From Branchiostoma lanceolatum (Eukaryota > Chordata > Leptocardii > Amphioxiformes > Branchiostomatidae), in NCBI RefSeq assembly GCF_035083965.1, contig NC_089727.1, positions 2,361,501 to 2,425,500 of the forward strand: a DNA stretch of 64,000 bases, given 5' to 3'. The stretch's first letter is position 1. Each line of letters opens with the position of its first letter. A program made the position numbers and the translations under genes. Below, one piece after another: positions 1 through 64,000 of this stretch. The notes beneath the pieces are model-generated. The model was not told the DNA's origin. It saw only the letters and a list, made by a program, of their open reading frames with translations, and did not search any database.

Positions 1-875
1 TCTTGAAAGTCTTTGGAATTTAAAAGTCTGGACTCTAGAGTACAGAAAGCGGAGACATATTCTGCTACCAACAGGACATGTTAGGTAAGCCTCCCCACGT
101 CAAAACTTTTTAGACCTTAATCTCTTTGCTCACAAGGTTTGGCTTTCAATATCAAGGCTTAGGGAGTCAGACAATTGCAGCGGTTACGGGGAAGACGTTA
201 AATCATAGCCTAAGCTACTACATGCCAAATATTCTGAGCAGTCCCGATGTTTAAGGCGGGAAAGGGTTCAACCAGTTTCCCGCCTTTTGGCACTGTGTAA
301 GGGAATAGAGTGCCCAGTAGACGACAGGTGTCTTTCATGTGGAATAGACTTACTTATGTGGCAGCTTGTAAAAAAGCTTACCACGCATAGTGATAAATGT
401 ACGCATTGGCGGCATTGGCATCTTGGAGAGGCAGAGTCGATTTTCTCACCAAGTCTTAGCACAACCAAACTTTCTTTTCATGTCCTCAAACGATGTTGCG
501 TTGTCGATTTTGCTTTTTGTTTCTTTTGGACACGATAGCTAAAAAAATTAGATTTATATGATCTTACCCGATAGACAAGCCCTCTTGAAAAGAATATGAA
601 TCTGTTTTTAGAACTATCTTCGTTATTCTTCAAATGGATTCTTCATTTCACAACTTGTTGAATCAGAGATTAACTCCTCTCAAGGCTCTCAGTATGCTGT
701 GTGATTTTTTTTTTAAATCCCGTTGATGTACTTGAGAATATTCATGACTATACCTATATATGTACAGTTTACATGTTTTATGGGGAACATCATTTCAGTG
801 GTTCACTGTTATAAGGAGATCTATATTTTCAGTTGTATAACAGTTAAGTGCATCACTCCTTTTGATGTATAGAAA
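1..875. other. 5' flank of the LRR-Ig gene, no gene recognised
   Basis: I see no convincing coding sequence here. A short open stretch on the + strand near 287-538 is cysteine-rich but matches no family I know. The sequence just before the ATG at 876 ends in TTTTGATGTATAG, which resembles a splice acceptor, so the 5' UTR may continue in an exon upstream of the window. Confidence 0.6.
253..286. promoter_or_regulatory. Inverted pair of E2F-like sites
   Basis: AAGGCGGGAAA (253-263) and TTTCCCGCCTT (276-286) form a perfect 11-bp inverted repeat with a 12-bp spacer. Each arm contains TTTCCCGC, which fits the E2F consensus TTTSSCGC. It lies about 600 bp upstream of the receptor ATG. Regulatory use is inference. 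Confidence 0.35.
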
Positions 876-3569
876 ATGGCAAACAAGCTGAAGACCCTCC
901 TGGTTATTCTACTCATCTGCCTGAGGGAACCTGGTCAAAGTGCAGCCTGCAGCAGCAGCTGTTCATCACGCTGTGACTGTAGCCGCAGAGGCCTCAGCAG
1001 TGTTCCTCAGGACCTGCCTACAAACATCACTCAACTTAACTTGCAACGCAATTCCATCACAGGCTTGGGTCGGTCTGACGTCTCAAAGTACATAAAGTTG
1101 ACAGAGTTGCGGATGCTAGCAAACAAGTTAACTTACATTCAGCCTGGTACATTTTCAGGTCTATCACAGCTCCAAACGTTGTCCCTATCCCTAACCCAGA
1201 TAACTAAGATTGACCCCGGTACATTTACCAACCTACCGGAGCTCTTTCGCTTGGACCTGTATTACAATAAGCTAACTGACATCCTTCCAGGTATATTCAC
1301 AAATCTAACCAAGCTCAGCGAGTTGTTGCTGGACAACAACAAGATAACTCACATTAGGTCTGGCACATTCTCAGATTTGCCTGAACTCAAAACTTTGCAA
1401 CTGTCCTTTAATCAAATACGAGGTATTCAACCTGGGGCATTCTCAAACCTACCCAGTCTTGAAAGCATACGCCTAAGAAATAACCTTCTAACTAATATTG
1501 ATCCTGGTGCAATCTCAAATTTGCCCAAGCTTGGAAAGGTTGGACTGTTTGGAAACCCCTGGCAATGTGACTGTAGAATGGCGCCTCCCAGGAAACTGTA
1601 CGACTGGCTCAAATTAGATGAAAAAGCTACTTGTCAAGAACCTAGCAACCTCCATGGGAAAATAATTGCCTATATAAACCCCGAAGATCTAATCTGTGAA
1701 AGCCCAAAGATTGTGAGTTTTAAAGAGAACAAAGGTGGCACATTGGTGCAGGGAGAAACTCTCCAGTTGGTATGTGAAGCTACAGGTATACCTAAACCAG
1801 ATATCACAGTTACCCTCCCATCTGGACTGAATGCTACTGCTGAGTCAGGAGGGAGGGTGACAATGGGAGTGAATAGTACCATCGCCATAACTAATGTTAC
1901 TGCAGCAGATGCTGGGCAGTACATCTGTATTGCAGAAAATCCTGATGGCACTGCATCTGACAAACTGTTTGTTGAGGTAAACAACAAAACATCAGGCGTA
2001 TACAATGGCGCTGCGAATATGTCTGATGTCATAGCTCCAACATCTAACTCAAAGTCTGATGGTATGATGTTCAAAAAGCCTCCACAACACATCACAGTCA
2101 CCCTACCATCTGGCCTTGATGCAACTTCTGAGTCAGGAGGGAGGGTGACTGTGGGAGTGAATGGTACCATTATCATAACGAATGTTACTGCATCAGATGC
2201 TGGTCTGCACACATGTACTGGATTAAATACTGAAGGTTCTACATCAACAACACTGTTTGTTGATGTGGAAATGACAAAATCGGTTCGGTTCCCATTTACT
2301 CCATCTCCAAAGTCAACATCTTCAGTGGGAAATGCAGTAAGCAAGATTCACATCTATATTGGTGTTGGTATATTCGCTGTGTTTTTCTTTATTTCTTCTC
2401 TTGCATTTGCACTTTGTTACTTGCGAAGAACCCATCTAAACCCAGCACCTGCATCAGTAGGTGCACTGGCATCTGTGCAAGTCCACCAGACGTTGCAAAT
2501 TAACGTGGTTCATGATGATGGTGCCGGGCAGCAAACACATTTTGACGAAGAATATGAAGATAAAGAAGCTACTACATCCAAGTCTCTCTATGAGAATGAT
2601 ACTGAGGATATAGTAGCCGCAACTCATCAGTCTCACTATGAGAATGATAACGAGGAGGAGGCAGTAGTGTCTGATACCTCTCAGCCTGTCTATGGGAATG
2701 ATAACGAGGAAGGAAAAATAGCCGCTACATCTCAGTCTGTCTATGAGAATGATAACGAGGAGGAAGTACTAACCGCTTCTTCTCAGTCTATCTATGAGAA
2801 TGATAACGAGGAGGAAATAGTAGCCGCTACTTCTCAGTCTATCTATGAGAATGATAACGAGGAGGAAATAGTAGCTGCTACTTCTCAGTCTATCTATGAG
2901 AATGATAACGAGGAGGAAGTACTAACCGCTACTTCTCAGTCTGTCTATGGGAATGATAAGGAGGAGGAAGTACTAACCGCTACTTCTCAGTCTATCTATG
3001 AGAATGATAACGAGGAGGAAATAGTAGCCGCTACTTCTCAGTCTGTCTATGGGAATGATAACGAGGAGGAAGTACTAACCGCTACTTCTCAGTCTATCTA
3101 TGAGAATGATAACGAGGAGGAAATAGTAGCTGCTACTTCTCAGTCGGTCTATGAGAATGATAACGAGGACGAGGTAGTAGCTGCTACTTCTGAATCTGTC
3201 TATGAGAATGATAACGAGGAGGAAATAGTAGCCGCTATTTCTCAGTCTGTCTATAAGAGAGACGATGAGGAGGAAGAAATGTGTGATACTTCTCAGGTTA
3301 TTCACGAGAATAACAATGAGGAAGAAGCAGTATCACATGACTCTTCTCAGCTCATCTCTGATAATGACGATGATGAAGCAGAATCTGCTGCTTCTCAAGT
3401 CGTCAATGAGAACGACAACGAGGAGGGAGTAGCATCTGCTGCATCTCGTGCCATCTATGACAATGAAGATGAAAAGTCGAGTACTTGTCATTTGTTGTAC
3501 AGAAACAACAGTAAAAAGGCAGAATCTGCCTCTTACGTCATCAATGAGAAAGACGACACGGGGGAGTAG
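876..3569 (+). CDS. LRR-Ig transmembrane receptor with tyrosine-repeat tail
   Basis: Single-exon gene, 897 residues. Signal peptide about 1-23. LRRNT with Cys25, 29, 33 and 35. Seven 24-residue leucine-rich repeats (about 51-219) of the xLxxLxLxxNxI type, then an LRRCT cap (Cys231, 233, 253, 274). One complete Ig-like domain (about 284-369, Cys300 and Cys351) is followed by a half Ig copy (about 404-464) with only Cys447. Transmembrane segment about 491-516 followed by RR. The 380-residue acidic tail consists mainly of 17-residue repeats with YEND cores, giving 15 YxN motifs. The architecture resembles amphioxus LRRIG immune or adhesion receptors and vertebrate LRR-Ig proteins such as LINGO or AMIGO, but the tail is unlike those. 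NxS/T sites are frequent in the ectodomain. Ligand and signalling are unknown. The stop appears to follow a frameshift relative to the internal repeat, so the original tail was probably longer. Confidence 0.9.
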   Translation: MANKLKTLLVILLICLREPGQSAACSSSCSSRCDCSRRGLSSVPQDLPTNITQLNLQRNSITGLGRSDVSKYIKLTELRMLANKLTYIQPGTFSGLSQLQTLSLSLTQITKIDPGTFTNLPELFRLDLYYNKLTDILPGIFTNLTKLSELLLDNNKITHIRSGTFSDLPELKTLQLSFNQIRGIQPGAFSNLPSLESIRLRNNLLTNIDPGAISNLPKLGKVGLFGNPWQCDCRMAPPRKLYDWLKLDEKATCQEPSNLHGKIIAYINPEDLICESPKIVSFKENKGGTLVQGETLQLVCEATGIPKPDITVTLPSGLNATAESGGRVTMGVNSTIAITNVTAADAGQYICIAENPDGTASDKLFVEVNNKTSGVYNGAANMSDVIAPTSNSKSDGMMFKKPPQHITVTLPSGLDATSESGGRVTVGVNGTIIITNVTASDAGLHTCTGLNTEGSTSTTLFVDVEMTKSVRFPFTPSPKSTSSVGNAVSKIHIYIGVGIFAVFFFISSLAFALCYLRRTHLNPAPASVGALASVQVHQTLQINVVHDDGAGQQTHFDEEYEDKEATTSKSLYENDTEDIVAATHQSHYENDNEEEAVVSDTSQPVYGNDNEEGKIAATSQSVYENDNEEEVLTASSQSIYENDNEEEIVAATSQSIYENDNEEEIVAATSQSIYENDNEEEVLTATSQSVYGNDKEEEVLTATSQSIYENDNEEEIVAATSQSVYGNDNEEEVLTATSQSIYENDNEEEIVAATSQSVYENDNEDEVVAATSESVYENDNEEEIVAAISQSVYKRDDEEEEMCDTSQVIHENNNEEEAVSHDSSQLISDNDDDEAESAASQVVNENDNEEGVASAASRAIYDNEDEKSSTCHLLYRNNSKKAESASYVINEKDDTGE
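2586..3281 (+). repeat. 51-bp coding minisatellite in the receptor tail
   Basis: About thirteen units of 51 bp (17 residues), consensus SQSIYENDNEEEIVAAT, in frame with the receptor. Central units (about 2780-3240) are nearly identical at DNA level, with two alternating variants ending EEEIVAAT and EEEVLTAT. Outer units are degenerate. The alternation suggests expansion of a two-unit block, and copy number is likely variable between alleles. Confidence 0.9.
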
Positions 3570-3767
3570 CGTCTTCTGACAGTGACGGTGGAAACGCGGG
3601 GTCAAGTACTTGACTTGTCAGATCATTTATGGGAATGTCAAACAATCTTTGAGAACAACGATTTAAAAACAAGTACTATTGATACCACTGGGGGCCAATA
3701 TGAAACATTATATGCTAAAACTGATGGAGGCAGATTCACATCAATCTTTCAAACGAGCAACACATGA
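3570..3767 (+). other. In-frame open extension after the receptor stop
   Basis: After TAG at 3567-3569 the same frame stays open for 65 codons before TGA. It contains IFENND, resembling the YEND repeat core, and tyrosine motifs QYETLYAK. Aligning 3546-3570 with the internal repeat at about 3408-3430 suggests one missing base just before the TAG. The shifted frame reads GVASSDSDGG and then stops, so two compensating shifts or stop readthrough would be needed to reach this tail. It is probably a former C-terminus or an allelic isoform. Confidence 0.5.
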
Positions 3768-3817
3768 ACCCCAAATGTTACAAGAGCTCGAAGACCTCAA
3801 ATCTCCATGAAATATAT

Positions 3818-4084
3818 ATTATGCAAATTAGGCCTACATTTGCATAATCTATATTCAACTATGTTCACTGACACATGCCTTCGAAATGCCAAGTATGACA
3901 TCCCGGTTATCTACCAATATGGAATTACAGTATTTTCTTGTTAATCATGCAAATAAGGTCTTCATTTGCATAACTTTTATCTATCAATGTCCCTTTATTT
4001 CTCAGTTACAACATATGTTGCATTTTTAACTGTCGTGCCATTGAACGGAGTGGGTTTATAAAATGCCCCCTTAATTATGCAAAT
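3818..4084. promoter_or_regulatory. Paired POU-octamer motifs
   Basis: ATTATGCAAAT (3818-3828) and ATTTGCATAAT (3838-3848) form a perfect 11-bp inverted repeat. A second pair, ATGCAAAT (3947-3954) and ATTTGCAT (3964-3971), has the same 9-bp spacing, and a fifth ATGCAAAT is at 4077-4084. These are octamer motifs. They may be part of a dispersed repeat rather than a regulatory element. Confidence 0.4.
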
Positions 4085-4139
4085 TAGATATGATGGCGAT
4101 TTGTATTATCACCATTTCAAGTAACACTTAAGCTATCCA

Positions 4140-4346
4140 CATAATAGAAACAATTGACCTTGACCTTTCTCCTCCGAACACCTACTCCAGTACCAAATAT
4201 CATTACAATCAATCTACACATTCTTCAGTTATGCTGACTTTAAGCATCCGGTGACACACACACATACACGCACGCAAACACACACGCAAACACACTCAAA
4301 ACAATATCCCCATGAAAAAGTCTTTTTTCATGGAGGTAAAATTAAA
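4140..4346. repeat. Dispersed repeat with CA tract in the receptor 3' UTR
   Basis: A TTGACCTTGACC start, a phrase resembling 'accaaatatcattacaatc', a CA-rich tract (4253-4300) and an end at TTTTTTCATGGAGGTAAAA match the layout of widely dispersed metazoan repeats ending in a GGAGGTAA-like tail. Family assignment is from memory and not certain. Confidence 0.4.
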
Positions 4347-4444
4347 ACTGAAACAATGTCTTACTTTATGCGGCACAAGTATATTCTAATTTTTAATACA
4401 ATTTGATCATCAAATCTCAGAACAAAGGAATCAACTTGTGGCAT

Positions 4445-4450
4445 AATAAA
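4445..4450 (+). terminator. Candidate polyadenylation signal of the receptor gene
   Basis: AATAAA, 876 nt after the stop. It is the first canonical signal downstream on the + strand that I noticed. Another AATAAA lies near 5024. Confidence 0.35.
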
Positions 4451-5529
4451 ATGATCTGTACATAGAGTTCATTTTGTAGGCATTTCAGTAAAGAAACATG
4501 GGTTTATTCCGTGGACGTATGTGTGAGTATGGTAAAGAAGTATAAAGTTTTGACTGTTGGGAAATCTGATGCAAATGTGAATCAGCATCGATTATTGATA
4601 TGGATTATCCTTCCCTTTCTCTTGTGTGGATATTATAAATTTATATTGTAACAAAAAGTATTTTCACTTGGAATATTCAGTGATGTTTGTTGTTCCCTTA
4701 ACATTAGATTGCTCTGGACAAGAGTTGTGATGCAAAGTTCTTTGTTATTCAGCTATATGGTAGCATTGATGTATTCGAAGAGCTTTAGTGAATTTAATAT
4801 CAGTACGTTCATACTATTGTATATTACATGAATGTGTCTCTTCTGTGCCTACAACATTTGCGTATTTCGTACCCAAAACTACGGTGTTCAAAAGGTCACT
4901 ACTTTAGGGTTGAAAGCATGTAAGGGGCTTTTCGTCTCTATTTCAAACGAAAACTTGCAAAGTATTTCCCTATTCTTGTCGTAGTGATATTGTATGTAGC
5001 TGGACCACCGTCACTTACTATTGAAATAAAACAATCGTGCACACTATCAGTGTTTCTGGTCCTGCTTTCTGTCTCGGAGACAAAAAAGTGCAACTGTCAA
5101 ACATGTGAAAGCTATGCCCAATTGCCAGCAAACATTGCTTGTAACGCATGTAAAATAAGCTGCTAAGGGGTACACACCTATACCTCGCAACAATGAAGGT
5201 CATGGCATCTCCATCAATAAAGGTTATTGATAGATTGACCAAAAGTTTTAAAAGAAACCAGAAGGTCCAATGCAGTACGAAGAGAAAACACTAGGAGGCA
5301 CACAACCGCCCGGCGCCACCATGTATACAAGACCTACCCACATACCGAATAACATCACCATCAACTAACAGAAAGTTGGTGAAACACTTGCGCACACACA
5401 CATAAGCATACACACATATGTGATCAAACACGTTGTTATTGGTTAATGTAGCCCTGCATAGGATCCAATGCCAGGTGCCCAGAATGCCGGATCCCCTGAT
5501 AACATTAGAGTTCACAGTAAGAAGGGCAC
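4451..5529. other. Intergenic spacer, nothing recognised
   Basis: AT-rich sequence between the convergent receptor gene and SDR copy A. No gene, RNA or clear element seen. Confidence 0.5.
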
Positions 5530-8500
5530 TCAAATATCAAAGTTGATGAAGTAGGTATCGACGAAGGAAGGAACTATGGCCCTGAGTTTCGTCAGAGTCC
5601 AGCACATGGACGCCGGGATATAGACCTCGCGGGCTCCGGTCGCCCCGCCCCGGATGATGGCCCGGGCTGTCTCGTCAACAGGGACCGACATCTTCAGCAT
5701 CTCTCGTCCCTTCTCCGTTTTCTGGAAGACATTGTGTGTTTTTTCACATGTAGGCCTATGAAGAAGAACTTTATTTGCACGACAATTGTATCTGGTACAA
5801 TGTATGACAACGTACTCACATGAAAGTCGAGCTATTGCTAATATTTAACAAATACTAAGAACTAGTCTAAGCTATGACTAACAGTAGAAATAATCTACAG
5901 AATAATGTACATGCTAATGCTCTAAAACAGTATGTGTGATGTGTATATTCGTTATTTGTTCACTTTTTAGAATGTAACGAAACTCTGTCATTCAGGGTGA
6001 TTTTTCTCCCTGCTCATGTACGTCTGCACTTGGTGATAATAATGAATGATTAAGCTGCTTAGCATTATCGTGGCGTCTCTGATATGACGCAATATGACCC
6101 TCTTCTGCGTCATATTTACGTCATATTTAGGTCGTATTACGTCTTCGAAAAATGTTCTAAAAATGTTCTACGTTCGCAAAACACCAAGCAATCTACTTGT
6201 ACATTACAATCCAATCCAATTGCAATGCCTTGTATGCATATCAGTAAAATAAATCAGTGCCACTGAGGCAGGTCATTTCATTAAAATCATTCATTCATTC
6301 ATTTGATATGGCGTAATATGACTTTAATATGACGTGATATGACATATTGCTACGTCAGCTGTGGTGGTGGGTGGAGTTGTAAGAAAAAACTGGTTCACGG
6401 TTTAAACTGCGCATGCGCTATGTGATGCATTGTGGGTATCATGTCAAATTTGAAGGCCCCTTAGACATAAATGACGTTATATTACGTAATTCAGCAACTC
6501 ACACGAAGAGTCTAAGACTATGTCAGTACATACCTGCATAATTTTCTCCGCCGCGGGCGTTCTGATCATGCCGAGGATCGGCAGGGTGACGGACACGTCC
6601 TGCTGAGCCTTCATCAGTTCCACACGGAGGGAGCTGAAGAACCCGTCCAACGCGAACTTCACGGTTGCGCCCCAGGTCAGGTTAGGAAATGGAACCTTTC
6701 CTACAGGTACAAAGGTTCAAACAGAACTATCAAGGTTGGGAGATAAAAATGTCAAGTCGGAACCGTTTCTGAATTAGACGTTCACAAGACATCCAGCAAT
6801 ATGCTTTTACAATCAGGTGTAAAAAGATATAGACGCACAACACAATACTATCTCATTGTAATGTCAAGAACTAAGAGAAAAAGCCAAAGAACAGCAAATA
6901 GATAGCTGCGGGCTGAAACCTGAAGGAAAACATAGCCGGGGAAGACCCAAGACTACCTTGAAAAGTATAGTCTTGAAGGATAGGGGAAAATTCGGCTTAA
7001 AAACAACGGGGGAAATGTAACCAGAGCCGAAATGTCCGGAGGAGCACCATTTGCCGACCTATACAACACTGATGTTGTGGAAGGTCTAAGGTAAGGTAAT
7101 GTCTTGTATGCATATCTTTATGTCTTGCCCTTGTTCTGTATGTACTCTGCCCTCTTAGAAACCAACTCTTATCAGTGGAAAGAGCAGGAAAATCCACAGG
7201 AACGTTTGTGAAATATTACCAATGATGGCTGAGACAACAATGAGATGTCCTTTGCTCTCCTTCAGCAACGGCAATGCCAGGGAGGCCAGCCGGACGTAAC
7301 CAACCACATTGATGTTCAAGTAGTCTATGAAGAAGTCCATATCAGGGTCCTCGTCCCAAGACTTTGTCCCGAAGTATTCGTGAATGTTCTTCTTACTTGA
7401 TCCTTCGTGATTAAGAACTAGATAGTCAAGACGTCCTGAGAAAAGAGAGGAAGGGGCTGTTACTGAAAAAAAATTGATTTTAAGAAATACCTTCGATGAT
7501 GTGCCATCAACGTACCTTTCAATCGTAATATGTTATATAGAATCTCGCGCGTGTAAGGTGCATCTGCCTGTGTTTGTCTGCGTGTGCATGTGTGTGTGTG
7601 TGTGTGTGTGTATGTGTGTGTCTGTGTGTGTCTGTGTGAGAGTGTGTGTTTGTATGTGTGCGAGTGTGTGTGGGGGGGGGGTCTGTATTTGCGTATGTCT
7701 TTGTGTATTTATCTCTCAAATGATCTTCTGTCTTATTCAAGAATCCTTCGATAGACATATTTCGGCTACGCGCTTTTCATCAAATCACTTTTGGAATGCA
7801 TCTTGTTTGGCCCTACCGAATTTCTCCCTGGCTGTTTGAATGGTTCTCTCACAGTCCTCCGCCTTCCCCATGTCCCCGGCCACGTAGTGCGCCTCCTGGG
7901 CACCCAGAGACTTCGCCTTCGCTACGACCTGAAGGAAGCAACATTGTCAGTCAACCTTTACAGTTGAGTCGGATCGTCTAATGCAACACTGTCACAAGAC
8001 TCTAAGAATAAGACGTGACAAGCCAAGTGCCTGCTTTGGGGGTATTCACACAAGACGCAACCATCAAAAGTCGCTCTTTTTTTCACGAATGCCTTCTCAC
8101 CTCCTTCAGTCTGTTCTCCCTCCTGGCTGTGATGAGGATTTTTGCTCCCAGCCGGGCGTACTGGTACGCCATCTCTTCGCCGATACCGGTACTGCAGCCT
8201 GTGATGACGACTGTTGCGCCGCGTATCATCTCTGGAAAGAACAGACGTCGTTTTCTCTATGCTGTATTTCTCCTTTCCTTTACACAATTAACATTCAGTA
8301 CGATTGTTAGATATACTAATGGACACTGCAACTATGTGTGCTATGCGACGTGCTGCTTAACTAAGGGTTTGAAATTAATAGTAGCTTGCGCAGGATATTA
8401 TTTTGAATTGGGAACATGATCAGTGAGTATCCTACGTAAAAAAGGGTCAAGGTTCAACGTACGAAATGTCACTTTCAATGATCCAAATTATCTAGGTTTG

Positions 8501-8763
8501 TCCAGAAAGAAAGTATACCAAAGATCGCACTGGGACAACGCCTTGCAACAACTTGCAACATTATGAATGTAATGTAGGTCAGATCTACAATGATACATGC
8601 AGATCAGGTCGTCGGGAACAAGAGGTCATCGGTCACCCGGTTACGTATCGAATACAGAATCTAGTTGAATCTTACCTGGATCGAAGCCATCATAGTTCCA
8701 GTAGACCCCGATCCCAACCGCGGCCAACACTACCATAAGACTGGCCCACGCCAGACGAGACAT
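5530..8763 (-). CDS. SDR copy A, 11-beta-HSD1-like, catalytic Ser and Tyr replaced
   Basis: Six exons on the minus strand: 8676-8763, 8101-8231, 7817-7928, 7220-7435, 6534-6700 and 5530-5721, all with GT-AG borders, giving an uninterrupted 301-residue protein. The N-terminal membrane anchor is about residues 4-22, with Arg3 before it. By analogy with HSD11B1 the catalytic domain would face the ER lumen. The NADP-binding motif TGCSTGIG is at 40-47, and TARR suggests NADP(H). The active-site Asn in YLNIN is kept. The Ser position (VVSAIIG, residue 180) is Ala and the Tyr of YxxxK is Gly193 (WGATVK), with Lys197 kept. The KFALDGFFSS segment is typical of the HSD11B1 family. Reading frame, splice sites and length are intact, so this looks like an expressed protein without classical SDR chemistry rather than a pseudogene. 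A steroid or retinoid ligand is only an inference from the family. Confidence 0.88.
5761..5812 (-). mobile_element. LINE 3' tail fragment in SDR-A intron 5
   Basis: GAAGAACTTTATTTGCACGA and the following bases match, in reverse orientation, the 3' tail at 10670-10720 and the copies near 30825 and 47056. It is a 5'-truncated retroelement end. Confidence 0.5.
7577..7680. repeat. TG microsatellite in SDR-A intron 3
   Basis: An imperfect TG tract, interrupted by TCTG and CGAG units and ending in a run of nine or more G. It lies in the intron between exons 3 and 4 of SDR-A, antisense to the gene. Confidence 0.9.
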
Positions 8764-8858
8764 TATGTGATACAGAGGCGGGTATTGTGGTACGGTACAG
8801 ACTACTAGTAGCACGGTAGGGTCGAGGGTTAAAGGTCACCAGGGGTCATACAGAGGAG

Positions 8859-8887
8859 CACTTCCGCGTTTATCTCGTTCCCAGGAT
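8859..8887 (-). promoter_or_regulatory. Conserved upstream element of SDR-A with ETS-like site
   Basis: CACTTCCGCG followed by TCTCGTTCCCAGGATC (with a small insertion) about 96 nt before the ATG. The same block lies 91 nt before SDR-B and 97 nt before SDR-C. On the gene strand it reads CGCGGAAGTG, an ETS-like core. Conserved spacing suggests a proximal promoter or transcribed leader. Confidence 0.45.
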
Positions 8888-8939
8888 CGTAGTAACTTTT
8901 AACCGTGGGACTTCGCGTGCTAGTAAAATTGCATTGTGC

Positions 8940-9980
8940 AATAGAATTTCTCCATATTCGGCACTACGGTCATTAAGTATGTTATAACTTGACTCCACTG
9001 CATTCGGTACAATTGCTGAGTATACTGATGAAATTGCACTGTATTTAATGACATTTCTAAGAATACAATCCCACTGTATTGTTAAGTATGCTAATGAAAG
9101 TCCACTGTATTCGGTACAATTGTTAAGTACGCTGATAAAATTGCACTGTCACTTAATATGAATTTAGTTCGGTCGCGTATAATCTAATTTGTCTTCAGAA
9201 ACTCAACGTTTGTAACGTTACATCTAATCACAAACCTATGTTACCTCTTATAACTGTTATGTCAGCACCACTCTCTCCGTGTTTCTTCGATTTGCGGCAT
9301 CGGATGGTCTCATTCTTCTTCTTGTAGGTTGGTCATGTTTGTACATTATTTGTCTTCTACGTTGTACATTCTGTTCAGTGGTGCTGTTATTGATGTAAGC
9401 GTATCACTTGAGTAAGGCACTACTGCATGTGTATCTAACTATGTTTTAAGATCCTAAAGAGAAATGCATGATAGAGAATCTGCAATGCTCGTAATTTAGT
9501 TGAAAGTGTCAGCCTTTTTAGCTTTAGTGCGCCGCTTTGGTAACGCGGGAAGCAATGAAGAGAGCGTTAAGGTCGTCCTATAGCCTTTTTGAGGCCATAG
9601 GGGCAGTGGGTTGCTATCCAGTGTCTAGGGCGCGGTATTGGCAAGCAGAGACCAACCCCTCTTTCCCACCGCCGTTTACCTCCCCAACCAAAGTCTGATA
9701 CCGATTTGCATACCTGGGTGGAGTGAGGAATGCCGTGTGAAGTGCTTTTCCCAGGAAGCGACAGGAATCGAACCCGTGACCTCAGGCTTAATCTCGTGTT
9801 CGCTAGACTAGCCACTCGGCCACAACAGAGCGTACTGACGCCAAAAAGGCTAAAAGGAAACGACCGAGAGCGCGTACTAAGATAACATGGCTGGCATGAG
9901 AAGCAACCGAGAGAGCGTATTACAGCTAAATAGGCTAGCATCCGGGCTGTTGAAAGTGCTTCGGGGGAATCAGCATTTAA
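8940..9980. repeat. Segmental duplication also found at about 15690-16077
   Basis: The run GATGAAATTGCACTGTATTT with its flanks, the CATTCGGTACAAT phrases, and the later GTGCTTCGGGGGAATCAGCATTT stretch all recur in order near 15710-16077 beside the SDR exon-2 relic. The block therefore travelled with a piece of an SDR copy. The first copy carries an extra SINE at 9572-9832. Confidence 0.7.
9572..9832 (-). mobile_element. tRNA-derived SINE
   Basis: On the minus strand it has a pol III A box (GGCCGAGTGGCTAG) and B box (GGTTCGATTCC), then a tail with 'cctgggaaaagcactt', 'ctcactccacccagg' and 'ggtggg'. The same tail follows the tRNA-like heads at 43095 and 45552, so it is one SINE family. There is no cloverleaf acceptor stem, so it is not a tRNA gene. 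Confidence 0.8.
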
Positions 9981-10011
9981 ACCTACATTTTCATAGACGA
10001 GAAGTTGCAAT

Positions 10012-10729
10012 AAACTAAAAACCTACTCTAAAGTCAAAACTGACTTCACATTGGAAAATTACCTTTCACCAATTCGTAATAAAACCTTTATAGGTAACAT
10101 AACTACTGCTTGGAAAAAAAGTCACAATATACCAGCCAAACAGAGACAATGTCCTTCATGTCAAGATAGCGTTGAAGATAAATATCATTTTCTAATGACA
10201 TGTCCCGTATTTACTGTAACGTTAGATAGACAAAAACCTATGAATCTGATCACTTGTTAATCCAGTAAACCCTTGCCAAGGACAAACACAGACATTTTCA
10301 ATCTACTTATGTCTTGCCCCGACACTGTATCCACGCACTTAGTCCAATATATAAAAAGAGGGAATGTATTATAATAGACAGAAACGTTTGACGTACATTA
10401 TGGCAATACGCAATTTACATTCTTGTAGTAGTAGTTTTTGTAGAATACACTAGTATGATATCTAATGTATTGCTTACTCTCCGAGCAGAGGAGGGGTTCC
10501 GGCTGGTTTTTGACGTGTTTTTAGGCGTTTTTGTCGGGATTTCTGCTTTGTCATTTTTTTTGTCTCTACAAACAAATAAAAATGACAAAGTAGAAAGCCC
10601 GACAAAAACGCCTAAAAACACGTCAAAAACCAGCCGGAACCCCTCCTCTGCTTGGAGAATATCATTGTTGCCATACATTGTGCCATGTACAATTGTCGAG
10701 CAATAAAGTTCATTCATTCATTCATCCGC
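10012..10729 (+). mobile_element. 5'-truncated LINE: ORF2 C-terminus, 3' UTR and CATT tail
   Basis: From about 10012 the + frame reads KLKTYSKVKTDF, LENYLSP and then a zinc-knuckle-like CPSCQDSVEDKYHF..TCP (C-x2-C-x8-H-x4-C), ending with TAA at 10258-10260. This is the C-terminus typical of deuterostome non-LTR reverse transcriptases. The 3' UTR runs to ACAATTGTCGAGCAATAAAG and a (CATT)n tail at 10711-10725. A foldback element (10477-10659) is inserted in the UTR. The tail overlaps the last codons of SDR-B on the other strand. Confidence 0.75.
10477..10659. mobile_element. Foldback MITE with CTCTCCRAGCAGAGG ends
   Basis: Two arms of about 80 bp are inverted copies (CCGGCTGGTTTTTGACGTG against CACGTCAAAAACCAGCCGG), joined by a T/A-rich loop. 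Apparent open frames in it on both strands are by-products of the palindrome. Related ends occur at 33567-33815. Confidence 0.85.
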
Positions 10730-13700
10730 ATTAAGGACGGCGTCTACAAGGCTAGGTAGGAAGGGTCGCAATTTCGCCAGAGGCGAGACCATGGACGGGT
10801 AGTAGATCTCGCGGGCGCGGGTCGCCCCGCCGCGGATGAGGGCCTGGGCTGTCTCGTTCATGGGCGCGGCCATCTCCAGCATCTCCTGTCCATTCTCCCT
10901 TTTCTGTAAAAAAGATTGTATCTGCTTTACTAGCCTGATTTAATCGCGCTTATAGCTAGGGTCGCATTTCCCAGCCGGGGCCCGACCGGGATGTTTGCGA
11001 AAACGAAAAATAAAATATGCATATCAAGAAAATACACAATTTCTAGTTAGGGGTAAATTTCTTACGTTTTGTGTCTTTTGTCTTTTATATCATACTTTTC
11101 GTTCCCGCAAGCTACCCGACCGGGCCCCGCTTTGGAAAAATGTGACCTAAGCATAACCGGTCGAGGGGAGGGGCCATTGCACCCCTGGACAGCTGGAGTT
11201 TGGGTTATGCAGATTACTGTTTTACTTCTTCTGGATCAAAGTTGAACTGACTTCCAAAGAATGTTTAGAATGCATTTTGAGTGTGCCGGTTGCGCCGCTG
11301 TCGAATATTTGAATACCGGGTTTATATGAAGATTACAGACCCACAAAAGCCCTCTGATTGGTCGACGACATCTGGCTATATGATAATATCCACAAAAATG
11401 GACCTACCCAAAAGTCATTCGAGATCAACGTTGTAATTTTGAACCCGAAAAAATTGACTTGCCCAAATTTTCGACTAATCAACTCCATTCTTTGTAAAGA
11501 AATGAGTAACCCACTGCTTCTGTTACGTCACGTTTTACAGATACGACGCGTGACTCGGTGATTGCTCATTCTTTGACAAAGACTTATCTTGAACAGTCGA
11601 AAATTTGGTCCAATTTTTTTTTTGCGTTGGAAATTGCAGTTCAACTTTAATCCAGAATGACTTATACCAACGAATATGCCCAGCATAAGGTTCATAAATA
11701 AACGTGACACAGAACAGTCTACCATACCTCATACATTTTCTCCACAATCGGCGTCCTTACGAAGCCCACAATAGCCAGGGTGACGGACACGTCCTGCTGA
11801 GCCTTCATCAGTTCCACACGGAGGGAGCTGAAGAATCCGTCCAGACCGAACTTCACGGCGGCGCCCCACGCCATGGTGGCGAAGGGAACTTTTCCTACAA
11901 ACGAGAGAGAGGACGATCAAAGGTGGGAGCAAAAAGCTAAGTGTTGACGTTGTCTGTCAACTTTGATGTTCGTGGAACACTGAGTGATGGTGATGGTCTG
12001 TGAATGTTATGTTTTTAGGCCCAGTCACATACAAGGTTACGGAGCTATCCGCCGACATGATCGGTCTACGACAACCCTTGACGTCAGATCAAGACAGCTG
12101 AATTTTACACGACACTCATCCACGACTTTCAGAATGTCCTTACGTAGTAAACCTTAGCCTCCACTAGGCCGTCCTACGGGCGTATGGATCTTAGAATTCG
12201 GCAGAAAAAGGAATATTTAGCCAGTAGAATGAGTCCAAGGTGACGATCACATGCAAATGAAACTCTGGCGAATATTCTCCCTATAGCCGGCGTAGTTAGT
12301 CTGGTAGGTAGGTAGGTTGGTTGGTTGGTTGGTTGGTAGTCGACGTGCTTACGCACAATCGGGGTTATACCGCCCCTTACGGGGTGACATACCTGGCTGA
12401 TACAAGACGGGGATGCACCAGTTTCCCGTAAGTCTGCTGGTAGAGACTAAGTAAACCTGTCGATTGTACTAAATGTACGACGTTTGTGTCAGGGCCCTTA
12501 CCATGAATACCGGACATGACCACGAGATGTCCTTTGCTCTCCTTCAGCAGAGGCAGGGCCAGGGAGGCCAGCCGGACGTAACTGACCAGGTTGACCTTCA
12601 AGTAGTCCACGAAGAAGTCGATGTCAGGGTCATCTTCCCAAGACGTCGTGCCGAACATCTCGTGAATGTTCTTCAAGTTCGACCCGTCATGGTTCAGGAC
12701 TAGATAGTCAAGATGCCCTGATAGAAACCAATTGTTAACGCTTGAAAGCCACTAGTAACATTTGGAAGCAAATGCATAATGTTTACCTTTACGTGGTCCA
12801 GCCTACAATTCATTGTTCTGTTTCCTTTACGAGTAACCATGGGGACAGCCACCTGTTCCAGGTCGTTGACCTTACTTGTTTGGAACGGAAAAAGAAGAAG
12901 AGGAATCCAAAAGGAGAATCTGAAAAGGAGAAGAAGAGGGAGAAGAAATGTAGGAAAAACAGCATGCTTTCCTTTCTCGAAGGTACCCCCACCAAAAGAA
13001 ATCAATAAAATCTATCACCGTCTTTACACAGTCATTTTCACCTGTTTGATATAAGTAATGACATGATAGTTTTATGTTTGATGATAATATCTACCGAATT
13101 TCTCCTTGGCTGTTTGAATGGTTCTCTCACAGTCCTCCGCCTTCCCCATGTCCCCGGCCACGTAGTGCGCCTCCTGGGCTCCCAGAGACTTCGCCTTCGC
13201 TACGACCTAGAAGGCGGAACTGAATTGTCGGTCAAATTTACAGTTGTCACAATACCAATGAGGATTTAATTAGATATTTAACTTAATGTGATCATTTATT
13301 AATACAAAAACGAAAGTCACACACAAGTGGAACAGGTGCAACAAAGTATAATTTCTTAATTAAATGATTTCTATATTGACATTATATAATTATATATTAT
13401 CCCACTTCTGACACCATGTCAGGGGTCCTATCTGAGACAGAAATGTTCTTATATCGCTAGCCTCCGTTGCAGGCTTCTTCACGGCGATTTTTAAACTTAT
13501 CGGGGCCAGAATCTTTGGCTGGGGGCCGTATTTGCTTGAGGCCCCGACGGTATCAGTTTGGGATACGGTCCCCTAGCAGTATTATATCGCTGGGTTGTGT
13601 TCCTAGCTGAAAACGCGAATGCTTTATTTACTCATTCCCTCATCAGATGTTCATGCGCATGTGAGAGTCTGAATCTTCTCCTTAGGGGTCTCTCGTACCC

Positions 13701-14783
13701 ATGCATGTTATTCTACGTCAGCTCATCAAAATAAATCACTTGCTACAGATATTCTCACCTCCTTCAGCCTGTTCTCCCTCCTGGCTGTGATGAGGATCTT
13801 TGCTCCCAGCCGGGCGTACTGGTACGCCATCTCTTCGCCGATACCGGTACTGCAGCCCGTGATGACGACCGTGGCCCCCCGCAGAGACTCTTAAAATCAT
13901 AGACGTCGTTTTTATTAATTAAACTGCATTTCATATCATGATTAGGCTTCCAACATTATCATTCTGTGCAGTTTGGTTATCAATGTCTCACGTGAGAGTA
14001 GGTGTTAGCTACATTTAAATGTATCTCCATTGTAAATATGAATGTTAACTTCTTAACTCAATACCTTACCGATTGTGTGTTTAACGTAATGATCACGTCC
14101 CCCCCCCCCCCCCGTTAGCCCTTACAAATAGCTTTCGCTAGTTGGGCAACCCTGGCATTTAGATACGCTGTACATGCTAAACCAATAAGTAAATTAGCTA
14201 CCAGCGTGTTCTTTTGAACAAGCAAATTGCTAACTTTCACCCATGACATGTTAAGATAACCAAATATTAAACTCTATCGCATGGGAGGTAGAGTCAGAGA
14301 AAGTCAATGCATTCATGTATACAAAATAGTGACCAGCCCCTCCAGCATTTGCTACACTATGTAATCGAACACCACAGGGTGTCTGCTACTTTACCAGTAG
14401 CCATGGAGACAGCCCGGCTCTGGTCCTACAGGTCGTTGACCTTATTTGTTTGGAACGGAAGAAGAGGAAGAAATAGTATAGCTTAGAGCATTGCTAAAGG
14501 ACAGACTACTTGAAGTGTTTCTTAATGATAACATACAAAAAACGCTGAGCCTCCTATTCCTCAGCTCGTTCTAGTTACTTGCCTACCAACACGTATAGGG
14601 TCACAGTCAGGGAAGGAAAGACAGTGTGGCACACGGACGTCGATTTGCAACATTGTAAACTAGATTGAGACTATATTATGTTGAATCTTTACCTGGATCG
14701 AAGCCATCATCGTAGTTCCAGTAGACCCCCAGCCCAACCGCAGCCAACACTACCACAAGACTGGCCCACGCAAGACGCGACAT
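10718..14783 (-). CDS. SDR copy B, 11-beta-HSD1-like, catalytic Ser and Tyr replaced
   Basis: Six exons: 14693-14783, 13759-13889, 13095-13206, 12502-12717, 11728-11894 and 10718-10903. 300 residues, with splice phases as in copy A. Exon 1 has one extra Asp codon (NYDDGFDP). Anchor about residues 4-22, TGCSTGIG at 41-48, active-site Asn in YLKVN. Gly181 (MSGIHG) stands where the catalytic Ser belongs, Gly194 (WGAAVK) where the Tyr belongs, and Lys198 is kept. Exon 2 uses TTTTAAG as its acceptor instead of the CAG of the sister copies, but AG is intact. The C-terminus (NADE, stop) and its TGA lie in the CATT tail of an antisense LINE, so the original C-terminus was replaced. Coding is otherwise intact. 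As with A and C, SDR catalysis is not expected. Confidence 0.87.
12155..12310. mobile_element. MITE of the TAGCCTCCAC family in SDR-B intron 4
   Basis: Starts TAGCCTCCACTAGGCC, continues with TTAGAATTCGGCAGAAAAAG and ends with CTCCCTATAGCCGGCGTAG followed by TTAGTCTGGTAG. Relatives are at 30447, 32282, 32485, 34853, 46222 and 55585. Confidence 0.7.
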
Positions 14784-14873
14784 GATGCAGGTTTATCGAG
14801 CAGCAAAACAGGTGGTTTACACGAGACACAAAACAGGTGGTCGCACGAGAGGGTGTAACCGGGTCAGAGGCTA

Positions 14874-14899
14874 CACTTCCGCGTCTCGTTCCCAGGATC
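14874..14899 (-). promoter_or_regulatory. Conserved upstream element of SDR-B
   Basis: ACTTCCGCGTCTCGTTC then CCAGGATC, 91 nt before the ATG. It is the cleanest copy of the element shared by SDR-A, B and C. On the gene strand it holds CGCGGAAGTG, an ETS-like core. Confidence 0.45.
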
Positions 14900-15196
14900 T
14901 CTATCGTACACACATTACACCGTTTGGCCAACGTGGAGTTTTCTAATAGACATAGTAAGGTGTAAACCAGTAAGTCTTCCGGTAAGTTTTGGTAGTCTAT
15001 ATTTTGCAGTTCAAGTCCGTGTTCTTCCCCCTTTTCTGCGAAGACTTCGCCTCGTCCGACCGGCTGCAGTACCGTTATCAATCGCTATCACACGTCGGGC
15101 GCTATTATACATTGGCGTATACGCTAGATCATATATGACATTATTATTATACGCTACCATACATTGCTCTCATCAGCAGAGATAACCAATGGTGGG

Positions 15197-15362
15197 AAGT
15201 GTAGTCTTCTGAGTTCTGACCAATAGCAGGTCAGGATTATTTCCAATTGGCCAATCGCAGACCAGCATTGTTTTCACCGATGGTGGGTGAGTCGATTGTC
15301 TTTGGCCCGATTTCCACACAAGTTTTAAGAGTCGACTCGGGGCTTTGGGCTGCTCAAAAGTA
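15197..15362. repeat. Upstream segment shared by SDR-B and SDR-C
   Basis: Phrases such as CCAATCGCAGACCAGCAT, GACTCGGGGCT and TTTGGGCTGCTCAA recur in order at 19282-19455 upstream of SDR-C, including CCAAT boxes. The duplication unit therefore included more than 600 bp of 5' flank. Confidence 0.7.
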
Positions 15363-15414
15363 CCGCTACTTGAGTGTAATCCCCAAGCCGGTCTAGCGAT
15401 TACAAAGACCATAT

Positions 15415-15590
15415 CCAACTGGCAAAAAGGAGTTTTTATTGGTTGCAAATTGGATAAGGCCTCTGCAACCGTTCGATCTGCTTGGATGAGGACCTTTGCT
15501 CCTAATCTTCAAGCAGATCTAACGGTTACAATAAAAACTCCTTTTGCCAGTTGGATACGGTCTTTGCAACCGTTAGATCTGCTTGGAGAT
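15415..15590. mobile_element. Small foldback element upstream of the SDR relic
   Basis: CCAACTGGCAAAAAGGAG (15415) is inverted at 15538-15555 as CTCCTTTTGCCAGTTGG. An inner pair, AACCGTTCGATCTGCTTGG and CAAGCAGATCTAACGGTT, is also inverted. The motif ATCTGCTTGGAGATTA recurs near 15587, 27468 and 30652 as an element end. Confidence 0.6.
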
Positions 15591-15593
15591 TAC

Positions 15594-15684
15594 TTTGCTC
15601 CCAGCCGGGGGTACTGGTACGCCATCTCTTTGCCAATACCGGTACTGCAGCCCGTGATGACGACTGTTGCACCGCGCATTGTAT
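15594..15684 (-). pseudogene. Relic of SDR exon 2 (fifth copy)
   Basis: On the minus strand, after a CCAG acceptor, the frame reads ATVVITGCSTGIGKEM and YQYPRLGAK and then hits TAA, where intact copies continue ILITARRENR. One Ala codon has become Pro. There is no exon 1 or exons 3-6 nearby. The flank matches sequence upstream of SDR-A (8955-9130), so an internal deletion joined exon 2 to the gene's 5' flank. Confidence 0.85.
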
Positions 15685-16077
15685 CTGGAAAGAACAGACG
15701 TCGTTTTGTCTATGCTGCATTTTCTATATTCGGCATCACAGTCAATAAGTACATGTATGTTATAAGATTCCACTGCATTCGGTACAATTCCCAAGTATAC
15801 TGATGAAATTGCACTGTATTTAATGACATTTCTAAGAATACAATTCCACTGTATTTTGCACAATTATTAAGTATGATCATAATGAAAGTCCACTGCATTC
15901 GGTACGTTTGATGAAATTGCACTGTATTTGGTAAAATTGCTAGATTGCTGGTGAATAACAACAAACAACAAGAACGTAAAGCTAAAAAGACTGGCACGGG
16001 AAGCGACCGAGGGAGCATCTCGTTAAAACTGTCTGTTAGTAACAATTGGAAGCGCTTGGGGGGAAGCAGCATTTTTT

Positions 16078-19000
16078 TTACACCTCCATCTTCAACATGA
16101 GGGTGTCTACAAGGTTAGGAATGAAGGCTCGCAGTTTGGCCAGAGGCCAGACCATGGACGGGTAGTAGACCTCGCGGGCGCGGGTCGCCCCGCCGCGGAT
16201 GAGGGCCTGGGCTGTCTCGTTGATGGGCGCGGCCATCTTTAGAATCTCCTCTCCATCCTCCCTTTTCTGGAAAAAGAAATTGAATCCGTTTTACTTCTTC
16301 TGGATCAAAGTTGAATTGCAATTGCCGACAAAAAATTAACCTACCCAAAATTAATTCTAGATCAAAGTTGAACTGTAACTCCCTCACATCATGTCCGAGC
16401 TGGAGTCGACCCTAGGATCGAACCCCAGGATCCACGGAATTTGATCTAGATGAGATGGCGAAGCAGCGGGGTTGCGTGATGCTAGGGTCACATTTCCAAT
16501 GCGGGGCCCGGCCAGGTAGCTTGTGGGAATGAAAAATACTATATAAAAGACAACAAAACTTACCCCTTACCATAAATTATGTATATTCTTGATACGCCTT
16601 TTTATTCTTTGTTTTCTCAAAAAGCCCGGTTGGGCCCCGGCTTGGAAATGTGACCCTAGCATAACCGCTTGCGTCACGGGGACGGTTCAGAATTACAGTA
16701 CAGTCTACCATACCTCATACATTTTCTCTGCCATCGGTGTTCTTATGAAGCCCACAATAGCGAGAGTGACGGACACGTCCTGCTGAGCCTTCATCAGTTC
16801 CACACGGAGGGAGCTAAAGAACCCGTCCAACGCGAACTTCACGGCCGAGCCCCACGCCAGGGTGGCGAAGGGAACTTTTCCTACAAACGAGAGTGGGAAC
16901 GATCAAAGGTGGGAATAAAACTGTATTGTTGTCGGTGACATACCGGTATTTATACCCGCGTGAAATACCGAACGCTGACAATACCGAAAAAAAATCGATT
17001 GATTGTGAAAGATACTGGGCTCCAGATCTACAGGTGCCTGGAAAGAGTAGAAATTGGCCAAATAGACAGATAACATGCCAGTGGAGTTAGCCGACCGGAC
17101 AGTACAGTTTGTTCAGGAATAGGCAAACTGTACTCCCGGCCGGTAAATTTCTCTGGCATATTATTTGTCTATTTAGCCAATTGCCACTCTATTCGGTCAC
17201 CTCTGGAGCATGATATAGATACATGCATCAAGTTTTACGCGCGTTATACAATATTTTTGTGGCGTAGGATTTTCAGCGACGTTATGACAGGGCTAACAAG
17301 GTTGACAAGGATCTACAGGAACCCGTACCGTCCACGATAGTTAGATTTTGCGCGACACATCCGCGACTTTCCTAAGAATTTTCTGTCGCAAACCGGTCGT
17401 GCGACGAACCCTTACCATGCACACCCGACATGACCACGAGGTGTCCCTTGCTCTCCTTCAGCAGTGGTAAGGCCAGGGAGGCCAACCGGACGTAACTGAT
17501 CAGGTTGACGTGCAGGTAGTCCACGAAGAAGGGGATGTCAGGGTCGTCCTCCCAAGACGTTTTACCGAACATCTCGTGGATGTTCTTCAGGTTTGAACCG
17601 TCGTGGTTAAGAACTAGATAGTCAAGACGCCCTGAAATACATCAATTGTTAACGCTAGAAAGGTAACATTTGCAAGCAAATGTATAATGTTTACCTTTAC
17701 ATGGTCAAGCCTACAAACCAGTGTTCTGTTTACTTTACCAGTAACCATAGGGATAGACACCTGGCCTGTTCCAGGTCGTTGACCTTATTTAGTTGTTTCA
17801 TTTAATGAGAAAACATTGATATCTACCGAATTTCTCCTTGGCTGTTTGAATGGTTCTCTCACAGTCCTCCGCCTTCCCCATGTCCCCGGCCACGTAGTGC
17901 GCCTCCTGGGCACCCAGAGACTTCGCCTTCGCTACGACCTGGGGGGGGGGGTGTATGGGGGACAGAACGGTCGGTCAAATTTACAACTGTCACAGCGTTT
18001 GACAATGAGGGTAAAAACATGTGACGTCATATGGTGATTTATTAATACAAACATGACATAAACGTCGCACATGAAAGTGAGACAGATTATTTCCATGTGG
18101 TCATATTGTTCTATAGCATCCCACTACTGATACCATGTTACGAGTCCTGTCTGATCTTGGAATGGTCTTCTACCGCTGGGTAGTACCACTAGTGAATAAC
18201 TCCATTAAGCATTGATGCAGTTTCTGTTGCTTTATTCACTCAGAGGTCTCTTGTATGCATGCATGTTTGTCTACGTTACCTCATTAATATCAACCACTTG
18301 ACACATTGATATATTTTCACCTCCTTCAGCCTGTTCTCCCTCCTGGCTGTGATGAGGATCCTTGCTCCCAGGCGGGCGTACTGGTACGCCATCTCTTCGC
18401 CGATGCCGGTACTGCAGCCCGTGATGACGACCGTAGCCCCCCGAAGAGACTCTGGAAATCATAGATGTCGTTTTTATCAAACTGCATTTCTTTTTATGAT
18501 TAGGCTACCATGCTTACAGCATAATTATTCTGTGCAGTTTAATTATCTATTAGTGTCACCTAAGAGTAAGAGTTAGCTTACCTTTAACGTTAGCTACCAG
18601 CATGTAATGTTCTTGAGAACAAGCAAATGATTAACTTTCGCCCATTACGTGTCAAGATAATCGAAGATCAAGGTCCAACTTATGGTGGTACAGTCGGAGA
18701 ACTATCGTTGAGTGGAATTCATTACCACCGAGTACAGTAGGAAAGTTCTCACTAGACAGCTTTAAACAACGCTTGCAGCTAGATATTCGAAGGTTAGGTG
18801 TGACGGTGCAATACAACCACTTGCTGCTGTGCCGCGTGCATGCAAAGCTGGTGTGTTACGTTACAAGGATTGCCATGGGAGCACGTGCCTACTAACACGT
18901 GTTGGGTTTTAGAGAAGGTGAAATAGTATTGTAAGACTTGCGAGATTGTATTAAAATAAGAATAAGACTGTAACGTGAACGTTAGTACGTCAAATCTTAC

Positions 19001-19088
19001 CTGGATCGAAGTCATCGTAGTTCCAGTAGACCCCCAGCCCAACCGCAGCCAACACTACCACAAGACTGACCCACGCTAGACGAGACAT
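16078..19088 (-). CDS. SDR copy C, 11-beta-HSD1-like, catalytic Ser and Tyr replaced
   Basis: Six exons: 19001-19088, 18321-18451, 17827-17938, 17416-17631, 16714-16880 and 16078-16266. 300 residues with an uninterrupted frame. Anchor about residues 4-22, TGCSTGIG at 40-47, Asn in YLHVN kept. Gly180 (MSGVHG) replaces the catalytic Ser, Gly193 (WGSAVK) replaces the Tyr, and Lys197 remains. It is closest to copy B in exons 4-6 (shared MSG, KVPFAT, EKMYE, RGGATRARE), so B and C are probably the youngest pair. The exon 3 acceptor has a pure C tract before CAG. Residue Pro in DPDIPFF is unique to this copy. Intact frame and splice sites argue for an expressed, non-catalytic protein; the function is unknown. 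Confidence 0.88.
17010..17211. mobile_element. Foldback MITE (AGTAGAAATTGGCCAAATAGA family) in SDR-C intron 4
   Basis: GCTCCAGATCTACAGGTGCC and AGAGTAGAAATTGGCCAAAT on the left are mirrored on the right by CTATTTAGCCAATTGCCACT and CACCTCTGGAGC. This is a diverged member of the family best seen at 27260 and 34888. Confidence 0.7.
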
Positions 19089-19184
19089 GGTGCAGGTTTT
19101 AATATCGATTGAGTACCTACACTGGCGCGGTTCGCACGAGACACGCGATTTGCACACAAGAGGGCTGAACAAGGTCAAAGGCAA

Positions 19185-19210
19185 TACTTCCGCGTCTCGT
19201 TCTCAGGATC
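19185..19210 (-). promoter_or_regulatory. Conserved upstream element of SDR-C
   Basis: TACTTCCGCGTCTCGTTC then TCAGGATC, 97 nt before the ATG. Same block and near-identical distance as in copies A and B. Gene strand CGCGGAAGTA. Confidence 0.4.
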
Positions 19211-20248
19211 TATGTTTTGCAGGTCAATTCTGTGTTCTTCGCTTTTCTGCGAAAACGTCAACAAATGATGGGAAGTGCATTTTTTTCTGACCAATGGCAC
19301 GTCAGGATTCTTTTCAATGGACCAATCGCAGACCAGCATCTGTGGTGGGCAGACCTTTATGAGACTTGACGGGTCGATTATCTTTGGCACGATTTACACA
19401 CATGTTTTCGAAGTTGACTCGGGGCTGTGTCAGCTGCTTTGGGCTGCTCAAGTGGAGTTTTCCTACTAGAACTCAAGTCGTCTCAAAAACGCGTGTGTAC
19501 ACCCAGCCTTTAATTCGATTCGTCATCCACGGAATACTGTGTACGTCTTTTTTAAATGCCTTCTTAGTTCGCGAGGATTTAATTTCGTCGTAGATAGATA
19601 GATAATCGAGTGATCGTGGTGGTTTTGAGTTCGTGATAGTGTTTTAGTGTCACATACTCAAACTGCTATAGTAATGGAAACACCCGTAAGCCAGTCGGGA
19701 ACCATCAACTAGCGACTCGTTAAGGTAGCTGCAGACGGACAGTACAGAGTTTCGGCAGTGCTGGCGTGATCATCAACTGCCACTGATCTGAATTAAGGAT
19801 TTGACTTGGATTCACATTCTTGATAGAGATGTATTCAATTTTCGACCATAATAGGTGCCTCCAACACATCGTAATAATAAATTAATGAATAAAGACCTTT
19901 ATTGCACACACATACCCACTGGGTTCAGTACAGGTCACAACAGAAAATATCAGTCTACAAACACATAAATACAATGACAAGCAAGCACTAGTCTAATAAT
20001 TATATGAATTTGGCCTCTTCTCGCTTCTTAGTAATGGTGTAAGTATAGGTGCTTAATCATCAAGGGTTTGTCTAAAGCCATTAGAAATATGAACTTTTCC
20101 GTGTTGCTAAGGTGTATAGAATAGGGAAACATACATTGCATTAGTTTATAAAGCTCACCTCTCTCTTCGTTGTATAGACTACATTCTACTACAAAGTGTT
20201 GCTAATGTATAGTACGTACTTGTAGCGAGAGAGAGAGAGAGAGAGAGT

Positions 20249-20287
<39 letters not shown>

Positions 20288-20352
20288 AGGGAGCAAAATG
20301 CTTTATTTCGTCCGTGATGAAGTAAAATTGAGATCTTCTCATAATCAGTTAG
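19211..20352. other. Spacer between SDR-C and SDR-D
   Basis: Holds the duplicated SDR upstream region (to about 19460), a segment (about 19640-19880) paralogous to 27485-27960, a LINE-like tail in reverse (CCTTTATTGCACACACATAC near 19889) and a GA microsatellite. No gene seen. Confidence 0.6.
20228..20292. repeat. GA microsatellite
   Basis: (GA)n with few interruptions, then GGGA units. It lies about 60 bp 3' of the SDR-D stop on the gene's strand. Confidence 0.95.
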
Positions 20353-23300
20353 CTAATGCATAACGTCATCAGCGAAGTATTCACTCAGTTGCGGCAGCAG
20401 AGATATGAGTTTTGTGATAGACCAGACGTAGGAGGGATAGTAGATCTCCCGGGCGCGGGTCGCCCCTCCCCGGATAATGGCTTGGGCGGTTCCTTCCACC
20501 GGAGCGGCCCATTTCAGTGCCTCTTCACCACCGGGTAATGTCTGAAAGAAACAAAGAAAGATGAAAGAAGCGTACAGAAACTCTTGAAAAACAACCAACG
20601 TTTGCAGTAATTGACGGAAACACCTCGTAAGAGCGCCAGCTTTAGCTCTTCACCGATTCAAGCATTCCGGAATAAAGCGAAGAGAAACGTTCTTAAATTT
20701 AAAAGAAAAAACGGACATTAATCTTTTATTTACACCCAGAAAAAAAACCTGTAGTCTGCGAGAGGAGTAGAATACTATTTGTCGAAGTACATTTGAAACA
20801 AGAAATGCTTACACAATAACCCGCTCGGGAAATGCTCGGCAAACCCTCCCGTCCTCAGCCCTGCTCTTTTGAACGGACATTTTGGGTATTGGGGGCGTCC
20901 CTGGCAGTTGCTCATAAATAATTAATGAGCTAGCCTTATTTGGCACAAACAGCGGTTAGTTTTACCATGAATAATTAATGAGCTAGCCTTACTAGTATTT
21001 GGCACAAACAGCCGTTATTTTGTTCTGAAATGTACTGAGACCGGGAAGGTTTGCCGAGCATTTTCCGAGAGGGTTTCAGCGCTACTAAAGGAGGGTGTCT
21101 GGGGGAAGTGACATTTCATCATACTGGCAAAGTTTCGATGATTTTCGGAGTGGCGATGAAACCCAGCACGGCGAGAGTGACGGACACGTCCTGCTGAGCC
21201 TTCATCAGTTCCACACGGAGGGAGCTGAAGAACCCGTCCAGACCGAACTTCGCACAGCTGTAGAAGATTAGCCCTGAACCTGGTATTTTCCCTACAGAAA
21301 GCAAAGTACAAGTTTACAGTTTAGCCGCTATGCCACGAAGCTCCTTCCGTAGTAGTCCTTTCCATGACTTCTGGTACCGACACCCCTCACAAGAAAGCTT
21401 GTCGCTGAATCGCACAACAATGTATCTTCCTAATTTCAATTCATTCACAATATCAAAGCATGCTCCTTGAATTTTTGAGCCAAGAACTTTCATTTACCCT
21501 TTTGATAGCACGATGATGACCTGAAATCTTGACAATTTTAGTGCAATACCCCGTTCATTTCTTACATTGGCGCAGATTTCAAGAACCAACAAAAACATTT
21601 TGCGGAAGCACATTTCACAATTTCTGGTTGAAATTTACTTGTAATAGATTTCGAGGTCGAAATGCCCCCCCTGAACTAAGCCGAGACCCTAGTACTTCGG
21701 GTTTATATCGACTCTAAGGAACATTGATGGTAACCTAACTTACCTTCTTCAACTTAACAAGGCAACACAGTGTAGCGCGTGTTGTAACCTTACCGAAAAT
21801 GGAAGACACGACCACGATGTGCCCGCTGCTCTCCTTCAGCAGAGGCAGGGCCAGGGAGGCCAGCCGGACGTAACTGACCAGGTTGATGTTTAAGAAGTCC
21901 ACGAAGTAGTCCACATCCGGGTCTTCGTCCCACGACTTGTCCTCGATAAATTTCTGTTCTAGAGTCTTGAGACTGGATCCAAGATGGTTCAGCACTAAGT
22001 AGTCCAACCGACCTGAAGTGGTTTAAAGATACTTTTTTTACCATACAGCTATGTGCTGATTTCCTGGCGAAACTTCTTTTTTAATAGTATCAACCTTATT
22101 GATGGCATAGGCGGATAACACATTGCACGAAAGGGCTTTAAACACTGTTTGCATGCATATGGATAGTTATCACACGGTCCGGAACACCCGTATCAGGCCA
22201 AGGTATGACATAAATGGCCATAGCTATTTATATTTCACTTCCCATACCTAGAGGTATGGGTAGAGTGAAATATATTGTATTTGTCTGGTTCTTCTTCTTC
22301 TTCTTCTCCTCCTCCTGACAAATCTTCAAATGGCTTCTACTCCGCCATTTCTTAACCAACCGACCTGAAATTTGGTGTGGAGGTTAGGATGGCAAATACC
22401 CCCAGGCCCTTTTTTAATTGTTTTGAAACAGGCCTTAAAATCCATTTTATGGAGGTTTTTTGGGGCATTTTTAGACAATTTTTATATTTTGGGCTCCTGT
22501 GCCCTGGTATTACAAGCGAATGACCCGGAATTCGGCACAAGGGTGCCTTGAACATGTCCCTACAGGATTTCAATCACATTTCTGGTGTACATCACTTCAA
22601 AATGCTTCGTTTTGGGGGACTTTTGGACCCATTTTCAGACCAAAAACGGGTCAAAAGTGCTGTCCCCGTTCCATGTTCTATCTAAGAATCCATGTTCTAT
22701 CTAAGGTTCCGGGCGTTCCATTTGCTGCTGGCCAAAGAACATGTGTTCTTTTCAGGTTACCTGAGGTCATGTTGCAGGTAAACACGCAAGCCTTTGCACT
22801 AAGAAGCTCTTGGCGTCTCGCAGAGCTTGAATAGAGAATTTTTTTTGCACGGGTGATTTTGAAACAGTCAATTTATGCATCGGGAGGGACTCCGAGGGAG
22901 ATTGGCAAAGTATGATGCTCTCGCAAATGTTGCCAAATAAACATGGTTTTTGGGGCATGGTCAAATTTAATTATGGCGGCTTCAACCACTAATAAATCAC
23001 GACTTGACGACGAGAAAAATGCAATCCGTCTCTGAATTGGTTGTGTCGCACTTATATACAACTTATAATTAAACCCATACCAACGATGATGATATACCAC
23101 TAGGCCGAGGTAGGCCGATCTGATCGATTTCGAGCAGGTTTGCATGCAGTTTCACTTTCCGCACCAACAACCTTTGACCCAGGAAGTAATACTTCACAAG
23201 CGCCTCTCAAAGCGCGATCGTCTACACATGATGTGAATGAATATCGGCAAACTTTTGAATTGTTGAAATAATTTTACTGTAAAAAAGACAGGCATTGTTG

Positions 23301-26300
23301 GCTTTTTATGCGGTAGTTATCTAGCACGTTTTTAATAGTTCATTTTGCATTGTAGGGGTTCAACACAACTTTAATTGTTAATACTTTTTGAATAGCAAGG
23401 TTAAGATTAGACTAGAAATTTCATATGCTATTTATCTCATAATGATTTAACGTTACATATGAAATTGTTTTACATAAAATAAACCAATGTCGGTTCGGCG
23501 GCCTTTGTATGTGTTTTTACGAAGCCCCCCCCCCTCCTAATAGTAATAGGTTGTTCCGAACAAAGTTCAAAGATCACGTCGTAGCCGAGGACGCATCGTT
23601 CGATTTCATCCAACTCGGCGTCCTCTATACGTACAAGGACGTTTTCTTTGCTGTATACAACTACAACAACCCACAGAACGTAAGAAAAGAACGACCCTGT
23701 TGTGTTGGGAAACATGGCCACTGCAGCTGAACGTCCAGTTGTGCTTCTTTTCTCAGACTCGATATGTAAGTATATCGCGAACCATTTACCGCCATCGCAT
23801 TTTAAGCTTTATGTACGTGCAAACCGTGGTGCGAAAGTTGCTGATGTTGCTGCAAACATTTACCATCACCACAATGCTGACTTTGGTATACCTACTGTAG
23901 TTTGGGTACATGTTGGCACCAAAAATCTCTCGAACGGTCTACAGGAAGTCATGAGAGACTTTGACAAACTGATTGCCATTGCAAAAGACCGCTTCCCCAC
24001 ATCTACTATTGTTATGTCTAGTATTTTGCCAAGACTTGACAAAAGATGCATAGATGATAGACGTGTTACTGTGAACACAGAGTTGGCTGCGCTGTGTAAT
24101 TCTCGGGGTGTTCGGTACTTCTAACACTGTCCTTACATACTATAGGTGATATGTGTGAAGGCACTGGTCCAACATGGGCATCTCCAATACCAAAACTGTT
24201 TTCTTCTGAGACATTTGACTCAATATGTGTGATCAATAATGTCTTTGTTCAACAATTCTACTCGGCTTGGACATAACAAATCTCATTCTCCTGTTTCAGT
24301 CCTACAGATAGGACCCCCCCCCCCCGATGGAAACAGAACTTGGTCCATGAGAAGCTGGATGGGGCAGACAGACCTGGATTGCAACTAATTCTTGAAATAT
24401 GTATAGTTCGACACAGATGTACAGTTTCCTTTAATTTGTTCATATTATTGTCATTTACATGAACTAGTTCTTGAAATGTGTATATTTGGACACAGATGTA
24501 CAGTTTCCTTTTGTACATATTATTGTCATTTACATACATACATGCAACATGATTGTGATATGAGGTTCAATTTCTATAAGTAAAGCTGTCTGGATTTGTA
24601 GTGTTTATTATACGTGTATCTTTCCATATGACCAAGTATACAAAAAATTATATAGATTTTGGGACAATCTTTTTATTATTTCTTAATTCCATTTAAATAC
24701 ATGCGATAGAGTTGTGAGAAAAGTATAAATTTACAATTTTGTAAGTAAAGCTCTCTAGCAGAGTTGTATAGTTTTGTATATTTGCATAGTGTTTGTGCTA
24801 TTTTACAGGGTGATGCATAGTATTGTACTTTTATATATAGTGTATAGTATTGTTGTGTATCTTTGCATATGTTCAAGCATGTTAATGAATGTAGATGAAG
24901 AATAAATAGATCTTGGGAAAGTCTAGTTGTGTTTAGATGGAACTTTGGATGGTCCATTTCGTCAAAAGATCAATTATTGCATGGGGGAGGGGGGAAGTGA
25001 AATATGCTGAATTTGCTCTTAAAGCAAATGACGGCCAGTCTAGTTAGGTATGTATTTGTTTGATTGTTTTATTTTGTTTTGTTTTGTTTGAACCTTTGTT
25101 TATTCTTGAGAAGCTCAAATCGGCATTGAGGTCATGGGGGAAGAGGTAAGGGTAAAATATAATAGAACAGAGATACACAGTCATTTAAGTCCTAACTCTA
25201 TCAACATATATCATTACATATATACGGTACAACATGTACAATCGGTACGACATACAACATATAGTACGGCGAAAGCTGGTTCATGGTCCGTGTTCGTTCG
25301 TTTTGTTCATTTCCGTTATTTCAAGAGTCCCTTAAACTTACTTAAAGGAAGTCAGATTCGGAGCAGTACGTGTGTCTGGTGGTAGGCTACGGTATGAATG
25401 CATGTTTGTAGAGAAGCCAAGTCGGAGGAAGAACCGCACCGTCACGGCACCAACCCCGGACTCATCCTTCCCCTGATGCTAAGTTTTTGTACCTTTGTTG
25501 TGTTTAGAAGCATTGTCAAAGCCTTTATGCTGTAGAAAATATGTTTTCCAATACAGTTACAAGAACATATCTTAAACTTTGACTCCATTCCAGGTCGATG
25601 GGGGATCTCTGAAAGGACAGCTGCTCCACTGGGTTCAGGACAACAAGGAGCTTTATCAGTCTGTTTTCTTTTGTTTCACTTTTTTGATGTCATAAGAATT
25701 CCCAAGACTTGTATTGAAATGTACTGTAATGTATAATGTATTTTGGCGCCAACTTTCCCGGACTCATCCTTCCCCTTGTGGCCACCAGCGACCATGCACC
25801 AGACGTGGACAAGGCCCTTGAAATCTCAGCCAGCGAAGCCAAGCCAAGAGATGTTTGTATGTATTTTATTGTATTGTATGTATGGCCATGACGATTGTAA
25901 TGGCTTAAGTTATTGGGCCTACCGAGTTTCTCCTTGGCTGTTTGAATGGTTCTCTCACAGTCCTCCGCCTTCCCCATGTCCCCGGCCACGTAGTGCGCCT
26001 CCTGGGCACCCAGAGACTTCGCCTTCGCTACGACCTGCCAGAAACGTGTAACTCAAGTTTAGATAAGAATTTCAATTGTAGCATTTATGCATTTCCAAAA
26101 TTTCCCCAATCTCACGTAAACCGATGCCTTCTCACCTCCTTCAGCCTGTTCTCCCTCCTGGCTGTGATGAGGATCTTTGCTCCAAGCCGGGCGTACTGGT
26201 ACGCCATCTCTTCGCCGATACCGGTACTGCAGCCCGTGATGACGACTGTGGCCCCCCGCAGAGACTCTGTAAGACACAGAAAAAAAGGGTGAAAAATCTT

Positions 26301-26912
26301 AGCTCCTCTATAGGTTGTTGGAAAATAGTAGAAATTGGCCAAATAGAGCGATTAATACGCCCTTGCGCCACAAGAGGTCCCTAAATTGCAAAATAAACTC
26401 CTTTGGCTGGCTACTCATCGGGCGTACTACTGTTAGCCATTCTAGTTTGGCCAAGTTCTAATATTTTTCAGCAACCCATAAAGTCTAGTAGAGACTACAA
26501 AAATGTATTGTGCGCACTTCATTGTTAAAGTAGTCGTGTTAGTGTTTCCGCTGTGCATGCATATGGTATTCAAAATCACATTTCAGCAAACCTCTAAAAT
26601 TCACCAAAGTAACCCGAGATGCCATACTTGGCTATGTCAGTTAAGTGTGTCGTTCGATATATCGATCCATACTGAGCCCTTGACTACCAACAGAACTTGG
26701 AGTACGTCTTTGATCTAATACAAGACAGGACACAGTCTTGGCAGAACACTCTTACAGTCGGGGAGCAGTATAACCCCGCAGTTTGAGTCATTAGTGTGGA
26801 CCTGCATTATAAACTGACCCCCACCTGGATCGAAGCCATCGTAGTTCCAGTAGACCCCAATCCCAACCGCAACCAACACTACCACAAGACCGGCCCACGC
26901 TAGACGAGACAT
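20353..26912 (-). CDS. SDR copy D, 11-beta-HSD1-like, active-site residues intact
   Basis: Six exons: 26825-26912, 26136-26266, 25923-26034, 21794-22012, 21125-21291 and 20353-20541. 301 residues. Anchor about residues 4-22, TGCSTGIG at 40-47, Asn in FLNIN. It has Ser181 in VVSSIFG and Tyr194-x3-Lys198 in FYSCAK, so the classical Ser-Tyr-Lys set is complete. An oxidoreductase on a steroid-like carbonyl or alcohol is plausible from the family. Exons 1-3 are almost identical to A-C, but exon 4 (one extra codon), exon 5 5' end and exon 6 diverge. Intron 3 is 3.9 kb and carries repeats and an SGNH fragment. The intron 1 donor is GTGGGG rather than GTAAG. The gene is therefore either a conversion mosaic or two partial copies lying in line. 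The phases join correctly, so I annotate one gene. The ATG is chosen by alignment with the other copies. Confidence 0.75.
22287..22316. repeat. TTC/TCC microsatellite within a dispersed repeat
   Basis: TTCTTCTTC units then CTCCTCCTCC, followed by 'gacctgaaatttggtgtgg', a phrase I associate with dispersed repeats. It is in SDR-D intron 3. Confidence 0.7.
23702..24124 (+). pseudogene. SGNH/GDSL-hydrolase-like fragment in SDR-D intron 3
   Basis: 140 codons on the + strand, opposite to SDR-D. VVLLFSDSIC matches block I (usually GDS) and VVWVHVGTKNLS matches block III (usually GxND, here GTKN), with FPTSTIVMSSILPR in between, as in SGNH esterases. It stops after CNSRGVRYF, before the C-terminal DxxH block, so the domain is truncated and the block I Gly is Ser. 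Such domains are found in LINE ORF1 and other mobile elements, which fits its place in a repeat-filled intron. The coding start is uncertain: two in-frame ATGs, at 23702 and 23714. Confidence 0.6.
24388..24540. repeat. Two tandem units of about 80 bp
   Basis: TTGAAATATGTATAGTTCGA and ACACAGATGTACAGTTTCCT, ending ATATTATTGTCATTTACAT, is repeated once right after itself with small differences. Confidence 0.75.
25590..25668 (+). other. Orphan exon-like fragment
   Basis: After a CCATTCCAG acceptor-like site the + frame reads VDGGSLKGQLLHWVQDNK and ELYQ, with codon use like coding DNA. No flanking gene on this strand. It could be a captured exon or a transposon piece; I do not recognise the family. 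Confidence 0.3.
25747..25862 (+). other. Second orphan coding-like fragment
   Basis: The + frame reads GANFPGLILPLVATSDHAP and DVDKALEISASEAKPRDV. The phrase GLILPL also appears in a shorter copy at 25446-25480 (GTNPGLILPLM). Both lie in SDR-D intron 3 on the opposite strand. Probably pieces of one foreign gene or element, unidentified. Confidence 0.3.
26303..26485. mobile_element. Foldback MITE in SDR-D intron 1
   Basis: GGTTGTTGGAAAATAGTAG and AAATTGGCCAAATAGAGCGA on the left, and GGCCAAGTTCTAATATTTTT then CAGCAACCC on the right, form diverged inverted arms of the AGTAGAAATTGGCC family. Confidence 0.7.
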
Positions 26913-27259
26913 CACTGCTCAAATCGTCACAGTACAAGCAGCCAGTTCCACAGCTACTAGCACACAGGGATTCCGGATATTCTAGTCATGTGACACCGCC
27001 GTGACGCGACCTTGACCTGTCCCAGCCTGCCTTGCGGGGTCAGAACTCATGCTAGTAATGCACGAAGCCGCCGTTCTGTATCTAACTTCCGGTTACTACT
27101 GTCAGTAGTCAGGAGGACTAATAAATCCCCGAACCTGGAAGCAACGTCTGCCACTCAAGTGCACTTGACCTCCGACCTCAGGCCCCTTTTTTGCGCAAAA
27201 CAATGTCGCGTCTGCTGTGGCATTGAAAACTCATTTTGCCAGTTATACACGGTCTTTGC

Positions 27260-27449
27260 TAGCCTCTGCCAGGCTCCACAGGTCGCTGGAAAAATAGTAG
27301 AAATTGGCCAAATAGCCGGATAACATGCCAGATGAGTTAGTCCGCTAAAGGAGTTACAGCTTGCAGGACTAACTCCCCAGACATGTTATCCGTCTATTTG
27401 GGCAATTTCTACTATTTTTCCAGCGACCTGTGGAGCCTGGTAGAGGCTA
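27260..27449. mobile_element. Foldback MITE with 9-bp target duplication
   Basis: 190 bp, TIR TAGCCTCTGCCAGGCTCCAC and mirror at the right end (GTGGAGCCTGGTAGAGGCTA). Flanked by GGTCTTTGC (27251-27259) and GGTCTTTAC (27450-27458), a 9-bp duplication with one mismatch. A 9-bp duplication is typical of Mutator-like elements. Confidence 0.85.
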
Positions 27450-27484
27450 GGTCTTTACCACCGTTAGATCTGCTTGAAGATTAC

Positions 27485-27960
27485 TACAGTAATGGAAACA
27501 CTGTGCCTTAACGGACAGCCAGTTAGTAACAGCCAGTCGGAAACCACCTGCTACTAGCGACTCGGCAAGGTTAGCCTGAGTACCAGCCTTTTTAGCTTCC
27601 GTACGCTACCCAAGCTCCGCTACCGGCTTGGGTAGCGTTTTTGGCCGGTAGCGGAGCTTGGGTAGCGTACGGAAGCTAAAAAGGCTGGTACTCAGGCTAG
27701 CGGAGCTTGGGTAGCGTACGGAAGCTAAAAAGGCTGGTACTCAGGCTACGGCAAGGTAGCTACAGACGGACAGAGTTCGGCAGCGCGGGTGTGATCATCA
27801 ACTGTCACTGAGCTGGTCTATATCTGAGTGTTGCACTTGGCTTTACATTCTTGATGAATTTATGTATTCAATGTTCGAAGATCGAGGCTGAGTTCAATTT
27901 GTGCCGTGTTTGGATTGTTGCGTCTTCACCGTAACAGGCGCCTCAAACACATTATTATGA
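27485..27960. repeat. Segment paralogous to about 19640-19890
   Basis: TAATGGAAACAC, the CTAGCGACTCG block, AGACGGACAG, GTGATCATCAACTG and GGCGCCTCAAACACAT recur in order upstream of SDR-C. It is the 5' flank shared by SDR-C and SDR-D. The copy here carries the insertion at 27572-27748. Confidence 0.75.
27572..27748. mobile_element. Foldback MITE with perfect 9-bp target duplication
   Basis: 177 bp with ends TAGCCTGAGTACCAGCC and its complement. The flanking CGGCAAGGT (27563-27571 and 27749-27757) is a perfect 9-bp duplication. The paralogous site at about 19710-19730 (GACTCGTTAAGGTAGC) has no insert. The right arm is partly repeated in tandem. Confidence 0.9.
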
Positions 27961-28034
27961 TCATAATGATGTACAATACGTAGTATGTACATGTACCTTA
28001 GACAAGGGGTAGGCAGGCAGAAGACGGAACAAAA

Positions 28035-29010
28035 ATATTTTCGCGGTGGTTTTAAGTTCGAGATGAAGCGGTCACCGCGAAAGCTGCAAACATAAAACCA
28101 CCGCGAAAATGTCTGCATTTACAGTATTCATCCCGACTGACCGTGGTGCAGCGACCTCTAGCGGTTCCAGCGAGTGATGCTGGCGTCCCTAACAAGGTCG
28201 TAGAAAATGCAGTTTTATTCTAAGTTCACTGGTGGCGCTTTTGAACCACTATGTAAAAGGCTGGGTATAAAAAAAGCTATCAGCGGCCCAATATTAACTA
28301 AACTAATAGTCTCATATAACGTTAACATTTTTTGAAACAAAAACATAACATACGTATCATCAGTGTAACGACATGTTGACTCATTTTTAAGTATTTCTGA
28401 ACTTGAGTTAGGGACGTGTATTTTGAAAAAGTAGGTCACTGAATTTCTATTACTTCAGGGCGGACCAAGATGAACGGGTAGTCTCTACTAAATTACGATG
28501 GCTGTAAGGAGAATAATTTACCTGTGGACTTTGGCCGCCATAGGGCTTCATTTGTCCGCTTTCGAGGGGAAATGTTACTGTATCCTATACTGGCTAATAA
28601 TTCATCCTATTCTTGCCAAATTCAACAATCCACAGTTTCTTGGGAAGGCCTGGCGGAGTGTTTCCAAATAAAGATAAAACTCGCACAAGGGCGATCTGAA
28701 CCGAGAAAAAAAGGAATTCACACAAGACAGACAGACAGTTCACAAAGCAAACGGAGCCAAGGGAAAGCATCTAGGCTAATGTAAAATTAGTGGTTTTATG
28801 TTCGCGGTTTTCGCCGGAGCTTAAAACCACCGTGAAGTTAAAAACCACCGCGAAGTTGGAAGTCAAAACCACCGCGAACATTCTCGTTCTGTCTTATGTC
28901 AAAACCACCGCGATCAGTCCATTCTCCACGCCACGAACACTCAATTTCCTCCCTACCACGAAATTAAATCACCGCGAACTTGTTCCCTTTTACAGTATCT
29001 GGCTGGTTCC
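28035..29010. repeat. Clustered AAAACCACCGCGAA repeats
   Basis: The motif AAAACCACCGCGAA or its complement TTCGCGGTGGTTTT occurs near 28040, 28095, 28800, 28840, 28865, 28900 and 28965. It appears as inverted and direct copies, and two groups end in TTTACAGTA. This resembles a MITE family with internal short tandem units; no gene. Confidence 0.65.
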
Positions 29011-29220
29011 CATTCATCCTGATCAGCCCGCCCTGTTCGCCGCCTCTCACAACACGGGGAATGTCCGCTCACTTCCATAAAACACACAAAACCGCCAAAT
29101 GGTAGCCTGGATGCCAGACTGTTTCCAGGGCCTTCACAGCCCAACTCCACGGCTCTAGGGCTAATTACATGCCCAACGGAATAACCGAAATTTTAGAATA
29201 GGCCCCTGAGTTAAACCCCC

Positions 29221-29457
29221 CTCTCACTGGGCCCGCGGCACGCTGGCGGCGTCGCTGCGGCCGATGGAATTGGCAACAAAGCACTCAACGAATTTCATCG
29301 ACAAAAAACGAATCTTTTTAAGCTTTGTTTCTGTTTTGTTGTCTTTTTGTTCATACTTGTACGTTTTGAATGACATTCCCATTATAAAGTAAGGGTAACG
29401 CAAATCCAGTTTAGGACGCAGCGACGCCGCCAGCGTGCCGCGGGTCCAGTGAGAGGG
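29221..29457. mobile_element. GC-rich foldback element
   Basis: CTCTCACTGGGCCCGCGGCA then CGCTGGCGGCGTCGCTGCG (29221-29259) is inverted at about 29417-29457 with few changes. The core of about 155 bp is AT-rich. Family unknown. Confidence 0.75.
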
Positions 29458-29704
29458 TAACAGGATCAGGTAGATATTACCAGTAAAGAGACTGGGGGTC
29501 TGGCATCCAGCCTACCCGCCCCACTGCCCTGCTCGCCACCTCTCACAACACGGCCGTGTCCGCCCCGCTCGCCATAAAACACACAAACCCGCGGAATGGT
29601 GACGGATGCCCCGCCGGCCGCCATGACCCCGCGACCCCTGCCGTGACCTTGGCGGGTTCGAAAGGTTTGTTCAGGTTGTGTGGGACGTGAACCGTGCGGC
29701 TCGG

Positions 29705-29965
29705 AACGGACGCTGCGAATTACTGGGGCATGTCTGAACCCCATTTCGGACGGGATGTTTCCCATTCTCGACAACGATGACACGATGTACTGTGACGATT
29801 ACACCTAGCGTGGCACCGTAACACCCCCAATGACACGAAAAGTGAAATATCGTTTCCATCCGCAAACTGTGTACTCGGAAGGACACTCAGAATATTACTG
29901 GGGCGTGTTTGAACCTCATTTCGGACGGGATGTTTCCCGGATACTCGACAATGATACATGTATTA
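29705..29965. repeat. Two direct copies of a 50-75 bp unit
   Basis: ATTACTGGGGCATGTCTGAA then CCATTTCGGACGGGATGTTT (from about 29718) recurs from about 29892 with a few changes, followed in both by CTCGACAATGAT-like sequence. Confidence 0.7.
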
Positions 29966-30446
29966 TGTTATTTGCAGAAAAACGACCCCACTAGAACATC
30001 GCGAGAAAAAAAATGGAGATCGTATGGCTTCGTCCTCTGTTTTCGTCTTCCTCTTTGGCAGGCCGCACAACTTTCAATCAACATTACTGGGACTACATTT
30101 ACGTCGTTCTGTTTTTTTTTTTTTTTTACCTCTGGCCACCGTACAGCACGTGAAGGATGCACAAAGTACCACAAGCTGATATAAAACAACAAGGCCATTT
30201 AACCCCATGTCAATGAGTAACGTTACATAAAACAAACGTCAATGAAAAAAGCTGGACAAGCTTATTTCTGAAGCCACTTCTGTTAGGCCTAAAGCGTTGT
30301 CACTATCCAGTGTGAAAAGGTTTTCTAGAAATCTTGCCGACATCAAAGCCCAACACGTGAAACATTCCCAGATGTGGTAGACCTTCTTCTACAGGAAGCG
30401 GCGCTCAACCGTACAGACACAAAGCTGCCTACAGCCATGCTGATGC

Positions 30447-30615
30447 TAGCCTGGCTCCACCAGGCCTTCATACGGGGGTACGGATCTGTACAGTATTCCC
30501 GTAGATTGACTTTTTCCGAATTCTACTAGAGAAGGTTAACATTTCCCCCTGCGCCTGACAATTGTGAACAATCTCCGGCCTGGCAAATCATCCTCACTAT
30601 AGCCGCCGTCTGGTA
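30447..30615. mobile_element. MITE of the TAGCCTCCAC family
   Basis: TAGCCTGGCTCCACCAGGCC at the left, GGTTAACATTTCCCCCTGCG inside, CACTATAGCCGCCGTCTGG at the right. Confidence 0.65.
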
Positions 30616-30821
30616 AAAATAAGGCCGATGACATGTCTTTGCGACCTCCTAATCTCCAAGCAGATATAAGAAACGACTCGTTTCAATGTTTTGCACATTT
30701 AGCAACACCGTCCGCAACAAACAAGCTCAAGCAACAAAACCAAGAGAGTTTATCAGCACGAACTTGAACCCAGCACCTATATAAGACTAATGGCTGGTCA
30801 TGGCTATTTACATTAGTCTTA

Positions 30822-30960
30822 CATAGAAGAACTTTATTGCACGACAATTGTACATGGTACAAAGTATGGCAAGAATTCGTAAACATAATACAAAGTAGAA
30901 GTATAGAATAAAACTTAACATCCTAATTACTAATACAATACAATAAGGGCTAGTATATAT
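30822..30960 (-). mobile_element. LINE 3' tail fragment
   Basis: AGAAGAACTTTATTGCACGA and CAATTGTACATGGTACAAAG are the reverse complement of the tail at 10670-10715. 5'-truncated, minus strand. Confidence 0.6.
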
Positions 30961-30999
30961 AAGACTAGAGCAGTCACATGCTATATTGTTCTCCATTGT

Positions 31000-32281
31000 C
31001 TTTCCTTCCTTTTCATGTTACATGTCTTTTCTATTAGCTTCCGGGAAAGAAGTTACAATAAACTTCCAATCATCAATCTAGCACAATCTACACGTGGGTG
31101 CTAAGCTATACAATGAGGAGTTGCACTACATCTGGTAGGAGATGACTTTCGGCCTCCTCCAATTTACTGTACTCCGACATCATTAACGGTACATTTTCGC
31201 CAGGATGTGAATTTGTATATGGACTGCTGTAAAGACAGAGGCGCGACGTGCGAAATAACAACACGGAAAGCGGAAGATGTCACACGTGGCCGACGCGTCT
31301 ACAATCGTTTAGCGCCTATCTGCGAACAATTGTGAAGCTGTTAAAATCCTTTGAGCAACGTGTGCCGATCTGGGCGTAAGTCCTTCTAATCTCGGAGCAG
31401 ATATGTGGCTTCCATTTGTCTGTTTATTACGTCCACTGAGAAAAAAACAATCAACGAAAAGCTGTAAAGGCACGTCGTCACAAACAAAACAAAACAAAAG
31501 CAACACATCTGCTTCGAGATTGCCCGTAGCGATACCGCTCTATTTACGTGAAAGTTGTGTATCTTTAGATCTAAGGCTACTTCAACAGACATAAGTTTGA
31601 ATCCACAGGAAGTTTTGTGTCTGATAAACAAATATTTTACCCTCCCCTCAACCGCCCCATCCTTCCGCAATAGGCAGTGTGTGTTCTACTCTTGTCGACC
31701 TTGTTGTGGCTCCTAATAAACAACGCAAACAACTAAAGATCATCAAGTGGTTTAACCACTTCAGGCCGAAGAATAGCTACTGTTTGACGCTGCGTTGTTC
31801 TGACAAAGCGTCGGTACACACGATCTGTTTGGCCGCTCTAACAAACAACACAAATAAACTCAAACATCGAGTGGTCGGCGGTCCATTGTGTAGACTCTTG
31901 AAGAGATTTAGGAGAAGAAGGTTTGCACAGCCTTCGCCAGATCCCTGCCAGATGGCAGGACTGTCGGAATCTCTTCGCGTGTAGTCGCGAGGACTGCGAT
32001 GCTTTTGTTTTTCTCTAATCCGCGTAAGACAAAAAAAGCCCACTGAATAATCATGAATAATCCCTTGGATTTGGCCCTCGACCATTAATCCACGATTTAC
32101 CCCACTAATTAATCACCGAACAACACACAAATTGGGTTCTCTGTTTTCACGCCTTGCGCCCAGATGGCCGCCCTTCGCAGGGGAGTGCGACCCACAAGGC
32201 GTGAAACAAAGGGAAACCCAAGGAAAAACAATGAGGGTGAGAAAACACGATTTCTCACGGTAGCGCTAAGCGCGTGCGGGT
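31000..32281. other. Non-coding stretch
   Basis: No gene, RNA or clear element seen on either strand. Short open frames lack family features. Confidence 0.4.
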
Positions 32282-32640
32282 AGCCTGTAGCCTCCACCAG
32301 GCATTTCCTACGGGTGTATAGGTCGTATAATTCGGCTAAAAAGGAATAATCAATTGGCCAAGAGAGTCAGTCCACGATAAGGTCAACATTTCAAATGAAA
32401 CCCAATGGTGGCCAACTTGAACTCTTCTCAAATATTCTCTCTATATCTGTATAGTTAGTCTACCAGAGTGCATACTAGTGCACACTGTAGCCTCCACCAG
32501 GCCTTCCTGCGGTGATCGTATAGAATTCGGCAAAAGAGAATAATTGGTCAGGAAACTCAGTCCACGGGGTTAACATTTTCCCCGTCTGCAAATAAAACCC
32601 TACATATTGTGCCTAACCCCTATAGCCGGCGTAGTTACTA
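32282..32640. mobile_element. Two adjacent MITEs of the TAGCCTCCAC family
   Basis: TAGCCTCCACCAGG occurs at about 32289 and again at about 32489, each followed by an ATTCGGC core, a TCAGTCCACG phrase and a right end with ATAG and a GTAGTTA end. They lie head to tail. A diverged AGTAGAAATTGG-family element follows at about 32650-32837. Confidence 0.65.
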
Positions 32641-33566
32641 ATTCAAGATTCCATAGGTTGCTGGAAAAATGTTAGAAATTGGCTAAATAGACTAGTATAA
32701 TAGGTTGCTAACTATAGGTTGACCCTAGGATACAAACCGCACTCCTTCATGTATATGGCCGGCTAGATCCAATGGGATGTTATTCAATTTATTTGGGCAA
32801 TTTCCACTATCTTCAGTAGCCTATGGAGCCTGGTAGAGGTTACAATTGTACTATCCATAGCCCCATTCATGACGGCCTGGTGGAGGCTACACCGCGCGTG
32901 CGGGCATTGCGGTTTTATCGCACTCTCAGGGCCGACAAAGTCACGCGAAATTTCCGTCAGGAAACAACGATATGTTTAACAGTGGAAGATACGCGTCCCC
33001 TGCGAGTTCAGGCATTATAATCTGCTCGCCTATAAACCCTCGTTTAGCGCCCGTGAAAGAAAGGGAAGAAAAACCTCCATGAATCATTTAGATCATTAGA
33101 TATGTGTTTGTAATGTAATTTGCAGGGAAGCAATAATTTCTCTACTTTATTGCTGATATCCCAGCACTTACACTCCTTTTCCATTAGACTTTTTAGAGGC
33201 TGCGACCGCGCTACGACCGCACTGCAACCGCTCAGCGACCAAAAACTTGACAGAGCGCTCAACGTACGTATTTCAAAGAAAAAAGAAGGGAATTCTTTCT
33301 TTTACTGGTTGTGTGTTTTGCTGTCTTTTATTATGTTCCAAATATGAAATCAAGAGTCGCACAAAATACAATCTTAGTCGATGCACCGTGAGTCGCTCTG
33401 CGATCACTGTCTAGAGGAATGGGCGCCTACACATAACTAACCTGGATGCGGGACCCCCGATCTCAATTATATCTATCATTTCTAACTCAGGGGGGCCTGT
33501 TGTAGAATTTCCTTGGGGGCATGTTGGTCCTAGAGTCGAAGAGTTGGCCTGTGTAGACCCTGGATA

Positions 33567-33815
33567 CTCTCCAAGCAGAGGGTCAGATGGCCTGGCGACA
33601 TAAAGAAGACGGGACAAAATATAAAATCGGACAAAAAAAACTCAAAACACATCAAAAACCAGCCGGAGCCGAACTCTAGATCTGCTTGGAGAGTAGTACT
33701 ATAGGGTGTTTATTTTATATAGAGAACAAAAAAAACATGACAAAGTAGAAAGCCCGACAAAAACGCCTAAAACACATAAAAAAAACAGCCGGAACCCCTC
33801 ATTTGCTTGGAGAGT
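33567..33815. mobile_element. CTCTCCAAGCAGA-family foldback elements
   Basis: CTCTCCAAGCAGAGG at the left, TCTGCTTGGAGAGTAG at about 33690 and TTTGCTTGGAGAG at about 33805. The AACCAGCCGGAGCC and GACAAAAACGCCTAAAA segments match the element at 10477. It looks like two overlapping or rearranged copies. Confidence 0.65.
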
Positions 33816-34852
33816 TGGATGGAGAGTAGCCCTGGAAAGAGTCTGGCATCCAGGCTAACACAACACGGGCTGACGGGACAACCCGTCGACCGGAAGATGA
33901 TGGAATATTGGACAATTGCGGAACAGACCGCTACTGAATGACAGCTTCGGAAATTGCGCTTGTCTTGGCGAGAAGAGTGACGCATCGATTATCCGCGGGT
34001 TTCCCTCCGCGGTAAGGCAAGCCGCTGATTGGGGGAAAACGATTCGATGAGAGGCAATTTTGGGACCTGACAGTCTCTCCGTGACCCCCATTTCTGGGTG
34101 AAAACCTGGGGTAAATTGTCTTCGAAATCCCCGCTAATCCCCCATCAGATGCTTGGCTTCGACTTCTTTCTGTTTGGCTTAGTCTCGCTGTGTACGTCTG
34201 TCAAATGGTGAAGTTTTGTCGCCGAAAAGACATTTGTCGCACTACATGCTTACGATAGTGAGTTGACAGTGTTTTAGGGCATTTGTAGACATATGTAAAA
34301 TTCAACTGTTTCCTGACGGAAAAAAGTGCCTCAGATCCTTGTTGTCATCGGCTTTTTCTGTCATAAACTCGCCGAAAATCCTACGACAGAAAAAAAATGA
34401 ACGACGAAAGTGTTTTGGACAACCTGTCATTGGACAGACGCAAAACTTCAGAAACGTCCCAAACACAGCAAAAGACGCACAAGACCCAAACAAAAAGCCG
34501 AAGCCAAACATCTGCTTGTATATTTACAACAATCTCCCAGCCTGGTTGACCACAAGAAAGACAGAGCCCAGTTGGAGACCTGACAGGAGGTCAAATTGAT
34601 GGTCTCCGGTGGGATTGTTTTTATCATGCGTGTTTTTGTTAGGCGCGCGCTCGGCGGGAGTACGGCTCCACCCATGGGAAACCGCCGAAAGTGTCTCCTT
34701 TCTTCTCGTCTCTTTGTCGTGTGATCAGCAAATCGATACATGAGCGTATATTTGTCGACGGCTGACCCCAAAACGTCCCGCTTCGTTCTCAGTACATCCC
34801 GAACTGTTGTAACACCGCTGTGTAGCAAGGCTGTGTATAAAGTGAAGACGGC

Positions 34853-35232
34853 TAGCCTCCACAAGGCCTTCCTACGGGGGTACGGATTAGACTCTACCAG
34901 TCTCCCCCGGTCGCTGGGAAAATAGTAGAAATTGGCCAAATAGAGTCAAATGTTTGAAGGGAGTCGGCTACGGAGAGAGGGTCAAATTGGCAACCGAGCC
35001 GTAGCCGACTCCCTTCAAACATTTGACTCTATTTGGCCAATTTCTACTATTTTCCCAGCGACCGGGGGAGACTGGTAGAGTCTAGTACGGATAGCAGAAT
35101 TCGATAGAAATAGGTTGGCCAGAGGAGTCAGTCACCAGGAAGGGTAACATTTCCCCCTTGCGCGGGCAAATGAAACTCTGTGGTGACCAATTGCAAACTC
35201 CCATGAAAAACTATTCTCCCCATAGCCAGCGT
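34853..35232. mobile_element. TAGCCTCCAC-family MITE interrupted by another MITE
   Basis: The left part TAGCCTCCACAAGGCCTTCC and TACGGGGGTACGGAT continues at 35085 with AGCAGAATTCGATAG, then GTCAGTCACCAGG, AACATTTCCCCCTTGCG and CCCCATAGCCAGCGT. The interruption is the element at 34888-35084. Confidence 0.8.
34888..35084. mobile_element. Near-perfect foldback MITE nested in another MITE
   Basis: 197 bp. The left arm from TAGACTCTACCAGTCTCCCC to about 34973 is mirrored almost exactly from about 34999 to GGGGAGACTGGTAGAGTCTA, giving arms of about 86 bp. Flanked by GTACGGAT at 34880-34887 and 35085-35092. The near-identity of the arms indicates a young insertion. Confidence 0.9.
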
Positions 35233-37277
35233 CCTGGGAAAGACATTTCGGTAGGGGCTGCACCCGTCATTCGGAAGGGACATAAAAGTTTATCAACCCC
35301 AACTCGTGTTCGAGGATGTGCTAGCAACCCCTCCCTGTAAAAAATATACCCTGCTGCTGAAACAGCAAGGAAACTTGCTGCCCTATGCACCACTGCACTA
35401 GGTACTACAAGGCTCTGAAGGAACGAACTATAGCCAGTGTAGAAGTCAGTCTGACAGAGACTAGAAAACAGTTGGCGCCTGTCTCCATCTGATGACCAGG
35501 AAGATGGCACGTGTGTGACACATTGAGACGATGCAGGACAATGCAGATGTCAATATGGAAGCCGACTCCGCAGTTTTGCATGAGAAACGTGCGCAATAAC
35601 GGGCCAATATGGACTCTTAAATTTCAATACGCCCGGAGCATTTAGCCACAACAATGCCACAATAGAACATCTGCAGTGAGCTCACGTAGGAGGGCCGAAA
35701 ATATGAAACGTCTGCGAGTTGAAGTTGACGGATGGCGAGGAAGGGGATATGCTTCTGTGCGTGTGGTTAGGTCAAGTTCAGGACCCGTGTTAACAAACCT
35801 AACTTCAAGGGTCTAACGCTTTGGTGTTTGTCGTTCAAGGGTCTATCACTAATCTTGATTGCCCTTTTCCGTTACGTGTAAAAGAGGGGAAGTAGAAGTC
35901 TTAAATTACTGTTATTTAGTCACACACACCGTGAAGATACTTCAATTTCCTTGTAAATTTCAACAGAAAGTTGCAAACACTGGAGAAGCAAAAAAAGTTT
36001 TCTTCCGTTCGCGTTTTCCCTGCTCTACTGCACAAAGAGTTCGGCAGTTCTGTTCTGTGGCACCGCTCAAGCGAACGGGCTCGCGTCCGTCAAGCGCCCA
36101 ATCTAATAAACTGAAACAGCGCGAGCCACAATTTTCCCGTCCAACGAGCGAGATGTTCTCAGCCCAGTGAACGCAGAGCTCCTCAGAAGCTAGCTGCACT
36201 TCTGAAGTCTCCATTTTCGGCCCCGGGGCAACACGTAATACGGTAATCGTCTCAGAGTTGCGCGCTGACTTCAGTCAGCTTCATCAAAGGAAGAGGCACA
36301 ATTAAAGGAGGGGGGACTGCGCCGGTATGCCACGGTTTACAAAACCTAATCTCTAAGCAGATGTAATGTTTCGACTTAGTCTTAGTGTTTTACGCGTGTG
36401 TTTTTGCAACATTTATTAGTTTGTCTATCTATATGTACTTGTGCACTTTTTCACCTCTTAGCCTAGCTACAAGAAAGCGTGTACCAGTAGAGAGAGCCAT
36501 AGAGCCACAGGGAAGGCCGCAAAACAACCTCGACCGATTCATCTACTAGAAGATTACCAAACCCGCTCGTCTAGTGGAGCTAATAGCATGTAATTGTCGG
36601 TTCTGCAGATAAGGCCTGACACGCGCCAGTCGGACAGAAGGCGTCCCGTCTCACACGTCACCTGGAAAGGATTTACACTAGACTTCCTCGGGGACATTCT
36701 TCCTTTGTTTCTTAAATATCTCCACACAAAAGACGATCCTCATAGACCACGTGTTGGCAAGCTGTTTGTCTGCAAACAAATACAAATTCATCCCCGCTGC
36801 CCTTGACACAGGGAAATATTCAGTCTCCTTGGGGGCTCGAAGAAATAGTAGATGACCGACAAAGGTGAACAAACTACCAAAAACAGGACCCCCTCTGGTC
36901 TAGCCTCTCGCAAAGCATTTGATCGGTTTTAATATAATTTTTCAGCCCGGAAAGGAATCTGATAGGGACTTTGAAATGCTTTTAAATCATTGCCCCCTGT
37001 CTGAATTTCTGCTACAAAGACTAGAACAACGTCGAATCCCTGAATAGTTGCGCTGGTGTTCTGAAGAATCGATGACTTCACTGTGAACCAACCAGCCAGA
37101 ATATAAAGAAGCCCACTGGCCCCACTGTCGGCACTTCTGACTTCGCCGGTCCACTGAAGACCCCGGACTCTACAAGACAGTGCCGCCCTGACTCTGCCTG
37201 CCTTCCGGTTTTAGATCTCTTGCGCTCCCTCGTTACGTGTCGGGCTGAACGATCGCAGTACGGTCGGTGCGCTTGTA
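35233..37277. other. Non-coding stretch upstream of the protocadherin
   Basis: No gene recognised. An ATCTCTAAGCAGATG end-like motif at about 36350 suggests remnants of the same element families. Confidence 0.4.
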
Positions 37278-37300
37278 CTGCATTTCCCCCATAGTCATTA

Positions 37301-37672
37301 GTCTCTACCAGACTAACCGCGCTGGCTATAGGGGGGCCGTTTGCCGGGGGACTTTGGCCATGGAGGGTTTCATTCGCAGGCTATTAGGATTGCCTATAGA
37401 CTAGCCTCTACCAAGCTCCGCTGGGAAAATAGTAGAAATTTTCCAAATAGAGAGAATTATATCAAGGAGGTTAACCTCCTTGATTGTATGAAGGGAGTCG
37501 GCTGCGAATGAAACCCTCCATGGCCAAAGTCCCCCGGCAAATGCACCCAATAAATGTTCTCTCTATATTAGACCCTCTCTCCGCCAGTAGCCGACTCCCT
37601 TCATACAATTCACTGTATTTGGTCAATTTCTACTATTTTTCCAGCGATCCGCGGAGCCTGGTAGAGGCTACA
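37301..37672. mobile_element. Composite of two foldback MITEs with an inverted 40-bp block
   Basis: 37301-37382 starts TAGTCTCTACCAGACTAA and ends in ATGGAGGGTTTCATTCGC. From 37398 a second element (TAGCCTCTACCAAGCTCC to GGAGCCTGGTAGAGGCTA at 37672) carries an inverted copy of that stretch at about 37504-37544 (GCGAATGAAACCCTCCATGG). This is one element captured in, or converted by, another. Confidence 0.7.
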
Positions 37673-38058
37673 TAGTCATTACGGCGAGGTCTTGGGGGAC
37701 GCACCAAAGGTGGACCCCCATGGGAGCGCAGGGTTAGCGTCGTTATGAATGGTTAAACAAGACCGTTGACATGCAAACGACCCTGCTCACCCCCGTCCGG
37801 TATAATGTAGGGGTCCATCCAACATAATGCAGTAGTTGTGATAAACTGTCCATACTGTAGAAAGACTTATATTTGTGTCAGCAAATATTATATGAGGCGC
37901 TGTCTCTCATGATAAAGACCGACAATGATAAATCATTAAGTAGGTATACCCGCGGTGGTAGACCTTAACAGATCGGTATGATGGCAACGCATTTAAGGCG
38001 ATGCACTTGGACTTCATTCCGCGCTTGTGGCCACCAAAGGGATATTGCCGGAGTGATT

Positions 38059-38065
38059 TATAAAA
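38059..38065 (+). promoter_or_regulatory. Possible TATA box for the protocadherin
   Basis: TATAAAA in GATTTATAAAAGAGG on the + strand, 0.9 kb before the ATG. A GC-rich block follows. A 5' UTR this long contains several upstream ATGs, and a 5' intron is possible. Weak evidence. Confidence 0.25.
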
Positions 38066-38986
38066 GAGGAGGGCATTAGTTTTACAATTTTCCAGCCATG
38101 CATACATTGATGGGGGCTGCGCGCTGAGCTGGCGGGGGGAAGGCCCCGGTGGGCGGAGCGATGGTAGCGGATATGTGTGAAAAGATTGATCTGATTGAGT
38201 GAACGCGCGCACGCACGCCTGCTCCCTGCCGCGTACAAAACCCCGCCTCCGGTAGCGCGGGGAGCTCAGTCGGCAGTGAGACACCAACGCGTGCGGACCT
38301 CACTAGGACCCTGTCGCCTTACATTCTAGTCGGGCCGCGGTAACCAGGCCAAGGGGTGACCGGGAGGTTAAGAGTGCCGACCTGCCGCTTGGACTTTAAC
38401 GTGCTGGACTGCCAAGCTGTGTGTGTGTTTTGTGTGTGTACATACAAGCGATTTTGTACTGTGGAATTTCGGCTGAACGGTGCAGTGCTCTTCTTCGCCT
38501 CAAGGGTACGCGTTAGGTGCTTAGACACTGTGACGGACTCCAGGATTCTCTTCTATTCATTCTCACCGCTCGCCCAAGACAAGTTTGCCAAGGAGGGCCG
38601 TCCCCGCGGTGGCACCAGTATCTTATCGTCGGATTCTCGCGGGCTGCGTTTGAATTACTTGTAATCTATTTCGCCGAGTGCTACAAAGTGTTTCGTCGGA
38701 AGGAGGGATTTGACTTCCAATCGCTTTGGGGTGCCGCGACGGGTAGGATTTTACTTCGCAGGCCGGGAAGTCAGGAGATGTGCGGCTGGGAACTGGCGGA
38801 TCCTCAAAGAAAGGCGGACCGTTAACGGTGAGGTGTCTCTCTGTATTTCATCTACAGCCACACACTGTCGGAAAGGCGGGGACTTATACGGGACTTTGCG
38901 CGGTAAGAGCCACCTTGGTACAGTACTTCTGTTGAACAATTTTACGGGTTTGTTTGTAACTGTGTGATAAAGAGACGGAGAAAAGA

Positions 38987-41900
38987 ATGGATCTTCTTAG
39001 GACAGTGTTTCTGTGCCTGCTCCTCGGGCTGATAGGGGTGTCCTCGGCGCGGGGTATCGAGTTCACGTACCTGGTATTGGAGGAGGAACTGGCGGGCACG
39101 TATGTGGGGAACCTCGCGCAGGACCTGATGGTGGAGCGGGCCTCGGTACCGCGGACTTTCCAGTTCCTGACGGAGTCCCCGTACGTCGCCATCAACAACA
39201 GGACGGGCGAGCTGACCACGAAGCGGGCCATCGACCGCGAGCAGCTGTGTCCGCGGGAGCGCGTGTGCGAGCTGAAGCTGGAAGTGGCCGTGCTCCCCTC
39301 GCAAGTCTTTCAGCTCGTGCAGGTGAAGATATCCGTGCAGGACAAGAACGACAACACGCCGCGGTTCCGAAGCACCGGCGTCCTGTCGCTAGACTTGTCG
39401 GAAGCGACCGCGGTGGACACGAGGGTGCCGTTAGACGGTGCCGTGGACCTGGACTCGGACAAGTTTTCCATCCAGTCGTACACTCTGCAATCCTCCTCGG
39501 ACCACATGCCGTTCACCCTTAACACTTTCACCGGGGTGGACGGCACGTTGAACGTGGAACTCGTGGTCAACCAGCCGCTGGACCGGGAGAGGCACTCCTT
39601 CTACCACCTCGTTCTAACCGCGATCGACGGCGGGAACCCCAAACTGTACGACAGTCAGGTTCTCTACGTCAATATTCTGGACACTAACGACAACAGCCCG
39701 GTCTTCGACAAGGCCACGTACTCGGTAGACATCATGGAGAACACGCCGGTGGGTTCGCTCGTGATCGACCTCAACGCCACGGATCCTGACGAGGGAACGA
39801 ACGGTGAGATTGTCTATTCTTTCGGTAACACCGTGCCTGACAAAATTAAGAAGCTCTTCGCGTTGGACTCTGTGACGGGAAAGTTGACCGTGGCGTCGCC
39901 GCTGGACCACGAGGCGTCGGGAGGACCGGTGTACCAGCTGACGGTCCAGGCGCAGGACAAGGGCGTCAACTCCGCGCCGACGTTCGCCACCGTCATTGTC
40001 AACGTCGGCGACATGAACGACAACGCCCCTAAGATCCGCCTGAACTTCGTCACCACGAAGAACGGGCCGGTGGTGTTGTCGGAAGACGTTCCGGTTGAGA
40101 CGTTCCTCGCGTATCTTACCGTGGTGGACAAAGACGGTGGGATGAACGGTAAGGTTAACGTCACTTTACTCGGCACGGGCGGGCTCTTCGGTTTACAGCT
40201 CGTCGCGGACAACCAGTACCTGATCGTGACGACTGCGCCGCTAGACAGGGAGACCAAGCCGACGTTTAACGTCACAGTGGCGGCGCGCGACGCTGGAACG
40301 CCGCCGCGCACCACGTACAAGTCGTTCAAGGTCGTGCTGACCGACGTGAACGACAACCCGCCGGATTTCGGCGCGCCCGAGCTTCTGTTCGATCTCACCG
40401 AGAACAACGCGCCGGGCGTGTCGGTGGGGAGGGTGACCGCTACGGATCCCGACGAAGGCGACAACGGAAAGGTGCGGTACTCCATTCGCGACGACCGCCC
40501 GACCAAACGCGTCTACGTCGACCCAATCTTGGGAACAATCGTGGTCAACAACGCCATGGACCGGGAAGAGACCTCGCTGATCGAGGTGACGATTGTAGCT
40601 ACCGACAGCGCGACCCCGCCTTTGGAAGGCACCGCCAAACTCAAGATAAAAATCCTGGACGAGAACGACAACGCGCCGTCCTTCTACAACAACCGGTACG
40701 CGTTCCACATCGCCGAGTCCGTGGAGGTGAAGACGCAGGTGGGACAGGTGATCGCCGCCGACAGGGACACAGGTAGGAACGCTAAACTTGCCTTCGCCAT
40801 TTCCTCCGGGGACATGTTCGGGAAATTCTCCATCGATCCGCAGAACGGGGAGCTCTACACGACCGGGAAACTGGACTACGAGGAGAAGAAGAAGTACGAG
40901 TTGGTCGTGAGCGTTCGCGACAACGGCGACCCGCAAAAGGACGCCAAATGCATCGTGAACATCTTCGTACAAGACGTTAACGACAACTCCCCTAAGATCA
41001 CGTTTCCCAACACCAACAAAAACGTGGTGTACGTCCCGATGACGTCCAAACCCGGATTTCTGGCTACCAGTATCCAAGCCGCCGATGCCGACGAGGGGGC
41101 GAACGGGGAACTGTCCTATTCCATCACTAACGGGAACCGGAGGGGAATATTTGCCATATCCGACAAGGGGGACATCAGGACAGTAAAGGTATTGAAGAAG
41201 AGTTGGGAGGGGCTGCACAGCCTGACCATCACAGTTACAGATCACGGCGCGATGCCCCAGTCAGCTTCTACCGTCATCAATATCATCCTGGACAGCACCG
41301 TCGCGTACAACGGCACGCAGGTACGTTTTGCTATCTTTATTTAACTTCTGTTTTATTTAGGTAAGGTGGCCTATCTTACAGCGGGGCCCTGGAAGACAAA
41401 CATAACATGTAATATCAACATATATGTGACACGTAACAAATCATAGCTTTAAGTCACCTAAATCAAATATACACATATTTAACTTACACAAAACGTGACA
41501 GACATCCATATTCCGGTCCTGTCGCAAGGTGAGATCAGCTCACAATTCCATCATTAGCTTAATTGTTGTCATGTGATACATGTACTTGGTGATTGCATAA
41601 CTTTGAATAGATTTTAACTGTGCAGTGGTTTTCTAAATGTTTACAAGTTAGCTTAAACTAGTTTTTTTTTTTTTATGTAACAAGTTAATGTTTTAATGTT
41701 GTGTATATTTCAAATCCTCCATGATTATTGTAAATCCTCTGTGATAAGGATGAAATTCAGGTGTGTTGCCCTCAAGATCATTACTGAATAAAAACCATGG
41801 AAATGTTGTTAGGTGATCGGAGGCGGTCGCTATGGCGACTACATCCCCAGCAACCAGTCGGCGCAGGAGTGGAACAAGGCGCACATCCCGGCCAGCCAGG

Positions 41901-43052
41901 ACGACGACCGCTTCAGCATCCCCATCATCATCGTGATCGCGCTGAGCGCCGTGCTGGTTCTCCTCGTGTCCATCGTGGTCATCGTCATCATCAAGTGCCG
42001 CCGCCTCAATAAGGAGGTTAGTATACTAGTACTGTAATCCACTTTATCTTCACGGTAACAAAATTTCACAGTGTAAGGAAAATTAACATTTTCACTGAAC
42101 TTGGATTGGCCCACCACATGGGTCTTCCCATATCCCAGTAATCCAAGACCTTTGCCAAGTCGGTCAGCACTTTTATGTTCATTGTGCTCACATGAGTCTA
42201 GATCTACTCACTTTTTTGGGGGCTATTTTGGTTGAGGACCACTTCTACCACCGGCCGAACTTAGCCGTGCACGTCGCCTACCCTGGACACGATGCCCACA
42301 GCGGGTTTGGATATTGTTACCAGTATCACTTAGTAGTATCACCTATGACAAAGACCATTATCAAAATCCCGTTATTAGGACCGGACGTACAACTGCCGCC
42401 AGGCCGAGGGCTCGCGCAGCGGCAGCACCGGCAGCCTCTCCCGCGGGCAGAAGAGGAACAACCAGCGCGACCTGGTGGTCACCATAAACGAGACACCTGT
42501 CGAGATCGACTACAAGGTTAGTATCTGTCGAGGCTTTTCAGAACAAATCCGGGAGATGGCTCCTATACATACATGTAGGGATAAAATCTGTAGATCTGTA
42601 GATCTGTTCTAATTTATGACACTGGCAGCCCTGTCATTCGTGCAGAATCTGGTAGCTTGGTTCTGCACCCTCTCCAGTTTATCCTTGTCTTTCTTTGTAT
42701 GTATCCCATACTGTTGCAGCATATCAAAGGTTTGGTCTTACTAGAGACATGTGTGCAAGCAAAGCAAAAGATTTCCAACTTGCACCAGCTCCGAACTGGC
42801 CTGACAATGGAGTAAGTAATGACGGTACTTGGACTTGAAGGCATGTCTATTTCTTGTTCCAAGGTCAACAACAGGAAGGAGGATCCTGATGGCCAGGAGA
42901 GCTCGAGTCCGGAGTCGCTGGCGGACACCTCGCCGCCCGACTCGGAGTCGAAGCTTCTGAAGAAGGAGGTTCCCGCGGGAGGGGACCGCGAGGGAGAAGA
43001 GTCCGGAGCAGAACACAAGGAGGGGTCGGAGAGGGGAGACGAGGAATCAGAG
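38987..43052 (+). CDS. Protocadherin, seven EC repeats, delta-1-like, 3' end not in view
   Basis: Exons 38987-41320, 41813-42016, 42403-42516 and 42864-43052, all phase 0 with GT-AG borders, giving 947 residues so far. Signal peptide about 1-22. Six calcium-linker motifs DxNDN at 119, 232, 342, 453, 558 and 663 separate seven cadherin repeats. EC1 has the CX5C loop (Cys88, Cys94) typical of protocadherins. Exon 2 gives the membrane-proximal stretch and the transmembrane segment (about 814-838). Exons 3-4 give a basic then acidic, Ser-rich cytoplasmic region. Seven repeats fit delta-1 protocadherins (PCDH1/7/9/11), but I see no CM1 or CM2 motif yet. Likely role: homophilic cell adhesion at the plasma membrane. 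Exon 4 ends at a good donor (GAG|GTATGG). Without splicing the frame ends VWKLSLFG and stop at 43079, a possible short isoform. Third-position GC is much higher than in the flanks. Confidence 0.92.
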
Positions 43053-43094
43053 GTATGGAAACTTTCGCTGTTTGGTTAGCTTCAATGTGGGGTC

Positions 43095-43262
43095 CTGTGG
43101 GGTAACGACAGAGTGTTCGGCTCAGAACCAAGTGGTCCTGGGTTCGAATCCTGTAATGTCACCATCTTGTGCCCTAGGGAAAGACACTTAACACACATTT
43201 CCCCACTCCACCCAGGGGTGAATGGGTATGTGACTTTGGTTGGGGTAGGTCGTATTGAGGTC
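43095..43262 (+). mobile_element. tRNA-derived SINE
   Basis: B box GGGTTCGAATCC, head with GGGGTAACGACAGAGTG, and tail CCCACTCCACCCAGGGGTG then TTGGTTGGGGTAGG, shared with 9572 and 45552. 3'-truncated. Confidence 0.75.
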
Positions 43263-44684
43263 ACCTATTGGTCATTGTTTGAAGACAAAACTGCACCAAA
43301 GATTCGTCTTTCTAGGGTTTGATAGGCTAGCCCGAGTGGAATCCTAGTTAGTTCCAGGGCCTGGATGTAGACAAAAAAAAAGCTTGCTGCATTAGTAAAA
43401 TGTAAGAAACTGCTTTTCAGCGCCTCCCCCTCCAGGAACATTTTGGAACATTCCCTTAGGAAGTAGAAGAGACAAGCATAACAGTAATTAGCTTGTCTTA
43501 CTTTACTTGTTCAGCTTTAGAGACAGAGACAGTCCTGTCAACTGTGCTTACACTTAAGCAGGTGGGAATGCATCTGTAACTATCATGTCTGCCATCTTGG
43601 ACCTCGAGACTAGAACGTTCGGTCCCTATCTGTGTTTTGGGCGAGGTGCACAGAAGGAATGTGGAAATATACAAAGAAAGTTGTTCTTGTGTCAGATGCT
43701 CCCTTGGACAGGAAGGAGTGGAAGGGGAGGGCTTGTTTTTCTTGGCTTGGGTCTTGTTTGATCAGATTAGGGTCATTAGCCCTTCTGTGTTTGTATCGAG
43801 TTTCATCTGGTTGACCCCCTGGTTACCACACATGACCACTGAGGTCTTCAACCAAACTAATAGCCTTGGAAGGAATTAGATAGGAATTTTGAATGGATGA
43901 AAAGGCTTCACCCAACACCTTATTGGTATGTGAGGATTCCCTGTAGTATGTGGTACTGCAAGTCCTTGTTATCTGCTGTGTGTGTGGTCAGCGCAAGGGA
44001 AGATGCAGCAGGAATCAGGAGTTTGTTGTTTTAGGGGTAATTACATTACCAGCTCGTTCGTCTTAATTAATCTGAAGATGTGTTATCATAAGGAAGCTGT
44101 GTCTGTAGGTATCGTATGTCAAAGGGACATCCCGCTCTTTCTATAGGAGAAATGCTGACAATATTATTCTTTATCGGGGATTAATTTGCTCAGAGAGAAG
44201 ACAGATTTGTGTACAGGGAGATAGTTGCCAATAGACTGTCTTGATAGGTGTCCTTACTGCTTTTGATCTTTCTGAACAACTTTGTTAGACCAGCTATTCG
44301 AGGCAGACTTGAGGTAAAAGGGGATCAGAAGCTGTTTTTGCCAGAGGAAATACTCGAAAGGCATAGAAAAGGATTTTTCCTTTTCATCAGTCAAATTTTT
44401 GTTTCAAGTTCTTGCTCTTGGAATAGAAAAAGTGATTTGTAGCATGACCCAAAACTGCACTGTTCATTGTATATTCACACTTTGAAGCCAGGAATTAGAA
44501 CATTACTGTAATAGCTGGCTGCAAAATGGCAAACCTTTCAATTCTTTTCCTACAAGTAGATTCTTCATTTGTGATTTGGAAGAAAACAGGAAAAAGACAC
44601 TAGCCTGGCAGCAAAACTTAATTATTGCTTCTGTCAGTAGTTACCAGGCAAAAAAGACAACACAACATGAACATACAGTCATAA

Positions 44685-44860
44685 CTGTCTTAGAAGACCA
44701 CTCAGGGGACTGATAAAATCTAGACAGGCGGTCACTCAGTAGACAAGATTTTTAATGCTTGTGTCATTGGGAAAAATTATCTAAGGGACCACCAAAAAGT
44801 GGACACATTGACCAGGTGGTCTTAATGTAGAGGTGGTCACTTGTACAGGTTTAGCTGCAA
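44685..44860. repeat. Dispersed repeat with CCACTCAGGGGACTGATAAAA
   Basis: This copy has GACCACTCAGGGGACTGATA at one end and GGTGGTCACTTGTACAGGTT at the other. Other copies, in the opposite orientation with ATTTTATCAGTCCCC, lie at about 53440-53575 and 58371-58552, with pieces at 59030-59120, 59310-59390 and 60553-60600. Confidence 0.75.
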
Positions 44861-45551
44861 CTCTACTAGTCTTCACACCTTACCCTGTTTTACATCAAGA
44901 CGGGACACCTAATAGAATTAGTCAGTCCCCCTCTCCTGTGTCCCTGGAGAGATGACAGCTACAGATAGCCAGGATTAAAGTCTTCAGAACATGAGGTTTT
45001 CCAGCAACAGCCCTCCCAGCATCTGTTCAACCTCTTGCCTAATTCTCCGCTAATCCATGACAACTTTGCCCCCAAGCAATCCCATTACCTCCTCCTGTAA
45101 ATTGCTTTGCTCCCACCCCCCTTTCGGTGTCAAGTGGGCTTTTCCCGTTCACAACAAAGCCTAATCAACTGACAGCGAAAAAGGCGATACCATTCTGTAT
45201 GAGGGGTGGTTGGTTTGAATTGTGTCGCCGATTGATTTTATTTAAGTGCTTTTACAAACATCAATATTGCAGACAAAGAGGGCAATCTTGACGGTACAGA
45301 AAATGATTTTCTCTCGGGTGTTTGTTCAAGAGGATCCATCCACGGGTCGAGGCTGTTTTCTGGTCTGCCGATCTCATTTGTCCCCGCAATGTAGTAGATT
45401 ATTTCTCCATTACAGTCTAATAAACCTGAGTTGGAAGAGTTTGTGAAGTTCGGTGATGCACGTCGGGAGACTCATTCCACCTTGCCCTTGAAATGCAATC
45501 AGTATTCTTGAGGTGTTTTTAGAATTATCACTGCGTACATACTATTACTAG

Positions 45552-45830
45552 TGGCCTTGTGTTGGTGTAACGGCTAGGGTGTTTGGCCCAGAACCCAAAG
45601 GTCCTGGGTTCGAATCCCTCGACATGCCATCAGTGTTGTGCCCTTGGGAAAGCACTTAACATAACTTTCCTCACTCCACCTAGGTGTAAAAATGGGTAAC
45701 TGACTTCAGCTCGGCAGGTAAAAGGCGGTGAAAGGAGAGGGATGGGCTCCACCTTCCAACACCATGCCCTAGACACAGTTTATAACAACCCACTGCCCCT
45801 CCGGCCTCAAAATGGCTGTGGGACTTACCT
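45552..45830 (+). mobile_element. tRNA-derived SINE flanked by a duplicated 55-bp sequence
   Basis: A-box-like TGGTGTAACGG, B box GGTTCGAATCC, then the family tail (CTCACTCCACCTAGG, GGGATGGGCTCC, GCCCTAGACACAGT, CCCACTGCCCC, GGCCTCAAAATGGCTGTGGG). The sequences just before (45488-45545) and after (45835-45895) are about 80 percent alike, with TCAGYATTCTTGAGGTGTTT. Confidence 0.85.
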
Positions 45831-46221
45831 TCCCATTGAAGCATGATCAGCATTCTTGAGGTGTTTGTGGAATCATCGCTACTTACAGCTTCACGACGGG
45901 CCGGAGCCTTTTCTGAGAGCGTCAAATTTTTCTCGCGGCAAATGATTAATGTCAGACGGAAACATTCACGAGTTTAACTTGTGGTAGGTTGGTAGTTTCT
46001 GCATCAAACTGGATGGTTGCCTGGATGGATTCTGACTGGGCGTGGAGCACGAGACAGAACTCATTTGCAGCCTCCTTTCTCACAGAAGTCTCGACTGCGT
46101 TATAGATAGGCCATTTTCCTGCATCCTGGATAAGAAGTATTTAAGAGAGACTGTCAAAGAATCTCACCACAGCAAAATTGCCAGTTGAGCTGACAAACAA
46201 ATTTCTCTGCTAGATTTACTA

Positions 46222-46401
46222 GTCTCTACCTGGCTTACTATGCTGGCCATAGGGAGAATAATTTGCCAGGGGAGTTTGGCCACCATTGGGGGATATGTTA
46301 ACCTTACCGCGGACTGACTCTTCTCGCCAATTATTCCCCTTTATGGTGAATTCTACAATCCACACCCCGATAGGATAGGAAGGCCTGGTGGAGGCTATAG
46401 A
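46222..46401. mobile_element. MITE of the TAGCCTCCAC family, reversed
   Basis: TAGTCTCTACC, GGCCATAGGGAGAATAATTT, GGACTGACTC, and right end GGAAGGCCTGGTGGAGGCTA. Confidence 0.75.
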
Positions 46402-47055
46402 ACTACTAGTACCACACCTTGGCGTTTCAGTCATGAATTGATAAAATCAGCTACTGATTAAAACAAAGCAGATTTTTCAACTCATCCTTTGCACTGGCTA
46501 TTATCAAAGTGGTGCATGTTTCTTTGATATGTATGAAATTGAGGACTCCCTTTTTTGATTGCGCTCTTTGAAAGCCTCCATACAGTCTCCTGGGCCTTGC
46601 CCAAAAAAGCTGAATTAGAATCACAAAGATAAGAGATAGAAAGGCACCACTGGGTATTATTGGAACCTTTTAACCTTCTCCCTGCTGCCTTACCCTGTAA
46701 CTGATACAAATTTGGTGCCAAAAGGTTAACTCAGCAGGGAGAAGGTTAAGCTGCCCTCTTATTTAGGACGGGGTGGGGGGAGGATCTTTCAGCGTTGCCT
46801 GTTGATAGGTAATTCCCCTGCGATACACTTATCTGCACCTTATTACCCTGGACAGTTCTCCTTTTGCATATCTTGCCTTCCTGCCCTGTCTTGCATGACT
46901 AAATCTCCCCGCTCACCTTGTGAAGGTCTCGCTGTCTTTTATCTTGTTGTCCGTCTTTTATCTTGTTGTCCGTAGATGCTACTGTACAACTTGAAATGTT
47001 CGCTGTGGTTTTAGTTCTGCTGTTTTTATGGTGACAGTGTCGAGTTTTATTACAT

Positions 47056-47100
47056 AGTAACTTTATTGCATAACAATTCTACAAGGTACAAAGTATGGCA
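47056..47100 (-). mobile_element. LINE 3' tail fragment
   Basis: TAACTTTATTGCATAACAAT then GGTACAAAGTATGGCA matches the tails at 10670, 5761 and 30825. Confidence 0.5.
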
Positions 47101-47865
47101 TCTGCTGGTATTTAACTACAGTTCTATAAGGCTGATCTACAAAAGATGCTGGAGATTTGGAATCCCCTAACAGATTTTTAATGTCAATTATCCTTACAGT
47201 CTTTTTCATAGAAGTAAGAAAACCATGCACGCATTTCATGCAAAACTTGAATGTGCATGTAATACGACGCTGCAAATATGCATTTCCAATGTATTACTGT
47301 TGTGCAGAATTATTTCAACCGAGAACTTAAAACACCACTGAAACCTCCTTTCCTCTTCTTCCACAAAATTGAGTTCCCGCAAAAATAAATGAATTCAGAG
47401 TAATCTTAGACCATCCTTCTCTCCTACCTAAAGAAAGATGGCGTCTCCACCCGTCTCTAGGGCACGTTTTATTGAATGCACAGCTTGGAAGTCAAAGTCA
47501 TTCCCCGTCCTCTTTGACTTCATTCTAATCACCGACTTTAAAGCTCCAGGCCAAACGGCGTCCACTGGACCATTACGCTCCCAAATTCCCTCCTTACACC
47601 ATCCATAGTGATCCGGAGCGAAGCAAAAATCGGGATATTGCGTGAGTCATCCGAAAATTAAATTGCCCGGAGCGAGACTGTCACTGTGAGTTATCTACGG
47701 GCCCAAATATTGCAGGCCCAAACGTGCCCCATGTTTCGCTGCCGTTATCAATTTTCAGTGGATATGAGAATCCCCTGCTCAGAGGTTTATTCCCATGGAT
47801 CTCTGTCAATTGCTTTGCCCTGGGGAGGGGGGAGGCTTTCGTCTTGAGTAAACTAGACAGTACGG

Positions 47866-48077
47866 CTGTCTCCATCTTTCAATCTTTTTTTTTCTGTCCC
47901 ACTCATTGTTTTGGAGCCCATGCTGTTAATTTTCGTTGTCAAATTTGTCATTCTAGGCTTACGAAAATACATTTTCTTCAGTTTCGTGTCATGAAGTTCA
48001 GACTTTTGGTTGGATGAGGTGAAATTTTTGTCTATCCCAGGACAGAGGCACAGGACTTGCCGTCTTGGAGACAGCCC
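47866..48077. mobile_element. MITE with GGCTGTCTCCA ends
   Basis: GGCTGTCTCCATCTTTCAAT on the left, CTTGGAGACAGCCC on the right, with AAATACATTTTCTTCAGTTT inside. A second copy is at 59130-59310 (CTGTCTCCAGCTTTCAAT to CTGGAGACAGTCC) and a partial one at about 60422. Confidence 0.8.
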
Positions 48078-48294
48078 TGGTCTTGATTACACTAGACAGC
48101 GAGAGAAAAACTCTATAACCAGAGCAGTCATGGTCTGCTTCAGACATTTGCATTTTAAACGGTATGTTTAACTTTTAAGTGAGGAGCGATGGAGAAACAG
48201 TTAGGAACGTGATTAAGGGTGCACCCACGCATACCTAGGATGCTCTTCTGCATATCTCCTGTGCTCATGTTGCCTCTGTTGTAACGTTATATCC

Positions 48295-48676
48295 ATGCCT
48301 TAAAGTTTTTGTTGTCAGAAAGTCGTCATGTTCTGAAGACAACCTTGGACATTTTTTTCTTCATGCCTGGTATCACCTGTGCATGTTGCTTGTTGTCTAG
48401 CCATTAAATCTGTTGTTAGAAAGTCATCATGTTCTGAAGACAACCTTGGATAACATTTTCCTGTATGCCGGGTATCACCTGGGATGAGTCATATTACCTG
48501 TTGTATAACCATGCCTTAAAGTTTGTGTTGTTAGAAAGTCATCATGTTCTGAAGACAACCTTGGATACCATTTTTTTCCTGCATGCCGGGTATCACCTGT
48601 GCTCATGCTACTTGTTGTCTAGCCATGCTTTAGACTTCTTGTTGTTAAGAAACTTGTAGGGTTCCGAAGAAGACCT
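48295..48676. repeat. Tandem repeat, period about 101-115 bp
   Basis: AGAAAGTCRTCATGTTCTGA plus AGACAACCTTGGA recurs at 48317, 48418, 48533 and, diverged, 48648. Each unit also holds GCCTGGTATCACCTG-like and TTGTCTAGCCAT-like phrases. Confidence 0.9.
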
Positions 48677-48679
48677 TGT

Positions 48680-48760
48680 GTGGCGTGGTCTAGTGGCTCT
48701 TGACCACAAGGTCGTGGGTTCGATTGCCGGCCTTGCCGTGCTATGAACTTAGGTTAACAC
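48680..48760 (+). mobile_element. tRNA-like SINE head
   Basis: TGGTCTAGTGGCTCTTGACC and GTGGGTTCGATTGC resemble pol III A and B boxes. The tail differs from the 43095 family. Confidence 0.5.
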
Positions 48761-48798
48761 TCTACTGGTAGGGGTTGCAGTCATTCAGAGGGGACATA

Positions 48799-49009
48799 AG
48801 GCCACACCAATTTATTTCCGTGGTTCTCAGACATTTTAAGGGGGAAAGTTTAGCAAGCAGACATCATGAAAGGAGAGGACAGCGAGGAAAACTTCATTAT
48901 GGCTGTATCTACTCCATAAAACTGACCAAGGCTTTCTTTTCATTATGTTTTTCCAGCTATCTAAAAAAAAAAAAACCCTGAGAACTAAGAAGTTAAATTG
49001 GTGTGGCCT
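48799..49009. mobile_element. MITE with GGCCACACCAATTT ends
   Basis: Left AGGCCACACCAATTTATTTC, right AAATTGGTGTGGCCT. Related copies in the same region: 49611-49917, 52308-52544 and 62498-62735. They share GCAAGCAGACATCAT and CCAACAAAT-type interiors. Confidence 0.8.
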
Positions 49010-49610
49010 AATCAAATTGGTCCCATGTTAAAAGACATCTCAAGTATATTCAAACTCCCACCACACTTATTGATATATTAAAGGGTATACCCTAGTGTGT
49101 TATTGGCCCAAAGCTATCAGTTCCAAACTCACTTGGCAATAGTTCCCTGTAAAACTAATAGTGTGTGGTTTGTTGGGCAGCCTTGGCAGCAGGTCAGCTG
49201 GACCAATGATATAAAATGATCTATGCTAAGAAATTGGAAATGATTTCGGATGAGCAAGCCCCTTGTGGAGCTTAAACTTTAAGCAAACTGATTAGTTAGT
49301 AATGTTGGGAATACAGAATGCATCAGCAGTTTCACAGGACACCTACTGGGCCTTGGCTGAGGGAACTTGTACATTCACTGGGCAAGCTCGTTCTGATGAT
49401 GGGGCGCAATTGATCAATTTGGCCGGGTAAAAAGTCGGCAATTCAGACGGGAAAATGTCTGGCCGGAGACGAACGAGGAATGTAAGGTAGTTGGTCAGAC
49501 GGACAAAACCTATTATCAGACAGTCACATGCAAGCCCTTAGCTTTCGGATGGCTGGAAAGCCTTCGCTGGATGTCAACCGAACCAATGGAATCAAATAGA
49601 ACTGATCGAA

Positions 49611-49917
49611 TAGGACCACACCAATCTATATCCCTGCTTCTAAGACATTTTAACTTGAAGAAAAAAATTTGTGAGCTAGAGGTCAAAATCAAAAGGGATA
49701 GCCCTTTGTTCCAATGTCCCTATGTCAGGGTTAGGGTTAGAGTGTGTTATAACATACAGGGCTGTCAGAACAAAGGAGGAAACTTTGCATGAGTTTGGCT
49801 ATTGTCACTCCCTGAAACTGTGTGTACCAAGGTACTGACATGTTTTCATGTTAATAATTCAGTTCAGAATATTTCTTGCAAACCTGAAAACCAACAAATT
49901 GAATAAGCGTGGCCTAG
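49611..49917. mobile_element. MITE with GGCCACACC-like ends, diverged
   Basis: Left AGGACCACACCAATCTATAT, right CCAACAAATTGAATAAGCGT then GGCCT. Confidence 0.65.
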
Positions 49918-50940
49918 GAAACATGTTCTTTCTTAGTATCAAGACTGCGGCCTGTGAATCTTTGCTCAGTCCAATTTTCCCATGTTTCTTTTATGCACAA
50001 AGGAAAGTAGGCTCGGTGACACTCTCTTGTTCTGCTGCACCCCTAATTTTCAGCCAATCAGCCTGTTTCGAGCGATCTTGCCTCTTTCAATTTGCATCCC
50101 GACTGTAATTGCATGAGATCGTATCACGTACGGATGCCAGCCTATCCAAAAATTAAAGCGCTACGAAACCTCTTTCCATTTGGGAGGTGATCTTTAAGTT
50201 TTCAAGTGCAGAAATTGTCACCGTATTGATAATCATCGGTTTATGGACTTAAAGCAGCGGGATTTTAGGAAGTTAAACGTCTTCATACGGCTTCTAAAAT
50301 GGCCTCATTAGACCATCGGTGACACCCTGCCGGCTTTCCCATTATCCTGGCGCTGGCGTCCCCCGCTGTGGCGCGGTAGAAAACACATTCTCCTCGCGGC
50401 GCCGCAGTTAGGGCCGAGCCATTATGTCTGATCCACGGGAGCCGTGTTGGTTTTCTGGCTCGACAAAGGAAAAACAGGCTCCCCGAAAAAAACTGTGGAG
50501 TTAACTCATTTGGGGCACGGGGGGCAGGGGGGTTATTGTGTACCGCACCTTGTGCCTGCCAAATTATAGGGAAAGGGACATTCAGCCTGCCTGCAAACAA
50601 CGCATGACAAATTTCGGGGCAAATCGGAGGGACAAGAGGGTTGCTTACTCCGGGCATTACTCAACTCCATTGTTGGGCCGGTTCGGAGCTGGGGGAAAAT
50701 TGGAAATCTTCTGGTTGGTTGGCTTCGGTTACCGTTATCCTTCGGAAAAGGGAAATGTTACTCGATGCGGTTTAGCTTGCTGAAAACATCTTCCACTGGC
50801 CGTGACGAGTGAAATTGATGCTGTGTACACAGTTTAGATATTCTAGGAAGTTCCGCTAACTTGTTGCAACAAGTAAAATGAACTGTAGAGCAAGGCTTAA
50901 CATCCTGTCCTTTAAGGACTGCAACCCTTTCAGTACTTGG

Positions 50941-51040
50941 CGCGCAAGTCGGGCGGGTGATAACAGCCAGGTCTCGAACTCTTGACCTGGTCTGGAAGCA
51001 GCGTTGCTATCCACTGGACTATGCACGCTACTCCACAGCA
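50941..51040 (-). mobile_element. tRNA-derived SINE
   Basis: On the minus strand TAGTCCAGTGGATAGCAACG (A box) and AGAGTTCGAGACC (B box), ending in CCCGCCCGACTTGCGCGCC. A different head from the 45552 family. Confidence 0.6.
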
Positions 51041-52307
51041 TTCACTAAAGCATTCATCTGTCCTTCTGCCCCGAGAAATGGATAAAGGCAGGGAGAACCT
51101 ATTGTGAAACGGGGGTTCTTTGTTGGCGATTGTGACGGTCGTAGCTGAACGGTCTGTCTTTCTGGCTTTCTGCCTTATTGGACGTGTCAGCTCCACTAAA
51201 GGAAAATGCGGTGGGACAAAGGGGCTGGAGAAAAATAGCCGATGATACCGGTTGTGGCATGAGGAATATGTCAACTTTACACCTTGAAATGGACAAGTTC
51301 GTTATCGATTTTTGTGATAATGATTTTGCTTAGTAGATGATGATGCAGAATTGCATACATGCAGTTTTCCAAAAGAGATTCTTTTTACCAGTTTTGTGTA
51401 CTTTAGGAATTAAGGGACAAAGAGAGCAAGGGCCACAAGTCCTCAGCAAGCTGAAGAAAAATGGCTAACTCCACCAATTGTGGCATCTAGGATTTGATAA
51501 GATAAAATGAATATGCCAGTTATGAACAACTTAATAATAGTTCTACCCTAAACTGAAGTTTTTAATTGTTGCCACAAAGTTTCATTGAAAGATTTGGTTT
51601 TGCCAGGTTTTGTGTGCTTTTGAAATTAAGGGACTAAAAAGGAACACAAAGGGAACAAGTACCACAAGCCCTTGGCAAACAGAGCCAGTTGTGACACCAG
51701 GGATTGGATGATTTTTCACAGCTAAAACTAAATCTCTCAGTTGTTATCAAAATCTTGACAACGATTTTCTCAGATTTGCTACAAAGTTGTACAAAGAGCT
51801 GCTTTGAAAATATTACCCAGTTTTGTGTGCTTTTGAAATGAAAGGACAAAGAAAACAATCACCACAAGTCTTCAGCAAACTCGGTAATTTGAGGAGCCCA
51901 CTAATCTAATGACACAGATAATCTCCATGCAGATTAAAGTTTGACACAGTTGGAACATAAAGCAAGAAAATAGCATAGAGCATGAAAAAAAGACGACGTT
52001 CCCTTTGAAAGTCCGTCTGTAATGTTATGCATGTCTGGAGGTGGCGTAGCCACCACTTAACGTGGGGCAGAGGAGTCACAGCAGACTGAACATGGTGAAA
52101 ACATGTCTAACGTTACCCTACTCTGTATTTGCGCTGTTTGAGTGTTTACGTTTCCACTACGAATCACACGGTAAACACAGGCTTGTGTTACCCGGCTCAT
52201 CGCGGTTCATCAACCAAACAATGCGCCAACAATGCAGAGGCATAACCCCGGTCCAGTCGGCCACTAAGCCCCGTCCCTATTTCTACACTGTGTCCTGAAT
52301 TATCCGG

Positions 52308-52544
52308 AGGCCGCACCAGTTTATTTCCTTGGTTCTAAGACCTTTTAAGGTGAAAGTATAGCAAGCAGACATCATAAAAACAGAGAGCAGGGAGGAAGAA
52401 TTGAATATGACTGTATTCACAGCATAAAACTGAGTGCACCAAGGCATGTACCTGGTCCTCAAGCTTTGGTTTCGTTACATTTTTCCAGTTACACCAGTAT
52501 TTCTTGAAATATCAGGGAACCAACAAATCCAATTGGCGTGGCCT
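52308..52544. mobile_element. MITE with GGCCGCACCAGTTT ends
   Basis: Left GGCCGCACCAGTTTATTTCC, interior GCAAGCAGACATCATAAAAA, right CCAATTGGCGTGGCC. Same family as 48799. Confidence 0.8.
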
Positions 52545-53439
52545 GAAGTGTGGGAGGTTCTCTGCTTAGTTTAAAGTTGGATTTAATTGAGAAGTTTGTA
52601 AACACTGAATAAAGCCAGTGGATACTTCGATTGGAGTAATCCGTGGTGGATAGTCCGTCTTCATTACCGGAGATCAAGTCGGGGCTTACTTTTGAGTTAA
52701 CGTCTTGGACTCAATTACAGATCGCTCGCGTTGGGTGGTAAAGTTGAGCAGGCCAGAATTCCCTGTGTGGTTATACTGTGTTTCTAATAATCTCATTTTA
52801 AGCTCCGTTCACTGCACAAAGGGAGGGAATATCCACTGCCATAGTCCCAGGTCTCCAATACCCTTTCTTTCAATGGATTTGCTGCAATCTTGGGAGAAGG
52901 TGTTGGGAAATTGGTAATTGAGAACGGTTTACTGAATGGTGCAAGTTGCAAATTGGAGTAGGGCGTAAAGGGAGGGTGGGAATTGAGTCGGGTCTCTATT
53001 TCAGGTTATTTGACGAGTGGTAAGGCAAGCCTCGCACCTTAGCTGGCAGGATTGGAAGCGATCGACGTGTTTCACAGTTTTGGACACACAGGAGACAAAG
53101 GGTTGTTACAACACTAGCTGGCAGGTGGTTGTTAACATCAACAATTAATACTGATGCACCTTATTGATGCATTATCTTATAGGCATACTATCCACCAAAT
53201 GGGAGGATGTGGTATCATGTCCACTTTCCTCTTTGCTGACAACATGTCAAGTGCTTTGTTGGACAACACGTCGTGTAATCAGTATCAGTAATTTGCTAAT
53301 TAGAAATTCTATACTAGTAACATTACAGTGATAGCAGCTTTTTCATCTAGTCATAATGTTTGGAGTAGTTCAAAAGGGGAGAGAAACAAAGTTGGAAAGG
53401 TAACAAGGCAACCTCAGTATGCCTTTTTCCACTTGGCCA

Positions 53440-53575
53440 TTGTGACCATTTTTAAGATAATTTTCACATTGACACAAGCATTAAAGAATCTGACATTTAT
53501 AATGACCACCTGTCCATATAAACCGGATTTTATCAGTCCCCCATGTGGTCTTCTTGGGCAGTTTTTTTGTTCCAT
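53440..53575. repeat. Dispersed repeat (second copy of the 44685 family)
   Basis: TTGTGACCATTTTTAAGATA, GACACAAGCATTAAAGAATC, ATTTTATCAGTCCCCCATGT and GGTCTTCTTGGGCAG, in the opposite orientation to the 44685 copy. Confidence 0.75.
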
Positions 53576-55584
53576 CTGCTGTTGAATCTCCAAGCTCCAT
53601 ATCTGGCAACGTTCCAAAACATCTTTTAACTGGATTAATGATTTCCTCCCTCTCCTCTCTGTTCCCCCTTTAATGATGCCCATTCACGAGAAGGATGAGA
53701 CGGTACCCTCTCCATCACCATCTCCTGTAAGCCACTATCTTAGGGCTTGCCAATCACTTTGACACTTGATCGCGCCGTTCCTTCCCCGTAAATTCCCTCC
53801 AAATCACCGACATCAAAGGCCGCTCCTCTCCTGACATTTTGGCAGGGGGTGAGCGGGCTTGGGAGGGATATCCTCCGCTCTTCTTCCATTACTGACGGGC
53901 TTTCCCCTCCGTGTTACTCGATCTGGTTGACGCCGGGGTAGAATTCCTTTCGCACATTACCGTTAACAGCCTAGGTGCAAAACGGCTAACGCCTGGCCAA
54001 TAGGGAAGACACAGGAGATAAAACTTCTTACTGATGTTCCCTACTACAAATCAGGGTTTAGTAGTATATTCCAAGATGGTAAACATTATCAGATGTTGAG
54101 AGCAGCAAAAGGAATACAATATACTGTTTGACATTGGAGTTAAGTTTATTGCTGAAGCCTTGTTCAACAAATCAGGGTTTAACGTTAGTGATATTGTTTC
54201 CATCTTGCAAGTTGTTTACGACCTATTCTTAGAATATATGGAGAAAAATTGATGTTTTTCCCTTCTAATTTTGTGCTGCTCTTTTATGTTCTTTTGAGTC
54301 TCTTTCTTTCTTGAAAAGACTCTTTGCTCCAACCTTGGTCTGCCAGCTGCAAAGGTATCCTTGGACTGCCTCTCTGATCTGAAGGCAGACTAGAAAGGCT
54401 GAGAACAACAAATCAATCATCTTATGATGTTCCTTTTTGTTTCGGATCAATCCCATCCATCAGAAACCATCTTCCATGTCCCTGCACTCTTGAGAATAAT
54501 CATAAAAGGTGCGTACCGAAATCAGGTTGCCATTTTTCCTATTTGATTTTGCTTTGTTGTCTTGAACAGTCAAGTCTCTTCAAACCAGCTGGTACACAAG
54601 TAGCAATGCTCAGAGGTACAATTATTGAAGAAAAAAAGAAATACCCTTTTCATTTATTTTTTTCCTTTTATGAGGATCGTTTTAGCTTTCTTAATGGGAT
54701 AAAACAAAGAGGTCTGATAAAAGGGAGAAGTCACTGGAAGATGTAGGGGAAAAAAACAGACTATCAGCTTTCATGTCTTCTTGCTTTTGAATCAGAAGCT
54801 TCAGATTTGGGATCCTTGCTTCTGTTCCTTAGTTGCATGTCACTGAAAAGCATTTTGGTACTTCGGATGGCACAAATAGTCAAGTTCCACTGTTCATTGT
54901 ATGCGTGAAAAACAGTCATTGTAATTCAAATCATTAGTCAGAGAACTTCCATTGTTACGTGATTGTAGATCAGACCTATGTCACTATGTGTATTACACAT
55001 AGCATCTATCCTTGTCAAGACCAGTGGGAAAACAGCCTTTCTAAAATTACAACTGGATGGAGATCGATCTACCTCCACCTCCCATAGCAGTGCAAGGTGC
55101 TCTTCCGAACCCTGCTGACTCAGGCCATGTTTTCACAGGCAGCTCAGATCCCAACACCACAAGCCCACAGCACACATGTGCGACATGTGCCCTTCACTCC
55201 CAATTCACACCTCAGATTCCCTTCCTTTTTTTTTAGAAAACCAAGGATAGGAAACCTATCATTTTCCTTTCGGCAAGCATCTGTGACATGTGTCCCTCAC
55301 TCCCAATTCACACCTCAAATTGTCCTTCCTGTTTTCACACAGCAATCATTTTCCCTTCAGCAATGATGTGTGACACAAGCCTACATAGCAGATAAACAGC
55401 ATTTTGAAAATATTGCTGTTCTTTTAGATAATTATATGGTTTTCTGGACACTACCATGTTCAGTGTCAGCCATTGATTGAAAGAAATGGTAGTCAATAGA
55501 ACATGGCAGCAATTGAATAAGAAAACAGTAAATTCAGTAATGAGTTTTAAAAATGTACCATTACAATGTTGCCCATCAGTTTTA

Positions 55585-55762
55585 GTCCCTACCACACTAA
55601 CTACGCTGCCTATAGTATAGGGAGAATAATTAGCCAGGGCAGTTTGGCTGCCAGGTTTTCATCAATGAGAAATGTTACCCTTACACTCCTAGCCAATTAT
55701 TCACCCCACATTTGCCAAATTCTACTGTCCGTATCCCCTTAGCAAGGCCTGGTGGAGGCTAC
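55585..55762. mobile_element. MITE of the TAGCCTCCAC family, reversed
   Basis: TAGTCCCTACCACACTAACT on the left, GGAGAATAATTAGCCAGG inside, AGGCCTGGTGGAGGCTA at the right end. Confidence 0.75.
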
Positions 55763-57704
55763 GAGTTTGCTATGATGGCTTGAGCCACATGTGCCTAAGA
55801 ACCCACATGTACCTCCCAGTTCGCACCTCAATTTGTTTTCGTTTCCCACCCCCATCTAATGAGTCTGTTCTCTGTCACATGTGAAAGCAAGACAGCTATT
55901 CAATAATTCACACCCCAAATTGTTTTTTCATCCCTAAATTGTTTTTTTAACCAGCCCCCAATTGGTTTCCCCCATAAGATGTCAAAACAAAACAACTTTT
56001 TAATCAAAAAGGATTATGTATTGAGACACAGTTTGTAAATGCATTTGCTTCTGTCTGAGTTGAAATGAATAGACATCATTCCCTTTCAAATTGAAAAGTA
56101 ATTCATTAACAAAAACATCTCATGCAAGGCTTTGGAACCAGATAAGAATAGACCCTTCAAAAATTTTGGCTTATTACTTTTGCTGTCTGCTGGTAGACTA
56201 TTTCTTAGGAAATGGGAAAAAATGTTCAGCAGCAGAGATAACAAATTGAACCTGAAACAGCCACACTACAAGTAGTACCATTTCAGAGAGTGCCGAATGC
56301 GTTTATCCATCATAGCAGGCGCTGTTCTGATATTGCTAGTTTCCTTATTTTTTGGCCAACAACATGCCGTTTTCTAACTGTATTTATCTGATAAGTTTCA
56401 TTTCCCATCAGAAGATCTTATAGCAATCAGGAAACCGAAAGCGTGTCACAGTATCATACAAAAAACGGTGATATCAAAATGCAGGCCAAAGGGCCTTATT
56501 ACACAGGGTACTCCTGTGCCGGTCCCATCCCCAACACACTGACCCATAGAGTAATAGCCATCTTTTGGGGTCCTGGTCCCATTCAATCTGCAATTGTAAT
56601 GTAGATGTGAGTGGATGGGAGAAGCCATAGCAGGACAAACGAGACAGATGGTGGTAAGAATCCATGAATAGAGATGGGGGTGGGAACCTTGGTGGTCCCT
56701 CATGCCCCCTGCCTCGCACATACAGGCCCACAATGGGTTGAGTAGTCTGTGTTTGTTTGTAGTTGAGGTAATGAGCCAGTTGTATAGAATTTTTATTTGC
56801 AAACTCGAGCCTGAAGGCTATTATTGCAAGGGAACACACAGATATGCTAACGTAAAAGGTTTAAAAAAATGTATTGTAGTCTCTATATCTATCTCATGAT
56901 TCTACATACATTACTGGGTGGTTTGGCTTCTTCTCTTGAGGCAGTGGCTACAGAATAGTCCCATGTTTTTAATGATAAGTGGGTTTTGCGATGTTATAGG
57001 AAGAAAGTCTTTCCTTTCTTTTGGCATGCTTGGGTGGGATTTGAGAAAATGAAGGGCAAATAAAACTGTTTGTAGGAAGTCCTTCTATTGTTTGAGCCTT
57101 TGTTCCCATCTTTATCTACAGAAATTCTAAGTGGCTACTTAATTTTCACTAATGATAGGATATCAGTCTGGGGCTGTTTTATGGTGTGCTTTAGAGGGAT
57201 TAGGGAAAATGAAGGGCAAATAAAACTGTGTGTAGAAAAGCCTTTCTTTTGTTCAAGCTATTGTCCAGAGCATCATTTAGAGGACATCTGAATAAACAAT
57301 TTCACTTTTACTAATGATCATAGGACAAAGAGCAACCACTTCTGAGTTTACATTTAGATTTTATAAACTCTAATATAAACACCAACAGAAAAGACAGGCG
57401 GCATTGTAGAAAAGTAATCCAGTTATGCAACACACACCTAGAGGTACTTTGGAAAGGAACAAAGAAAATGCTGTCAAACCTTTAACAATGATTGTTTATA
57501 AAGGGTACAACAATGGGTTCACTTTCACTTTGATTTCTGCATTCACTTTCGCTTTTTCAGGTTTGGCAGAAACCTTTGGCTTTTAAGATTGATTGTTATT
57601 AGTCTGAGGCGTACAGCGACAATTAAAAAGGAAACATTTTTATGAAATTTTAGGAAAACAAAATCTTACAGGCACACAATATATATTTTAGAGATTAGAG
57701 GTCT

Positions 57705-57816
57705 TAACCTGGGTGCCATCCTATTTCTACCAGGGCTCCTACATTCGCTACTCTAAACAAATTTTTAGGGTAGCGAATGTGGGAGCCTCAGTAGAAATAG
57801 GATGGCACCCAGGCTA
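57705..57816. mobile_element. 112-bp foldback MITE with 9-bp target duplication
   Basis: TAACCTGGGTGCCATCCTAT on the left is mirrored by ATAGGATGGCACCCAGGCTA on the right, and the arms extend to CATTCGCTACTCT and GGGTAGCGAATG. Flanks TAGAGGTCT (57696-57704) and TAGGGGTCT (57817-57825) are a 9-bp duplication with one mismatch. Confidence 0.85.
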
Positions 57817-58370
57817 TAGGGGTCTGGCATTCAGGCTACAAAATCTTAGGTTCTCCATCACAATAGTTAAGGGGAAGGAGCAATTTTCCCACACCTTGTT
57901 TCTAGGTGAATGAAAGTGAAAAACGTCTGTAGTTTGAGGAATTGGTATTTAAAGTTGGTGACACATGGTCACCATTACCATTAGGAACTATCTGATGATC
58001 TTTAATGTTTTCCAGAGGAGTTGACATGATGAAAGAGGTCTGAAACTGTAACCAATTTGTTCACCCAACAGATTCCATGTGTTTGCCCCCGGGAATATCC
58101 CATGCCCTCACCCCAGGAAGCACAAAGTCTGCAGCATTTCCCCTGCAATTATGTAACAGTATCCCCGGCCGCAAACATCTGAGACTTTTTTGTACACTTT
58201 CGGTTCCGCCATTGTTTGTACTGTGTGAGATGGCTAGAAGCTATCAGGTAAAAACTCAATTGTGTTAGACCTTAGTAATTATAGCCTTTGGTTAGTTAAA
58301 CAGTCTTCAGGCTTTGTGTCAGACTAACAAATTAAATGCAATTGTATAGATATAGACGAAAGGAAAATAC

Positions 58371-58552
58371 AGTCAAACATGTACAAGGGACCACCTCTAT
58401 ATATGGACCACCTGGCCAATGTGACCTCTTTTTGGCAGTCTTTAGATGATTTTCCCTATTGGAACAAGCATTAAGAATCCTGTCTATTGTGACCACCCTT
58501 CCACATAGACCTAATTTTATCAGTCCCCTGAGTGGTCTTCTTGGGCAGCTTG
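58371..58552. repeat. Dispersed repeat (third copy of the 44685 family)
   Basis: CAAACATGTACAAGGGACCA, GACCACCTGGCCAATGTGAC, ATTTTATCAGTCCCC and GGTCTTCTTGGGCAG. Confidence 0.75.
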
Positions 58553-59129
58553 GACTACAATTTTTATAAAAGAATTGTTCAAGACTCATGGCTATTGTCA
58601 GAGTTACCGATGTGAGAAATTCGCAAGTCGTGCTAAAAAAAGATTCAGTTCCTGTATTTGAAAGGCAGTCGGTATTGATTAAATCCTGAGTGCATGTCAA
58701 TATGTATGAGTTTGAAATTACCGACGCCATCATCAATTTTCAGGAAAATTGAAACCGATAAAAGATACATGAATTTTATCATGCTGGGAAAAGTTCAGAA
58801 AGCTCCTAATATCAATATTGCATAATAATGATGATCAAGAAAAATTGCTAAGTCTTACTGTTTCTGTACCAACATTTTGGAGATATACAGGGTACAGTTA
58901 CTGTAGGTCTTGAAATGTTTGCGGTGGCTTTGTTTGTTTTCGCAAAATTTGTCACCTCTCCAGTGCAAATTCATGACACAAGGCACTTCCAATGTATTTA
59001 ACTACTGTATTTCAGAATTGTTTCAGCTTCATACATAAGGACCACCTTGCCAATGTGTCGACCACTATTTGGTGGTCAACCCTTAGATAACTTTTCCCAT
59101 CGACACAAGCATTAAGAATCCTGTCCATA

Positions 59130-59310
59130 GCAGGGCTGTCTCCAGCTTTCAATTTTTTTCCGTCCCACTCGTTGGGAGCTGATTTTTTAATTTTCATTAT
59201 TGAATTTGTCATCTTCGCCTCAAAAAATACATTTTCATCAGTTTTATCTCATGAAATTTATATTTCCGTCCTGGGACGGAAGGACGGGTCCTGGAGACAG
59301 TCCTAGTCCA
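59130..59310. mobile_element. MITE with GGCTGTCTCCAG ends
   Basis: Second copy of the 47866 family. It lies between two pieces of the 44685-type repeat (59030-59120 and 59310-59390), which suggests that it inserted into that repeat. Confidence 0.75.
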
Positions 59311-61149
59311 TAGTGACCGTCTGTCCACATAGACCAGCTTCTATCGGTCCCCTAGCCTGAGTGGTCTTCTTGGGCAGGTTTGACCATATACAGGGAAGGG
59401 ATGCTAGTCCTCCCCCGACCATGTGAAGGCCGAATGGGGTCCACTTTGCTTAATGAAGATGGACTAGTTGATAAGAGGCCATCTCTTATTTAGGTCATTT
59501 CCCAGCGTAAACCAACCTGTGGTGGGGCAACAAGAACAGGTGATCGGATATTATCAGTCACAGGTGGTCCTTCGGCCACTCCAATTTGATATGTTGTTTC
59601 TCGGACTCTTTCAGCCAGATATTGAGCCATAGAGCAAAAGATGAAGGAATCCACTTGTCTAGTTTCAATCTACTTCCCAGCAGTGTCTAGTCTACCCTAA
59701 AGTAGGCTAAAGTTTAACAAGCATGGATATCAGGCTGTAAATATAAGATAAGATAGTAAAATACTTCAGGTACAGGTAAAGACTTTTCAATAAAGATAAA
59801 AGAACAATCCAAAGGCTGCTAGCAAAACATTTTTGATGCTGTGTTTAAAAAAAAAAATCATAAACAGTATTTTAAACCTGAGCCAGACAAAAGTGACCCA
59901 AAAGCTGAAAAAAGAGACATCATGAAGTGAACCTTTGAAATTTCTTTCTGCAAACCTGTATTTTTCCATAAAGCATGTCTGAGAAACATCTTATCAACTT
60001 GACGTGGCCTCATGGCAGCCCGATCAGATATTACGAACAGTGTTGTGACCTGAGCCCCCAAAAATTGACTAAAAACCTGAAAAAAATAGACTGTGTGTTT
60101 GGAGCAAGTCTTTTGTTTCTGCAAACCTGGGTTTTTTAAAAAGTGAGAATGTCTGAGAAACATCTTATCAATTTAACGTGGCCGCCCGATCAGCCTTTAA
60201 AGTGGAGTGCCTGGCGAGGCCGGCGCTCAAATCAAAATCAAACAACCAAAAACCAATTTCCTACCAGCAGGCGCCCAAGTTTGTGTGCCGACTTGAAAAT
60301 TTCATTAAGTCTCCACTCCAGCGAGTCGTCAGCTTGTGCTGTATCATACAGCGAGCTGTTATAGGGTATAGCTAACCAATCATGCTGTTCTCGTGGCCTG
60401 CAAACTACAGGGCTCAAAATCAGGGCTGTCTCCAGGACCCATCCCTCCGTCCGGGGACAGAAAATGCCATTTGCTTGTTGGGACGGATAGCTTAAAATGA
60501 CAGATGTAACATCAAATAAACTTGACTTAGTTTATTCATTCAAAATAACACAGGTGGTCCTTATGTGGAGATAGTCACTTGTACAGGTTTGACTATATCA
60601 GCTGTGTTCAAGAATAAAGAATGAAATGTATTTCAGTGCTTTACTGACTACATGTTACCTTTAGGTCAACTGTTGGAGGCTGGTTTTATCATTGACCAGT
60701 GCAGGTTAGGTTTTGTACATCAGTAATACATGCACAGCTCCAATTTCACCTGCACTATCCCGCACATGCAGGCTGTATTTCCAGCCCCCGAAACTCACTT
60801 ACCCATCTGATGATGAGAAATTGGCTGCCATTACGGCGAGGAACGGTTGACTGGCAGTTTTAATAAGGGTTTTTCCAAGCTGATCCTTGTTTCCGCCAAC
60901 TCAGCAAACCAGATATCATCTGTCGTATCTCTCGAATTCATCGGAGAAATATTCCGCACTTCCAGCTCCGCTATAATTCTATTGTTCACACTCAGTCTGT
61001 CCGGCGGGGCAGGCAGCTCGGAAACTTATCTTTCAATTTATCTCGGTAAATTCCTCACCGCCTGCGAGGTAATAATTTTTAGTGTTGGGAGCTGCCAGAA
61101 CGAATATTTCTCGCCTCGTTGCACGTTCTTCAAGCTGAGTCGTTTAAAC

Positions 61150-61635
61150 AAACTTGAAGTCACTCATTACTTTATCTCTTATTTGAATCAAATATGATAA
61201 ACTTCAAAATTCGCTTGCTCGGAAACACTATGTCACTATGCAGTGTAACTTGAATAATTCTACTGACAGTAAAACTAATATCTCTTATCTAAACATCCGA
61301 ATCAAATGCAACTTCAAAATTTGCTTGCTGTAGCTCTGAAACAATATTTCACCATGCAGTATACTTGTAACTTAAATAATTCTATTCATTTCCTTGACAT
61401 TAAAACTAATATCTCTTATTTCAATATTTGAATCAAATATTACTTCAAAATTTACTTGCTGTAGCTCAAAAATAATATGTCATCATGCAGCGTAACTTGA
61501 ATAATTCTACTCATTTCTTTGACATTCGAAACAAATGTAACTTCAAAATTTGCTTGCTGTATAAGCTCTGAAAACAATATGTCACCATGAAGTGTAACTT
61601 GATACTCCTCATTTCGCTGACGGTAAAACTAGTTC
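61150..61635. repeat. Tandem array, about four units of 110-125 bp
   Basis: Each unit contains AACTTCAAAATTTGCTTGCT, AATATGTCACCATGCAGTGT, AACTTGAATAATTCTACTCA and AAAACTAATATCTCTTAT in variants. Confidence 0.85.
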
Positions 61636-61659
61636 ACGTTGAATTGCCATATGGTGCGA

Positions 61660-62490
61660 AAGTGTTATAATCGATGGCTTACATAACATATTCTATGGTA
61701 AAAGACTCAAGTGGTCTCGGGCGGAACAACGATATGCAAAACTGGAACAGCTTGATCTCCCATGACTGATACAACAGGATTAGATCCAACTGAGTTGTCG
61801 GTAACTGTTTGATAATTCCAACTATCGTATTAAGCTGACCATATATCAAGGCACATGTACCTAATGTGCGGAAGTGTTTCAATCAGTGATTTACATAATG
61901 TATTCCATGCTAAAAAACTTAATGGTCTCTTGTGGAAATGCAAAGCTTGATGACTAGCATGGCTAATAATATCAGCAGCTTTTACACTATAAAGTCGGTT
62001 GCAACTGTTCTATAATGCTCACCATCTAGCTGGCCTTATAAGCAGTTTATTGTGTGTAACTCTTCAAATCAATGATTTGCATTTCATGCTAAAAGATTTC
62101 AGTAGTCTCAGATTAAATTATGATGAACAGAACTGTGATGGTCTCATTTGACATAACATATCCAAAAAGAGGCTCCGATCCTGACAAGTTGTAACTGTTC
62201 GGTAGCTCTGATTATTTATCTGGCCATATGAGTATCGTATGGTGTATAAATGTTGAAATCAATTATTTACAGAAACGTATCCTACGCTAAAGGCCTTAAA
62301 TGGTCTCGGTTGCAACACTGTGTCTGTTCTATCTGGGGCATGACAGTTATGAGTGGCTTTGATTCCTTGGAGTTGTGTGTAACGTGAAGTGTTCAATAAT
62401 TCTAATCATTTAGCTGGCTGTACAAGATGCGTGATACAATCAATGATTTACATAACTTATTTCATCCTATAATGCATGGTCTTGAGTTGA
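61660..62490. repeat. Degenerate tandem array, about five units of 180-213 bp
   Basis: The phrase TCAATGATTTACATAACATA with a following ATGCTAAAAGACTT and GGTCTC occurs at about 61671, 61884, 62072, 62252 and 62441. Units also share TGTAACTGTTC and a TAATTC...ATCTAGCTGGCC core. Confidence 0.75.
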
Positions 62491-62497
62491 ACAATAA

Positions 62498-62735
62498 AGC
62501 CACACCAATTCAATTTCTTGGTTTTTGGATTTAAGAAAACAATGTTAGATTGGACTATCAACATGAAAACAGAGTCTGAGAAGAAAGTCTGTACTTATTA
62601 GGTGCACACAGTTTCAGGGAGTGAACAGAGTCAGGTGCAAGTTTTCACCCCAGCCTTCAGTTTCCATGATGTCCTCTTCCTTGAAATTTTATATGGAAGT
62701 GTCAGAGAACCAACAAATCACATTGGTGTGGCCTA
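62498..62735. mobile_element. MITE with GCCACACCAATT ends
   Basis: AAAGCCACACCAATTCAATT on the left, CACATTGGTGTGGCC on the right. Same family as 48799. It lies between two tandem arrays. Confidence 0.75.
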
Positions 62736-62939
62736 ACATACAAAACTCAGTTGGTGTGATCTGGCATGGCAGATCTGAGAGGCTTTGTTTGATCCCTTAG
62801 ATCTGGATCTGTTTGATCCTGTGTTTCAACGGTTCTCCCCAAACGATCGCGACGTCCCAGCGGGGCAGGGGAAACAGCATCCAATTTGCAGCATGATTCG
62901 TCTCCACCCTCGTAAGGAGGTCCCCGGGTAGCCGCGGCG

Positions 62940-63690
62940 CACGCTTTGATTTATCTGTCAATCAATCGATCAATTACCCACGTCGCATCGTTAGGTGCTG
63001 TGGTATTGTTTGAAGAAAATGATGCCGTATTCATGTGAAGAAGAATATTGACTTTTGGTTATCTCTTTGTCTTTGCCATAATTGTTTTAAGTTGGTCATT
63101 GGATGGTATTGGCACTTTCTCTGTCTGAACTGCTAGTGCCTCCCTAGGAAACAAGAGGGGACTGAAATCTGTCAATCAATCGATCAATTACCCGCGGCGC
63201 ATCGTTAGGGGCTGTAATATTGTTTGAAGGGATTGATGCTGAAGTCATTTCCCGAATATGCGTTTTCACTTTTGGTTATCATTCTGTCTCTATAATTGCA
63301 AGTTGGTCCTTGGCTATTTTTGGCAAACAGTTTGATTTATGTCAATCAATTGATCAATTGCCCTTTGTATCATTACGTTCTGTAATGTTGCTTGGATTTA
63401 TGCTGTAAAGTTATCCATATGTGGGATGGACAAATTCATTTTCTACTTTTTCAACCTAATACTCTCTGCATTCTGTTTATCCTGTCACCATTTCTCTAGT
63501 GCGTCCCTGGAAAACAAGGAAGAACTGAAACCGATCAATGCAAAATAATTCGTCTTTTTTAATAGATTAACTTCTGTTGTGCTGTGTCGCACTGAATTTA
63601 ATTATGTCAGTTCGATAGAAGTATTGACCAATCAATCTATCGGTCAATCAATCAGTCAATTACCTGATTTGCATCGTCATATGAGGCGAT
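62940..63690. repeat. Tandem array with TCAATCAATCGATCAATTACC
   Basis: The 20-bp core TCAATCAATCGATCAATTAC recurs at about 62957, 63171, 63341 and 63645. The first three are each followed by a TRTCATTA-like or GCATCGTTAGG segment and GCTGTNNTATTGTTTGA. Confidence 0.75.
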
Positions 63691-63827
63691 TTAAGTCAAT
63701 AATAAGCAGATGTGAAGCACCCCTGCATGAGATGTTGATCTCATTATGTTTCTTGACTTCCTGTCTTTGATCTAATTGTTGATCAGTCCATAACTTTATC
63801 CTTGCTTCTCCTCTATGTCTTCCTGCT

Positions 63828-64000
63828 TCTGTATCGGTATAGCTGGTATATCCGGCCTTCAGTGTAGCACACCAGCTTCTGTATCTGTATTGGTATAGCT
63901 GGTATATCCGGCCTTCAGTGTAGCACACCAGCTTCTGTATCTGTATCTGTATAGCTGGTATATCCGGCCTTCGGCGTAACACACCAGCTTCTGTATCTGT
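63828..64000. repeat. 56-bp tandem repeat running off the window
   Basis: Unit AGCTTCTGTATCTGTATTGG, TATAGCTGGTATATCCGGCC, TTCAGTGTAGCACACC, with three copies plus the start of a fourth at the window edge. The first copy is 50 bp. Confidence 0.95.

Follow-up and report, generated by a model that had tools for sequence, protein, structure and literature searches.

Three genes of a tandem SDR array lack the catalytic Ser and Tyr of their family, and their reading frames are nevertheless intact. The array lies within the stretch of 64,000 nucleotides analysed here (the window) and raises the question of whether such copies are decaying duplicates, enzymes that work by another route or proteins kept for a role other than catalysis. 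The first-pass annotation, made from the letters of the window, had proposed a selected pseudoenzyme family, for example a redox or steroid sensor or a partner of the fourth copy.

Each of the copies A, B and C is a complete gene of six exons on the minus strand, and the three form a tandem array together with the fourth copy, D. The exons of all four copies were located by tblastn, and their boundaries were set by us on homology and splice signals. Copy A (5530..8763) consists of exons 8763-8676, 8231-8101, 7928-7817, 7435-7220, 6700-6534 and 5721-5530 and encodes 301 aa. Copy B (10718..14783; exons 14783-14693, 13889-13759, 13206-13095, 12717-12502, 11894-11728 and 10903-10718) and copy C (16078..19088; exons 19088-19001, 18451-18321, 17938-17827, 17631-17416, 16880-16714 and 16266-16078) encode 300 aa each. 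Copy D (20353..26912, also on the minus strand) has exons 26912-26825, 26266-26136, 26034-25923, 22012-21794, 21291-21125 and 20541-20353 and encodes 301 aa. All five introns of each copy are of the GT-AG type and the exon lengths of A-C result in the same phases as in D, so that the intact frames, lengths and splice sites described in the first-pass annotation are borne out. The intron-1 acceptor of B (TTTTAAG) has a weak pyrimidine tract, with the AG present. A hydrophobic N-terminal segment, judged by eye, is found in A-C and is probably a membrane anchor. A relic of a further copy is located between B and C on the minus strand (15593..15691). It comprises 33 codons of exon 2 only (tblastn with the exon-2 peptide, E 2.5e-16), and the same tblastn search gave no adjoining match to exon 1, 3, 4, 5 or 6 at E <= 0.01.

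Intron 3 of D is long (3910 bases vs 195-381 in the other copies) and contains a 146-aa open frame on the plus strand (23684-24121) that has no Pfam match at E <= 0.001 and is perhaps part of a mobile element. Elsewhere in the window, an LRR-Ig gene is encoded on the plus strand at 873-3569 as one open frame of 898 aa from stop to stop. Its tail carries 13.3 copies of a 51-base repeat with 13 YEND/YGND motifs; YxN is an SH2 (Grb2-type) docking motif. At 38960-41341 (plus strand), a long protocadherin-like open frame of 794 aa contains six stretches that match Pfam cadherin.

The assignment of the array to the classical SDRs is supported by Pfam. The adh_short domain (PF00106) matches all four copies with E-values from 2.2e-36 (A) to 1.2e-39, including 9.3e-37 for B, and the only Pfam matches in any copy at E <= 0.001 are the overlapping SDR-type domains adh_short, adh_short_C2 and KR. 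No PIP/NmrA-type atypical SDR domain was found in A-D at this threshold. Besides the adh_short Rossmann domain, A-D have the TGxxxGxG motif and the catalytic Lys and Asn of classical SDRs; the catalytic Ser and the Tyr of YxxxK are present in D and missing from A-C. PDB chains were searched with C and D as queries, and the best 60 matches of each search (out of 409 in one and 461 in the other) were considered. For both queries HSD11B1 is the first match (E 1.1e-51) and, among the matches listed, the closest solved relative, the next chain of a different name having an E-value of 1.1e-18 (C) or 5.5e-19 (D). A, B and C share 72%, 73% and 73% identity with D. A-C resemble HSD11B1 in the glycine-rich motif, the tetrad Asn and Lys and the LDGFFSS helix. 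They differ from it by the lack of Ser170 and Tyr183 and by about 10 extra residues ahead of the catalytic Asn (11 in D). Among the genome contigs searched, only one distant bacterial locus was recovered as a relative, and a search of viral contigs with C as query returned none.

The tetrad of mouse HSD11B1 is described as Tyr183-Ser170-Lys187-Asn143 in an excerpt of PMC3694296. All four residues are retained in D, and Asn and Lys are retained in A-C together with the cofactor motif TGCSTGIG, which occurs in all four copies. The Ser site is occupied by Ala in A and by Gly in B and C (codons GCC/GGT/GGT vs TCC in D), and the Tyr site is occupied by Gly in all three copies. The Tyr column reads GGC in A-C and TAC in D, two base changes apart. 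The Lys-site motif FYSCAK of D is accordingly replaced in exon 5, which carries the altered active-site helix WGATVK in A (6534..6700), WGAAVK in B (11728..11894) and WGSAVK in C (16714..16880), each on the minus strand. Of the five positions that precede the Lys, all five are changed relative to D in A and in B, and four are changed in C. A Ser directly N-terminal to the catalytic Ser site is present in all four copies, and the position two residues after that site carries His in B and C and Ile in A. The three Lys-site motifs and TGCSTGIG are as given in the first-pass annotation. A shifted alignment that would restore a Tyr at K-4 is ruled out: the active-site block aligns without gaps among the four copies, and the HMMER alignment of C with human HSD11B1 is gapless from the Ser to the Lys site. 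Because A-C share both the GGC-encoded Gly and the WG..VK remodelling, the Tyr would have been lost in one event, in an ancestor common to the three copies that had already separated from a D-like gene.

For comparison, 80 distinct SDR stretches resembling D or the A-D profile were collected from prokaryote genomes and viral contigs, a non-random set in which about half of the prokaryote stretches come from one genome (G001). Among the 79 with a letter at these columns, Tyr is found in 73, Ser in 73, Lys in 77 and Asn in 71, leaving six without Tyr and six without Ser. Judging from this set, loss of the SDR Ser or Tyr is uncommon, yet not unique to A-C. Three bacterial SDR-like proteins of genome G001 (L016, L022 and L025) are without the catalytic Tyr, and L016 and L025 have Val in its place and keep the Lys.

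Selection on A, B and C was estimated with a GY-type codon model (F3x4); the codon analysis covers four sequences with conversion among them. Across the whole gene, omega is 0.232 for A-B-C and 0.193 for B vs C. For A-B-C it is 0.120 in exons 1-3 (p vs 1: 9.4e-8), 0.205 in exons 4-5 after removal of homogenised tracts (89 codons, p vs 1: 5.6e-10), 0.290 in exons 4-6 without these tracts (149 codons, p 1.6e-10) and 0.466 in exon 6 (p 0.014). The corresponding values for B vs C are 0.160 in exons 4-5 minus tracts (p 3.2e-6), 0.299 in exons 4-6 minus tracts (p 6.8e-5) and 0.827 in exon 6, which is not different from 1 (p 0.72; NG86 ratio 1.07). Exon 6 of A vs B (0.348, p 0.0066) and of A vs C (0.378, p 0.011) rejects 1. 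Exons 4-5 have thus been constrained after the catalytic loss, and the last exon between B and C is without detectable constraint. With this exception the genes are under purifying selection although their catalytic motif is lost, and the dN/dS expectation of the first-pass annotation holds in exons 1-3 and outside the tracts and fails for exon 6 of B vs C. As far as sequence can tell, A-C are selected genes that have lost classical SDR chemistry.

A two-ratio fit on four taxa gives 0.204 for the A-B-C clade vs 0.055 for D plus stem in exons 4-5 (p 0.04) and 0.289 vs 0.055 in exons 4-6 (p 0.0015). The higher omega of A-C would fit a partly relaxed constraint, a comparison of little weight given that the D branch is saturated (length ~5). 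In a neutral simulation with assumed loads of 0.30, 0.12 and 0.12 per site for A, B and C and no indels, the frames stayed stop-free in 0.0005 (A), 0.055 (B) and 0.058 (C) of 2000 trials each.

The silent sites show that the four copies have not diverged evenly. Fourfold codons identical in all four copies amount to 11/13 in exon 1, 13/21 in exon 2 and 16/17 in exon 3, together 40/51, vs 7/31 in exons 4-6 outside two tracts (Fisher p 8e-7). Over the six pairs, dS ranges from 0.02 to 0.33 in exon 1, from 0.06 to 0.43 in exon 2, from 0.04 to 0.08 in exon 3 and from 0.55 to 1.71 in exon 4. The two tracts, alignment columns 159-173 and 200-224, are near-identical in all copies, with the same fourfold codon at 15/20 positions, although their Fisher p of 0.0004 is optimistic as they were picked after viewing the data. 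Stretches identical in all four copies measure 73, 50, 35, 32 and 29 nt; under permutation the 95% maximum is 21. When runs were tested for conversion pair by pair, most were non-significant: among the top runs listed for the six pairs only two passed, both of B-D, one spanning codons 155-169 (p 0.0005) and one codons 32-36 (p 0.008), without correction for how many pairs were tested. Homogenisation is argued mainly from the silent-site counts and the four-way identical stretches.

The introns behave differently. Those of D and A have no blastn match (E <= 1e-3) to the same-position intron of any other copy, and all five B introns match C introns. D intron 1 matches part of C intron 4, probably as a repeat. 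Intron 2 of A and of D begins with roughly 12 shared bases, and the limitation to exons is hence not strict. The pattern is most simply explained by gene conversion confined largely to exons; the alternative is extreme silent constraint.

Gene conversion may have helped to preserve the cofactor half of A-C, above all exon 3. The kept cofactor half, on which the first-pass annotation had relied, is partly confounded as evidence for selection because it is partly homogenised with the complete copy D. Exon 3 is uninformative in this respect. Exon 2, where TGCSTGIG is encoded, has been homogenised less than exons 1 and 3, and its high dS values involve A. Its support for selection is real but limited: at silent sites A has moved away from B, C and D in this exon (dS 0.30-0.43), with omega at 0.11-0.14.

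By homology, the two tracts correspond to helices alphaE and alphaF, the dimer helices of SDRs. Here D and human HSD11B1 share only 9/15 residues in columns 159-173 and 14/25 in columns 200-224. In the alphaE segment D is identical to each of A-C at 15/15 residues, and in the alphaF segment to A, B and C at 24, 25 and 24 of 25. The active-site stretch between these helices is identical to D at only 11, 10 and 11 of 26 residues.

The reading that we tentatively favour, at somewhat less than an even chance, is that A-C are non-catalytic NADP(H)-binding subunits that partner a D-type catalytic subunit. The starting point is that the proteins are constrained and therefore do something. Being intact HSD11B1-like proteins incapable of classical SDR alcohol/ketone chemistry, they would fold and dimerise via the unchanged alphaE/alphaF helices, pairing among themselves as well as with catalytic subunits of the D type, and the active subunit would be stabilised or tuned by them in the way that DHRS3 acts on RDH10. 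This scheme presumes that A-C bind the cofactor and dimerise, and likewise presumes co-expression and regulation. Two points make a role as partner attractive: A-C have the same dimer helices as D, and activation of a partner by an inactive SDR subunit has a precedent. An excerpt of PMC1326212 describes alphaE and alphaF as the main subunit contact of SDRs, where most homodimeric SDRs of known structure pair, and the DHRS3 mutant Y188A, itself inactive, still binds and activates RDH10 according to part of PMC7022914. Y188A is thus a model for an SDR subunit that activates its partner without catalysis of its own, whereas natural DHRS3, in the same text, is catalytic when bound to RDH10. Dead paralogues that activate a live enzyme are also described, in excerpts, for the trypanosomatid AdoMetDC prozyme (PMC5201418) and DHS (PMC3663545), which, in contrast to A-C, belong to other enzyme families. 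Several points speak against a partner role: the identity of alphaE/alphaF can arise by gene conversion without selection on dimerisation, the kept Lys and Asn would also be needed by a Lys-dependent enzyme, and the last exon evolves loosely, with an omega of 0.83 for B vs C. DHRS3 and RDH10 are related to A-C only through the SDR superfamily.

The main rival, which we consider less likely, holds that A-C are still active as NADPH reductases, dependent on the kept Lys, and that a hydroxyl of the substrate fills the hole left by the exchange of Tyr for Gly. Such an enzyme would account for the retention of Lys, Asn and the glycine-rich motif and for purifying selection that is stronger in exons 4-5 than in the last exon; the Gly at the Tyr site would leave room for the substrate, and the new His of B and C could help. 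Eugenol synthase and the PIP reductases are atypical SDRs. They provide a precedent in that they combine the SDR fold and a kept Lys with the absence of the catalytic Tyr; in eugenol synthase, exchange of the Lys for Ala or Gln abolishes activity and the hydroxyl of the ligand lies roughly in the place that the Tyr hydroxyl would take (PMC1991597, in excerpt). The pseudoenzyme proposal of the first-pass annotation is supported by the gapless alignment as regards the loss of classical Ser/Tyr chemistry; given this precedent, its further step to a non-catalytic role is a putative one. Against a Lys-only enzyme, A carries Ile in place of the His, the Lys is at the edge of a homogenised tract, which makes its retention partly uninformative, and A-C match the classical adh_short and resemble HSD11B1, unlike the atypical group to which the eugenol-synthase family belongs.

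It is rather unlikely, in our view, that A-C act alone, without D, as ligand-holding proteins that sequester or sense a steroid, a lipid or NADP(H). The kept fold family and cofactor motif and the divergence of the active-site stretch from D would suit this role, but no sequence feature names a ligand, and Pfam shows only the overlapping SDR-type domains. Decay is disfavoured and very improbable. Recent duplicates held open by conversion from D would explain the homogenisation of exons 1-3, the unconstrained exon 6 of B vs C and the one-exon relic. Yet A and B have diverged strongly at silent sites (dS 0.45) with every frame and splice site intact, frames are seldom kept in the neutral simulation, and outside the tracts that were homogenised the codon model rejects omega = 1 and with it neutral decay of A-C.

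The partner reading can be taken a step further: a single live HSD11B1-like subunit would have three dead ones dedicated to its regulation, with conversion keeping much of the cofactor half, above all exon 3, and the dimer helices alike and selection holding the active-site stretch apart. We consider this version a long shot; if true, largely exon-limited conversion would keep dead and live subunits mutually compatible.

Conserved inactive SDRs and loss of the Tyr are already known. HSDL1 belongs to a different SDR branch and has the Tyr replaced by Phe. It is reportedly a conserved inactive SDR (Meier 2009, cited in PMC9859523) and is similar to A-C in being retained by evolution despite its inactivity, as they are constrained despite a broken tetrad; A-C differ in having lost both Ser and Tyr and in forming three tandem copies that adjoin a complete one. 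Among the matches listed in searches of open papers (titles and abstract starts) for amphioxus or Branchiostoma with 11beta-HSD, HSD11B1, SDR or pseudoenzyme, nothing concerned these genes. Similarly, among the open papers listed none was found to describe HSD11B1-like genes in tandem of which three are constrained with a broken tetrad and another is complete. This array is apparently the undescribed part.

The patchwork of homogenisation is a warning that motifs kept in tandem paralogues are not evidence of selection without a check of silent sites. The array would offer a natural setting in which to test how catalysis is given up in SDRs and what the fold then serves and, if the organism is an amphioxus, bears on the regulation of steroid or lipid metabolism in early chordates.
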